From an uncultured Paracoccaceae bacterium (GTDB lineage Bacteria; Pseudomonadota; Alphaproteobacteria; Rhodobacterales; Rhodobacteraceae): 45,339 nt of DNA. The position numbers were made by a program, and so were the translations under genes. The DNA lies in the NCBI GenBank assembly GCA_947503765.1, contig CANNFA010000012.1, positions 1 through 45,339 of the forward strand, read 5' to 3'. Under the pieces are notes generated by a model. It ran no database searches and was not told the DNA's origin. It saw only the letters and a list, made by a program, of their open reading frames with translations. This document shows positions 1 through 45,339 of this stretch, piece after piece. How positions within the stretch are numbered: the first letter of the stretch is position 1; every line of letters begins with the position of its first letter.

Positions 1-290
1 ACCGCATCGACGAACTCGCACCCTGGCACTGGCACCAACGCTAAAAGTCAACGCCCGGTCACACCGGACGCATACCCGCCAGTCCTTGAGCCGGGCGAAT
101 TTGTTTTCGATTTTGTGCCGCTCGCGATAGCGGCCCGCGTCGCGCGGGATTGGAACCTTGCGGTTTTTGCGCGACGGGATACGTGGTGTAATTCCCTTGT
201 CTTCAACGGCTTCACGATACCAATCCGCATCATAGCCTCGGTCCGCCAGCATGTGTTCGGCATCATAGTAGAATCCCTGTCCGGGGTTTA
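1..290 (-). pseudogene. IS5-family transposase, 3' fragment
   Basis: Read leftward, the minus strand encodes the C-terminal catalytic part of an IS5-type DDE transposase. Motifs such as ADRGYDADWYREA, TPRIPSRKNRK and the Glu-containing HKIENKFARLKDWR are clear. It has no start codon: the frame runs back only to a stop near 335, so the N-terminal half is missing. The far C-terminus is degenerate or cut by the window edge. No terminal inverted repeat is recognised at the right side. It is one of several insertion-sequence relics bordering the integrated element. The family call is by eye from these motifs. Confidence 0.8.
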
Positions 291-350
291 CCGAAACTCG
301 TGGCTGAGAATTTGTGAAACCCACACCAGATCAAGGAATTAGTTCATAAG

Positions 351-1187
351 TCACAGTTTTTTTAATTGGGCAATACGTTGAGAGTCTGACCCAAAGCGCC
401 TCCTTGACGCGAGAAATTCAAAAATACGCAACCTAAAGAAGGCATGCAGTTTTTTGCGTGCTCGGGAGTTTTCGTTTGGGCTCTGAGCGATGCGCAGTTC
501 CGTTCGATCAGAAATAGTTTCTCCGTCTCTAAATTCTGAGAGCACATCTGCTAGAATACCGGCGGATTTCAGCTCTCCTGCCGGGTTGTGCCCGCCCTTC
601 GTAAGCACATGAATATCCAAAGGAATATACCCGCGTGCGAAGAGGGCGTGGTGCATGTCTATTATGCAATTGTCGCCTACTATCAAGCGCGTTCTACATT
701 GAGGTTTATGGGCGATATCGACTACGTTCAAATAGCGCTCTGCCTGAATTTGGTCGATGAGTTTAGGCCATCGATGGTCTGATAGAACATTGCGCGTGTG
801 TCGATCTATAAATACTTGGGGGCCGAAAAGCAAACAGTCTGAAACGTCGGGCACCAAGCGTGAGAACATCAAGGCGGCAAATCCGCCAGCTGAACTGCCC
901 AAAAAAAGTCTTCGGTTGCTCGGTATTGTCTCTAATAATTCGGTTACAAATTCAGCTTTCTCGGGAAGTGTTGCTCCAAAACCGGTCAATGCATGATGGT
1001 ACCAACCCCGTTTGATGTCTTTAAAGAAGAGTAGATTCATGTTCAAAGGCTTGAGAATCTTGCGAAATTCAAACATTGGTTGACCAACTTGATGGCCAAG
1101 CCCTCCGAAGACGGTTAGTGTGATATCGCTGTTTACCTTGTAGAGTTCAAAGTGTTCTCCAGATAAATCTGGTTTTTCAAATGTCAT
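351..1187 (-). CDS. alpha/beta-hydrolase-fold protein, unknown substrate
   Basis: This 278-residue protein carries a nucleophile-elbow motif GSSAGGFAAL (around residue 97, G-x-S-x-G with Ser), a downstream RLIVGDNCIID strand that can supply the acid, and a GGHNPAG segment that can supply the His. This is the layout of an alpha/beta hydrolase. There is no signal peptide. The C-terminal ~50 residues are basic. The gene is visibly AT-richer than everything to its right and sits alone between an IS5 relic and an IS256 relic, with no partner genes. It resembles hydrolase-like proteins found in surface-polysaccharide loci, but that link is inference. It was probably acquired from another source. 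Confidence 0.6.
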   Translation of the reverse strand: MTFEKPDLSGEHFELYKVNSDITLTVFGGLGHQVGQPMFEFRKILKPLNMNLLFFKDIKRGWYHHALTGFGATLPEKAEFVTELLETIPSNRRLFLGSSAGGFAALMFSRLVPDVSDCLLFGPQVFIDRHTRNVLSDHRWPKLIDQIQAERYLNVVDIAHKPQCRTRLIVGDNCIIDMHHALFARGYIPLDIHVLTKGGHNPAGELKSAGILADVLSEFRDGETISDRTELRIAQSPNENSRARKKLHAFFRLRIFEFLASRRRFGSDSQRIAQLKKL

Positions 1188-1263
1188 CTATTCTACTCTG
1201 AGAGCCCAACCGAAAACTAAGTTGAATGATTTCAGCCATTTTGACGCATGATCAGACGGCGGT

Positions 1264-1402
1264 TTAAACGTGGCAGCGCCGGTCGCGGAACTCAACCCCT
1301 TGGGTGATCTCGGGTAGGTGGTTTTGACCATCCAGTTTGTGCCATATCTTCTGCGCCGATATCATTAGCTTGAAGGCCATGGCCAAGGCATTGAAACGAA
1401 GG
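1264..1402 (-). pseudogene. IS256-family transposase, C-terminal fragment
   Basis: The minus strand from about 1402 to the TAA at 1264-1266 reads LRFNALAMAFKLMISAQKIW and then HKLDGQNHLPEITQGVEFRD. This matches the usual C-terminal end of IS256/mutator transposases (a hydrophobic helix, then a W..LDG..LP..I.GV.F.DG pattern). Only about 45 codons remain. The rest was lost at the junction with the neighbouring reading frame ending at 1403. No terminal inverted repeat is evident. Confidence 0.65.
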
Positions 1403-2707
1403 CTATGACGAGACGTTCTTCAAGATCGTTTCGTGTGTTCTCAGCACGCTGACTGCGTGCGCCTGTGATGGCCGCTTTCTTGGCAACTCGGGCACCTTTA
1501 GCGCCAAAAATTCCGCCGTCGGGGTGAAACGGTGAGCAAGTCCATGAGTTGTCTCGTCATCGCGCGGCTCAAGCCAGCCTGCCGCTTCCAAGACGCGCAA
1601 ATCCTGCCCGCCGATACCCGACGTGAGCGTCGTCGGGGAAATGTTCAGCGGACGGTGGCGCAACATCGCCGCTGCTGCGCGGTGAACCGGCCCGGTGCGT
1701 GCTGGTCGTGTCCGCGCGTAAAAGGCAACCAGATGCGCGCGGACGACCATCGTCAGTTCAAAGGCCGTCTCGGCCATTTCGTCCGCCAGGTCGGCTCCCA
1801 TCTCATACCCAAACCGTTTATTCGCCCCGTGAGCACCAGCGGAGGTGACGAGGGCGCTCAGCGCGGCGTACAGGCGATCCATCAGGAGCGGGAGCGCCGT
1901 CACACGGCGACGGACATCGACCGGAAGGTATGATGCCTCTGCATCGTCCACGCAGATTGACGCCAGCACGTCCCTTTGGCTGCGCATATCGGGACCGCCA
2001 GCGCGGGGGGGCGCCTGCAAGGCATCAGCGCGGCCCTGAGTGCGGGCTGCCGGGAGCAGCGCCTGGGTTCGTGTGGGGACGGGTCCGGTGGGCAGATAGG
2101 TAGGACAGAGCACCGGCCATACGCCGCTCAGGAGCGGGTCAGCGTTGGGGTCGTCCGGCGCGCCCCGTACGGCATAGAGATCGACCAGATACTGGGCCGC
2201 CTCTGGCTGGATCGCCATCGCGGCAAGACGGGCTGCCGCAGCGCCAGGGCCGAACAAGCCAATGCGGATCGGCGGATCGCAAGGCAGGGCCCGGAGTGCC
2301 GCTGTGAGGCCCGCCTCGCACGCGACAAGGACTGCCAGCAATACGGCGAAGGGCGGCGCGCCAAACGCCTGCGTTGCGCGCTCTGTGGCGCTCAGAAGGC
2401 TGCCCGGCAACGTGCAGTATATTGACGCCGCCGTAGGCGGTGGATCGAGCACGCCGAGGATATCGAGCGGCTGGCATTGCGGTGCGCCGCCGAGTACCGG
2501 CGGGGGGGTTGACGAGGCGGCGGACCAGCACCAGCGGGGGCTATAAAGACGCGGCACAGCGGGAACGCCACCGCGGGGGGAAAGCGGCGCCGGGTGACTG
2601 AATGACCGAAATTCTGCAAGTAGCTGTCGTTCTATATTGTATGTATATTTGTTCTTCTTATGTTCTTTTCCATTCTTTTTTGCAGTCATATGTGAAAAAC
2701 TAGTCAT
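1403..2707 (-). CDS. hypothetical protein of the integrated element
   Basis: A long open frame (434 residues from the ATG at 2707) lies downstream of the helicase/primase genes on the same strand. I recognise no domain. It is rich in Ala, Pro and Arg. The last third has regular helices (VDDAEASYLPVDVRRR, GADLADEMAETAFEL) and a C-terminus HRFTPTAEFLALKVPELPRK that could be a small winged-helix-like unit. The start is uncertain: ATGs at 2743, 2707 and 2689 are all possible. I chose 2707 because GGTGACGGA precedes it, but the first ~40 codons lie in AT-rich DNA and may not be translated. Its position in a satellite-like element is the only clue to function. Confidence 0.4.
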   Translation of the reverse strand: MTSFSHMTAKKNGKEHKKNKYTYNIERQLLAEFRSFSHPAPLSPRGGVPAVPRLYSPRWCWSAASSTPPPVLGGAPQCQPLDILGVLDPPPTAASIYCTLPGSLLSATERATQAFGAPPFAVLLAVLVACEAGLTAALRALPCDPPIRIGLFGPGAAAARLAAMAIQPEAAQYLVDLYAVRGAPDDPNADPLLSGVWPVLCPTYLPTGPVPTRTQALLPAARTQGRADALQAPPRAGGPDMRSQRDVLASICVDDAEASYLPVDVRRRVTALPLLMDRLYAALSALVTSAGAHGANKRFGYEMGADLADEMAETAFELTMVVRAHLVAFYARTRPARTGPVHRAAAAMLRHRPLNISPTTLTSGIGGQDLRVLEAAGWLEPRDDETTHGLAHRFTPTAEFLALKVPELPRKRPSQAHAVSVLRTHETILKNVSS

Positions 2708-2753
2708 TCCGTCACCAGTACACTCTTTATCAAGCAAAAACATACCGTTAAGT

Positions 2754-2921
2754 GGTGACCGAAGGGGTGACTGAAAGGTGACAGAGGTGACGGGAAACCA
2801 CCGTTGGCGCTTGGCACCCCCCGTCGGTGGAGGACCAAGCCCCGCGGGCGCCGCCACCCAATGTAACTCCCAGTCACCTTTTCGTCTTCTTTGTCATCCG
2901 TTTGTCACCCCTTCCGTCACC
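2754..2921. repeat. Opposed GGTGAC/GTCACC iteron-like repeats
   Basis: GGTGAC occurs at 2754, 2766, 2777 and 2786 (spacings 12, 11 and 9 bp). Its complement GTCACC occurs at 2873, 2904 and 2916, with a near match GTCATCC at 2893. An extra GTCACC is at 2711. The two clusters face each other across about 80 bp, in the gap between the helicase/primase stop (2931) and the next frame. Direct repeats beside a replication gene suggest a replication-initiator or regulator binding region. This is inference from placement. Confidence 0.5.
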
Positions 2922-2930
2922 TTTCCCGGT

Positions 2931-4481
2931 TCACTTTTTAACCGCACGGAGATGCGTGATGGCGGCGTGTCCGGCGGATTTACCGCGCTTATCTTCACCC
3001 ACCGTCGGAGGTTCCGCCAAGAGGCGCTCAACTACAAAGCCGCGCGCTGTCTTCATGCGCTTATCCGATAGCCCGTAACGCTCGGCGTTCTCACGAATTG
3101 CTTTGGAAAGCGTACGTACAGACCACGTCTTGTGGCCGTTGAGCTCCGCCCAGCGTTTGAAGCCGTCAAGAAGTTCCGCGTTCGTGACGAACCCGCCCAC
3201 TGACCAGTTGATCGAACCAACGGCATCAGCCTGACTGTCGATGAGGAACTGGAGCACGATGTCTTCCTCTTCGAAATACGTCCGCGTCGCATCGGTGATT
3301 GACTGGGGAATTTTTAGGCCCTTCACGCCCCCACCGTCGGCCAGAAATTTGCGTGCACCGTCAATTGCCCAACGTAGGATTTCAGGCCCTTCCGCCGCGA
3401 TCAGGTTCGTGGCCAGATTTGGGTCTTGCTCATCCGCCGTGAACTGCCGCAGCATCGGCACCAACAGGATACGACGCAGCATCGCCTCTTGAGCGCCGGG
3501 GAAGGACGGCAGCGTGTTTGCCGTGAAGATCACCGTTCCGCAGGGCGTGAACGAGAACTCATCTTTGTGCATCTTGCGCGCTGTCATCTTTTCACCGCCA
3601 GTTAGGTCCTTCAAAAGCGTTTCATTCCATGAACGCCCCGCGGGCACCTCGCTCGCCAACACGAGGCGTTTTCCGGCAAGCGACGCGATTTCCGTGGGGT
3701 GCCGATCTCCATGGCTTTGCATGAAAACCTTCGCCGACGCCGTGGCAGCATATGATCCAGCTAGTCGACCCAAAATATCGCGCAGAACTGATTTACCATT
3801 CGCACCGTTACCATAGAGAACGACGAACTTCTGCGGCGACACATCGCCGACTAGCGCGCTGCCAACGGTCCGCTGGATGAACTCGATCATCTCAGCGTCT
3901 TTGTTGAATACATCAGCAAGGAAGCGCTCCCAGACGGGCGCTCGCGCCGCGGCTGGGGCTGGTGCGACCGCCGTCGACTCTGTGACCATATCACCCAAAG
4001 TGGCTGATCTAATCTCGCCGGTCTTCAGATCGACGACGCCGCCCGGCGTGCCCAAAAGCTCAGGGTCGGCATCAAAGGCATCAACTTCGACAGCAGCGAG
4101 ATGAACCATGGCCGTCTGCCAGACGGCCTTGAGGCGCGTCTGTGACCGAAGGTTCCTGCGCAGCGCCACCACCTTGCGGTGATCTTCTTTTACTAACTCG
4201 CCTTCGCGCAGCTTCTCGTCTGCAGTTTCTAGCACGGCATCACCAACGTCACACAGGAATTCTGACAGGCGACGACGTGCGTCTGTTTCGTCAAGCACGC
4301 ACCACATGCCTGTATCGGGGTCAAAGCGTCGGATTGAAACATCGCTGGCGCGCACAATCTCCGCTGCACCCCCCTCGCCACCGCCCTCAATGGCGATCCA
4401 GGCCTGAGCGAGGCTTGTGTCGTCTGTTTCCACGCTTGCCAGGATGGCACGCTGTTCATCTTTGCGATTGAAGTCTTTCAT
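2931..4481 (-). CDS. P4/D5-type primase-helicase C-terminal protein (SF3 helicase)
   Basis: This 516-residue protein has the D5-N region (about 130-215, LLGTPGGVVDLKTGE) followed by a superfamily 3 helicase core. The Walker A motif is GNGANGKS (224-231), Walker B lies around KRLVLASEV (271-279), and motif C is in GTVIFTAN. Residues 330-520 follow the poxvirus D5/phage P4 pattern, including RRILLVPM. In phages and satellites this family unwinds DNA at the origin. The start ATG overlaps the stop of the upstream AEP primase gene (ATGA at 4478-4481), so the two are translationally coupled and probably act together as primase plus helicase. Opposed repeats that could be its origin lie just downstream. 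Confidence 0.92.
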   Translation of the reverse strand: MKDFNRKDEQRAILASVETDDTSLAQAWIAIEGGGEGGAAEIVRASDVSIRRFDPDTGMWCVLDETDARRRLSEFLCDVGDAVLETADEKLREGELVKEDHRKVVALRRNLRSQTRLKAVWQTAMVHLAAVEVDAFDADPELLGTPGGVVDLKTGEIRSATLGDMVTESTAVAPAPAAARAPVWERFLADVFNKDAEMIEFIQRTVGSALVGDVSPQKFVVLYGNGANGKSVLRDILGRLAGSYAATASAKVFMQSHGDRHPTEIASLAGKRLVLASEVPAGRSWNETLLKDLTGGEKMTARKMHKDEFSFTPCGTVIFTANTLPSFPGAQEAMLRRILLVPMLRQFTADEQDPNLATNLIAAEGPEILRWAIDGARKFLADGGGVKGLKIPQSITDATRTYFEEEDIVLQFLIDSQADAVGSINWSVGGFVTNAELLDGFKRWAELNGHKTWSVRTLSKAIRENAERYGLSDKRMKTARGFVVERLLAEPPTVGEDKRGKSAGHAAITHLRAVKK

Positions 4482-5728
4482 GTTTTCGTCCCCCCAATCC
4501 TGCGTCGGCCGAGCTCACGCAGCGGCGTCCGAATATCGTCGGTGTCTTTTCCGCTCACCCGAATGTGCGCTCTGCCGAGGGCGCGCAGCTGATCATGGCG
4601 CTCGGCAGTCGCTTCCCGTCGTCGAGCGAGCCCCTTTTCCACCCGAAGGTGCCGGTCGTCGTCACACTGCGCTTTCCAGGCTTCCAGCGCGGCGCCCGTG
4701 TCGCCGCCGTGCTCGAAGTGCACGAAAAGGTCGAAGGCGTCGCCGTACCGCGCTCCACCGGTCGCGCTCTTCGCTCCAAGCCCGCGCTTGGCGTCACTTC
4801 CAGATAGGCTGATCCATGTCTCGCCACCGTCGCCGTCGCGATAAACGCGCGTCGCGTAGCTGCCGGATGTTTGGTACGGCGAACGCCAGTGGTTTGTCGG
4901 CCAGTGCCCCGATGGATCGGTGGCCTGGACGTATCCGTTGCGCCTGAGAAGCTCATCTAAACGATGCCGGGCGTTGAAGCGAGCGATCAGCGTCGTTCCT
5001 GGTCCACGCCGATGCTTCGCCCGCTCAACCGCAGCGTCAGCCACGCGCTGCCTCTCAAGACGCTGGGTCTCCCGCAGGCGAACAATGGGATGGTTGTCCG
5101 TCAGGTCGAGCGCAAAATCCGGGTCCTCACCGATTTCAGCTGCGAAGGCCAGATAGCCTTCTCCACCTGGGTCACCATCCGGAGCGTTCGGCAGAAAGGA
5201 AATCTGACCGGGCCGCGCCATGGCGTCGTCTGGATCGACCCGCCCGTCACTCGCCTCGCGCACGAGGGCAAAGAGTGCCTTCGCAGTTTCGGCGAAATCC
5301 GCACCGGGGAGCGGCTGCTCCAACGGGATGACCACGCGCCAGCGGGGGTTGCGAAAAGACGCGCTCTTTGTCGAGTAGATCAGCGCCACCGCACCGCCAG
5401 TCGCTTTGATCACGGCGCGCTCGACCTCCTCAAACGCCAGCGCGCCGCTGTCGATATCGACTATCAACGCGACATATGCACCGCTGGCGACCTGCTCCGC
5501 AGCAGCGCGTGATGGCATCGTACTGGGAATGAGCCAGGGGGCCTTGTTCTTCTCGACACAGGGCCAGTCGAACCGTCCTGCGCCGTCTGTGACGCGCATG
5601 GCGGCATCAACCAGCTCCTCGTAGATGATCCAGCCGTTCGGCCCACCTTTTACGCCCTCACCGATCACCATTGGCACTGTGAACGGATTATATGCGTCGT
5701 CGGCGATGCTGATTGCTGGCTCAGTCAT
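4478..5728 (-). CDS. archaeo-eukaryotic-type (AEP) primase-like replication protein
   Basis: This 416-residue protein shows an AEP-like pattern. The metal-binding strand is VALIVDIDSG (D91-x-D93). Next come IYSTKSASFRNPRWRVVIPL (about 117-136; basic/Arg residues as in primase motif II) and RPGQISFLPNAP (172-183). The C-terminal part (250-330) may hold a small PriCT-like or DNA-binding region. The ATG at 5728 is preferred over an upstream ATG because it overlaps the previous gene's stop (ATGACTGA, 5721-5728). It is coupled to the SF3 helicase that follows. In plasmids and satellites such proteins make primers at the element's own origin. The family call is from motifs by eye. A relaxase-related fold is a less likely alternative. 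Confidence 0.68.
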   Translation of the reverse strand: MTEPAISIADDAYNPFTVPMVIGEGVKGGPNGWIIYEELVDAAMRVTDGAGRFDWPCVEKNKAPWLIPSTMPSRAAAEQVASGAYVALIVDIDSGALAFEEVERAVIKATGGAVALIYSTKSASFRNPRWRVVIPLEQPLPGADFAETAKALFALVREASDGRVDPDDAMARPGQISFLPNAPDGDPGGEGYLAFAAEIGEDPDFALDLTDNHPIVRLRETQRLERQRVADAAVERAKHRRGPGTTLIARFNARHRLDELLRRNGYVQATDPSGHWPTNHWRSPYQTSGSYATRVYRDGDGGETWISLSGSDAKRGLGAKSATGGARYGDAFDLFVHFEHGGDTGAALEAWKAQCDDDRHLRVEKGLARRREATAERHDQLRALGRAHIRVSGKDTDDIRTPLRELGRRRIGGTKT

Positions 5729-6230
5729 TGTCGCTCTCCGGGTGGCCATACAAAATCTGCGGACAGTGACGCGCGATTGCGGCAATGATCCGGTTCAGCG
5801 GCTCACCTTCATCCTGCGCAAGTTTACGCAGATGATCGCGCCCATCAGAACCAGCCATCCCGGTGCCCATGGTGTTGCCGGGCTCGTGCTGGCCGTGGCA
5901 CAGCCCGATGAGGAGCGGCACGAGGATGTACTCCACCGCCTCCCAAACCGTGTCTGCACTGGCGTTCTTGAACACCAGCGCCAATGCTGCGCGCAGCAAG
6001 TCTAAGCGGTGCCCATGGCTTAGGCAGTCTTTTGCTATGCGATCAGCGTAATCGTCGCTGATTTCTGCGGCTGCGGCGGCCCTATAGACTGTGGCGATGG
6101 CGCTGCCCAGACGCGGTCCCAACGGCGCACCCGGACCGGGGCGCAACAAGGGTTCAGGCGAAGTCAGCATGGCACGCCGTTCACCGTTCAAGAACCGCTG
6201 ACGCGGCGTTACGTTCTTTGGTTTGGCCAT
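5721..6230 (-). CDS. hypothetical protein upstream of the primase
   Basis: A 169-residue protein begins at an ATG with a strong Shine-Dalgarno (AGGAGG, about 6 bp upstream). The basic N-terminus (MAKPKNVTPRQRFLNGERRA) is followed by mostly helical sequence. A Cys/His-containing stretch, LCHGQHEPGNTMG, lies near residues 112-124. I do not recognise a family. Its stop overlaps the primase start, so it is part of the same replication operon. The helical DYADRIAKDCLSHG and IIAAIARHCP segments suggest a small soluble helper protein, but this is a guess. Confidence 0.6.
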   Translation of the reverse strand: MAKPKNVTPRQRFLNGERRAMLTSPEPLLRPGPGAPLGPRLGSAIATVYRAAAAAEISDDYADRIAKDCLSHGHRLDLLRAALALVFKNASADTVWEAVEYILVPLLIGLCHGQHEPGNTMGTGMAGSDGRDHLRKLAQDEGEPLNRIIAAIARHCPQILYGHPESDND

Positions 6231-6313
6231 TTTAGCCTCCTGTCAATTACTTGCTTAGGAGGCGCGTGTCGGCTATCCTGTAGATGCGATCCTCAACGCA
6301 TCAAGATGTCGAC

Positions 6314-6339
6314 GCGCGCCCCGTTATAGCGGGGCGCGC
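6314..6339 (-). terminator. GC-rich hairpin after alpA
   Basis: A perfect 10-bp stem (GCGCGCCCCG at 6314-6323 with CGGGGCGCGC at 6330-6339) encloses a 6-nt loop TTATAG directly after the alpA-like stop at 6341. There is no T-tract in the direction of transcription, so it may attenuate or stabilise the transcript instead of terminating it fully. Confidence 0.5.
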
Positions 6340-6340
6340 T

Positions 6341-6529
6341 TCACGCCACTGAAGTGTCGGACAGTGCGTCCATCCATTCCTGAAGATCGCTCATGCGCCA
6401 CGCGACGGCGTGCTCACCCAAAGCAACAGGACGCGGGAAGCGGCCGTCAGCGATGTAGCGGTACATCGTAGATTTCGTCATCCCGGTCAGGTGTAGCACT
6501 TCCGCTCGGCGTATCAGGCGGTCAGACAT
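6341..6529 (-). CDS. AlpA-family phage regulator/excisionase
   Basis: This 62-residue protein has the standard AlpA layout: LIRRAEVLHLTGMTKSTMYR (helix-turn-helix, about 5-24), then YIADGRFPRPVALGEHAVAW and a C-terminal MSDLQEWM helix. AlpA proteins are MerR-like winged-helix DNA-binding proteins. They activate integrase expression or act as excisionase in satellites such as CP4-57 and P4. It sits between an AT-rich leader and the replication genes, which fits a switch controlling element excision and replication. Length is normal for the family. Confidence 0.9.
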   Translation of the reverse strand: MSDRLIRRAEVLHLTGMTKSTMYRYIADGRFPRPVALGEHAVAWRMSDLQEWMDALSDTSVA

Positions 6530-6947
6530 CTTGCTTCTCCGTTTTTGAAGATCGTATGAGTCTGAGTGGTGCCAGTTTGGACGCTCTAAAATCTGCGGCC
6601 TAACTTCGAAAAAAATTATGTGTCAGGTGTAAATTTTTGTATCAGGCGCCATCGCAGGAGCCCATTCTGGGCAAGATCAGGGCTATCGTTGCCAGATCGG
6701 CGATTTCTCAATCTGCGACGATCCGTGTAAAAATTCAACGGAATCCGGTCGCGGATGAATAGAGTATCGATGGCAGATTGCTGCTAACTTGGTTCTATGG
6801 ATAATCTGCATCTTGCTTAAAATAATTTAAGGCGATGAGGGATCGTATATACAGTCTAATAAATTTTAATTTTGAAATTCTTTTTTTACATAATATTTGC
6901 AGTAATAGAAGAAACATTTAAATTATAATTCGTGCCTGTTACGAGGT
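6530..6947. other. AT-rich intergenic leader, no gene seen
   Basis: About 420 bp separate alpA from the next gene. The right part (about 6820-6930) is strikingly AT-rich for this genome, with runs such as AATAAATTTTAATTTTGAAATTC broken over 6855-6880. No open frame of quality or RNA gene was found. It is the natural place for promoters of the replication operon and for silencing by nucleoid proteins. Confidence 0.5.
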
Positions 6948-7271
6948 TCAATAACGATCTCTCCACCACCGCGTGGCGTGATCACTTAATTTGTCCTCCT
7001 CTTTACCGGTCCGCAAAAGACGGGTCAGTCGCTGGCTCATGCGCTGAGAGTTCAGTCGGGAGAGTTCGGCCGTGATCATCTGATATCGCGCATGGAGTTC
7101 CACCGCCTCGTTGGGCCAGTCATGTGGTACCAAGTCTGGCATTAAAGCTGGACTCAGTTTTGGATCAACCAACACACGCAGTCGCGCCTCGATCAATTCT
7201 CGCTCATGGTTTAGGCGAATTCCCTCTGGAGCTTCGGCAAACACGCGGTTAGGGTCATCTCTGCCGCTCAT
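6948..7271 (-). CDS. hypothetical protein, element passenger
   Basis: A 107-residue hydrophilic protein starts at the ATG at 7271. An upstream TTG at 7304 is in frame but less likely. The sequence is largely helical with charged residues (RELIEARLRVLVDPKLSP; YQMITAELSRLNSQRMSQRL), suggesting a short coiled coil near its centre. No family is recognised. It lies between the two element blocks, integrase side and replication side, on the same strand. Confidence 0.45.
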   Translation of the reverse strand: MSGRDDPNRVFAEAPEGIRLNHERELIEARLRVLVDPKLSPALMPDLVPHDWPNEAVELHARYQMITAELSRLNSQRMSQRLTRLLRTGKEEDKLSDHATRWWRDRY

Positions 7272-7346
7272 TTTATATTCATTCTTGCAAATTTTTTCAG
7301 TCAATCAGTTTCTATCTCAAACAACGAGATGGATATTAATTATCAA

Positions 7347-8240
7347 TCACGATTTTCGTTTGGCGCAGATAAACTTGGCTGCGTATCTCCAGTTTCCTGG
7401 CGGCAGCCCAAATAATTCAAGGGTGGATTTTACAGTCTTGCAGTAAGAATTTCTTGGGTCGTGGGCATCACTATCCGCGAACGCCACTCTTGGTATTTCC
7501 TCAAGAGGAATACCCTTCTCTATAGTGACTTTGCGCGCGTCGTCGAAGAATTGCGATACCAATCTCGCTACTTCGCGCGAGGCAAGGTTTGCGCCCCCTT
7601 TGGCCGAATTTCCTTTGAGCCACTCGTCAATATCTCTTGCCGCGCACTCGAAGTCCTCGGCGGATGACTTGATCCAATCCGGCACACCCGCAACCTCGCT
7701 GCGGGCGAGTGCGGCCGCGGTATGTATTTTCAAGCCGGTGACCTCATCCCAGACGAAGGGGAGGGGCCTATGGCTTGAAATGCCCCGCGCCGGACGCAGC
7801 GCGTCAACCGCAGCGGCAGCTCGATCAGTAAGTGTGACATCAGTCGGGTTATCTATCCAGCACCTCATGTGACACGCCGCGCTCTCGTGGGCCTTCCGGG
7901 CCGCTTTCATGTCATCTCGCCGATTGTTCGATCGCGCGCCGTACAATTCCAGCTTCCAAGTGAGACCGCGAGCATGAATTTTCAGCCACAATTCGACGGC
8001 TTCGCGTGGTGCCTCATCTTGCGCCTCGCGCTGATCCGGTGTCCAATGTTCTGAAGGCCCATCCCAAAGAAAGGGCCATCTCGCTCGCGCCAGCGCGTGT
8101 GCGAGGATACCGCCTCCCGCGTTCACAAGCACCTCGACCAGGTCGCCATTGAGTGTGTGAGTCGCTCCTGCTTCGCCCAACGGTGGTGGGTTGAAGGGCC
8201 ACTCCTCGATTTTCTTCGGCGGACGCCCACGCGATGCCAT
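7347..8240 (-). CDS. hypothetical protein next to the integrase
   Basis: This 297-residue protein starts 1 bp after the integrase stop, so the two are probably cotranscribed. The N-terminus RGRPPKK resembles an AT-hook, hinting at minor-groove DNA contact. The body has no signal peptide or membrane segment and no motif I recognise. Conserved-looking stretches are GLTWKLELYGARSNNRRDD (about 90-108) and the C-terminal CKTVKSTLELFGLPPGNW. Base composition is lower in GC than the integrase. Function is unknown. An accessory or defence-related passenger is possible, but nothing in the sequence proves it. Confidence 0.55.
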   Translation of the reverse strand: MASRGRPPKKIEEWPFNPPPLGEAGATHTLNGDLVEVLVNAGGGILAHALARARWPFLWDGPSEHWTPDQREAQDEAPREAVELWLKIHARGLTWKLELYGARSNNRRDDMKAARKAHESAACHMRCWIDNPTDVTLTDRAAAAVDALRPARGISSHRPLPFVWDEVTGLKIHTAAALARSEVAGVPDWIKSSAEDFECAARDIDEWLKGNSAKGGANLASREVARLVSQFFDDARKVTIEKGIPLEEIPRVAFADSDAHDPRNSYCKTVKSTLELFGLPPGNWRYAAKFICAKRKS

Positions 8241-8241
8241 C

Positions 8242-9540
8242 TCAGTTCTCCACTACAGCTGCGAGCTGGACTACACCGCCCCCGGTGGCTTGCCCTTCAA
8301 GGAATTCTGCCCAAGCCGTCATCATGGCGCGCCGTCGCTCAAGCATATCGGAACGGCGATAGGCGCGCTCGACGGCGCTACCAACGTCATGCGCGAGCGC
8401 CATTTCTGCCATATCGCGCGGATAGCCACGCTCAGCCGTCCAATCGCGGAAGGTCGAGCGCAGGCCATGGGGCACTGCCGGGCGGCCGGACGTGCGGTCC
8501 AGCCACCCATCGCGCCCAGCGTTGACTTCAGCCTCATGCATCCGCCGCATGACCGCGGAAAGCGACATGTCAGAGAGGACGCCACCGCGGGGTGCACGAA
8601 ACACGGGGCACCTACCGTCAGCAGGATCAGCGTCAGGAGCCTGCGCCATGCGCTCCAATAATGAAAGAGCGGGCGCAGAAAGCGCTACGCGGTGCTCACG
8701 ACGCGCCTTCATGCGGTCGGCTGGCACGGTCCAGATGCCTGCGTCCAGATCGACCTCAGCCCAAGTCATTCCCCGCACCTCACCGGAACGAGCGGCGGTG
8801 AGGACAAGAAATTCAACCGCCCGCGCCGCCGTGCCGTTGCGGTCCCGCAGTGCCGCAAACCAGGCCGATGCATCAGAGCTTACCAAGGCCGGGTGGTGAA
8901 CCGTTTTGGCGACACGCTGAGGTTTCGGAAGCATCTCCGACAGATTGCCTTTCCAACGCGCCGCGTTCTCACCCTCGCGATGTCCGGCCGCCGTTGCCCA
9001 GGAAAGGATAGCTTCGATACGCCCGCGCAGCCGCGATGCCGTCTCGGTCTTCTCTGTCCAGATCGGTTGCAGTACGCGGAGCACGTCTGCCGTACTCACC
9101 TGACCGACGGGAAGTGAGCCGAGGACCGGCAGCGCATACGTGTCGAGCGTGCTGCGCCATTGCTTGCGGTGTTTGTCGGAGCGGAACTCCGACGACTTGG
9201 CAGCGATGGCTTGCTCCGCCGCGGTGGCGAAGGTCATGAACGCACGCGCGTTGCGACGAAGGGCAACGGGATCGCCACCGGCTTGCGCAATACGCATGTT
9301 CTCAAGCGCCGCGTCGCGCGCAGCGGCCAAGGTGATCACCGGCGGCGTGCCCAAGCCGATCTCACGCCGCCGCCCCGAGATGACGATGCGCTGCACCCAG
9401 CGGCGACTTCCGGACGGTTCGACGCGTAGCAGCAGCCCAAGTCCGCCACCGTCGTGGTATTTCCCCGGCTCGCGAACCGTGCGTACGAAGGCTGCGCTGA
9501 GCGGCTTGCCTATCCTCGGCTTGGCGTCTGCACTCGACAT
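8242..9540 (-). CDS. int: tyrosine-type site-specific integrase (P4/DUF4102 type)
   Basis: This 432-residue protein begins at MSSADAKPRIG. An upstream in-frame ATG (9582) adds 14 residues of poor quality. An N-terminal DUF4102-like arm-binding domain (about 12-90, GGGLGLLLRVEPSGSRRW) is followed by a SAM-like core-binding domain (about 105-205) and a catalytic domain. The catalytic set is intact: R251 (AARSGEVRG), K278, H358-x2-R361 (PHGLRSTF), H384 (ALAHDVG) and Y394 (AYRRSD). It lies at the right edge of the element, about 140 bp from a tRNA-Ser 3'-end copy, the expected target for this class. It should catalyse integration and, with the AlpA-like factor, excision. Confidence 0.95.
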   Translation of the reverse strand: MSSADAKPRIGKPLSAAFVRTVREPGKYHDGGGLGLLLRVEPSGSRRWVQRIVISGRRREIGLGTPPVITLAAARDAALENMRIAQAGGDPVALRRNARAFMTFATAAEQAIAAKSSEFRSDKHRKQWRSTLDTYALPVLGSLPVGQVSTADVLRVLQPIWTEKTETASRLRGRIEAILSWATAAGHREGENAARWKGNLSEMLPKPQRVAKTVHHPALVSSDASAWFAALRDRNGTAARAVEFLVLTAARSGEVRGMTWAEVDLDAGIWTVPADRMKARREHRVALSAPALSLLERMAQAPDADPADGRCPVFRAPRGGVLSDMSLSAVMRRMHEAEVNAGRDGWLDRTSGRPAVPHGLRSTFRDWTAERGYPRDMAEMALAHDVGSAVERAYRRSDMLERRRAMMTAWAEFLEGQATGGGVVQLAAVVEN

Positions 9541-9680
9541 TCCTGTCCCCCTTGCTGTCCCCCACAAAGTAGGGGAATACACGGAACTCTACAAGCCTCC
9601 TTGGGACGGGTGATCGTACGATGTTCTTGATATAATGAGTACTTTGAGATCGCTCGGGAACGTGTGGGAATGAAGCATGG

Positions 9681-9699
9681 CTGCCTGTCTCTCCGCCAG
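9681..9699 (+). other. Element attachment site: tRNA-Ser 3'-end duplicate
   Basis: TGCCTGTCTCTCCGCCA (9682-9698) equals the T-arm/acceptor 3' end plus CCA of a tRNA-Ser whose 5' end would be GGAGAGA. The preceding 80 bp cannot fold into the rest of a tRNA, so only the att core is present. It sits about 140 bp outside the integrase start. The intact tRNA-Ser should therefore lie at the other end of the element, left of this window. Confidence 0.72.
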
Positions 9700-9708
9700 A
9701 CGGATACT

Positions 9709-9873
9709 TTAATCCGGAAGTGCTGCGCAAAAGCCGCCGCTCTGCGCCACGCCGGAGCCGAGGGCGAGGAGGGGCGGCGCGGCATAGGGATTGGGCATCG
9801 TCAGGCGAAGGTCGAGCAGGATGAGCGAAGCCAGCAGCGCCATCGCCGCCAATGCGGTCACGCGCCGGTTCAT
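9709..9873 (-). CDS. small membrane-anchored protein of the rhodanese/TsuA operon
   Basis: A 54-residue frame starts at an ATG that overlaps the stop of the upstream transporter gene (ATGA, 9870-9873). It encodes a basic start MNRR, one hydrophobic helix (VTALAAMALLASLILL) and a short tail ending in CAALPD. One membrane span with the C-terminus outside is the simplest reading. I recognise no family. Coupling to the transporter suggests an accessory subunit or stabiliser. Confidence 0.55.
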   Translation of the reverse strand: MNRRVTALAAMALLASLILLDLRLTMPNPYAAPPLLALGSGVAQSGGFCAALPD

Positions 9874-11006
9874 GTGCGCGCCTCCAGGCCCAGCCGTGGT
9901 CTGAGGCCGATACCGACCCAGGACCCGGCGAAGGCGGCCGCGAACCAGACCCAACCATGCAGGCTGCCGGTCGATATGCCGGAAAAGAAGGCGCCCACGT
10001 TGCAGCCGAAGGCGAGCCGCGACGAGTAGCCAAGCAGCAGGCCCGCCACCATTGTCGCCGCCCAGGCGCGGGCGGGAAGGCGCGGCAGCAGGGCGGACAG
10101 GCCTCCTTTCCGCCAGGTCGCCACCAGAAAGGCCCCCGCGAGCAGGCCGAAATTGGTCAGCGAGGTATAGTCGGTCAGGATGCTCTCACCCAGCCGGGCG
10201 GCGCTGCCCGGCGCAGACCAGAAGCCGGAGCCGCTCAGATCCACGCCGGCGGCTACCGCACCCTTGGCGACCCACAGGCCCAGCCCGTAGACCACGCCCC
10301 AGGGCTGGCCGGCAACGACGAGATTGGCAATGGCCAGCGCGGCCAGGAACAGCGCCGCCGCGATCAGCCGCATCGGCAGCCGCCGCGTGCCCGGCGCCGC
10401 GCGCCAAAGCAGGAAGGCCGCCACCGCGCCGATCAGCGCAAGCGTGACCGCCAGACCTGCAGGGCCCTGCAGGACGATGATCGGCAGTGCGCCGAGATCC
10501 GTCCACCACAGCAGGTGATAGGCACCGAAAAAGCTGCCGATCGCGAAAAAGGGCAGCGCCAGCAGGCCGACGGGGTTGCCGCTGCCGGCATTCACCAGCG
10601 TGCCGGACCCGCATCCGAGCACCACCTGCATCGCCGCGCCGAAAACGAACGCACCGCCGGCCATCGCCCAACCCACCGGGGCCGCGGCCCCGACCAGTTC
10701 GCCCGAATGGCTTTGCAGCAGCGGCAGGGCGACGATCGCGACCAGCGCGATCGCCAGAAGCTGGGCGAGGAGGCCGGCCGGGTCGCGCCGCGTGATCATC
10801 GCGCGCCACGGCCCCGCAAAGCCGAAGCGCAACCCTTCCAGCACGATGCCGATGCCAAGCCCGATGCCAAGCATCAGGCCAAAGCGCGCGCCCGCCAGAA
10901 CCGCGACCGCGCCCACGGCGCCAAGCCCGGCGGCCACGATGACGCCTCGCCCGAGCGCCCGGCTCGTGCCATGCCCATCGCGGCCTGGGTCGATGATCGC
11001 CGTCAT
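9870..11006 (-). CDS. tsuA: YeeE/YedE (TsuA-like) thiosulfate/sulfur-compound transporter
   Basis: This 378-residue polytopic membrane protein has about nine hydrophobic helices and the two diagnostic cysteine loops, VLGCGSGTLVNAG (C132) and FGCNVGAFFSG (C335). In this family buried cysteines relay thiosulfate or related sulfur compounds across the inner membrane. The first repeat reads FGFAGPW, where many relatives have a Cys, so one family cysteine may be missing. The start overlaps the stop of the rhodanese gene (TGATG), and a 54-residue membrane protein follows. The operon pairs a periplasmic sulfurtransferase with a sulfur importer, which points to thiosulfate or sulfane-sulfur assimilation. 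Confidence 0.85.
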   Translation of the reverse strand: MTAIIDPGRDGHGTSRALGRGVIVAAGLGAVGAVAVLAGARFGLMLGIGLGIGIVLEGLRFGFAGPWRAMITRRDPAGLLAQLLAIALVAIVALPLLQSHSGELVGAAAPVGWAMAGGAFVFGAAMQVVLGCGSGTLVNAGSGNPVGLLALPFFAIGSFFGAYHLLWWTDLGALPIIVLQGPAGLAVTLALIGAVAAFLLWRAAPGTRRLPMRLIAAALFLAALAIANLVVAGQPWGVVYGLGLWVAKGAVAAGVDLSGSGFWSAPGSAARLGESILTDYTSLTNFGLLAGAFLVATWRKGGLSALLPRLPARAWAATMVAGLLLGYSSRLAFGCNVGAFFSGISTGSLHGWVWFAAAFAGSWVGIGLRPRLGLEART

Positions 11007-11938
11007 CAGTTGGCCAGGACCTGGTTGACCAGGTTCCGCAACAGGCCCGGCGTGTTCGCCATCTCGTGATCGGTCCGGGAATATCCGACCATGGATTCGG
11101 GGTAGAGCTTCACGTTCTCGATGCCGGCCAATTCGGACAGGGCGAACCAGTTCGTTGCCGCCCAGTGCCCGGTATTGCAGTAGGATACGATCTCCTGGCC
11201 CGGCGTCACGCCGAGGGCCTCGGCGATCCTGGCGGCGGATGCGCTATCGACCAATGTCGTGCCCTCCTCGAAAAAGGACGAATGCACGAGGTTCACCCCG
11301 CCCGGCAGCGTTCCGGGCCTTGCGGCGGCCGGATGCGCCTTGTCCCCGTTGAAGAAACTTGCGGGCCGCGCGTCGATCAGAACCGCCTGCTGGCGGCCCT
11401 CCACGACCTCGGCGACAGCGCCCGTATCGGCCAGCCACCGGGTCGAGAAGGTGATGTCGATCTTCGAGGGCGTTGGCTGGGTGGCGGTCAGGTCCACCGG
11501 CAATTCCGCGGCCTCCCAGGCCGTCATGCCGCCATCGAGGATGGCGAGCTGCGACACACCGGAGGATTTCAGCGTCCAGTAGACCCGCGCGGCCGCGCCG
11601 AAATCGCTGTCGCTATCGCCCTCATGCACCACCACCACGGGCCGCTCCAACGTCACGCCGAGGCCTTGCAGCAGCAATTCCAGCCGGTCTTCCGGCACCA
11701 GCTGGCCGGGATTGTCCTTGGGGCCGCGAAAGTCGGCATATGAAGCTGCCACCGCGCCGGGAATGTGACCCTCCCCATAGGCCGCGCCGCGGATGTCGAG
11801 CACCAGCGGCGGGTTGGCGCCCGGATCCGCCGCCAGCGTGGCAGGCTCGATCAGGGGCCCGAAGGTTTCGGCGGCAGGTGCCGCGCCCGCGAAGCCGCTG
11901 GAAATCAGCGCCGTGAATGCAATGGCTTTGACTCTCAT
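11006..11938 (-). CDS. periplasmic tandem-rhodanese sulfurtransferase
   Basis: This 310-residue protein has an N-terminal signal peptide (MRVKAIAFTALISSGFAGAA, cleavage near APA-AE). Two rhodanese domains follow. The first (about 35-155) has LVLDIRGAAYGEGHIPGA but no Cys in its loop (HEGDSDSDFG), as in two-domain sulfurtransferases whose N-terminal unit is structural. The second (about 170-310) has the active loop SYCNTGHWA with the persulfide-forming Cys. I chose the ATG at 11938 because it gives a proper signal peptide. It likely moves sulfane sulfur in the periplasm and passes it to the coupled TsuA-type transporter. Confidence 0.88.
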   Translation of the reverse strand: MRVKAIAFTALISSGFAGAAPAAETFGPLIEPATLAADPGANPPLVLDIRGAAYGEGHIPGAVAASYADFRGPKDNPGQLVPEDRLELLLQGLGVTLERPVVVVHEGDSDSDFGAAARVYWTLKSSGVSQLAILDGGMTAWEAAELPVDLTATQPTPSKIDITFSTRWLADTGAVAEVVEGRQQAVLIDARPASFFNGDKAHPAAARPGTLPGGVNLVHSSFFEEGTTLVDSASAARIAEALGVTPGQEIVSYCNTGHWAATNWFALSELAGIENVKLYPESMVGYSRTDHEMANTPGLLRNLVNQVLAN

Positions 11939-12159
11939 GGGAACACCCTTTCCTGTGCGTTTCCCGGACAAATCCGCGCGATTCCGGCTGCTTGCAAGAC
12001 CTGCCGCCACCGCTCGGGCGACCGTCTGGAGACCGGGTGTTCGGCTTGCCGAGCCAAAGGCGAACCATGGTTTTCGCTTGCCGGGGCAGGTTGGGAGATC
12101 GGACTGCGCGCGGACGGGATCGCGGAACAGCATCCTTATTCGCGTTTAACCACCATAAT

Positions 12160-12398
12160 TCATCAAGGTCAGTTTTTAGAGCAGGGCCGTGCGGTTGGCG
12201 GTGTGCATGATCTTCATGCGCAGCTGGAATGTTCCCTCCGGGCTAACGTCCCGGCGTTTGCTTGCGTTGGGTTCCGTGGTTCCGGTTTCGGAGCTTGCGG
12301 CGCGGGCGTGCGTCAAACTGGCCTCATAAAAGGGGACCGTCCATGGACGCTGAAAACGGCTTGATAAAGACGGATGCTCTAATCTGACAATGCCCAAA
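12160..12398. mobile_element. Short inverted-repeat element / IS deletion remnant
   Basis: The left end AAGGTCAGTTTTTAGAGCA (about 12165-12183) mirrors the right end, which read on the minus strand gives GGGCATTGTCAGATTAGAGC (12376-12395). Between them a minus-strand frame ends ...QLRMKIMHTANRTALL with its stop at 12176, right beside the left end, as transposase C-termini do. A related element with the same outer sequence lies at 38533-38705. The family is not recognised. It reads best as an internally deleted IS or MITE. Confidence 0.5.
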
Positions 12399-12496
12399 AG
12401 GGGTGCGACGCGACACCGTATTGCCGAGTGCCCGTCCCGGAGCCACGTTGATGACGCATGCCATACCATGAAACCGGAGAGCCGGAGGGTACGTCG

Positions 12497-13006
12497 ATGA
12501 GATCGAAGAGCCGGAACATTGCCACTGTTCAGGGGATGGACCGCAAGGCCGTCCAGATGTTCCTGTCGGAGATGGCGGACGAATGGCGCGCCGGGGACAT
12601 GAAGGTGATCGGCGTGACCGCGCAGGGCAGCGGCCCGCCGGATCGCACATGCACGGCCGGTTTCCTGCGCGACATCGAGTCCGGCGACCGGTTTCAGATC
12701 TATCTCGAGGAGCAGCCGACCGATACGTCCTGCGATCTCGATGCCAGCGGCGTAGATGCGGCCTGTGCAAGCGTGATGGAGCAGATCGCGACCGGTGATC
12801 TTGTCGTCCTCAGCAAATTCGGCAAACTCGAGGCCGAAGGGCGGGGGCTCTTTCCGGCCTTCGAGACAGCGATTGCCGCCGGCGTTCCCGTGGTGACGAC
12901 CGTATCGCCCAAGCACCGCAAAGCCTGGCAGGCGTTTGCGCCGGATGCGGTCTCTCTCGACGCGGAGAAATCCGCGCTAACCGACTGGCTGTCGCGTCAG
13001 GCCTGA
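12497..13006 (+). CDS. DUF2478-family protein
   Basis: This 169-residue protein follows a good Shine-Dalgarno (GGAGGG). It matches the DUF2478 pattern: VIGVTAQGSG (about 36-45), then LVVLSKFGKLEAEGRGL (103-119), then AGVPVVTTVSP (128-138). Relatives often begin with a P-loop-like nucleotide-binding segment and occur near molybdenum or metal-transport genes. Here the N-terminus (NIATVQGMDRKAVQMFLSEM) lacks an obvious Walker A, so nucleotide binding is doubtful. It stands alone on the plus strand between a transposon remnant and nfeD. Its role is unknown. The family call is from pattern memory. Confidence 0.7.
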   Translation: MRSKSRNIATVQGMDRKAVQMFLSEMADEWRAGDMKVIGVTAQGSGPPDRTCTAGFLRDIESGDRFQIYLEEQPTDTSCDLDASGVDAACASVMEQIATGDLVVLSKFGKLEAEGRGLFPAFETAIAAGVPVVTTVSPKHRKAWQAFAPDAVSLDAEKSALTDWLSRQA

Positions 13007-13192
13007 AACAGGCAGCGGTAAAAGCTTCGGATCCCGGGACGGCCCTCCTGTGTCCCGGCAGCTTTGGTCGAAACGCCGGCTGATCGGCCTATATATCATT
13101 GAAAGCGCATTGGGCGAGACAGGCGGCACTTGGCAGGAAACCGGTTGGAAAAAGCGCAGCCGCGGAAAGCGCGGATGGCGCCATGGTGTGAC

Positions 13193-14563
13193 ATGACAAG
13201 GATCACGACATTCCTGCTGACCTGCCTTTTCGCCTTCGGCCTTGCCAGCGTGGCGGTCAGCGCAGAGAGCGATGGCACCGCGACGGCGGGCCGTCCCGGC
13301 GGAACGGCCATCGTGCTTGACGTGATCGGGCCGATCGGGCCGGGAACCACGGAGTATCTGCGACAAGGTTTTGCGGCTGCCGATGGTGCAACGGTGATCG
13401 TCGTGCGGATCGACACGCCGGGCGGGCTCGTGCAATCCATGCGCGAAATCGTCCAGATGTTCCTGGCCTCTCCGGTGCCGGTCATCACCTATGTCGCCCC
13501 GGGCGGCGCGCGTGCGGCGAGCGCGGGCACCTACATGCTGTACGGCAGTCACCTGGCCGCGATGGCGCCGGGGACGAACCTTGGCGCCGCGACACCGGTT
13601 CAGATGGGCGGCGCGCCCCAGCCGCTGGGGGGCGAGGAGGACGAGGATGGGGCGGCCCCGGCCGACGCCATGACCGCCAAGAGCGTCAACGATGCGGTTG
13701 CCTATATCCGCGCTCTCGCCGAACTTCAGGGACGCAATGCCGACTGGGCCGAGGACGCGGTGCGCAAGGCGGCGAGCCTGTCGGCGAACGAGGCGCTGAA
13801 ACGCGACGTGATCGAGATCGTCGCGCCCGATCTGGATGCGCTGCTGGTCGCCGCCGATGGGCGCATTGTCAACCTCGGCGGACGAGAAGTGACGTTGCAG
13901 ACCGCCGATCTGAAAGCGATCGAGGTGCCGCCGGACTGGCGGGCGCAACTGATCGGCATCCTCGCCAACCCGACGCTTGCCTACATGCTGATGCTGGTCG
14001 GGATCTACGGGATCATATTCGAGGTGATCAATCCCGGCGCCATGGTGCCGGGTGTCATCGGCGGCATCTCCCTCATCCTCGCACTTTTCGCGCTCAACTT
14101 GCTGCCGATCAACGCTGCCAGTGCCGGGCTGGTTCTGCTGGGGATCGCCCTGATGACCGCCGAGGCATTTGCGCCCTCCTTCGGAGTGCTGGGGATTGGC
14201 GGCATCCTGGCCTTCGGGCTGGGCTCGGTCTTCATGTTCGAAGAGGTGCCGGGCTTTCACTTGTCGCCGGGCGTGATCGTCACGGCTACGGCGACAAGCG
14301 CGCTGCTGCTGATCGTCGTCCTTGCCGCCGCGCTGCGGGCGCATCGCAAGCGCGTGGTCAGTGGCGACAACGTGCTGATCGGCACGACCGGCACGGTCCT
14401 GTCATGGTCCGGCGAAAGCGGGACGATTCTTGTCCACGGCGAACGCTGGCAGGCGCGGGGGACGGCGCGGGCCGCCAGGGGCGACCGCATGCGCATCACG
14501 GCGCGGGACGGGCTGACGCTTTGGGTCGACCCGGCCGGAAGCCCGAATGTTGAGGAGAATTGA
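13193..14563 (+). CDS. nfeD: NfeD family membrane serine protease
   Basis: This 456-residue protein starts with a signal/anchor (TRITTFLLTCLFAFGLASVA). A ClpP-like protease domain follows (about 35-215), with catalytic Ser110 in ARAASAGTY and Lys163 in MTAKSVND. Four to five hydrophobic helices (about 255-385) and a C-terminal OB-fold (about 400-455, LIGTTGTVLSW) complete the long-form NfeD architecture. Family members cleave hydrophobic stretches of the partner stomatin/slipin and help control membrane microdomains. The slipin gene starts immediately after its stop codon, the classic pairing. The ATG at 13193 is chosen because upstream codons do not give a sensible signal sequence. Confidence 0.93.
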   Translation: MTRITTFLLTCLFAFGLASVAVSAESDGTATAGRPGGTAIVLDVIGPIGPGTTEYLRQGFAAADGATVIVVRIDTPGGLVQSMREIVQMFLASPVPVITYVAPGGARAASAGTYMLYGSHLAAMAPGTNLGAATPVQMGGAPQPLGGEEDEDGAAPADAMTAKSVNDAVAYIRALAELQGRNADWAEDAVRKAASLSANEALKRDVIEIVAPDLDALLVAADGRIVNLGGREVTLQTADLKAIEVPPDWRAQLIGILANPTLAYMLMLVGIYGIIFEVINPGAMVPGVIGGISLILALFALNLLPINAASAGLVLLGIALMTAEAFAPSFGVLGIGGILAFGLGSVFMFEEVPGFHLSPGVIVTATATSALLLIVVLAAALRAHRKRVVSGDNVLIGTTGTVLSWSGESGTILVHGERWQARGTARAARGDRMRITARDGLTLWVDPAGSPNVEEN

Positions 14564-15379
14564 ATGCCATCCATCGATACGATCGCCTATGGCCTGATCG
14601 GCCTGATCGCCATTGCCATCCTGGTGTCACTGTTCCGCATCCTGCGGGAATACGAGCGCGGGGTGGTCTTCACCCTTGGCCGCTTTTCCGGCGTCAAGGG
14701 GCCGGGGTTTATCATCCTGGTTCCTTTCGTGCAGCAGATGGTGCGGGTCGACCTGCGGAGCATCGTGCTGGACGTGCCAAGCCAGGATGTCATCAGCCGC
14801 GACAACGTCTCGGTCAAGGTGAACGCGGTGCTCTATTTTCGCGTCATCGACCCCGAGCGCGCGGTGATCCAGGTCGAGCAGTTCCGCGACGCGACCAGCC
14901 AGCTGGCGCAGACGACACTGCGCTCGGTGCTGGGAAAGCATGAACTGGACGAGATGCTGGCCGAGCGCGACAAGCTGAACGACGACCTTCAAAGCATCCT
15001 TGACGCCCAGACCGATGCCTGGGGGATCAAGGTCGCGAATGTCGAGATCAAACATGTCGATATCGACGAAAGCATGGTACGTGCCATCGCCCGCCAGGCC
15101 GAGGCGGAACGGAACCGCCGCGCCCGCATCATCAACTCGGAAGGCGAGGAACAGGCCGCCGAGAAGTTGGTCGAGGCCGCGCAGCAACTCGCCCGGGTAC
15201 CCGAGGCGATGCAGTTGCGCTATCTTTCCACGCTCTACGACATTTCGTCGGACAAGTCCTCGACCATCGTCTTCCCGATGCCCGTGAATCTGTTTCGCGA
15301 GCTCATGGAACGAGCCCCGAAAAGCGGCCGGCAGGAGAACGATGATGCGGTCGGAAAAGATGCTGGGGCTCCGATCTGA
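14564..15379 (+). CDS. slipin (stomatin-like, SPFH/band 7 protein)
   Basis: This 271-residue protein has one N-terminal membrane helix ([20 protein letters not shown], 7-26) and then an SPFH domain with the family signatures [32 protein letters not shown] and [18 protein letters not shown] charged coiled-coil part (about 175-225, [20 protein letters not shown]) and the usual C-terminal [11 protein letters not shown] follow. It forms oligomeric scaffolds on the inner membrane and is the substrate or partner of the adjacent NfeD protease. Translation starts directly after the nfeD stop, so the pair is coupled. Confidence 0.94.
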
Positions 15380-15412
15380 TGAGCGGATGGGACACCCGGA
15401 CGGCGCGGCCTT

Positions 15413-15660
15413 TCAGAGCCTTATTGCCAGCGCTTGATCCGGGACCGTGCCTTCGGTGATGGCCTTGACAAGGACGCGTCGCGAGCTTTCCACATGTGCA
15501 CCCATCGTCACCCGCGCCGTTTCGGGATCACCGGCACGGATCGCGTCAAACACATCACGGTGTCCGACGAAGTCTGGATCGTGGAATTCCGGCAGTCCGT
15601 TTAATCTGACAATGTTCCCAGAAGACCAAGTTCTGCGCAGCCTCTGATCGGCCGGGTTGC
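15413..15660 (-). pseudogene. GntR/FadR-type regulator, FCD-domain C-terminal remnant
   Basis: The minus strand reads GLPEFHDPDFVGHRDVFDAI then RAGDPETARVTMGAHVESSR, ending at TGA 15413-15415. The H..vfdAI.aGDp..AR..M..H pattern is the last helices of an FCD ligand-binding domain. The frame stays open leftward in sequence order to about 15660 (SNPADQRLRRTW looks FCD-like too), but no start or DNA-binding domain exists because the TRAP operon begins there. It is likely a relic of a regulator that once belonged to the TRAP/CoA cluster. A 15-mer shared with the IS-like ends lies inside it at 15600-15614. Confidence 0.6.
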
Positions 15661-15683
15661 TCAGTCCGACAGTGCCGCAACCC

Positions 15684-16958
15684 CTAGTTGAACACGAGGT
15701 TCGGCAGCATTAGCGCAAGCCCCGGAATGAAGGTCACCGACAACAGCAAGAGCGCCATCAAGCCCAGAAACGGCAGGATGCCGCGGATCACTTCGGATAC
15801 CGGCGCCTTGGACACGCCGGACAGCACGAACAGGTTGAGCCCGACCGGCGGGGTCAGCATCGCCATTTCGATATTGACCACCACGATGATCGCGTAATGC
15901 ACCGGGTCGATATTGAACTGCGCGAATAACGGCATCACCAGCGGCACGGTAATCAATACGATCGAAAGACCTTCCAGGACGGTACCCAGAACCAGCATGG
16001 CCAGATTCATCAGCAGCAGGAACTGCCAGGCCTTGAGATCGATGCTGGTAACGAACTCTACCAGCCGGGCCGGCATCCGGGATTCCATCAGCCAATGACC
16101 GAACAGGAACGCGGCCACGACGATCATGATGATCGACGCCGAGCGGCGCATGGCGATGCCGGTGGCGGGCAACACGTCACGCAGGCTGCAGCCGCGATAG
16201 ATCCCCAGGCTGACCACAATCGACAGGACCGCCGCCAGCGCCGCCGATTCCGAAATCGTCGCATAGCCGCCGTAGATGCCGACAAAGATCAGCAACGGAA
16301 TCGCCAGTGCCGGCAGGCCCCGCAGATTGGCGAGCAGGAAGCTGCGCAGATCCGGCGGGTCGCGCCGCGCAAGGTTACGCGATTTGGCGTAGTACAGGAT
16401 GAAGATGGCGAACAGCAGCCCTTGCAGCAGGCCCGGCACGACGCCCGCCAGGAACAGCCGCGGGATCGACGCTTCGGCGATCAGGCCGTAGATGATCAGG
16501 ATGATCGACGGCGGGATCAGGATGCCCAGCGTGCCCGACGCGCCGACCACGCCCAGCGCGAACGGCCGGTCATAGCCGCGCGCCAGCATGGCCGGAACCA
16601 GGATCGTCGCCATCGCCAGCGCCGTTGCCACGGATGACCCGGACACCGCCGCGAAGATTGTGGTCGCCCCGACGCAGGTCAGAGCCAGGCCGCCGCGCAG
16701 CCAGCCCAGCCAGGCTTCGGCCATCTCGATCAGGCTTTTGGCGATGCCGCCGCGCTCCATGAATTGTGCCGCGATCACGAAGAACGGCACGGCCAGAATC
16801 GTCTCTCCGTTCAGCTTGTCGACGGCGACCTGCGCGACAGAGATGCCGGGCGTGCCGCTCCAGAGAAGCAAGAGCATCGACAGCCCGCCAAGCGCGGCAA
16901 AGATCGGAAGCCCAAGAAACAGCAGTAAAAGTAACGCGGCAAAGACCAGGACCAGCAT
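15684..16958 (-). CDS. dctM: TRAP transporter large permease (DctM/SiaM type)
   Basis: This 424-residue membrane protein has 11-13 hydrophobic segments. It carries the family signatures ETILAVPFFVIAAQFMERGG, FAAVSGSSVATALAMATI, GASGTLGILIPPSI and ALAAVLSIVVSLGIY. It forms the ion-coupled translocation unit of a TRAP system that takes organic acids into the cytoplasm using a sodium or proton gradient. The start overlaps the stop of dctQ (TGATG), and dctP lies upstream in the same operon. The neighbouring divergent CoA genes suggest a C4-C5 dicarboxylate such as itaconate or mesaconate as cargo. Confidence 0.95.
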   Translation of the reverse strand: MLVLVFAALLLLLFLGLPIFAALGGLSMLLLLWSGTPGISVAQVAVDKLNGETILAVPFFVIAAQFMERGGIAKSLIEMAEAWLGWLRGGLALTCVGATTIFAAVSGSSVATALAMATILVPAMLARGYDRPFALGVVGASGTLGILIPPSIILIIYGLIAEASIPRLFLAGVVPGLLQGLLFAIFILYYAKSRNLARRDPPDLRSFLLANLRGLPALAIPLLIFVGIYGGYATISESAALAAVLSIVVSLGIYRGCSLRDVLPATGIAMRRSASIIMIVVAAFLFGHWLMESRMPARLVEFVTSIDLKAWQFLLLMNLAMLVLGTVLEGLSIVLITVPLVMPLFAQFNIDPVHYAIIVVVNIEMAMLTPPVGLNLFVLSGVSKAPVSEVIRGILPFLGLMALLLLSVTFIPGLALMLPNLVFN

Positions 16959-17434
16959 CAGCTATCCGCTCTTTCGGGTCCGCTGCGCAGCGTAACGACC
17001 AGGTCCGCGATGTAGCGCAGCGCGCAGGCCAGCATCGAGACCGGCAGCGCCGCGTAGAACCATGCAGTCGGAATTTGCAGGAAGGACGGGCCGCGTTCGT
17101 CCCAGGCCAAGGCGAATTGCACGACCTTCAGACCGAACCACGCCATGGCGAGGCAAAAGGCAAAGCCCGCCAGCACCGCCAGAATGTCGGCGCCGTGGCG
17201 GAAGCGCGGCCCGACCAGCCGAAGGAAGAAATCCGCGCGCACATGGTCACGCTCGGCCACCGCCCCGGCGGCCGAGATCAGCAGGCCCCAGGCGGTCAGG
17301 TAGATCGTCACCTCGGTGACCCAGCCGCCGGCCAGCGGCGACGCGACCAGGCGCAGCACCATGCCGGCGATGAACAGGCAGATCGCGGCCAGCACCAGAA
17401 GGCCGCCGATCATGCTTTCGATGGATTTCCACAT
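16958..17434 (-). CDS. dctQ: TRAP transporter small permease (DctQ type)
   Basis: This 158-residue protein has four hydrophobic helices (about 7-28, 40-60, 85-105 and 125-148). The usual small-permease motifs are WGLLISAAGAVAERDHVRAD and IPTAWFYAALPVSMLACALR. It pairs with the large permease to make the membrane part of the TRAP transporter. It is coupled to dctM by a one-base stop/start overlap. The 66-bp gap from dctP carries only the expected ribosome binding site. Confidence 0.92.
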   Translation of the reverse strand: MWKSIESMIGGLLVLAAICLFIAGMVLRLVASPLAGGWVTEVTIYLTAWGLLISAAGAVAERDHVRADFFLRLVGPRFRHGADILAVLAGFAFCLAMAWFGLKVVQFALAWDERGPSFLQIPTAWFYAALPVSMLACALRYIADLVVTLRSGPERADS

Positions 17435-17500
17435 GCGTCACCGGAGAAAAGCGTGAGGTAAATTCATGCGGGGGCAGCCGGTGGGGCCGCCCCGCGCCAC

Positions 17501-18508
17501 CTATTCGTCCAATGCCGCGGCAGCGCGTGCGACGAAGTCCGGATCCATGCGCACGGTCTCGACCACGCCGTCCTGCAACGGCAGCAGTTCCTCGCGGAAG
17601 GCGGCCAGCTCCTCGGGCGAGGCCTGAACCGCCTCTATCCCGTTGGCGATGTTCTCTGCACGCGCGTCCTCCTGGCGTGTGGCCGCAAGCTCTCGTGCGC
17701 CGCCGACCGTATCGGCCCAGGTGTCCAGAATGACCTGCTGGACCTCTGCATCCAGCTTGTCCCATGTCGGCTTGCCGATCATCGGGATGTAGAGCAGGAA
17801 CGAGCCCTGCGTATCCAGGGCGTATTTCAGGCCCGACTCCCACAGCTTGGCGCTGCGAATGGTCTCGTGCGTGGTCATGAGCCCGTCGATGCTGCCCTGT
17901 GCCAGCGCGATCGGCACGTCCGCGAAACTGATCGCGACGGAATCCACGCCCATGGCGGTGTAGCGCACCTTGGCCGATGGACTGCCCGGCACGCGCAGGC
18001 GCAAACCGTCAAGATCGGACAGGCTGGCGGCCGGCGTTTCGGTGGTGAACAGGCTGCCATGGCCGAGGTCCAGATAGGGGCCGATGACCTTGACGTTCAG
18101 CTTTGCCTCGATCTCCGCGGTCAGTTCGGCGCCGACCGGCCCGTCGGTAATCTTGTGGATTTCGTCGACCGAGCGACCGAAGAGCATCGGCAGGTCCAGA
18201 AGCCCGGCATTGGGCACGACACTGCTGATATAGTTGACGATCGGCACGCCCATCTCGACCGCGCCCTGCGCCAGCGCCTTGGGAACATCGGTGCCCTTGA
18301 ACAGTTGCCCGGAAGGGAAGACCTGCACGTCCAGAACACCCTCCGTGCGCTCTGACAGCTTGGTCACGAACTCTTCCAGCGCGATGTTGCGCACATGGTT
18401 CGGGCTGGTGTTGAGGGTGATACGGAACGTCATTTCCTCGGCCTCAAGCGCCGGGACAGCGGTGGCCGCGATCAGCGTTGCGGCGCCAAGTGTCCGTAGC
18501 AGTTTCAT
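17501..18508 (-). CDS. dctP: TRAP transporter periplasmic solute receptor (DctP type)
   Basis: This 335-residue protein has a signal peptide (MKLLRTLGAATLIAATAVPA, cut near LEA). The DctP fold features are SPNHVRNIALEEFVTKLSER, LDVQVFPSGQLFKGTD, the arginine-bearing LDGLRLRVPGSP (the Arg usually pairs with the substrate carboxylate) and SFADVPIALAQGSIDGL. It captures an organic acid in the periplasm and hands it to DctQM. It is first gene of a leftward operon whose promoter region, shared with the divergent CoA genes, holds a perfect inverted repeat (18559-18588). Confidence 0.95.
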   Translation of the reverse strand: MKLLRTLGAATLIAATAVPALEAEEMTFRITLNTSPNHVRNIALEEFVTKLSERTEGVLDVQVFPSGQLFKGTDVPKALAQGAVEMGVPIVNYISSVVPNAGLLDLPMLFGRSVDEIHKITDGPVGAELTAEIEAKLNVKVIGPYLDLGHGSLFTTETPAASLSDLDGLRLRVPGSPSAKVRYTAMGVDSVAISFADVPIALAQGSIDGLMTTHETIRSAKLWESGLKYALDTQGSFLLYIPMIGKPTWDKLDAEVQQVILDTWADTVGGARELAATRQEDARAENIANGIEAVQASPEELAAFREELLPLQDGVVETVRMDPDFVARAAAALDE

Positions 18509-18558
18509 GATTTCCTCCCGTGTTGCTCTTGCATTCTTGACAAGAAACGGTACGTCAT

Positions 18559-18588
18559 AAAAGTTATACGGACAACCCTATAACTTTT
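18559..18588. promoter_or_regulatory. Perfect inverted-repeat operator in the divergent promoter
   Basis: AAAAGTTATA (18559-18568) and TATAACTTTT (18579-18588) form a perfect 10-bp inverted repeat with a 10-bp spacer. It is centred between dctP (minus, starts 18508) and the lyase gene (plus, starts 18599). A GntR/HutC-type regulator is encoded at the end of the plus-strand operon and is the obvious ligand. Binding here could control both transport and catabolism. The assignment to that regulator is inference. Confidence 0.72.
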
Positions 18589-18598
18589 GTGATGCAGA

Positions 18599-19435
18599 AT
18601 GATCCTCCGCTCCCTTCTGTTCCTTCCCGCCAACCGGCTGGACCGCCTGGACAAGGCATTGGCATCCAGCGCCGACCGGGTTGTGCTGGATCTGGAGGAT
18701 GGCGTCGCGCCGGACGCCAAGGGCGCCGCTCGCGCGGCACTTGGCGATCTTGCCGGCGGACGCCTGGCCGACCTTGCCGGGCGGATGGCGGTACGGATCA
18801 ACACCCTGGAAACGCCCGACGGTATCCGCGACATGGCGGCGATGCTTGGCTGGCCGGTCTGGCCGGGAATGCTGGTGCTGCCCAAGGTCGAGCATCCCGC
18901 ACAGATTGCACAGATCAAGGCGCTGGCGGCTGCCTGTGGCTGGTCGCCCGCGTTGCTGGTCACGCTGGAAACCGCCGCAGGCATCGCCAATGCTGCCGAC
19001 ATCGCCCGCGCCGTTCCCGCAGGCGGTGCGATCGCCTATGGCTCGGCCGATCACATGGCCGAAACCGGCGGCATCATGTCGGCGGCGGCGCTGGCCCATG
19101 GACGCGGCCAGGTTGTCAATGCGGCTGCCATCGCCCGGATACCCGCGCTGGACGGTGTCTGGCTGGACTATCGCGACATGCCGGGCCTGACCGCCGAGGC
19201 GGAACTGGCCCGGACGATGGGCTTTGCCGGAAAGATCGCGATCCATCCCGACCAGATCGCGCCGATCAACGCGGTCTTCACGCCGGATGCGAAAGAGATC
19301 GAGACGGCGCGCGCCATGCTGGACGCCGCACAGCGCGCGGGTGGCGGAGCGTTCGCGTTCAACGGAAAGATGGTGGACGCGCCGGTTCTGGAGCGCGCCC
19401 GAAGAGTGGCAGACATGAGCAGGAGCGAGAAATGA
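18599..19435 (+). CDS. HpcH/HpaI (CitE-like) CoA-ester lyase, probably citramalyl-CoA lyase
   Basis: This 278-residue TIM-barrel protein has RSLLFLPANRLDRLDKA, ADRVVLDLEDGVAPDAK (CoA/metal region), VRINTLETPDG, the metal-ligand strand LLVTLETAAGI and a C-terminal GFAGKIAIHPDQI. These fit CitE-like lyases that split (S)-citramalyl-CoA or malyl-CoA into acetyl-CoA plus pyruvate or glyoxylate. The next genes encode a MaoC hydratase and a class III CoA-transferase. Together they complete CoA transfer, hydration and cleavage for itaconate or mesaconate. Its stop overlaps the hydratase start (ATGA). Lyase substrate specificity is inferred from context. Confidence 0.82.
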   Translation: MILRSLLFLPANRLDRLDKALASSADRVVLDLEDGVAPDAKGAARAALGDLAGGRLADLAGRMAVRINTLETPDGIRDMAAMLGWPVWPGMLVLPKVEHPAQIAQIKALAAACGWSPALLVTLETAAGIANAADIARAVPAGGAIAYGSADHMAETGGIMSAAALAHGRGQVVNAAAIARIPALDGVWLDYRDMPGLTAEAELARTMGFAGKIAIHPDQIAPINAVFTPDAKEIETARAMLDAAQRAGGGAFAFNGKMVDAPVLERARRVADMSRSEK

Positions 19436-19968
19436 CACGACGTCTGAGCGGCATGACCCAGGTCGAAGGCCAGCGGTTCCGTGAGGATCCGGGCCTGTCC
19501 TACGAGGATTTCGAGGTTGGCGACATCTACGAGCATTGGCCCGGCCGGACGATCACCGAAACCGACAATGTCTGGTTCACCAACCTGACGATGAACACCC
19601 ACCCGCTGCATTTCGACCTGAACTACGCGGCGCATTCGGAATTCGGCAAGCCGCTGGTCAACTCCACCCTGACGCTGGCGCTGGTCGCCGGGATGGCCGT
19701 TTCCTCGACCAGCCAGAAGGCGATTGCCAATCTCGGCTGGGAAGAGATCAAGATGCCTGCTCCGGTGTTTGTGGGCGACACGCTGTATTCCGAGACCGAA
19801 GTGCTGGACAAGCGCCTATCGCGGTCGCGGCCCGGCGCGGGGATCGTTCGGGTCCGCCATTCGGGCAAGAACCAGGACGGGGTCTACGTCATGCACATGG
19901 TCCGCTCGTTCCTCGCGACCAAGGCCGGCCAGTCCGTCGTGGACATCGTGCGCGAAAGGTTGGGCTGA
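19432..19968 (+). CDS. MaoC-family hydratase (mesaconyl-/itaconyl-CoA hydratase-like)
   Basis: This 178-residue single hot-dog protein begins at an ATG overlapping the lyase stop. EDFEVGDIYEHWPGRTITE is followed by the catalytic segment TNLTMNTHPLHFDLNYA (the N..H.LH.D pattern of R-specific hydratases) and VFVGDTLYSETEVLDKRLS. MaoC hydratases of this length next to citramalyl-CoA lyase genes add water to itaconyl-CoA or mesaconyl-C4-CoA to give citramalyl-CoA. It lies between the lyase and the CoA-transferase in one operon. The exact isomer used cannot be told from sequence. Confidence 0.83.
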   Translation: MTRRLSGMTQVEGQRFREDPGLSYEDFEVGDIYEHWPGRTITETDNVWFTNLTMNTHPLHFDLNYAAHSEFGKPLVNSTLTLALVAGMAVSSTSQKAIANLGWEEIKMPAPVFVGDTLYSETEVLDKRLSRSRPGAGIVRVRHSGKNQDGVYVMHMVRSFLATKAGQSVVDIVRERLG

Positions 19969-19969
19969 C

Positions 19970-21172
19970 ATGGAGCTTCCGCTTGCCGGATTGCGCGTTC
20001 TGGCGGTCGAACAATATGGCGCCGGCCCGTTCGGCACCCAGCATCTGGCCGATCTGGGGGCCGAGGTCATCAAGATCGAGAACCGTCGCACCGGCGGCGA
20101 TTACGCCCGCGCGTTGGGGCCGTATTTCGCCGAAGGGGCCGAGGGTGACGACGGCAGCCTGTTCTTCCAGTCGATCAACCGCAACAAGAAAAGCCTGTCG
20201 CTCGATCTGGGCAATGCGCAGGCGCGGCGGATATTCGAGCGGCTGGTGGCGGGGGCCGACGCGGTGGCCAACAACCTGCGCGGCGACGTGCCGGAAAAGC
20301 TGGGGCTGACCTATGATGCGCTCAGCGAGGCGAACCCGGCCATCGTCTGCGCGCATTGCTCGGCCTACGGGCGGGGCGGGCCGCGCCGCGACTGGCCCGG
20401 CTACGACTACCTGATGCAGGCCGAGGCCGGATATTTCCACATGAGCGGCGAGCCGGACACACCGCCCACCCGGATGGGGCTGTCGGTGGTGGATTTCATG
20501 GCCGGCACCTATATGGCGCTGGGGCTGGTCTCGGCGGTGCTGGCGGCGCGGCAGACCGGGCAGGGGCGCGATGTCGACGTGAACCTCTACGATACCGCGC
20601 TGTACAACCTGAGCTATCTCAGCGCCTGGGCGCTGAACAGCGAATATGAACCCGCGCGGATGGCGCGCTCGGCCCATGCGACGCTGGTCCCGTGTCAGCT
20701 GTACCGCACGCGTGATGGCTGGATCTTCGTGATGGGCAATAAGGAAAAGTTCTGGCCGGCGCTATGCGACACGGTCGGCCGCCCGGACCTGAAGGCCGAT
20801 CCGCGGTTCGCGACCTTCGCGGATCGCGGCCGCCACCGCAAGGAGCTTGAGGAACTGCTGGACGATGCCTTTTCGGCTGCGTCTACCGCCGAATGGCTGC
20901 CGCGCCTGCAAGGCCGGGTGCCGGTGGCGCCGGTCCGCACGCCGCGCGAGGCGCTGACCGACCCGGCTTTGCGCGGCGCTGGCGGGGTCGTGCCGGTGCA
21001 GATGGCCTCGGGCGGCAGTTTCGATCTGCTGCGCGCGCCGATCCGCGCCGGGCCGGGCGCGGAACCGGATCGGGCCTGCCCGCCCTTGGGGCAGGATACG
21101 GATGCAATCCTTGCCGCAGCAGGATATTCAGAGCAGGAGATATCGGAGTTTCGTCACCTCGGACTGGTCTGA
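19970..21172 (+). CDS. class III CoA-transferase (CaiB/BaiF family)
   Basis: This 400-residue protein starts with LAGLRVLAVEQYGAGPFG and carries INRNKKSLSLDLGN (CoA-binding loop), the catalytic aspartate in WPGYDYLMQAEAG, MAGTYMALGLVSAVLAARQTG and VDVNLYDTAL. These are standard class III features. It should move CoA between a donor such as succinyl-CoA or acetyl-CoA and a free dicarboxylate, starting the pathway completed by the hydratase and lyase upstream. A 1-bp gap separates it from the hydratase gene. The GntR gene begins 4 bp after its stop, so all four are likely one transcript. Confidence 0.88.
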   Translation: MELPLAGLRVLAVEQYGAGPFGTQHLADLGAEVIKIENRRTGGDYARALGPYFAEGAEGDDGSLFFQSINRNKKSLSLDLGNAQARRIFERLVAGADAVANNLRGDVPEKLGLTYDALSEANPAIVCAHCSAYGRGGPRRDWPGYDYLMQAEAGYFHMSGEPDTPPTRMGLSVVDFMAGTYMALGLVSAVLAARQTGQGRDVDVNLYDTALYNLSYLSAWALNSEYEPARMARSAHATLVPCQLYRTRDGWIFVMGNKEKFWPALCDTVGRPDLKADPRFATFADRGRHRKELEELLDDAFSAASTAEWLPRLQGRVPVAPVRTPREALTDPALRGAGGVVPVQMASGGSFDLLRAPIRAGPGAEPDRACPPLGQDTDAILAAAGYSEQEISEFRHLGLV

Positions 21173-21176
21173 CCGC

Positions 21177-21911
21177 ATGCAAGGCGCAAAACCCAAATAC
21201 AGCCTGATCGCCGATCAGTTGATGCGCCAGATCAACGACGGCACGCTGCCCGTCGGCGCGCCGATGCCGACCGAAACGGAATTGATGCGCGCCTACGGGG
21301 TCAGCCGCCACACGGTGCGCGCCGCGCTGGGGCAGCTTCGCTCGCGCGGCCTCGTCTCGTCGCGGCAAGGCCAGGGCAGCCGGGTTGTCGCCGACGCGGA
21401 TCAGGCCGCGTTCACCGAGAGGATCCAGTCGGTGGACGAGCTGATCACCTTCGGCCAGGAAACCCGCCGCGCCCTGCTGTCACGGCGCATCGTCGAGGCG
21501 GATGGCACGCTGGCGCGGATGTTCGGCTGCGACCAGGGCCGCCGCCTGACCGAGGCGCGGATGATCCGCACCACGCTGGACGGTACGCCCAAGAAGATCG
21601 CGATCGTCACGCTGTGGATCGATGCCTTGCTGGATCCGGTCGTCGAATCGTTCGAGGACGTGCAGAAATCGGCGGCCGAGATCATCCGCGACCGTTTTGG
21701 CCTTGTCACGGGATCGGTGACGCAGACGATCCAGGCCGACAGCCTCGATCCGGATTGCGCCGCCTTGCTGGACACCGCGCCCGGCGCGCCCGCGCTGATC
21801 GTCACCCGAAGCTACTGCCAGGCCGAAAGCGATGTTCCTTTCCTGATCGCACGCTCGGTCTGCAAGGCGGACTCCTTTCAAGTCGTCTCCCGGTTTACGG
21901 CACCGCGATGA
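21177..21911 (+). CDS. GntR family regulator, HutC/UTRA subfamily
   Basis: This 244-residue protein has an N-terminal winged helix (KYSLIADQLMRQINDGTLPV, PTETELMRAYGVSRHTVRAA, LGQLRSRGLVSSRQGQGSRV) and a C-terminal UTRA ligand-binding domain (about 80-240). The UTRA motifs include RMIRTTLDGTPKKIAIVTLW and ALIVTRSYCQAESDVPFLIA. It is last in the lyase-hydratase-transferase operon. The perfect inverted repeat at 18559-18588 is its likely operator, with a substrate or CoA intermediate as inducer. A GC-rich hairpin follows its stop. Confidence 0.9.
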   Translation: MQGAKPKYSLIADQLMRQINDGTLPVGAPMPTETELMRAYGVSRHTVRAALGQLRSRGLVSSRQGQGSRVVADADQAAFTERIQSVDELITFGQETRRALLSRRIVEADGTLARMFGCDQGRRLTEARMIRTTLDGTPKKIAIVTLWIDALLDPVVESFEDVQKSAAEIIRDRFGLVTGSVTQTIQADSLDPDCAALLDTAPGAPALIVTRSYCQAESDVPFLIARSVCKADSFQVVSRFTAPR

Positions 21912-21913
21912 AG

Positions 21914-21933
21914 GGCCCGCGCGCTTGCGGGCC
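21914..21933 (+). terminator. Hairpin after the GntR operon
   Basis: GGCCCGC (21914-21920) pairs perfectly with GCGGGCC (21927-21933) across a 6-nt loop, 2 bp after the regulator stop. No clear T-tract follows. It is a weak intrinsic terminator or 3' stabiliser for the plus-strand operon. Confidence 0.5.
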
Positions 21934-22007
21934 GCGTGAGGGCGGTGTCAGGGCAAACTGGCTTGATACGGGCAGCGTCACACGCCTTGGTGAGACTGGT
22001 TCGAACT

Positions 22008-22385
22008 ACTCTGTCAGAGGTGGTCGCCGGATTTCGGACCAGTTGCTAAGCTTTGGTGACTGACGAAGGAACGACCCCATGACGAAGCGGAAATGCCGAT
22101 CGACAGGAAACCGGTCGTTGGCTGAACAACCGAGCGGAGAATTCCCACCTGCCGTTTCGACGACGGGAGCGGGCGATGCTGCGGTTCCGGCGGATGCGAA
22201 GTTTGCAGAAATTCGCATCTGTCCATGACTTGGTCTTCAATCACTTCAACCAGGAACGCAGTCTCTCCAGCCGGAGCATTTTCAAGCAGAACCGAACCGC
22301 CGCTCTGGCCGAGTGGCGCGGACTTTGCGCGGGATAAGGGTCAGTCTCGCTGTCCTAGCTGAGACCAGTTCGAAACCGTCTGACA
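22008..22385 (+). mobile_element. IS6-family deletion derivative with transposase C-terminus
   Basis: From about 22083 to the TAA at 22335-22337 the plus strand encodes the conserved end of IS6-type transposases: DRQETGRWLNNRAENS, FRRRERAMLRFRRMRSLQKF and NRTAALAEWRGLC. The N-terminal three quarters are gone. The right end CTAGCTGAGACCAGTTCG..GTCTGACAGCACC (about 22354-22389) is mirrored by a degenerate left end CTGTCAGAGG..GATTTCGGACCAGTTGC near 22010-22048. This is therefore an internally deleted copy that still has both ends. A similar right end recurs at 45078. Confidence 0.75.
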
Positions 22386-22438
22386 GCACCCCGCTGCCGG
22401 TTCGGATCCATTCGGGAACGTGCTGATTGGCGCGCCGT

Positions 22439-23215
22439 CTAGGTGCTCGGCGACCCGGCCATTTCACTGATTTCGCGCGCCGTGGCCATAAGGGTTAGCG
22501 AGTGCTTTTCCGCGAAATCGTCATCGAAACGCGCCTCGGGGACCGAGATGCCGAGCGATCCGATCAAGGCAGAGCCAGGACCCCGGATCGGAGCCGCCAT
22601 TCCGACCGCACCGACAATGCGCTGGCCCTTTGTCAGTGCGTATCCCCTGGCTCGGATACGGGCCAATTCGGCCTCCATTTGCTCTGCATCGGCGATTGAT
22701 GCCTCGGTCGCCGCCTCCAGGCCGGTATGCGCGTAGATCTCGCGCCGCTCGGCTTCGGGCAAATGGGCCAGGATTGCCAGTCCCGAGGCGCCGACATGCA
22801 GTGACTTCCACTCCTGAAGCACCACCACATAGCGCAGGGGCTGCGTGGACTCCGCCGCCGCGACGCCGATGATCTCATGGCGGACGGAATCATACAGGTT
22901 GAGAAATACCGCCTCGCCGCATGTGTCGCGCAAGCGTTCCATCGCGGGCATTGCGATGCGGCGCAGGGGGAAGCGGTCCTTGGCCTGCTGAACGAGGCGG
23001 AACAACTCCAGTCCCAGGCCATAGCGGCTGTCTTCGGGCATCCGGCGCAGGAACCCTTCCTCGACCAGGGCCGTTATGGCGCGATGCGCCGCGCTTGGCG
23101 TCATGTCGAGTGCGGCTGCCACTTCGCGCACCCCAAAGGACTCGCGATCGCATGCAAGCAGCCAACGCATGATGCTCAGCGCCTTGGAAAGTGGATTGCG
23201 GGTTATCGCGGTCAT
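22439..23215 (-). CDS. IclR family transcriptional regulator
   Basis: This 258-residue protein has an N-terminal winged helix (KALSIMRWLLACDRESFGVR, EVAAALDMTPSAAHRAITAL) and a C-terminal IclR effector domain (about 80-250). That domain includes LRDTCGEAVFLNLYDSVRH, LHVGASGLAILAHLPEAER and the typical VGAVGMAAPIRGPGSALIGS. The ATG at 23215 is used. An in-frame ATG at 23245 would add ten residues, and neither has a strong Shine-Dalgarno. It diverges from the catabolic genes starting at 23567. The conserved promoter blocks at 23505, 28906 and 30821, with a palindrome around the -10 region, are likely its targets. Confidence 0.9.
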   Translation of the reverse strand: MTAITRNPLSKALSIMRWLLACDRESFGVREVAAALDMTPSAAHRAITALVEEGFLRRMPEDSRYGLGLELFRLVQQAKDRFPLRRIAMPAMERLRDTCGEAVFLNLYDSVRHEIIGVAAAESTQPLRYVVVLQEWKSLHVGASGLAILAHLPEAERREIYAHTGLEAATEASIADAEQMEAELARIRARGYALTKGQRIVGAVGMAAPIRGPGSALIGSLGISVPEARFDDDFAEKHSLTLMATAREISEMAGSPST

Positions 23216-23504
23216 TTGTTTTGCCTTGCGTGACACTGAATTCATTGTTCGGAACGTTGCATGGGAAAAGCCGGGTTGACAAGGCGGCACGTTGACGGGG
23301 CGACCCGCCAACCGGGGCAATCGCCGCATCGGTCGGATCGCAATTGGATAGCCATGGTATCGGGAGAAGTGAAATCCCGAAAGCGGGCCCGTTCCCGCCG
23401 GGCAACCCGAACGAGGTGGAAAAGGAAGGACCGGTGAGTCATTTCAACGCCACACGGTGACCGGATCCCGGCGCAGGACGCCACCAGCAACGGCCAGAAC
23501 CTCG

Positions 23505-23549
23505 TTGACAGGCATGATTGCATAGGTTACGTATAACACAACATATGTT
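23505..23549 (+). promoter_or_regulatory. Promoter/operator block, copy 1
   Basis: A -35 TTGACA (23505-23510) stands 17 bp from a -10-like TACGTA (23528-23533). The palindrome AACATATGTT (23540-23549) follows. A ribosome site AAAGGAAC precedes the ATG at 23567. The block is near-identical to the one at 30821, and shares ATATGTTCTG with the one at 28906. It probably binds the divergent IclR regulator. Confidence 0.65.
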
Positions 23550-23566
23550 CTGCTTAAAGGAACGAC

Positions 23567-23902
23567 ATGGTGCCGAGCATCGAAACCGACCTTCCGTGTT
23601 CTTTCGCGATGAAAGGCAAGGCCGTCTGGGTCGCCGGCGGCATGTCCGGTATCGGAAAGGTCGGCGCCGTGCGCCGCGGTGTCGGTCCGGGTCTGCGTGG
23701 GCGTCGCCGGCAAGTGGCGATCGACCTGATGCGGCGAGAGTTTCATGGAAGGGGCAGCCGGGTCTGCGTCCACCGTTTCGCGAACCGGCGAAATGTTTGG
23801 CGGAATCTGCCCCAACCGGATCACCGCGTGGTTCATCCACGAGTGGAGAAATGCCGAGATAACCGGGTCCGGCAGTTTTCTTACGTGTTCGAGCCGTTCT
23901 GA
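23567..23902 (+). pseudogene. Decayed SDR dehydrogenase copy (5' part)
   Basis: The first 31 codons parallel the intact SDR at 30883: MVPSIETDLPCSFAMKGKAV then WVAGGMSGIGK, against MQPSSETGL... and WVTGSASGIGK. After the glycine motif the frame breaks. RREFHGRGSRVCV reappears further on, matching QRKFQGWGRRVCV of the intact gene, and the rest (catalytic Ser-Tyr-Lys) is absent. It carries the same promoter as the intact gene. It is therefore the remnant of a duplication of promoter plus SDR, and no enzyme is expected from it. Confidence 0.75.
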
Positions 23903-23937
23903 ACCTGTTCGAACACCAATGGCGGAAGGAAATCCTG

Positions 23938-24894
23938 ATGACTAATGTTTCGCGTGCCGAGGATCTTGTCGGCTCCAAGCTCGATCTTGGATTGGGGCTC
24001 GATCCTGTCAGTCCGACACTGGTTCGTTATTGGTGCGAGGCGTTCGAAGATTCGAACCCGCGGTTCTGGTCGGAGGAAAACCCGATCGCACCGCCTGGCT
24101 TGATGACGAGCGTTTGTCGTCTTCCGTATTGGCCTGTCGACCCGAGCATCGACCAGCGCGGCATTATCGGAATGGTCGGCGACGCGCTCGCCTTGCCCGA
24201 GAGCATCGTCAAGAACGTCGATTTCGAGTTCAACCGCGATTTGAAGATCGGGGACCGGATCAGGTGCGTGGAGCGGGTCATCTCGATCTCCGAGCAGAAA
24301 AAGACGCGTATCGGACCCGGACATTTCGTTTGCATCGAACGGAGCTACGAGGACGAAGAGGGCGAGGTCGTCGGCAGCGCCGTTCTCGACTTCTTCAAAT
24401 ATGCACGAGCACAGAAACCCAAACCTGTCGAGGCACCGCCGGTCGGCAATGTCGTACGGCCCTCTCAGTCCGAACGCGGCGGGTTGAGTGAAGCGACGCG
24501 CCCCGACGCAAGTTCGCTGAAGGCGGGCGACGAGCTTGACCCGCTTTCATGGAAACTGAACTCCACGAGAATGATCCTGATGGGGTATATCTGCCGGGAT
24601 TTCAATCCGGTGCACCATGATGCGGAATATGCGCGGTCCAATGGACTTAAGCACATGTTCATGCAGTGGGCCTGCTATTCGGGGGTCATCGGCCGCTATG
24701 TTGCGCGCGAGCTTGGCACGGACGGACAGATGAGCCGCCTGAAGTTCGAAATGCGGCGGCCGGTCTATGCTGGCGAACAGCTGGAGGTTCGCGGAACCAT
24801 CATCGAACGCTCGTCCGACGAAACCCGCCTCGACATAAGCCTGTCGGACTCGAACGGTGTAGCGACGAGCGGTCAGGTCTGGACAAGAGCATGA
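23938..24894 (+). CDS. FAS1-like/MaoC double hot-dog enoyl-CoA hydratase
   Basis: This 318-residue protein has two hot-dog halves. An N-terminal FAS1-DH-like part (about 10-150) contains DFEFNRDLKIGDRIRCVERV. A C-terminal MaoC part (about 195-315) contains the hydratase motif CRDFNPVHHDAEYA (Asp...His) and FEMRRPVYAGEQLEVRG. It should hydrate a 2-enoyl-CoA. The start follows AAGGAAA, and its stop overlaps the thiolase-fold gene (ATGA), followed by a DUF35 gene. This order resembles the hydratase/aldolase sets of steroid side-chain breakdown. The actual acyl-CoA is unknown. Confidence 0.78.
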   Translation: MTNVSRAEDLVGSKLDLGLGLDPVSPTLVRYWCEAFEDSNPRFWSEENPIAPPGLMTSVCRLPYWPVDPSIDQRGIIGMVGDALALPESIVKNVDFEFNRDLKIGDRIRCVERVISISEQKKTRIGPGHFVCIERSYEDEEGEVVGSAVLDFFKYARAQKPKPVEAPPVGNVVRPSQSERGGLSEATRPDASSLKAGDELDPLSWKLNSTRMILMGYICRDFNPVHHDAEYARSNGLKHMFMQWACYSGVIGRYVARELGTDGQMSRLKFEMRRPVYAGEQLEVRGTIIERSSDETRLDISLSDSNGVATSGQVWTRA

Positions 24895-26036
24895 CTAAAG
24901 ACAGTTCGGTGGTCATCGCGGGTGTCGCGGATCTGGTTGGCAAGGCCGCCGCGAACCAGTCACCCGATGCCCTCATGGTGCGCGTCGCGACGCGGGCGCT
25001 CGAAGATGCGGGAATCGATCTCAAGGACGTTGACGGAGTTTTCTGCGCGTCGCCGCACGATAACATGCCGACCCTTCGCGCAGCATCCGTCCTCGGGATT
25101 GCACCGCGTTATTTCGACGGCACCTCGATCGGCGGGGCGTCCTACGAAAGCTTCGTGACGCATGCGGCGCTGGCCTTGCAGGCGGGTGCCTGCGACGTTG
25201 CGCTGATCCTCTACAGCAGCGCACAGAGGTCTGCGCGGGGCAAGTTCAGCACACGTTCCGCGCCGCCCGTGGCGGAAGCGGTTTCGGGAATGCTGTACCC
25301 GGTCAGTTCCTTCGCCATGATGGCGTCTCGCTATATGGAGACCTACGGGTCAGGGCCGGACGATCTTGCGGCCGTCGCGGTTTCCGCGCGCGAGTGGGCG
25401 CGCCATCACCCGGCTGCAACCAGCAGGGACCCGCTCAGCATCGAGGATGTGTTGTCTTCCAGGATGGTGAGCGAGCCGCTGCGCAAGCTTGATTGCTGCC
25501 TGGTCACCGATGGTGCGGGGGCCGTGGTGATGACCCGTGCGGACCGCGCGCAGGATTTGCCCCGCAGGCCCGTCAAGGTGCTTGGAGGCGCGGAAGGCCA
25601 TACGCACCGGTTCATCTCGGACATGCCCGACCTTCTGACGACGGCTGCATCGACCACCGTTCCCGACGCGCTGCGCGCCGCGAAAATCGGACTTGAGGAG
25701 ATTGACGTCTTTCAGGTCTACGACGCGTTCACCATCGACGTTCTGCTCATCCTCGAGGATATGGGCCTCTGTTCCAGGGGGGAAGCCGGAGCCTTCGTGA
25801 AATCGGGCGCGACGTCGCCCGGCGGTGCTGCGCCGTTGAACACGAACGGAGGTGGCTTGTCCTACGCACATCCGGGAATGAACGGGATTTTCCTGTTGAT
25901 CGAAGCGGTGCGCCAATTGCGCCAGGACAGCCCCGGACTTGTTGTCGAGGGGGCCGAGACGGCCCTGGTCCATGGACTTGGCGGGCCGCTTTCATCCGGT
26001 TCGACCGTGGTACTCGGTGTGGAGGACGTATCTTGA
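24891..26036 (+). CDS. thiolase-fold protein (SCPx/Ltp2-like), probable CoA-thioester aldolase
   Basis: This 381-residue protein has the thiolase fold with SCPx-type signatures: VDGVFCASPHDNM, GAGAVVMTRADRA, IDVFQVYDAFTIDVLL (Tyr277) and NGGGLSYAHPG (His327). The usual nucleophilic Cys loop reads SIGGASYESFV (about 79-89), with Ala/Ser where Cys belongs, so ordinary thiolysis is unlikely. Non-decarboxylating relatives that keep YDAFT but lack the Cys, such as Ltp2, act as retro-aldolases with a DUF35 partner, and that partner gene follows directly. I infer cleavage of a beta-hydroxyacyl-CoA to an aldehyde or ketone plus a short acyl-CoA. Confidence 0.8.
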   Translation: MTKDSSVVIAGVADLVGKAAANQSPDALMVRVATRALEDAGIDLKDVDGVFCASPHDNMPTLRAASVLGIAPRYFDGTSIGGASYESFVTHAALALQAGACDVALILYSSAQRSARGKFSTRSAPPVAEAVSGMLYPVSSFAMMASRYMETYGSGPDDLAAVAVSAREWARHHPAATSRDPLSIEDVLSSRMVSEPLRKLDCCLVTDGAGAVVMTRADRAQDLPRRPVKVLGGAEGHTHRFISDMPDLLTTAASTTVPDALRAAKIGLEEIDVFQVYDAFTIDVLLILEDMGLCSRGEAGAFVKSGATSPGGAAPLNTNGGGLSYAHPGMNGIFLLIEAVRQLRQDSPGLVVEGAETALVHGLGGPLSSGSTVVLGVEDVS

Positions 26037-26437
26037 ATATCGGCCAGTTGATTTCCGACCTGTTTCCAGATGAACGGCTGCCTTACGAATGGGCGGCGCA
26101 GGGACAGCTGATGGTAAAGGTCTGTTCCGATTGCGGATCCTATCTGCCGCCGCATCGTCTGATCTGCACGGGCTGCCATTCGGCGGAGCTCACGCCCACG
26201 AACGCCTCGGGCAGGGGCAAGATCCATGCGCATACGGCCGTCCGGGCGGACCGTCACAGCCCGGAGTTGACCCGCATCGCGATGATCGAACTCGAAGAGG
26301 GGCCTCGGGTGATAGGACGGCTCATCGGAACGGAAGCCAAGCCTTCGATCGGCGACGCCGTGGTCGCGACCTTCGAAGCGGTGGCGGACGACCTCGCCGT
26401 GCCGGTCTTCACAATCAGATCGAACGAGACATCGTAG
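26033..26437 (+). CDS. DUF35 Zn-ribbon/OB-fold partner of the thiolase-like protein
   Basis: This 134-residue protein has an N-terminal helix, a rubredoxin-like zinc ribbon (C31-x2-C34 and C45-x2-C48: CSDCG, CTGCH) and an OB-fold (about 55-130, GKIHAHTAVRADRH, GDAVVATFEAV). Such proteins bind CoA and complex with thiolase-fold enzymes, enabling their activity. The start is a TTG at 26033 overlapping the thiolase stop (TTGA). No ATG gives the conserved N-terminus, and the tight coupling supports a fixed complex. Confidence 0.88.
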   Translation: MNIGQLISDLFPDERLPYEWAAQGQLMVKVCSDCGSYLPPHRLICTGCHSAELTPTNASGRGKIHAHTAVRADRHSPELTRIAMIELEEGPRVIGRLIGTEAKPSIGDAVVATFEAVADDLAVPVFTIRSNETS

Positions 26438-26451
26438 GGAGCGCGAGCGCA

Positions 26452-28572
26452 ATGGAAGAATCTGGACTGGAACGGCTGCTTTCGCCGCGGAGCATCGCAG
26501 TCGTCGGTGCGTCGCCCACGCTTGATCGCGCGCCGATGCGGATTTTCGACAATCTGATTGCGGGCGGATACGACGGCTCGGTGTTCCCGGTGAACCCGAA
26601 ATACGACGAAGTCTTCGGATTCCGGTGCTTCGCGTCGCTGTCCGCCCTGCCGGAAGTTCCGGACGTCGTTGCGGTGTCGGTGGCTTGGCATCGGCTTCTC
26701 GACGTCCTCGAGGAAGCGGCGGGTCTGGGTGTGCCCGCGGCGCTCATCTATGGAGCCACCTACAATGAGCCCGGCGTCGATGTCGATCAGATGGAGAAGG
26801 CGATCAGCGATCTGGCAAAGCGGAGCGGAATGCGGATCCTCGGCCCGAGCACGCAGGGATCCTTTCGAGTCGCGTCGAAAGCCTGCCTCAGCTGGTCGGC
26901 CGCCTATTCCGGAGCGAACCTCGCAGAGAGCGGGCCGATCGGTTGGGTCAGCCAGAGCGGTGCGATCGGAACCGCCCTTCTGGGCCTGATCCGCGATCTG
27001 GGCGTCGGTCTCAGCCACTGGGTTTCCACCGGCAACGAGACCGATCTCGAGTTCTCGGAGATTGCCTCTCATGTTCTCGATGATCCCGCGACGACCGCGC
27101 TGTGCGGATACATCGAGTCCATTCGCGACCTGACCGCCTTTCGAGCCATGACGGCCAAGGCCCAAGCCTTGGGAAAGCCGGTCGTCTTGATCAAGGGGGG
27201 TCTTTCGGCGGCCGGCAGTGCGGCCGCGGCTTCGCACACCGGAGCATTGGCAAGTTCATCGGCCGTGTTCGAAGGATTGTTCCGGCAGTGCGGGGTCATC
27301 GTCGCGAGCGATCTGGACGAATTGGCCATGATCGCGTGGATGCTGCAGCACAAGCCGAATATCCAAAGTGGCAATCATGCGGCGGTCCTGTGCAATTCCG
27401 GGGGATTGGGGATTGTCCTTGCGGATGTCGCGGATCGACAGGGATTCGAGGTCGATCAGCTTTCGGATGGACACCGCGAAGCGCTGCGTCCCTTGCTTCC
27501 CTCCTATGTGGTGGCGGGCAACCCGGTGGATATGCCCGTCGTGATGATGCGACGCCCCGGCGATCTGCCCGGGATCCTCGAGGTCTTGTCCAACGACACC
27601 GAATTCGACGTCTTCATCCTGGTCGTCCTGGGGGTCAGCCCGGCCGCGGCATACGACCTTCCCAAGGTATTCGAGGCAATCCAGGCGGCGGATCGAGTGG
27701 CCGGAGGCCGACTTGTCCCGATATTGTTCGCCGGATCGAGCGATATCATCGGACAGGCACATTCTGCGGGGGTTGAGGCGATATCGGACGCGCCGCGTGC
27801 GATTGCGGCCCTCTCCAAGATCATGGGCGCGCGCAAGTCCGAACCCGAACAGGTTCAGACCGAAGAGGCCGGAAGTTCCGATCTGTACAGGCTGAGCGAG
27901 GCTGACGCAAAGAAACTGCTTGGAACCCACGGGATTCCTGTTCCCGCCGGTGAAGTCGTCGCCAGCGCCGCCGAGGCGGGTGATGCGGCAGATCGCCTCG
28001 GCTATCCGCTTGTCGTCAAGGTGTCTTCGCCGGATATCGTGCACAAGACCGATGTGGATGGTGTGCGACTGAAACTGTCGTCCCGGGACGCGGTGACGCG
28101 CGCTGTCGATGAAATTCTGGAAAGTGTCGGCCAGCACATGCCGGGCGCACAACTGGACGGTTGCCTGTTGGAACCGATGGCGGGCGATGGCATCGACGTC
28201 ATCATCGGTATGCATCGCGATCCCGCACTCGGCCCGGTGATGATGTTCGGCCTGGGCGGCGTGAATGTCGAACTGTTCGGCGACGCCAGTTTCCGAGTGC
28301 CCCCGCTTGATGCCGACACGGCGCGGGAAATGATCGGCGAGACCCGTGCCGTCAAGCTGCTCTCCGGTTGGCGCGGGGCGGCGCAGGCGGACATTGATGC
28401 GCTCTTGGACATCATGGTTCGCACCAGCGAGTTTGTCGAAAGCAAAGCAAGCGCTCTTGCGGAATTCGAGCTCAATCCGGTTCGGGTGCACGACAAGGGC
28501 AGTGGCGTCACGGTTCTGGACGCGGTCTGCGCCTTCGACAAGGCACCGGACGGCGCTGTCCGAGATACATAG
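26452..28572 (+). CDS. acetate-CoA ligase (ADP-forming)-type acyl-CoA synthetase, fused subunits
   Basis: This 706-residue fusion has an alpha part: CoA-binding Rossmann domain (about 10-135, RSIAVVGASPT) and succinyl-CoA-ligase-like domains with GWVSQSGAIGTALL and phospho-His262 in SHTGA. The beta part is an ATP-grasp domain from about 480 (YPLVVKVSSPDIVHKTDVDG, EFELNPVRV). The enzyme forms acyl-CoA from acid, ATP and CoA via a phospho-His, giving ADP and Pi. It lies 14 bp after the DUF35 gene in the hydratase/thiolase-fold operon, so it probably activates the pathway's acid substrate or recovers a product. A remnant of a second such gene is at 34830. Confidence 0.88.
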   Translation: MEESGLERLLSPRSIAVVGASPTLDRAPMRIFDNLIAGGYDGSVFPVNPKYDEVFGFRCFASLSALPEVPDVVAVSVAWHRLLDVLEEAAGLGVPAALIYGATYNEPGVDVDQMEKAISDLAKRSGMRILGPSTQGSFRVASKACLSWSAAYSGANLAESGPIGWVSQSGAIGTALLGLIRDLGVGLSHWVSTGNETDLEFSEIASHVLDDPATTALCGYIESIRDLTAFRAMTAKAQALGKPVVLIKGGLSAAGSAAAASHTGALASSSAVFEGLFRQCGVIVASDLDELAMIAWMLQHKPNIQSGNHAAVLCNSGGLGIVLADVADRQGFEVDQLSDGHREALRPLLPSYVVAGNPVDMPVVMMRRPGDLPGILEVLSNDTEFDVFILVVLGVSPAAAYDLPKVFEAIQAADRVAGGRLVPILFAGSSDIIGQAHSAGVEAISDAPRAIAALSKIMGARKSEPEQVQTEEAGSSDLYRLSEADAKKLLGTHGIPVPAGEVVASAAEAGDAADRLGYPLVVKVSSPDIVHKTDVDGVRLKLSSRDAVTRAVDEILESVGQHMPGAQLDGCLLEPMAGDGIDVIIGMHRDPALGPVMMFGLGGVNVELFGDASFRVPPLDADTAREMIGETRAVKLLSGWRGAAQADIDALLDIMVRTSEFVESKASALAEFELNPVRVHDKGSGVTVLDAVCAFDKAPDGAVRDT

Positions 28573-28905
28573 CGCAATTCGGGGCAGGGCGCCGCGCAAG
28601 CCATGGGCGTGACGAAACGCGCCCCCTCCAAGGTCGGTGTCAGTGCCGGGCGCGCGGCACCCGCGGCGCATCCGAAAGCTCCGTGATCCTGTCGGATCCA
28701 ACCGGGCGGATAGGTTTCTGCTCGCCCGGCTGGTCGATGCTGCGCAGCTAAAACAGTTTAGGATCAAACAGTTCGACGATTTCGCCGAAGTGGACCGCCG
28801 CACCTTCAAGACGCGGCGCTTCGCATCGGTCATGGCGGCGTTCGAGGATGCCGGCTGACGATTTCCGATGCCATTCGGGGCCTTGGGAAGGAGTCAAATC
28901 CGGCG
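28573..28905. other. Intergenic stretch without a supported gene
   Basis: About 330 bp follow the acyl-CoA synthetase stop. A short plus-strand frame (28637-28858) reads RADRFLLARLVDAAQLKQFR near its end, with helical character, but it has no ribosome binding site and no recognised family. It may be debris of a lost gene. The segment ends at a promoter block. Confidence 0.4.
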
Positions 28906-28937
28906 TTGACAGCTTGTGTGTCGCAGAATATGTTCTG
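28906..28937 (+). promoter_or_regulatory. Promoter/operator block, copy 2
   Basis: TTGACA (28906-28911) lies 17 bp from TATGTT (28929-28934). The inverted repeat CAGAA-TATG-TTCTG (28924-28937) overlaps the -10, so a bound repressor would block RNA polymerase. ATATGTTCTG is shared exactly with the block at 23543-23552. TAAGGAAC precedes the ATG at 28979. Confidence 0.62.
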
Positions 28938-28978
28938 ATGTATGAAATACCTGTCCCGTTATAAGGAACGTAAAGCAC

Positions 28979-29383
28979 ATGCCACTGGCGATCTCATCTC
29001 AAGTCAGTGGGGGCCTTGGCCCCATTGGCGGGATCCCGGCCTTGGTGATTGAACGCCCAATCGACCTGCCCGGTCATCGCGGCCGACCGCGTAAGGGCCA
29101 GATGCGAATGCACTCTGCCCATGGGTCCGAGACGACTGGTGAAACATTGGTGACCGCCGATGGCGCGCATATTCTCGCCGACCTTGTCCTCGCAGGTTGT
29201 CCCGATGGGGCAGGGCTGGGCGGCATCGCGTCGGGGATCACGAAAGACGAGGCGATCCGCGAACCGCGCGCAAGCCGGATCCAGGCAGCCTCGGGAACGA
29301 ACCATATCGGACAATCCCGGTGCGAGCCGGGCAGGGCGTCTTCCCATGACGCCAGGACGTCAACGCCGGAAATCCCGGTTTGA
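28979..29383 (+). CDS. doubtful ORF behind promoter copy 2
   Basis: This 134-codon frame starts at an ATG preceded by a ribosome-like AAGGAAC and a conserved promoter, which argues for expression. Its sequence (GGLGPIGGIPALVIERPIDL, VTADGAHILADLVLAGCPDG) shows no domain I know, and it ends just before the next gene. It may be a decayed gene whose promoter is preserved, as with the SDR remnant at 23567. The coding call is weak. Confidence 0.25.
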   Translation: MPLAISSQVSGGLGPIGGIPALVIERPIDLPGHRGRPRKGQMRMHSAHGSETTGETLVTADGAHILADLVLAGCPDGAGLGGIASGITKDEAIREPRASRIQAASGTNHIGQSRCEPGRASSHDARTSTPEIPV

Positions 29384-29424
29384 ACCATTCCGGCAGATAC
29401 AAGTCATTCGAGGAGGAACGACGG

Positions 29425-30513
29425 ATGAACTTCAATTCCCTGATGACAGGCACGCTTGAATACCTGCGCCGTCCCATCATCGCCAATGTGACCGAAGGCA
29501 TGAAAGTGCTGGTCGTGACCGACACCGCGCATGATCCGCGCGTCTGGCAGGCGATCATGAGCATTCTGTCCGAGGTCAAGGCAGATGCAACGCTGGCGCT
29601 GTTCGATCCGCGCCCGGCCGACTATTACGATCCGCCCGCCGCGGTCTGCGAGGCGATGAAGAAGGTCGACCTCAATATCCTGATTGCCTCGACCGGAATG
29701 CTGCATGCCCACGCCAATTCTGATGCCATGAATGCCGGTGTGCCGGTGCTCTGCATGGACGGTGGCATGACGCTTGAAATGTTCCAGTCCGGCGCCGTGA
29801 CCGAGGATCAGAAGGAAATGGCGATGCGGCAGTACCATGTCGCCAAGAACATTTTCGGCAAGGACGCCAAGACCTGCCGCGTGACCTCGAGATATGGCAC
29901 CGATTTCACCTACTCGGTGGAAAACCGCATCTTCATCCCGAACCCGCCGGGCGACGATTTCGTCCCCTACAAGATCCAGAACGTTTCCAAGGTCCAGAAC
30001 CGCAAGTCCAACATGCTGCGGTTCCTGTTCCCCAACGGCGAATTCAACGTGCCGCCGGTGGAATTCACCGCCGAGGGCAAGCTGGTTTTCGATCTGTGCA
30101 TGCACCAGACCGGCCGGCTTTACGATCCCATCGAACTGACCGTCGAAAAGGGCCGCATCGTGAAGATCGAGGGCGGGGCCGAGGCGCATTTCCTGCGCAA
30201 CTATCTGGCCGAATACGGCGATGAGAACGCCTATATCTGCCCGGCCGAAGCCTCTGTCGGCATCAACTCCAAGGCGCTTGTCCGTGGCATTCAACGCGAG
30301 GACAAGAACGTGCTCGGCACGATGCATTTCGGGCTGGGGACCAACGTGGATGTCGGCGGATCGATCTTGTCCAATATCCACCTCGACGGCGTGATTCTTG
30401 AGCCGACCCTGTATGTGGATGGCGACAAGCGTATCGAGCACGGTCGTTTCCTGCGCCCGATTGATCGCCCGATGTCCCGGGACACAACCGGCCAAGTCGC
30501 AGTGCCCGGATAG
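29425..30513 (+). CDS. M29 aminopeptidase / NicX-like metalloenzyme
   Basis: This 362-residue protein follows a strong AGGAGG site. Its C-terminal half resembles both M29 metallopeptidases and NicX (2,5-dihydroxypyridine 5,6-dioxygenase): IELTVEKGRIVKIEGGAEAH, YICPAEASVGINSKAL, GTMHFGLGTNVDVGG and NIHLDGVILEPTLYV. The HLD pair (His...Asp) that binds iron in NicX is kept. The other NicX His position reads Glu (PAEASVG), as in peptidases. It may be a divergent ring-opening dioxygenase, hydrolase or peptidase. Its place among CoA catabolism genes favours a substrate-processing enzyme. Confidence 0.65.
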   Translation: MNFNSLMTGTLEYLRRPIIANVTEGMKVLVVTDTAHDPRVWQAIMSILSEVKADATLALFDPRPADYYDPPAAVCEAMKKVDLNILIASTGMLHAHANSDAMNAGVPVLCMDGGMTLEMFQSGAVTEDQKEMAMRQYHVAKNIFGKDAKTCRVTSRYGTDFTYSVENRIFIPNPPGDDFVPYKIQNVSKVQNRKSNMLRFLFPNGEFNVPPVEFTAEGKLVFDLCMHQTGRLYDPIELTVEKGRIVKIEGGAEAHFLRNYLAEYGDENAYICPAEASVGINSKALVRGIQREDKNVLGTMHFGLGTNVDVGGSILSNIHLDGVILEPTLYVDGDKRIEHGRFLRPIDRPMSRDTTGQVAVPG

Positions 30514-30559
30514 CTTCGCGGCGCGCCCGTTCTGTCCCCCCGTCATCGCAACGCTGTCG

Positions 30560-30820
30560 AGGCAGGCCCGGGACAAGGCCGCCTTGGTATGTGCTGGGCC
30601 GACGATCGAGGCCGGCGTAGCCGCCGGAGTGTCGCCGACGGAAAGGATCACCCAATGAATCCGCATTCGATTCGAGAACCCATCGCAGGATTTCGGGTGC
30701 TTTCGACAGCGGGTCGCCTAGTTTCCCGAGCATCTTTTCCGCCGTGTCAAAGATTGGGTCTCACATGCGGTGGTCAGGGATTGTCACGCAGGATCGGCAC
30801 ACGCGATGGGCGGAACCTCG
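30560..30820 (+). other. Fused gene-end and gene-start remnants
   Basis: A frame ending at TGA 30656-30658 (RDKAALVCAGPTIEAGVAAG...) overlaps an ATG at 30655 that opens MNPHSIREPIAGFRVLSTAG. The latter looks like the start of a class III CoA-transferase (PLAGxRVLxxxG pattern) but soon loses similarity. The stop/start overlap is typical of an operon joint. I read this as debris of two deleted operon genes between the metalloenzyme and the SDR. Both identities are tentative. Confidence 0.3.
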
Positions 30821-30866
30821 TTGACAGGTGCAATCCCGTTCGTTACATTAAACACAACGCCTGTTC
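30821..30866 (+). promoter_or_regulatory. Promoter/operator block, copy 3
   Basis: TTGACA (30821-30826), a 17-bp spacer and TACATT (30844-30849) precede AACACAACGCCTGTTCT (30851-30867). The block matches that at 23505 at most positions through the start codon, including TAAAGGAAC upstream of ATG 30883. It should drive the SDR and the Tct transporter genes. Confidence 0.65.
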
Positions 30867-30882
30867 TACCTAAAGGAACAAC

Positions 30883-31686
30883 ATGCAGCCGAGCTCCGAA
30901 ACTGGCCTTTCGAATCCTTTCGAAATGAACGGCAAGACCGTCTGGGTCACCGGCAGCGCGTCCGGTATCGGAAAGGCCATCGCCGAGCTCTTCGCGCATT
31001 GCGGCGCCGACCTGGTCTTGCATGGGCTTGGCCAGCGAGAGGTGACCGAACCGATGCAACGAAAGTTCCAGGGATGGGGGCGCCGGGTCTGCGTCGTGGA
31101 TGGTGACCTGACCGATGCCGATTCCTGTGCCTCGATGGTCGCGCAGATTCGCGGTGAACTTGGCGGTCTGTCGTGTCTAGTGAACTGTGCCGGCGGCTCG
31201 CCGCTGAAAAGTGCCATTTCGCAGATGTCCGAGGACGACTGGGATCACGTTATCGAGAAGAACCTGAAATCGGTCTTCCTGACCGCCAGAGCGGCGCTTC
31301 CGTTGCTGAAAGAAGCAGCGGCGGCCGGGCAGGGACCTTCCGTGGTGAACGTCAGCTCGACCGTGACGCGAACCGGCGGTGTGCCTGGCGGTGCCTGCTA
31401 TGCCACCGCCAAGGGGGGCGTGGAAGTCCTGACACGCGCCCTCGCCAAGGAGCTGGCTGCGGACGGGATACGCGTGAACGCCGTGGCGCCGGGGCTGATC
31501 GACACCCCGTTCCACGGCCGCGACGTGAAGGAAGCCTATGCCGGCCGGATCGACTCGATCCCGCTGGGCCGTGTCGGCGAGCCGCAAGATTTGGCGGGTC
31601 CGGTGCTGTTCCTGGCTTCGGACGCGGCATCCTACGTGACCGGAGAGATTATCGAGGTTAGCGGGGGAACCCGGCTATCGCCGTGA
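30883..31686 (+). CDS. short-chain dehydrogenase/reductase
   Basis: This 267-residue classical SDR has the cofactor motif TGSASGIG (23-30), a structural NCAGG (101-105), catalytic Ser158/159 (NVSST), Tyr173 and Lys177 (YATAK) and the terminal EVSGGTRLSP. His47 and the absence of a basic residue there give no firm cofactor choice; Asp75 supports adenine contact. The expected reaction is NAD(P)-linked oxidation of a hydroxy group, for example on a hydroxyacyl-CoA or alcohol intermediate. It has its own promoter block and is followed by tctCBA. An incomplete duplicate lies at 23567. Confidence 0.92.
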   Translation: MQPSSETGLSNPFEMNGKTVWVTGSASGIGKAIAELFAHCGADLVLHGLGQREVTEPMQRKFQGWGRRVCVVDGDLTDADSCASMVAQIRGELGGLSCLVNCAGGSPLKSAISQMSEDDWDHVIEKNLKSVFLTARAALPLLKEAAAAGQGPSVVNVSSTVTRTGGVPGGACYATAKGGVEVLTRALAKELAADGIRVNAVAPGLIDTPFHGRDVKEAYAGRIDSIPLGRVGEPQDLAGPVLFLASDAASYVTGEIIEVSGGTRLSP

Positions 31687-31742
31687 AACCACGCCCGGCG
31701 AAGAGGAGTAGCCGGGCCGTATCAACACCAAGGGAGAAGAAG

Positions 31743-32714
31743 ATGATTACAAGACGAACTCTGGGAAAGACAGCATTCGCCGGCATTGCCCTGGCCATGA
31801 CGGGCACGTCGGCGAGGGCGCAGGATTTTCCCACGAAGCCGATCAGGCTGATCGTGCCCTTCGCGCCCGGCGGTCTGACCGACACCTTCGCCCGGGCCAT
31901 GGCGCGCGCTGCCGAGAATCATCTGCCCGACAATCAGTCGGTGGTGGTCATCAACAAGCCGGGGGCGGGTGGTGTCATCGGCGTGACCGAAGCCTATTCC
32001 GCCGAGCCGGACGGCTACACCATCGCCTTCGTGATCTCGTCGCCGATCGTGACTCAGCCGCATTACGGCAAATCCGTCTACAAGGCATCGGACTTTCAGC
32101 CGATTCGCCACGTCTACGACATTCCCTGTGCCATCACCGTGCATACCGACGCGGAGTGGCAGAATGTCGATGAATGGATCGCCTGGATGAAAGCGAATCC
32201 GGGGAAGTTCACGTATGGCTCGTCTTCCGGTCCCGGCGGCGTGACCCATCTTCTGGCTGCGAAGTTCTTCGAAGCGGCCGGAGTGGACGCCCGATATGTG
32301 CCCTTCCAGGGTTCGGCGCCGCTCAATGCCGCGATCATGGGTGGCCAGGTGTCGGGCGGCTCGATGATGCCCACCCAGCATTCCGGCGGCGAAGCCCGTC
32401 CGATGGTCTTCGTGACGCCGACCAAGCCGGACGACCCGATCTATGACGATGTCCCCTTTGCATCCGACCTTGGTATCGACGCCATGGCGTCGGTGTTCTC
32501 GGGCATCATCGGCCACAAGGACATCCCGGCCGATCGCATCGCCATCCTGAATGATGCGTTCACCGCCGCAATGAGCGATCCGGCCGTCCAGGAGCTCTTC
32601 GCCACCAGAAAGCTCGTTCCCAGCACGACCGACAACGCGGAATTCGCCAAGATCATCATGCGCGAGAACGAGTTCAACGGAGAGATGCTCAAGCGTCTCG
32701 GCCTGATTGATTAA
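31743..32714 (+). CDS. tctC: TTT transporter solute-binding protein (TctC)
   Basis: This 323-residue protein has a signal peptide with a twin Arg (MITRRTLGKTAFAGIALAMT, cut near ARA-Q), so Tat or Sec export is possible. The Bug/TctC signatures are PTKPIRLIVPFAPGGLTDTF, VVVINKPGAGGVIGV, FTYGSSSGPGGVTHLLAAKF and DIPADRIAILNDAF. It binds a carboxylated solute in the periplasm for TctAB. The start at 31743 follows GGAGAAGA. A strong hairpin separates it from tctB and could raise its transcript level over the membrane genes. Confidence 0.95.
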   Translation: MITRRTLGKTAFAGIALAMTGTSARAQDFPTKPIRLIVPFAPGGLTDTFARAMARAAENHLPDNQSVVVINKPGAGGVIGVTEAYSAEPDGYTIAFVISSPIVTQPHYGKSVYKASDFQPIRHVYDIPCAITVHTDAEWQNVDEWIAWMKANPGKFTYGSSSGPGGVTHLLAAKFFEAAGVDARYVPFQGSAPLNAAIMGGQVSGGSMMPTQHSGGEARPMVFVTPTKPDDPIYDDVPFASDLGIDAMASVFSGIIGHKDIPADRIAILNDAFTAAMSDPAVQELFATRKLVPSTTDNAEFAKIIMRENEFNGEMLKRLGLID

Positions 32715-32717
32715 GTC

Positions 32718-32747
32718 GATATGCCCGGTCCCAGTGCCGGGCATATC
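32718..32747 (+). terminator. Intercistronic hairpin tctC-tctB
   Basis: GATATGCCCGG (32718-32728) pairs perfectly with CCGGGCATATC (32737-32747) across an 8-nt loop, 4 bp after the tctC stop. There is no T-tract. It is suited to protecting the tctC message and partly attenuating tctBA. Confidence 0.62.
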
Positions 32748-32846
32748 ACCTTCGGGCGGCAGCCTTCTCAAGTGTAATCGGGCGCTTGCCATCTTGCCGG
32801 GCCGGCAGCCAGAATCGAGTATCGCTCCCTTGTCCAAATGGAGAGA

Positions 32847-33299
32847 ATGATGAGCTATCGCAGCGTGAACCTCGTCGTGTTTGCCGGGATAGTGGCGCTT
32901 TGCCTGGCCATCATCTACGCCATGCAGTCGATGCGCGCACCGATGGAAGGCGACATCGGAGCCTGGTTCGTTCCCTCGGCCGTGGCGTGGCTGATCATCG
33001 GTCTGTGCGTTGTCGGGGTGATCAGGACGCTGGCCGTCGGCCGCACCGAAACCTTCGTCATTCCCGCGTTCGGACGAGTCCTGATCTCGATCCTGATCAT
33101 CGCGTTATTCCTGGTGTCCTGGGTCTATCTGGGGGCCTTCTACCTCCAGATGTTCGTCTTCCTGATGGTGCTGTCGCTGATCTACCGCAGACCGGTTGGA
33201 ATCGACGCGCGCCAGATCATCATCACCACCGCCGTCTCCGCCGCGATCACGCTGTTCAGCTACATCGTGTTTGCCCACCTCATCTACGTCGACCTCTGA
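32847..33299 (+). CDS. tctB: TTT transporter small membrane subunit (TctB)
   Basis: This 150-residue protein has four hydrophobic helices (about 6-24, 42-62, 75-103 and 120-145). This is the normal TctB topology, with the typical RTLAVGRTETFVIPAFGRV loop. The ATG at 32847 has GGAGAGA upstream. ATGs at 32838 and 32850 are alternatives. It forms the membrane complex with TctA. The gap to tctA is 12 bp. Sequence conservation in this family is low, so the call rests mainly on size, topology and its place between tctC and tctA. Confidence 0.88.
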   Translation: MMSYRSVNLVVFAGIVALCLAIIYAMQSMRAPMEGDIGAWFVPSAVAWLIIGLCVVGVIRTLAVGRTETFVIPAFGRVLISILIIALFLVSWVYLGAFYLQMFVFLMVLSLIYRRPVGIDARQIIITTAVSAAITLFSYIVFAHLIYVDL

Positions 33300-33311
33300 G
33301 AGGGCCATGAC

Positions 33312-34811
33312 ATGGACATCCTTGCCAGCTTCGAACTCGCGTCCATCGGGTCGGCACTCTTCGCGATCGGACTGGGGCTTTTCGTGGGCATGTTGTGCGG
33401 CGCGCTTCCGGGGCTGGGGCTGATCATCGCCGTCACCCTGCTGCTGCCGCTTTCCTACACAATGGGTCCGGTAGAGTCGATCTTGCTGCTGCTCGCCTGT
33501 TACCAGGGGGCGGAATACGGAGGGTCGATATCCGCCATCGTTCTTGGCATTCCGGGCACCGCGATGGCGGCGCCTCTCGTCACGGACGGCTTCGCCATGG
33601 CCAAGACGGAATCGCCGGGCAAAGCCCTGGGGTTCTCTCTTTACGGATCGACCTTCGGCGGCATCTTCGGCGGGATCGTGTTGATCTTTTTCGCCGAACC
33701 GGTGGCGCGTTTCGCCTTGAAGCTCGCCGATCCCGAGTTCTTTCTGCTCGGTGTCGTGGGGCTGTTGGCCGTAGCCGCCTTCGGAGCCGTGGACTTCATC
33801 AAGGCGATGATCTCGGTTGCGCTTGGCCTGCTCTGCGGGATGGTCGGGATCGATCTGTTCTCGGGGGTCCCGCGCATGACCATGGGGGTGCTGGCGCTTT
33901 ACGACGGCATGAACATCGCGGCGGTTGCGGTCGGCCTTTTTGCCTTCTCCGAAATCTTCGTGATGATCAGTGCGCCGATGAACAGTTCCCATACCTTTAC
34001 CAAAGGTGACATGCGCATCCGCCTGACGCTCAAGGAAATGGTCTATGCGTTCAAGGCGATGGTGACCGGATCCGTGGTCGGCTCGTTCATCGGGGCGTTG
34101 CCGGGGGTCGGCTCGACCGTGTCGGGGTACCTGGCCTACTCGGGGGCCAAGGCCGCATCCAGCAAGCCCGAAAAGTTCGGCAAGGGAAGCGGCGAGGGCA
34201 TTGCCGCACCTGACGCGGCCAACAATGCGACGGTGGGCGCGGCGCTGCTGCCGTTTCTCGCCCTGGGCATTCCCGGCTCGGCCTCGATCGCAATCATCGC
34301 CGGGGCATTCATCATCCACGGGATCCAGCCCGGTCCGCAACTGATGCGGAACAATCCGGACATGATCCAGGCGATCTTCATCGGGTTCATGGCAACGACC
34401 GTGGTGATGTTCTTCATGGGCAAGGCTCTGACCACCGTGTTCGCGCGGGCCTTGGTTACGCCCAACGCCTTCCTCGTGCCGGCGATCCTCATCTCCTCCA
34501 TCATTGGGGTCTATTCCTCGCGTGGACAGATGTTCGACCTCTGGCTGGCGCTCGGACTGGGGATCATCACATATGTGATGCGGCGGCTCGACTATTCGCC
34601 GGCGGGCTTTCTGATCGCGATGGTGCTGGCGCCGATCATCGAGACCAGCTTCCGTCGCGCATTGGTCATCTCACAGGGCGATTACTCGATCTTCATCACC
34701 CGCGGCTATTCCCAAGCCATTGCCGCGATCATCCTGGCCACCCTGGCCTATGCCATTTTCCGGTCGGTCAGGCGCCTGCGCCAGCAGCGTGCAGCGACCA
34801 GCGAGAGTTGA
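33312..34811 (+). CDS. tctA: TTT transporter large membrane subunit (TctA)
   Basis: This 499-residue membrane protein has about 11-12 hydrophobic helices. The family hallmarks are GMLCGALPGLGLIIAVTLLL, YQGAEYGGSISAIVLGIPGT, GSFIGALPGVGSTVSGYLAY and PFLALGIPGSASIAIIAGAF (the repeated P-G loops around the substrate path). It transports tricarboxylate-like or other carboxylated solutes delivered by TctC. It belongs to the operon SDR-tctC-tctB-tctA, suggesting uptake of the substrate used by the nearby CoA pathway. Confidence 0.95.
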   Translation: MDILASFELASIGSALFAIGLGLFVGMLCGALPGLGLIIAVTLLLPLSYTMGPVESILLLLACYQGAEYGGSISAIVLGIPGTAMAAPLVTDGFAMAKTESPGKALGFSLYGSTFGGIFGGIVLIFFAEPVARFALKLADPEFFLLGVVGLLAVAAFGAVDFIKAMISVALGLLCGMVGIDLFSGVPRMTMGVLALYDGMNIAAVAVGLFAFSEIFVMISAPMNSSHTFTKGDMRIRLTLKEMVYAFKAMVTGSVVGSFIGALPGVGSTVSGYLAYSGAKAASSKPEKFGKGSGEGIAAPDAANNATVGAALLPFLALGIPGSASIAIIAGAFIIHGIQPGPQLMRNNPDMIQAIFIGFMATTVVMFFMGKALTTVFARALVTPNAFLVPAILISSIIGVYSSRGQMFDLWLALGLGIITYVMRRLDYSPAGFLIAMVLAPIIETSFRRALVISQGDYSIFITRGYSQAIAAIILATLAYAIFRSVRRLRQQRAATSES

Positions 34812-34829
34812 GGCGCGCGCACCAAGGCC

Positions 34830-34970
34830 CGGATACGATTGAACGGGATCTGTTTCGAGGGTCTGGCCACCCCGGGGATCGGCAAACTCGATGTGAATCC
34901 CTTCCTTGTGGGCCCCGGCGGCATTGCCGCCGTCGATGCCCCGACCGCTGTGCGAAATGAGAGAGACTGA
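34830..34970 (+). pseudogene. ADP-forming acyl-CoA synthetase, C-terminal remnant
   Basis: In frame up to TGA 34968-34970 the sequence reads GIGKLDVNPFLVGPGGIAAV then DA..., the last strand pair of an ATP-grasp acyl-CoA synthetase (the LEINPLLV...GVVAVDA pattern). About 47 codons remain. It ends 1 bp before the aldehyde dehydrogenase ATG, as an operon neighbour would. It differs from the end of the intact gene at 26452, so it is the trace of a second, deleted synthetase. Confidence 0.65.
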
Positions 34971-34971
34971 C

Positions 34972-36411
34972 ATGCATCACACACAGGATGGCCGCTGGGT
35001 CGAGCGGCGCTTTCACCATTTGATCGCGGGCGAGCTGTGCGACGGGCCGTTCGTTTTCCCGGTCATTGACCCCGCGACCGAACAGACCGTTGCCCATGCG
35101 CCCGGCGCAGACCGCGCCATGCTGGATCGCGCTGTCGCCTCCGCGCAGGCCGCCCTGCCGGCCTGGCAGGCACTGAGCTTTTCCGAACGCGCCGCTCCCC
35201 TCCTACAACTCAGGGACCGGATCACCGAGAATGCCGAGGACCTGGCAGCGCTGCTGACCGCGGAACAGGGAAAGCCCTTGGCCCTCTCGCGCGAAGAGAT
35301 CGCGGCGGGGGCGGGTACAATCACGGCTCTGACCGGCCGGACGCTTGAACCTGAACTGCTGGGAGAGGCCGGCGGGGTCCGCACCGAATTGCACTACCGC
35401 CCGTTGGGGGTGATCGGAGCCATCACCCCATGGAATTCGCCCCTTCTGCTGGCAATACCCAAGCTGGTGTCGGCACTTTATTGCGGCAATGCAATCGTGC
35501 TCAAACCCTCGCCGACCACGCCGCTGACCTCGCTGCTGCTGGCCGAACTGGCCGCGCCGCTGTTTCCCGCCGGCATCGTCAACATCATCGCCGGAGAGAA
35601 CGAATTCGGCCATTGGATGAGTACCCATCCGGGCATCGCCAAGATCAATTTCACCGGCTCGGTTCCCACCGGGCGACGGATCATGGAATCGGCTGCCCCG
35701 ACCCTGAAGCGGCTGACGCTCGAACTGGGTGGCAACGATGCGGCCATCGTGCTTGAGGACGCCGACATCACGACTGTCGCACCCCGCATCCTGCAAGGGG
35801 CATTCAGAAACAGTGGCCAGATTTGCCAGGCGATCAAGCGGCTCTATGTCCACGAGTCGGTCTACGAACGTATGGTCACGGCGATGACCGAGGCCGCCGA
35901 ACGTCTGGTGATCGGACCCGGCAACGACCCCGCAACGACGCTCGGACCGATCCAGAACCGGACCCAGTTCGACCGGCTGTGTGCGCTGCTGGACGAGACC
36001 CGTGACCTCCCCGCTGTGCGGTTCACCACCGGCGGGCACGCGCTAAACCGGCCCGGCTATTTCATTGCCCCGACCATCGTGGCCGATATCGCCGAGGGCA
36101 CCCGCCTGGTCGATGAGGAGCAGTTCGGGCCGATCCTGCCGATCATCCGCTACAGCTCGGTCGAGGATGCCATCGCGCGCGCCAATGCTTCGCCTTTCGG
36201 GCTGGGCGGGTCGATCTGGACAAGCGACCACCGTCGCGGCTGGGAACTGGCCGGGCGGCTCGAAACGGGCGTGGCCTGGGTCAACCATCACCTTGGGCTG
36301 GGCGGCGATTTCCCCTTTGGCGGGGTGAAGCAGTCCGGTATCGGCCGGGCAAAGTCGATCCTTGGCCTGAAAGCGCATATGGAGGCGCAGGTACTGCAGG
36401 GCCCGGCCTGA
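34972..36411 (+). CDS. aldehyde dehydrogenase family protein
   Basis: This 479-residue protein carries all catalytic residues: Asn155 (ITPWNSP), Lys178 (LKPSPTTP), Glu251 (LELGGND) and Cys285 (NSGQICQ). The terminal motifs are EEQFGPILPI and FPFGGVKQSGIG. It oxidises an aldehyde to an acid with NAD(P). The actual substrate is unknown; the family includes succinate-semialdehyde, betaine-aldehyde and aromatic aldehyde enzymes. As the last gene of the cluster it may deal with an aldehyde released by the thiolase-fold aldolase candidate. The ATG directly follows the stop of the synthetase remnant. Confidence 0.92.
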   Translation: MHHTQDGRWVERRFHHLIAGELCDGPFVFPVIDPATEQTVAHAPGADRAMLDRAVASAQAALPAWQALSFSERAAPLLQLRDRITENAEDLAALLTAEQGKPLALSREEIAAGAGTITALTGRTLEPELLGEAGGVRTELHYRPLGVIGAITPWNSPLLLAIPKLVSALYCGNAIVLKPSPTTPLTSLLLAELAAPLFPAGIVNIIAGENEFGHWMSTHPGIAKINFTGSVPTGRRIMESAAPTLKRLTLELGGNDAAIVLEDADITTVAPRILQGAFRNSGQICQAIKRLYVHESVYERMVTAMTEAAERLVIGPGNDPATTLGPIQNRTQFDRLCALLDETRDLPAVRFTTGGHALNRPGYFIAPTIVADIAEGTRLVDEEQFGPILPIIRYSSVEDAIARANASPFGLGGSIWTSDHRRGWELAGRLETGVAWVNHHLGLGGDFPFGGVKQSGIGRAKSILGLKAHMEAQVLQGPA

Positions 36412-36614
36412 GGATCGCACAGGCAACGCCGACCGGGGCCCTGTCAGAGCGGTTGCCCTTGAAGCGAGCAGGGCGCCTCTGTCCATAACTTGTTCAACTC
36501 GGAGCGCACCCTCTCTTCCCGCCTCCGCACAACCGTTCGCGCCTGCATCCAACTGATTTCTCCGGTCCGAAAAAAGACGATCCCATTTCCTGACCTCAAG
36601 CTTTGGAGGTCGAA

Positions 36615-37046
36615 ATGGCAAGCAAGGAATACCCGGTGATCCTACGGTTCGAGGGTATGGATCCGAGCGATATCGGTGGCTACGAGGCGCATCGCTATTG
36701 CCGCGGCGGCGATCTGGGGCACATCGACTGCAACAAGCCCGCCCCGCGCCGCCTGATCGGGTCCACGATCTGGGCGCAGGAAGCCTTGGCCAAGATTGCC
36801 CTGATGAAAATCGAGACCTTCGCCGCCGAGCTCGAGGATCTCGACCGGCGCAACCGCCGCAAGGACCTGGCGAAAAGGCGCATCGAGGGACCGCGCGACC
36901 CGTGGCGCGCTTCCCTCCACCGCCCGATGCGCGAGCTGATCCTGACGGCCAACAAGAAATGGTTCGAGCAGACCGACAGCAGCGACGTGCAGTTCACTAC
37001 CTCGCAGGAGGACCGTTTCGAAGCGCGGGTGACCTGCCACGGGGTT
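36615..37046 (+). pseudogene. MobV/Pre-type plasmid relaxase, N-terminal fragment
   Basis: After a strong GGAGG site, the frame reads YPVILRFEGMDPSDIGGYEA, GGDLGHIDCNKPAPRRLIG and RPMRELILTANKKWFEQ. To my knowledge this is the start of alphaproteobacterial plasmid recombination/mobilisation (Mob_Pre) proteins. The HxH metal motif expected downstream is missing because similarity stops near 37046, where IS3 sequence begins. It is a plasmid- or ICE-derived fragment. The family call is from pattern memory. Confidence 0.6.
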
Positions 37047-37047
37047 T

Positions 37048-37160
37048 TTCCTCCATTTGGAATTAGAGTCCGACCCAACGAAGGGACGGACAATGAAGCG
37101 ATCAAGATACAGCGAAGAACAGATTATTGGCATCCCAACGGAGCATGAGGCAGGCGCGAA
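37048..37160 (+). mobile_element. IS3-family left end and orfA start
   Basis: The stretch TTTTTCCTCCATTTGGAATT (37047-37066) resembles an IS3-type end. An ATG at 37093 then opens MKRSRYSEEQIIGIPTEHEA, the standard N-terminus of IS3-group OrfA helix-turn-helix proteins. Only about 22 codons remain before it fuses with an oppositely oriented integrase fragment. Confidence 0.75.
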
Positions 37161-37268
37161 ATCCTTGATCGCCCGGATACGGGCCTTCTGGGCTTTGTCG
37201 CCCATGCCACGGATGCGCATATCTTCGATCATCCGCTGGCGCAGCGGGCTTGTTCTCTCTTCTGTCAT
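37155..37268 (-). pseudogene. Tyrosine recombinase N-terminal fragment
   Basis: From ATG 37268 the minus strand reads MTEERTSPLRQRMIEDMRIR then GMGDKAQKARIRAIKDF. This is the start of the SAM-like DNA-binding domain of integrases often linked with IS91-type elements. It is cut after about 38 codons at the IS3 fragment. The catalytic domain is absent. Confidence 0.7.
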
Positions 37269-37412
37269 GCGAGCCTCCTGCCTGACGATTGAGAAGGCCT
37301 CAATCCTCAGGCAGAAACACCAATCCCCCAAAGCACCACGGTCGGATCATCGCTGAACGCCAGTCACAGGCGTCAATGCCGCGGAGCGGCTTCGTCCATG
37401 GACCGTCTGCGC

Positions 37413-38420
37413 CTACGCATCAGCTGGCTTTTCACGCAACTCGTTCAATGCATCGGCCGCGATTTCAAACGACCGGACCCGCGCTGCATGATCGTGGATC
37501 ATCCCGGTCACCATCAGTTCGTCTGGTCGGTAGGTTTTGATGAGCGAGGCGAGACTTTCTTTTACCGTTCCGGGCGAACCGGTGGCGGAACAGGACAGGG
37601 CCTGCTCCACCTGCGCCAATACAGGTGCCGGGATTTCCAGATCAATGTCACGGGTGGGGTATGGAAGTTTACCCGGCTTGCCGGTTCTGAGTCGCGCAAA
37701 TGCGAGGAGCTGGGAGGAGCGCAGAAAGGTCGCCTCACGATCTGTGTCCGCAGCGCAGACCCCGGCGGCAATCATCACGTATGGTTTTTCCAGACGGTCG
37801 GACGGTCGAAAGGTCTCGCGATAGATCGCAAGCGCTTCGTCCAGCATCGCCGGGGCGAAATGCGAGGCAAATGCATAGGGCAGACCCAAATATGCCGCCA
37901 GTTGGGCACCATAGAGGCTGGAACCCAAAATCCAGACTGGGACGCGCGTGCCCTCACCCGGGATGGCGCGAACGGATTTCCCCTCCGGCGTCGCGTCGAA
38001 ATAGCCGATCAACTCCTGCACGTCCTGGGGAAAACTGTCCTCTGGCGCCATGTGGCGGCGCAGCGCCCGGGCGGTCGCCATGTCGGTACCTGGTGCTCGG
38101 CCCAGCCCCAGATCGATCCGCCCGGAATAAAGCGTCGCAAGCGTTCCGAATTGTTCGGCGATGACAAGTGGCGCGTGGTTTGGCAGCATGATCCCCCCTG
38201 CACCAATACGCATGGAGCCGGTCGCAGCGGCCACATGGCCGATCACGACAGCCGTCGCCGCACTGGCAATGCCGGGCATGTTATGATGTTCGGCCAGCCA
38301 GTAGCGGTGATATCCGGAACTCTCCGCCGCACGTGCCAGATCAACCGTATTCGCAAGAGCGTCTGCCGCGGTTTTCCCTTCGGCGATTGGCGAAAGATCG
38401 AGAAGCGAGAATTGCTGCAT
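37413..38420 (-). CDS. LLM-class flavin-dependent oxidoreductase (MsnO8-like)
   Basis: This 335-residue TIM-barrel protein matches the luciferase-like group: [60 protein letters not shown] and [14 protein letters not shown]. These proteins use reduced FMN or F420-like flavin for oxygenation, usually with substrates unknown. The ATG at 38420 is used because family members begin near SLLDL. An upstream ATG at 38474 adds 18 unsupported residues. It stands alone between IS debris on one side and a short inverted-repeat element on the other. Confidence 0.88.
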
Positions 38421-38532
38421 GGTGGCCTCCGTTTTCTTGCAGGTAATCACCGGATTGGACCAGGCCAAGGCCATTCACGTCTTTTGGCCGAGGCGCTCCC
38501 CCGTTCGTAAAAGAGGTCAGGCAGCGGCGCGC

Positions 38533-38705
38533 TTTTGGGGCATTGTCAGTTTAAACCGATCTGCTAGGGTGCCGCGCAGGGATTTCTACTGTCTTCGTGT
38601 TGCGCTGCTTGGTGACGACTAAGCGAATAAGGGGGTTGCGCCGCCGAGGCCAACCTTCGGGCAGCAAGAGATCGGCTGGCGGTTTTAATCTGACAATGCC
38701 CAAGG
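38533..38705. mobile_element. Short inverted-repeat element (MITE-like)
   Basis: The left end TTTTGGGGCATTGTCAGTTT (38533-38552, continuing AAACCG) is the inverse of the right end CGGTTTTAATCTGACAATGC (38680-38699, continuing CCAAG). About 120 bp lie between. On the minus strand a frame ends at a stop touching the left end (IRLVVTKQRNTKTVEIPARH..), as a transposase C-terminus would. Its outer end shares TAATCTGACAATGCCCAA with 12380-12397. The IS family is not recognised. Confidence 0.65.
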
Positions 38706-39763
38706 GACATCCCGTGACCGAAGATATGCCCGCTGACAATGCTGATGTCTGGCTCAGCCTGAACGAGGTCGGATCGCTCGCGCTGTCCGTCCTGCGCAAG
38801 GCGGGGCTGCCTGAGGCCCACGCCCGCCCGGTGGCGCAATCCATCACCGATTGCGAACGCGATGGGCGCAAATCGCACGGGCTGTTGCGTCTGCCCGGCT
38901 GCGTCATGACCATCGAAAGCCCGAATTTCCGGCCGGACGCCGAGCCGCGCATCCACGAGATGGACGGCGCCATCGTCCGCGTCGATGCCGGTTTCGGCTA
39001 TTCGCTGCCCGCCTTCGAACAGGCGCTACCGCATCTGGAACGCAAGACGCGGGCGTTCGGCGTCGCCGTCCTGGCGATCAACAACTGCTTTCATTTCTCG
39101 GCTCTCTGGCCCGAGGTCGAGCGCATCGCGCGGCTCGGCCTGGCCGGGCTGGCGATGACGCCCAGCCATTCCTGGGTCGCGCCGTTCGGCGGCACCCGGC
39201 CGGTTCTGGGCACAAACCCGCTTGCCTTCGGCTGGCCGCGTCCGGGGCAGGACCCCTATGTGTTCGATTTCGCGACCAGCGCCATGGCGCGGGGCGATAT
39301 CGCCATGGCCGGCCGCAACGGTGAAACCCTGCCCGAAGGCTGCGGGCTGGATGCCGAGGGCCGGTCCACGACCGACCCCAAGGCGGTTCTTGCCGGGGCG
39401 ATGCTGACCTTTGGCGGGCACAAGGGCACGGCGCTGTCGACGATGATCGAATTGCTGGCCGGCCCGCTGATCGGCGACCTGACCAGCCGCGGCTCGATGG
39501 AATTCGATGCCGGCGCGCAGGCCGCGCCCTGCCATGGCGAACTGGTCATCGCCTTCGATCCGGACCGGCTGGGCGGCGGCGATGCCGAAACCAACCGGCA
39601 ACGGGCAGAGGCGCTGTTCGCCGAATTCACCGATCAGGGCGCGCGCCTGCCGTCGCAGCACCGCTACCTGGCGCGCGCGGCCAACGAGAAGGCGGGCGTC
39701 CTTGTTCCGCGCGACCTGTTCGACCGCATTGTCGAACTGGGCGGGGACCGGACTGCGTTCTGA
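38696..39763 (+). CDS. Ldh-family (malate/L-sulfolactate type) NAD(P) dehydrogenase
   Basis: This protein of up to 355 residues belongs to the non-Rossmann malate/lactate dehydrogenase-2 family: RDGRKSHGLLRLPGCV, NCFHFSALWPEVERIA, GTNPLAFGWPRPGQDPYVFD and GAMLTFGGHKGTALSTMIEL. It oxidises a 2-hydroxyacid or reduces a keto- or imino-acid with NAD(P). The ATG at 38696 lies inside the right end of the inverted-repeat element. GTG at 38714 or ATG at 38726 may be the original start, since conserved sequence begins about residue 16. Insertion probably replaced its native promoter. A small GC hairpin (39767-39780) follows the stop. Confidence 0.87.
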   Translation: MPKGHPVTEDMPADNADVWLSLNEVGSLALSVLRKAGLPEAHARPVAQSITDCERDGRKSHGLLRLPGCVMTIESPNFRPDAEPRIHEMDGAIVRVDAGFGYSLPAFEQALPHLERKTRAFGVAVLAINNCFHFSALWPEVERIARLGLAGLAMTPSHSWVAPFGGTRPVLGTNPLAFGWPRPGQDPYVFDFATSAMARGDIAMAGRNGETLPEGCGLDAEGRSTTDPKAVLAGAMLTFGGHKGTALSTMIELLAGPLIGDLTSRGSMEFDAGAQAAPCHGELVIAFDPDRLGGGDAETNRQRAEALFAEFTDQGARLPSQHRYLARAANEKAGVLVPRDLFDRIVELGGDRTAF

Positions 39764-40043
39764 CGCGGGCGGAGCCGCCCACACATGACAATGCCGTCGC
39801 GAACGAAGTCGCCGGTAAGGCACCAATGCAAAAGCGCTGGCCGATGCCAAACTCCGCACAGGCGGCCGGCAAGGTCCGGCATCCCCGGATCGTTCGTCCG
39901 GACCCTCGGGCGGTTCCGCCGCGCCGCGTAGGGCCGGCCGGCTTCGGGTCAATCCGCCGACGGAACTTTAAAAAAGATGACTTTGGTTAACCAGTTTGCC
40001 AACATGTTAGGGTTGCACGCGGAAAACGACGGAGAGGATGTCG

Positions 40044-40346
40044 ATGCTACTCAGTATGCACGAGCAGGAACGACTGATGGTCTACACGGCCGGCAAGCTG
40101 GCGCTGGAACGCAAGGAGCGGGGGCTGAAGCTGAACCTGCCGGAAGCGACGGCGCTGCTGACCTCCTACCTTCTCGAAGGGGCGCGTGACGGCGAGAGCG
40201 TGACCGACCTGATGGAATCGGGCCGCAACGTCCTCGGCCGCGACGACGTGATGGAAGGCGTGCCGGAAATGATCGCCCAGATTCAGGTCGAGGCGACATT
40301 TCCCGACGGCACCAAGCTTGTCACGGTGATGGAGCCGATCCGATGA
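40044..40346 (+). CDS. ureA: urease gamma subunit UreA
   Basis: This 100-residue protein is the exact usual size of UreA, with [40 protein letters not shown] and [20 protein letters not shown]. The ATG at 40044 is chosen because GGAGAGG lies 7 bp upstream; ATG 40038 is too close. It forms the (UreABC)3 core that hydrolyses urea to ammonia and carbamate. Its stop overlaps ureB (ATGA). Confidence 0.97.
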
Positions 40347-40900
40347 CCCGCAAACTCAACCCGTTCGCGCAGCTCGTATCCGACAACAAGGGCACCGGAC
40401 GCGCGCAGCATGTCACCGACGATCCGGGCCGCGACTATGACCAGACCAGTTCCGAGGCGACGGAGCGCACCCGGTCCTCTGGCACTAGTTCCCCAAGCGA
40501 GCCGCGCCGGCCCGGCGGCGGCACCCGGCAGGCGCCGCGCCGCCAGACCGAGGCCGCGCTGGATCACGATGCCGATCCGATCATCCCGGGCGAGATCCTT
40601 TATGCCGAGGGCGATGTCGTCATCAACGAAGGGCTCGAGGTGACAACGATCCGGGTGGCCAACACGTCCGATCGCCCGATCCAGATCGGATCGCATTTCC
40701 ATTTCGCTGAAGTGAACGCCGCGCTGGAATTCGACCGCGACGCGGCCTGGGGCAAACGCCTAGCCGTTCTGTCGGGCGGGGCCGAGCGGTTCGAACCGGG
40801 CGCCGTGGCCGAGGTGAACCTCGTGCCCATCCAGGGCAAGCGCATCGTTCTGGGCCTGCGCGGTCTGTGCAAGGGAGGGCTCGACAATGCAAAAGGTTGA
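40343..40900 (+). CDS. ureB: urease beta subunit UreB with long N-terminal extension
   Basis: The C-terminal ~105 residues (from [16 protein letters not shown], about 82) are a normal UreB, with [20 protein letters not shown] and [16 protein letters not shown]. They are preceded by about 80 low-complexity, charged residues ([30 protein letters not shown]). No ATG or GTG lies near the usual start, and the annotated ATG overlaps the ureA stop, so the extension is probably translated. The tail may be a disordered arm on the trimer surface. Its overlap with ureC (14 bp) shows tight coupling. Confidence 0.95.
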
Positions 40901-42596
40901 TCGCCGCGAATATGTCGCCTCCTACGGGCCGACCACGGGCGACCGCATCCGGCTGGCCGATACCTGCCTGACCATCGAGGTCGAGGAGGACCGCTCCGGC
41001 GGGGGCGACGAATCCGTCTTTGGAGGCGGCAAGTCGATCCGCGAATCGATGGGCCAGTCGTCGCATACCCGCGCCGAAGGCACCCCCGATCTGGTCATCA
41101 CCGGCGCGGTGATCCTGGACCATTGGGGGATCATCAAGGCCGATATCGGGGTGCGCGACGGGCGTATTGTGGGCATCGGCAAATCCGGCAATCCCGACAC
41201 GATGGACGGGATCGACCCTGCGCTGGTCATCGGTCCGTCGACGGAAATCATGGCCGGCAACGGGCTGATCGCCACGGCGGGCGCGGTGGACACGCATGTG
41301 CATTTCGTCGGGCCGCAGATGCTGCAACTGGCGCTGGCCTCTGGCGTGACCACCGTCACCGGCGGCGGCACAGGGCCGACCGAAGGGTCCAAGGCGACGC
41401 TGGCCACGCCCGGCGCCTGGTGGATGGAACGGATGCTGGAAGGCTTCGATCCCTGGCCCGTGAACGTGCTGTTCCTGGGGCGCGGCAACACCATGTCGAA
41501 AGAGGCGATGTGGGAACAGCTGCGCGGCGGCGTCGGCGGCTTCAAGGTGCATGAGGATTGGGGCGCAACGCCGGCCGCCATCGACGCCTGCCTGTCGGTG
41601 GCCGAAGAGTCGGGCGTGCAGGTCGCCATCCACTCGGACACGCTGAACGAGGCGGGCTTTGTCGAGGATCTGCTCCGCGCCGTCGCTGGCCGCACCTTCC
41701 ATGCCTTCCATACCGAAGGGGCAGGGGGCGGGCATGCGCCCGACATCATCTCCATCGCGGGCGAGCGCAACGTGCTGCCCGCCTCGACCAACCCGACGCG
41801 GCCCTTCACCCGCAACACCGTGGCCGAACATCTGGACATGGTTATGGTGGCCCATCACCTGAACCCGCAGGTGCCGAACGATCTGGCCTTCGCCGAAAGC
41901 CGGGTGCGCGCCGGCACCATCGCGGCCGAGGACATCTTGCAGGATCTGGGCGCGATTTCGATCATGTCGTCGGATGCGCAGGCGATGGGCCGCATCGGCG
42001 AGACGGTGATGCGCACATGGCAGACCGCCCACCAGATGAAGAAGTTGCGCGGCTCTGCCCCCGGCGACGACCGCGCCGACAACCACCGCGCCCGCCGCTA
42101 CGTGGCGAAATACACGATCTGTCCGGCCGTGGCGCACGGGATGGAACGCGAAATCGGCTCCATCGAGGTCGGCAAGAAGGCCGATATCGTGATGTGGCAA
42201 CCGGCCTTGTTCGGCGTGCGCCCGCATACCGTCTTCACCGGCGGCATGGTTGCGACGGCGGCGCTTGGCGATCCCAACGCCTCTATCCCGACGCCGCAGC
42301 CGGTGATGGCGCGCACCGGGTTCAACGTCCATTCGCCGGCATCGGGGGCCACTTCGCTGGCCTTCGTGTCGCAGGCGGCCATCGACGACGGCATCGCGGA
42401 CCGGATCAACACCAGCCGCCAATTCGCCCCGATCGAGAACACCCGTGGACGCGGCAAGGAGGATATGCCGGAAAACACCGCCCTGCCGAAGATCGAGGTC
42501 GACCCCGACACCTATTCGGTGAAGATCGACGGCGAAAGCGCCGATCATGCGCCCGCCGACGAAGTGCCGATGGCGCAAAGATATTTCCTGTTCTGA
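40887..42596 (+). CDS. ureC: urease alpha (catalytic) subunit UreC, flap Cys replaced by Ala
   Basis: This 569-residue protein binds the dinickel centre. All ligands are present, offset +3 from Klebsiella numbering: H137/H139 (DTHVHF), carbamylated K220 and H222 (FKVHEDW), H249 (AIHSD), H275 ([10 protein letters not shown]) and D363 (SSDAQAMGR). Catalytic H323 and R339 are also kept. The mobile-flap cysteine just before H323 is Ala322 (MVMVAHHLN instead of MVCHHL). The equivalent Cys-to-Ala mutant in other ureases remains active but is less sensitive to thiol reagents. The start overlaps ureB; ureF follows immediately. Confidence 0.97.
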
Positions 42597-43283
42597 ATGC
42601 GGGATCGCGGGACGGGTGGACAGGCGGCGCTTCTGCTGCTGGCGGACGGGCGCCTGCCGGCGGGCGGCTATGCCCATTCGGGCGGGCTGGAAGCGGCCGT
42701 CGCTGCCGGGCGCGTCACCGATATCGCCGGACTTCAGGATTTCCTGATCGGCCGGGCCGAGACATCCGGCCTGATCGCCGCGGCATTCGCGGCGGCCGCC
42801 TGCAGCCGGGCGCGGCGCGGCGAGCTGTCCGATATGGCCGAGCTGGAGACGGAGCTTGACGCGCGCATCCCATCGCTGGAACTGCGCAGGGTCTCGCGCA
42901 ATCTGGGGCGGCAATTGCGGCGCGCGATGGACAGCATCCATCCGCATCCGCATTTCGCCGCCCTCGGCACCGCGCCGCATCAGCCGCTTGTCATGGGGGT
43001 CGCCGCGGCGGCGCTCGGTCTTGGCCCGCGTGATGCCGCGCTCGCCATCCTGCATGAAAACAATTCCGGCGCGGCGGCGGCGGCGGCCAAGCTCATGCGG
43101 GTCGATCCGTTTCATGTGCACGCCATTCTGGCGCGGATGGCGGCGCGGCTGGACCGGCTGGCGGACATGGCCAGCGCCGCGCCCGATGGCCCGTCCGCCG
43201 ATCTTGCCGCGCCCGGATCGCCGCTGGCCGATATCGCGGCCGAACATCACGGGGGCGCCGATGTACGTCTCTTCGCCTCCTGA
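42597..43283 (+). CDS. ureF: urease accessory protein UreF
   Basis: This 228-residue, mostly helical protein has the UreF signatures LLLADGRLPAGGYAHSGGLE, FLIGRAETSGLIAAAFAAAA and FAALGTAPHQPLVMGVAAAA. With UreD and UreG it forms the pre-activation complex that lets carbon dioxide and nickel reach the UreC site. The ATG lies immediately after the ureC stop. In common proteobacterial clusters ureE would precede ureF; here it is missing. Confidence 0.92.
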   Translation: MRDRGTGGQAALLLLADGRLPAGGYAHSGGLEAAVAAGRVTDIAGLQDFLIGRAETSGLIAAAFAAAACSRARRGELSDMAELETELDARIPSLELRRVSRNLGRQLRRAMDSIHPHPHFAALGTAPHQPLVMGVAAAALGLGPRDAALAILHENNSGAAAAAAKLMRVDPFHVHAILARMAARLDRLADMASAAPDGPSADLAAPGSPLADIAAEHHGGADVRLFAS

Positions 43284-44094
43284 AATGCCCGAGGCCCGGC
43301 ACGGCGCGATGACCGCCCGCGCGGTGCTGGCCAGCGCGGCTGGCCCGGCAGGGCGAGCCGGCCGCATCGAGACGTTGCGCTCGGACGGGCCGCTGGTGCT
43401 GCGCAAGTGCAATCCCAAGGGCCCCGAGCCGTTGACGCATCGCCGGCCGGACGCGGCGAGGGTCGCCCTTGCGGCAGGAACCGCCGGCCCGCTTGGCGGC
43501 GACGATTATGCGCTGGACGTGCATGTCGGGGCGGGCAGCACCCTCGTGCTGCAAGAAGTGTCGATGATGCTCGTCCTGCCCGGCCCGACCGGCGCCCGCT
43601 CGCGCATGTCGATCACCGTCAATGTCGAGGATGACGCGACATTCGTCTGGTGGCCCGAACCGATCATCGCGGCGCATCGCTGCAATCACCGCCACGATAT
43701 GCGGATCGCACTTGCCCCGACCGCGCGGATGATCCTGCGCGAGGAGATGGTGCTGGGCCGCCATGGCGAAGCCCCCGGCGATTTCATCAGCCGGTTGCGC
43801 GTCACCCGTGCGGGCCGGGCGCTGTATGATCAGCAACTGGCCTTCGGCCCCTCGGCGCCGGGCTGGAAGGGGGCCGCCGTTCTGGGCGGCGGGGCCGCCG
43901 CCGGCTCGATCATCGCGGTCGATCCGGGCTGGACGGATGGCGCGCCGGAACCGGACCCCTACCATCAGAACGCGGCGCTGACGCCCCTGGCCGGACCGGG
44001 CGTGGCGATTGGCGCGGTCGCGCCGGACAGCCTGGATCTGCGCCGCCTGTTGCTTCGCGGATTGAACACGCTCGGCCCGCCCTGGGCGATCTGA
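43261..44094 (+). CDS. ureD: urease accessory protein UreD (UreH)
   Basis: This 277-residue protein fits UreD by position and features: [59 protein letters not shown] and a final [16 protein letters not shown]. It is the scaffold contacting urease and UreF and is thought to hold a nickel tunnel. The ATG at 43261 overlaps ureF. ATG 43285, two bases after the ureF stop, or 43309 may be the true start, as conservation begins around residue 15. Confidence 0.88.
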
Positions 44095-44111
44095 AAGAAG
44101 GAGAACGCGAC

Positions 44112-44852
44112 ATGCATGACGAAGCAAGAACCGCCGGAACCCGCGCCCTGCGCCTTGGGGTTGCGGGGCCGGTCGGCACCGGCAAAAGCTCGGTCATCGC
44201 CACGCTCTGCCGGCATCTGCGCGGCGAATTCGCCATCGGCGTCATCACCAACGACATCTATACCGACGAGGACGCGCGCTTTCTGAAATCCGAAGGCGTG
44301 CTGCCCGAAGAGCGTATTCGCGCGGTCGAGACGGGTTCATGCCCGCATACGGCGATCCGCGATGACGTGACCATGAACCTGATGGCGGTCGAAGACATGG
44401 AGCGCGACTTTGCGCCGCTCGACATCGTGCTGGTGGAAAGCGGCGGCGACAACCTGACCGCCACCTTCTCGCCGGCGCTGGTCGATGCGCAATTGTTCGT
44501 GCTGGACGTGGCGGGCGGCGGCGACGTGGCGCGCAAGGGCGGTCCGGGGATCAGCGGTGCCGATCTTCTGGTCATCAACAAGATCGACCTTGGCGAACAT
44601 GTGGATGTGGATGTGGATCGGATGGTCGCCGATGCGCGCAAGGCCCGCAAGGGCGGTGCGATCCTGCCGCTGTCGCGCAAGCGGCCCGACACGATGAAAG
44701 AGCTTTGCGACTGGGTGCGCGCCTTGCACGGATCCTACATCACCGGCGGGCACACGCCCGTCGATCCCGGCCCGATGGCACCGCATCACCATGCCCATGA
44801 TGACGGACACGAGCATGGCCACGTGCATGGCCGCGGTCACAGCCACGACTGA
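44112..44852 (+). CDS. ureG: urease accessory GTPase UreG with C-terminal His-rich tail
   Basis: This 246-residue SIMIBI GTPase has the P-loop GPVGTGKS (19-26), the nickel-binding CPH motif (C77-P78-H79 in [13 protein letters not shown]), [14 protein letters not shown] and the base-specificity loop [14 protein letters not shown] hydrolysis delivers nickel to apo-urease. The last ~22 residues hold ten His ([21 protein letters not shown]), a feature normally found on UreE or HypB. As no ureE is present in this cluster, the tail may supply nickel storage. It follows GAAGGAGA and is the last ure gene. Confidence 0.96.
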
Positions 44853-44869
44853 AGCAAAAAAAACGGAGC

Positions 44870-44893
44870 GGCGGAATTCCGCCCTCCGGGCGG
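44870..44893 (+). terminator. Overlapping hairpins after ureG
   Basis: The palindrome GGCGGAATTCCGCC (44870-44883) overlaps a second stem CCGCCC-TCC-GGGCGG (44879-44893), so only one can form at a time. GTTATTAT follows. An A-rich run (44855-44863) precedes it, which would help termination on the opposite strand. It likely ends the ure transcript. Confidence 0.6.
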
Positions 44894-44899
44894 GTTATT

Positions 44900-45067
44900 A
44901 TGAAGATCGACGGTGTGATCCGTTACCCGTGGCGCGCGACCGGCCGCGAAGGCGAGATGCTCGCGAGCTTCGTGACCAGGGCGCGCGGCCGGAAACCGGC
45001 CGCTGGGAAAACAGCCGCCGGAAAACTCGCATCACCCATTTCGCAGGCGCGAACGGGAAGGCGATAG
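44900..45067 (+). CDS. small ORF after the ure operon
   Basis: A 55-codon frame begins MKIDGVIRYPWRATGREGEM and continues with a Lys/Ala/Gly-rich tail (GRKPAAGKTAAGK). There is no ribosome site. It starts inside the region just after a terminator-like structure and ends before an IS6-type end. It could be a truncated gene start or noise. Confidence 0.25.
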   Translation: MKIDGVIRYPWRATGREGEMLASFVTRARGRKPAAGKTAAGKLASPISQARTGRR

Positions 45068-45077
45068 CCTCATTGCC

Positions 45078-45113
45078 CTAGCGGAGACCGGTTCGGCTTC
45101 GCCTGACGCTGCC
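45078..45113. mobile_element. Solo IS6-type terminal repeat
   Basis: CTAGCGGAGACCGGTTCGGC..CGCCTGACGCTGCC resembles CTAGCTGAGACCAGTTCG..GTCTGACAGCACC, the right end of the IS6 remnant at 22354-22389. No transposase sequence adjoins it here. It is a leftover end beside a broken cytochrome gene. Confidence 0.5.
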
Positions 45114-45114
45114 C

Positions 45115-45274
45115 TCACTCGGCCTCGGCGCGCCTCTCGCGCAGCGCTGCAACGGCAGCGGCGTCGATCGGGGCGGCGGAGTTGCTCCAGCCGCTGCGCA
45201 CGAAATTCGCTAGCGTCGCCACCTCGTCGTCCGACAACCGGTCGGCAAAGCCCGGCATCCGCAGAGTATGCGTC
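45115..45274 (-). pseudogene. c-type cytochrome, C-terminal fragment
   Basis: The minus strand reads MPGFADRLSDDEVATLANFV then RSGWSN, ending at 45115. The MPGFA Met is the usual second haem ligand, and the following helix is typical of cytochrome c subunits of membrane alcohol/gluconate dehydrogenases. The CxxCH haem motif should lie upstream, but homology is lost at about 45275, where an unrelated insertion begins. A functional protein is unlikely. Confidence 0.65.
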
Positions 45275-45314
45275 CGGTCTGACCGCTCTGATGTGGGGAG
45301 ACCGCGGCTGATAG

Positions 45315-45336
45315 TGTCCATTCTCGATAATGGACA
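45315..45336. repeat. Inverted repeat at the window edge
   Basis: TGTCCATT (45315-45322) and AATGGACA (45329-45336) form a perfect 8-bp inverted repeat around CTCGAT. It lies just outside the point where the cytochrome frame breaks, so it may be the end of an insertion element continuing past the window. No family can be named. Confidence 0.4.
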
Positions 45337-45339
45337 TTT

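Follow-up and report, generated by a model that had tools for sequence, protein, structure and literature searches.

From the gene content of positions 23938–28572, we propose that this stretch of DNA (45,339 nucleotides, hereafter the window) probably carries a hydratase/retro-aldolase module for a CoA-activated acid. The function predicted as most likely for its thiolase-like protein, P0001, is to split a beta-hydroxyacyl-CoA in a retro-aldol reaction. As far as sequence comparison goes, this aldolytic reading has good support: every component of ChsH1-ChsH2-Ltp2 has a homologue here, and P0001 is placed near CtSal and TcLtp2 in a tree. The genes of the module and its surroundings are listed in Table 1.

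Table 1. Predicted features in and around the proposed module (window coordinates)
Feature	Coordinates	Strand	Remarks
IclR-type regulator	22439..23329	-	first ATG of the frame probably 5' of the true start
Promoter region of hydratase operon, putative	23479..23570	+	resembles the region of the SDR gene (30795-30886)
Double hot-dog (MaoC-type) enoyl-CoA hydratase, predicted	23938..24894	+	318 aa
Cys-less thiolase-like protein P0001, predicted acyl-CoA retro-aldolase	24891..26036	+	381 aa
DUF35 protein (zinc ribbon + OB fold), predicted aldolase partner	26033..26437	+	134 aa, TTG start
ADP-forming-type acyl-CoA ligase	26452..28572	+	706 aa; all three domains, SHTGA motif
M29 / dihydroxypyridine-dioxygenase-like protein	29425..30513	+	under Pfam cut-off; possibly same regulon
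SDR-family oxidoreductase	30883..31686	+	
Tripartite tricarboxylate-type importer	31743..34811	+	TctC 31743-32714, TctB 32838-33299, TctA 33312-34811; by eye from translations
Aldehyde dehydrogenase	34966..36411	+	listed ORF 34906-36411, TTG; start unsure

The four genes of the module have open frames that overlap or nearly touch, in an operon-like arrangement. Inspection of the open reading frames returned the coordinates given in the initial annotation. The hydratase and thiolase-like frames share ATGA, and the thiolase-like and DUF35 frames TTGA. The region before the M29-like gene has TTGACAG and AAGGAAC in common with the promoter regions of the hydratase and SDR genes, and the operon is presumably co-regulated by the IclR protein. 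An operator search with TATGTTCTG, allowing one mismatch, gave seven matches, a number that 4 of 100 shuffles reached; the result was not relied on.

P0001 was initially annotated as a thiolase-fold protein lacking the Cys nucleophile, and a check for an overlooked aligned Cys found none: the slot is occupied by Gly82 (IGGAS). The YDAF and His motifs mentioned there are likewise present, as Y277-D-A279-F280, His327 (in AHPGM) and His361 (in HGLGG). P0001 thus departs from canonical thiolases, with Gly82 and Tyr277 where these have Cys and HDxF, and shows the signature of Ltp2/Sal-type aldolases (Gly for Cys, Tyr in YDxF). It scores below the Pfam cut-off for Thiolase_N (23.8 vs 26.4) and belongs to the subfamily NF004811 (PRK06158; 465.2 bits vs a curated cut-off of 421), strong matches to which occur in 37 of the 292 genomes of the order sample, its own genome included. 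Among solved structures the best match is 4u4e, which is named Thiolase yet is Cys-less, with YDSF and the His present; then come CtSal (9MYR, 165 bits), TcLtp2 (6OK1, 142), 7yvy (128) and BbsB (7pxp, 126), so that two entries named thiolases score below both proven aldolases. An AlphaFold model (three sequences: the window's own, L001 and L002) had a mean pLDDT of 40.9 and was not used, and a scan of viral contigs to deepen the alignment gave one truncated relative.

For the alignment of thiolase-fold proteins, 175 open reading frames were matched; after removal of 4 short ones and of identical or overlapping copies, 169 rows remained including P0001 (by source 80, 29, 48 and 11 others), a set that is enriched in relatives of P0001. 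Gly in the slot goes with Tyr in the motif in 115 of the 169 rows and Cys with His in 46, while Cys in the slot is never paired with the Tyr motif; the lack of the Cys is not peculiar to P0001. Of the 115 Tyr rows, 13 have a Cys one place past the slot, P0001 not among them. The coupling of Cys and motif residue was rejected as independent evidence, because loss of the Cys with gain of the Tyr is about one evolutionary change (two independent pairs, no significance). The His327 column of the Tyr rows holds 98 His, 11 Tyr, 5 Gln and 1 Met; with more kinds in the column, the idea that His327 is the third of just three layouts was dropped. The tree puts all of the 35 Cys-less/Tyr rows on a single side, with an SH-aLRT of 97 for the branch that unites 34 of them. 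P0001 is on this side, as are the proven aldolases CtSal and TcLtp2, and belongs to a separate clade. The tree was made by a quick method and has long branches; it does not settle how the three Cys-less clades branch from one another, so P0001 need not sit between CtSal and TcLtp2.

According to the accessible part of a study of CtSal (PMC12329534), a protein with Gly at the place of the nucleophilic Cys is incapable of thiolysis, and the Tyr of the motif is indispensable. The same text reports slow decarboxylation of malonyl-CoA by the Cys-less trypanosome SLP, and our literature searches turned up no characterised member of NF004811; P0001 might accordingly be a weak decarboxylase or a Cys-independent Claisen-type enzyme rather than a hydroxyacyl-CoA lyase. 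We regard this as improbable, as malonyl-CoA decarboxylation was not seen with CtSal in that part of the source, and the hydratase gene, which lies immediately upstream and whose stop codon overlaps the next start, fits a beta-hydroxy substrate.

The DUF35 protein, the kind of partner encoded alongside Ltp2/Sal-type aldolases, exceeds both Pfam gathering scores (zf-ChsH2, 29.0 vs 23.2 bits; OB_ChsH2_C, 31.6 vs 27.1) and has a zinc-type Cys4 set (C31, C34, C45, C48). A DUF35 gene adjoins 74 of 74 relatives of P0001 scoring above 450 bits, a count based on our own profile and 450-bit line rather than the NF004811 cut-off, on frames taken stop to stop, and on loci other than 80 with short flanks (L099-L178) and the window's own copies, a few of the loci having also supplied the DUF35 training sequences. 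For other classes, by a crude pattern sort, the proportion with a DUF35 gene was 5 of 7 for Tyr proteins, 2 of 7 for others and 1 of 5 for Cys proteins. As accessible in part, the literature differs on the role of DUF35: insertion into ChsH2-DUF35 stops the steroid aldolase step, with DUF35 working when produced separately from MaoC (PMC12502768), whereas DUF35 is seemingly unimportant for aldolase or hydratase activity in PMC11321319.

The description of the hydratase as a double hot-dog protein agrees with both of its halves. The N half is above the cut-off for FAS1_DH_region and resembles the MaoC domain and linker of ChsH2, with Phe43 in place of the catalytic His. The C half resembles ChsH1, lies just under the MaoC cut-off (25.6 vs 27 bits) and keeps D-x-N-P-x-H (D221-F-N-P-V-H226). 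One Asp/His half and one inert half, both homologous, are found as in ChsH1-ChsH2; the two chains with DUF35 on ChsH2 are not. Outside its own genome the hydratase was not found in samples of 385 genomes of the class, 5 of the genus and 394 of the family (own genome included, samples overlapping). It occurs in 2 of 398 genomes of the phylum sample, which overlaps the others, the second having it as two separate halves only; a viral-contig scan with the hydratase gave no relative. This restriction within genus and family, and the degenerate duplicated DNA immediately upstream of the operon, could point to a horizontally acquired set that has lost its function. We consider that very improbable: the four frames are open with operon-like spacing, the expected residues are kept, and the GC content of the genes (58.7–64.0%) is not far from that of the window (62.9%).

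No orthologous operon was found in the genome samples and plasmid searches. The closest gene layout is on a plasmid of Mycolicibacterium rufum, whose hydratase is without the motif Asp (RMFSGIHH), a point against the module as proposed. One-chain relatives of the hydratase are carried on plasmids of Prescottella equi and Novosphingobium sp. ES2-1, strains that we take to be degraders of estrogens. With a homologue for every component in addition, the module might belong to the side-chain degradation of a steroid (bile acid or sterol), the ring genes lying elsewhere in the genome or having been lost. Against this, the module is surrounded by genes for a tricarboxylate-type importer, an SDR and an aldehyde dehydrogenase, and the active-site residues of P0001 are unlike both steroid types. 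Furthermore, in a steroid gene search that was incomplete, the genome gave one Ltp2/Sal-type protein, P0001 itself with no second (one Thiolase_C_1 protein at E 1e-15), and no TIGR03213 extradiol dioxygenase. Scanning of ten proteins around an igr-type operon in another genome revealed no steroid ring family among them. A steroid module is thus unlikely in our judgement, and the substrate is probably not a steroid.

The initial annotation had placed an ADP-forming CoA ligase and an aldehyde dehydrogenase with these genes. Both exist; the aldehyde dehydrogenase, however, lies 8.5 kb past the DUF35 gene, beyond other genes, and passed none of 25 NCBIfam cut-offs among the matches listed. The ligase has the CoA-binding, Succ_CoA_lig and ATP-grasp domains of ADP-forming acyl-CoA synthetases together with SHTGA, the His of which we take to be catalytic, and passes no NCBIfam equivalog cut-off. 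Searching plasmids with the ligase at a threshold of E 1e-100 gave no match, and a search with 14 kb of window DNA gave a single match of 270 bases, in the aldehyde dehydrogenase. ADP-forming ligases are reversible and often run in the ATP-making direction, and no acyl-CoA dehydrogenase adjoins the operon, which, like the distance of the aldehyde dehydrogenase, weighs against the module as proposed. The set could then work in reverse, by joining an acyl-CoA to an aldehyde in an aldol addition, or with the ligase releasing the acid and making ATP. There is little probability of this in our view, given that the importer, the IclR regulator and the aldehyde dehydrogenase look catabolic and that hydration, from the accessible text of PMC11321319, is unfavourable and is pulled forward by known aldolases.

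For the preferred catabolic direction, we infer the following chemical steps, complex and kind of substrate. The pathway would start from an alpha,beta-unsaturated acyl-CoA, made by the ADP-forming ligase or by a different activating enzyme, to which the fused ChsH2/ChsH1-like hydratase would add water via Asp221/His226. P0001 bound to the DUF35 protein may then split the beta-hydroxyacyl-CoA into acetyl- or propionyl-CoA and an aldehyde or ketone, with Tyr277 taking the proton of the beta-hydroxyl and His327, whose counterparts in the alignment are the acid Tyr344 in TcLtp2 and Gln352 in CtSal, protonating the enolate. The hydration, itself unfavourable, would be driven by the cleavage that follows it, and the cleavage product, if an aldehyde, could pass to the downstream aldehyde dehydrogenase.

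The initial annotation had suggested a new aldolytic system. Homology and the tree favour the aldolytic part; "new" is too strong, since the subfamily is already named, pairs of thiolase-like and DUF35 proteins are widespread, and IpfD/IpfE offer a non-steroid precedent in the accessible part of the published account. That annotation mentioned neither the shuffling of the domains nor the Tyr/Ala/His pattern of the active site. The pairs of thiolase-like and DUF35 proteins are named acetyl-CoA acetyltransferases or thiolases despite the missing thiolase nucleophile. Tentatively, and with more doubt than for the module itself, we suggest both that the NF004811 clade is a further catalytic type of DUF35-dependent acyl-CoA aldolase (Tyr-His, vs Tyr-Cys in Sal and Tyr-Tyr in Ltp2) and that an unsaturated acid, once imported, is degraded by a non-steroid aldolytic pathway encoded in the window, with ADP-forming activation, one-chain hydration, retro-aldol cleavage and aldehyde oxidation. 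If true, a large gene set now named acetyl-CoA acetyltransferase would be misnamed, and should enzymes of this clade cleave hydroxyacyl-CoAs, numerous catabolic clusters whose substrates are unknown would need a different reading. At stake is whether a single fold has given rise to several distinct acid-base pairs that serve one reaction.

Among known systems, ChsH1-ChsH2-Ltp2 shares all four domains with the module, as well as Gly in the Cys slot, the Tyr of YDxF, a DUF35 partner, and one active and one inert hot-dog half. Compared with the igr-type operon mentioned above, the window counterparts are 34% (Ltp2) and 30% (ChsH2 DUF35) identical, and the hydratase halves 28% (ChsH2 MaoC and linker) and 27% (ChsH1). 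In contrast, Tyr344 of TcLtp2 and the His of its YDHF are His327 and Ala279 in P0001; in the window the domains are shuffled (fused hydratase halves, lone DUF35), an ADP-forming ligase adjoins them, and a steroid context was not found. Shy-Sal also has Gly in the Cys slot, the motif Tyr and a DUF35 partner, and CtSal is nearer to P0001 than TcLtp2 by score. Shy, however, is a single MaoC domain fused to DUF35, and the catalytic Cys304 (in YDCY) and Gln352 of CtSal are replaced by Ala279 and His327; Cys304, which occupies a different slot from that of His327, is not replaceable by His in the accessible part of PMC12329534. The members of NF004811/PRK06158 (named "acetyl-CoA acetyltransferase") above the cut-off that were compared are 43–54% identical to P0001. 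Relatives have YD[AS]F, the His and a DUF35 neighbour in common with it, and 4u4e, the nearest solved relative, has these residues as well; unlike in the window, a ChsH2-ChsH1-like fused hydratase was seen at none of the loci compared with the window genes. DUF35-associated true thiolases such as 7yvy have the same fold, the GHP-motif His and an HDAF one residue from YDAF, but keep the nucleophilic Cys (ACASGG). In IpfD/IpfE, according to the part of the account available, a thiolase-like and an OB-fold protein cleave a non-steroid acyl-CoA (ibuprofen-CoA) after the action of a CoA ligase, with the hydroxyl coming from a dioxygenase, not a hydratase. Judged by its sequences, the module of the window would thus be a known kind rearranged, with a catalytic prediction (Tyr277, His327) of its own.

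The hydratase, the thiolase-like protein and the DUF35 protein are encoded by consecutive genes at the head of a same-strand gene set (see table). Their reading frames overlap (ATGA, then TTGA), an arrangement that fits putative coupled translation of the three.

Gene layout around the hydratase operon
Feature	Coordinates	Strand	Remark
IclR-type regulator	22439-23329	minus	divergent from hydratase operon
Hydratase (P0003)	23938-24894	+	
Thiolase-like protein (P0001)	24891-26036	+	
DUF35 protein (P0002)	26033-26437	+	both DUF35 domains, four zinc-type Cys
ADP-forming-type acyl-CoA ligase	26452-28572	+	
M29/dihydroxypyridine-dioxygenase-like protein	29425-30513	+	
SDR	30883-31686	+	
TctCBA-type importer	31743-34811	+	named by eye from translations
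Aldehyde dehydrogenase	end at 36411	+	

P0001 scores above the Pfam cut-off for Thiolase_C_1, slightly below that for Thiolase_N, and at 465.2 bits against NCBIfam NF004811 (cut-off 421), a subfamily named acetyl-CoA acetyltransferase. Among solved structures phmmer ranked 4u4e first (317 bits), followed by the proven aldolases CtSal (9MYR; 165) and TcLtp2 (6OK1; 142), 7yvy (128) and the benzoylsuccinyl-CoA thiolase subunit 7pxp (126). 9MYR is CtSal according to the data statement of PMC12329534, and by our own count its chain numbering runs 24 ahead of that used in the paper. In the printed alignments the Cys slot of P0001 is Gly82, the motif reads Y277-D-A279-F, and His327 lies opposite Tyr344 of TcLtp2 and Gln352 of CtSal. 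Across P0001 and 56 relatives, slot Gly and motif YD are present in 57/57 rows and the His in 56/57.

In the class sample, 40 of 96 genomes encode a Thiolase_C_1 protein at E 1e-15. These proteins, 80 more places that were fetched and earlier loci gave an enriched alignment of 169 rows: 46 have Cys in the slot with motif His, five Cys with Gln, and the Cys-less rows carry motif Tyr (115) or another residue (three); none of the 169 combines slot Cys with motif Tyr. The slot is Gly in all 115 Tyr rows, 13 of which have Cys one place later. Several residue layouts exist among these rows, since both the His327 column (His 98, Tyr 11, Gln 5, Met 1) and the Ala279 column (Ala 59, Ser 30, Cys 10, five other residues 16) vary; the P0001-type layout pairs Ala or Ser with His and is the most frequent one in this enriched set (Ala/His 58 rows, Ser/His 28). 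In a tree built on 56 rows, after a 58% identity cut and with the trait columns masked, all 35 Tyr rows fall on one side, 34 of them joined at SH-aLRT 97. Within that side are clades containing CtSal (4 rows, SH-aLRT 88), TcLtp2 (13 rows, 82) and P0001 with 4u4e (16 rows, 96), whose branching order this tree does not settle. The last clade has motif Ala or Ser in 14/16 rows and Cys in 2/16. The switch from Cys/His to Gly/Tyr amounts to about one event, and the two independent pairs permit no statistics. P0001 is placed with the two proven aldolases as against the Cys rows, yet in a separate clade.

According to PMC12329534, the base is the motif Tyr in both CtSal and TcLtp2, and the acid is Cys304 in the former and Tyr344 in the latter. 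Neither acid occurs in P0001. His327 would be a candidate acid, since it aligns with Tyr344/Gln352 and occurs in 16/16 rows of the P0001/4u4e clade. The same His is also kept in 46/46 Cys/His rows, so its conservation alone is no proof of an aldolase role.

In a sample search the hydratase matched two separate genes in another genome of the phylum, which adjoin an Ltp2-like gene (YDHF) and an acyl-CoA-dehydrogenase-like frame, that is, an igr-type operon (genes named by homology and order). Single comparisons aligned hydratase residues 10-198 with ChsH2 MaoC plus linker (28%, E 3e-18), residues 197-309 with ChsH1 (27%, E 2e-17), P0002 with the DUF35 end of that operon's ChsH2 (30%, E 1e-14) and P0001 with its Ltp2 (34%, E 9e-55). 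The D-x-N-P-x-H motif is kept in the C-terminal half of the hydratase only (D221, H226); in the N-terminal half Phe43 replaces the His. Given these matches, each of the steroid module's four domains is present here, in another order: MaoC(ChsH2)-ChsH1 as one chain, the predicted aldolase, and a free DUF35. PMC11321319 describes the steroid hydratases ChsH3, CasD and CasQ as one-chain double-MaoC proteins without DUF35, so the hydratase fusion per se is not new; it also describes hydration as unfavourable and pulled forward by the aldolase.

In 74/74 relatives scoring above 450 bits on our own profile, a DUF35 frame on the same strand is found no more than 300 bases away. DUF35 is reported as indispensable for the aldolase, and active also when produced separately from MaoC (PMC12502768), whereas PMC11321319 describes it as apparently unimportant for activity.

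NF004811 was matched at E 1e-80 in 37/292 genomes of the order sample (own genome included), 32 of them above cut-off. The 212 plasmid records matching P0001 at E 1e-40 are all below 60% identity. The hydratase is a rare protein, absent from the class, genus and family samples outside its own genome. A Mycolicibacterium rufum plasmid carries consecutive genes for a thiolase-like protein (YDSF, His), a DUF35 protein and a one-chain homologue of the hydratase (27% across 314 aligned positions), surrounded by aromatic-ring dioxygenases, a CoA-transferase and an aldehyde dehydrogenase. This points, as a hint and not as proof, to a use outside steroids that is possibly aromatic. The homologue reads RMFSGIHH at RDFNPVHH of P0003 and may work differently, because the Asp is absent. 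Plasmids of Mycolicibacterium chubuense NBB4 (L058; also OB-fold and AtuA-family genes), Prescottella equi (L060; thiolase-like gene annotated as transporter, with an OB-fold gene) and Novosphingobium sp. ES2-1 (L061; lipid-transfer protein) likewise carry hydratase relatives close to thiolase-like genes. The Sulfitobacter sp. SK025 plasmid (L098:1-41161) holds within 41 kb two thiolase/OB-fold pairs, a further Cys-type thiolase, acetate--CoA-ligase-family genes, acyl-CoA dehydrogenases, TRAP importers and IclR regulators. On a viral-collection contig (L183:442-3023) a recombinase-like frame (by eye) adjoins a thiolase-like gene that is truncated on the 5' side (58% identity to P0001 across residues 176-376) and followed by an open DUF35 frame, as if an element had integrated within the gene.

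A steroid substrate is less likely, since the genome has one Thiolase_C_1 protein, one Ltp2-like protein and no match to TIGR03213, the only steroid ring family covered. The genome's three additional matches to NF004811 are weak (E 7.5e-8 to 6.4e-4). The importer and aldehyde dehydrogenase neighbours suggest that a carboxylate is taken up and an aldehyde formed. As operon 23938-28572 contains no acyl-CoA dehydrogenase, the acid may already be unsaturated on arrival; the acyl-CoA ligase is above no NCBIfam equivalog cut-off. The hydratase operon has a promoter region that is a 76% copy of the one ahead of the SDR gene and has short blocks in common with the one ahead of the M29-like gene, which suggests one regulon. 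The DNA at 23479-23770 is a degenerate copy of 30795-31095, the SDR promoter plus first quarter (76% across 194 bases, then 73% across a further 95), so that the operon adjoins a broken SDR duplicate. The only solved relative of the M29-like protein below E 0.001 is a 2,5-dihydroxypyridine dioxygenase (35 bits), with H-x-D of the matched part kept. Similar genes occur on a haloarchaeal plasmid stretch with three thiolase/OB-fold pairs and an IclR gene (L179), and in Salipiger abyssi near aldehyde dehydrogenase and IclR genes (L180).

Another set, at 18599-21911, encodes an HpcH/citrate-lyase-type protein (top NCBIfam match the itaconate C-C lyase RipC, below cut-off), a MaoC-like protein (by eye), a class III CoA-transferase and a GntR-like regulator (by eye); a TRAP-like importer (by eye) adjoins it at 15684-18508. 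This is, judging from its genes, a predicted further acid pathway with C-C cleavage. Primase-like and tyrosine-integrase-like genes (by eye) near the contig end, at 2931-9582, suggest an integrated element beside the catabolic sets.

In a literature search that most subscription papers lay outside, no characterised NF004811 member was found; PRK06158 was not mentioned in the papers searched, and mentions of 4U4E were unrelated. For ibuprofen breakdown a non-steroid thiolase-like/OB-fold retro-aldolase, IpfD/IpfE, is already known (PMC9195938, PMC11347016). The novelty proposed in the initial annotation is limited, in that retro-aldolases of this kind are already known and the present set would be a variant of that kind.
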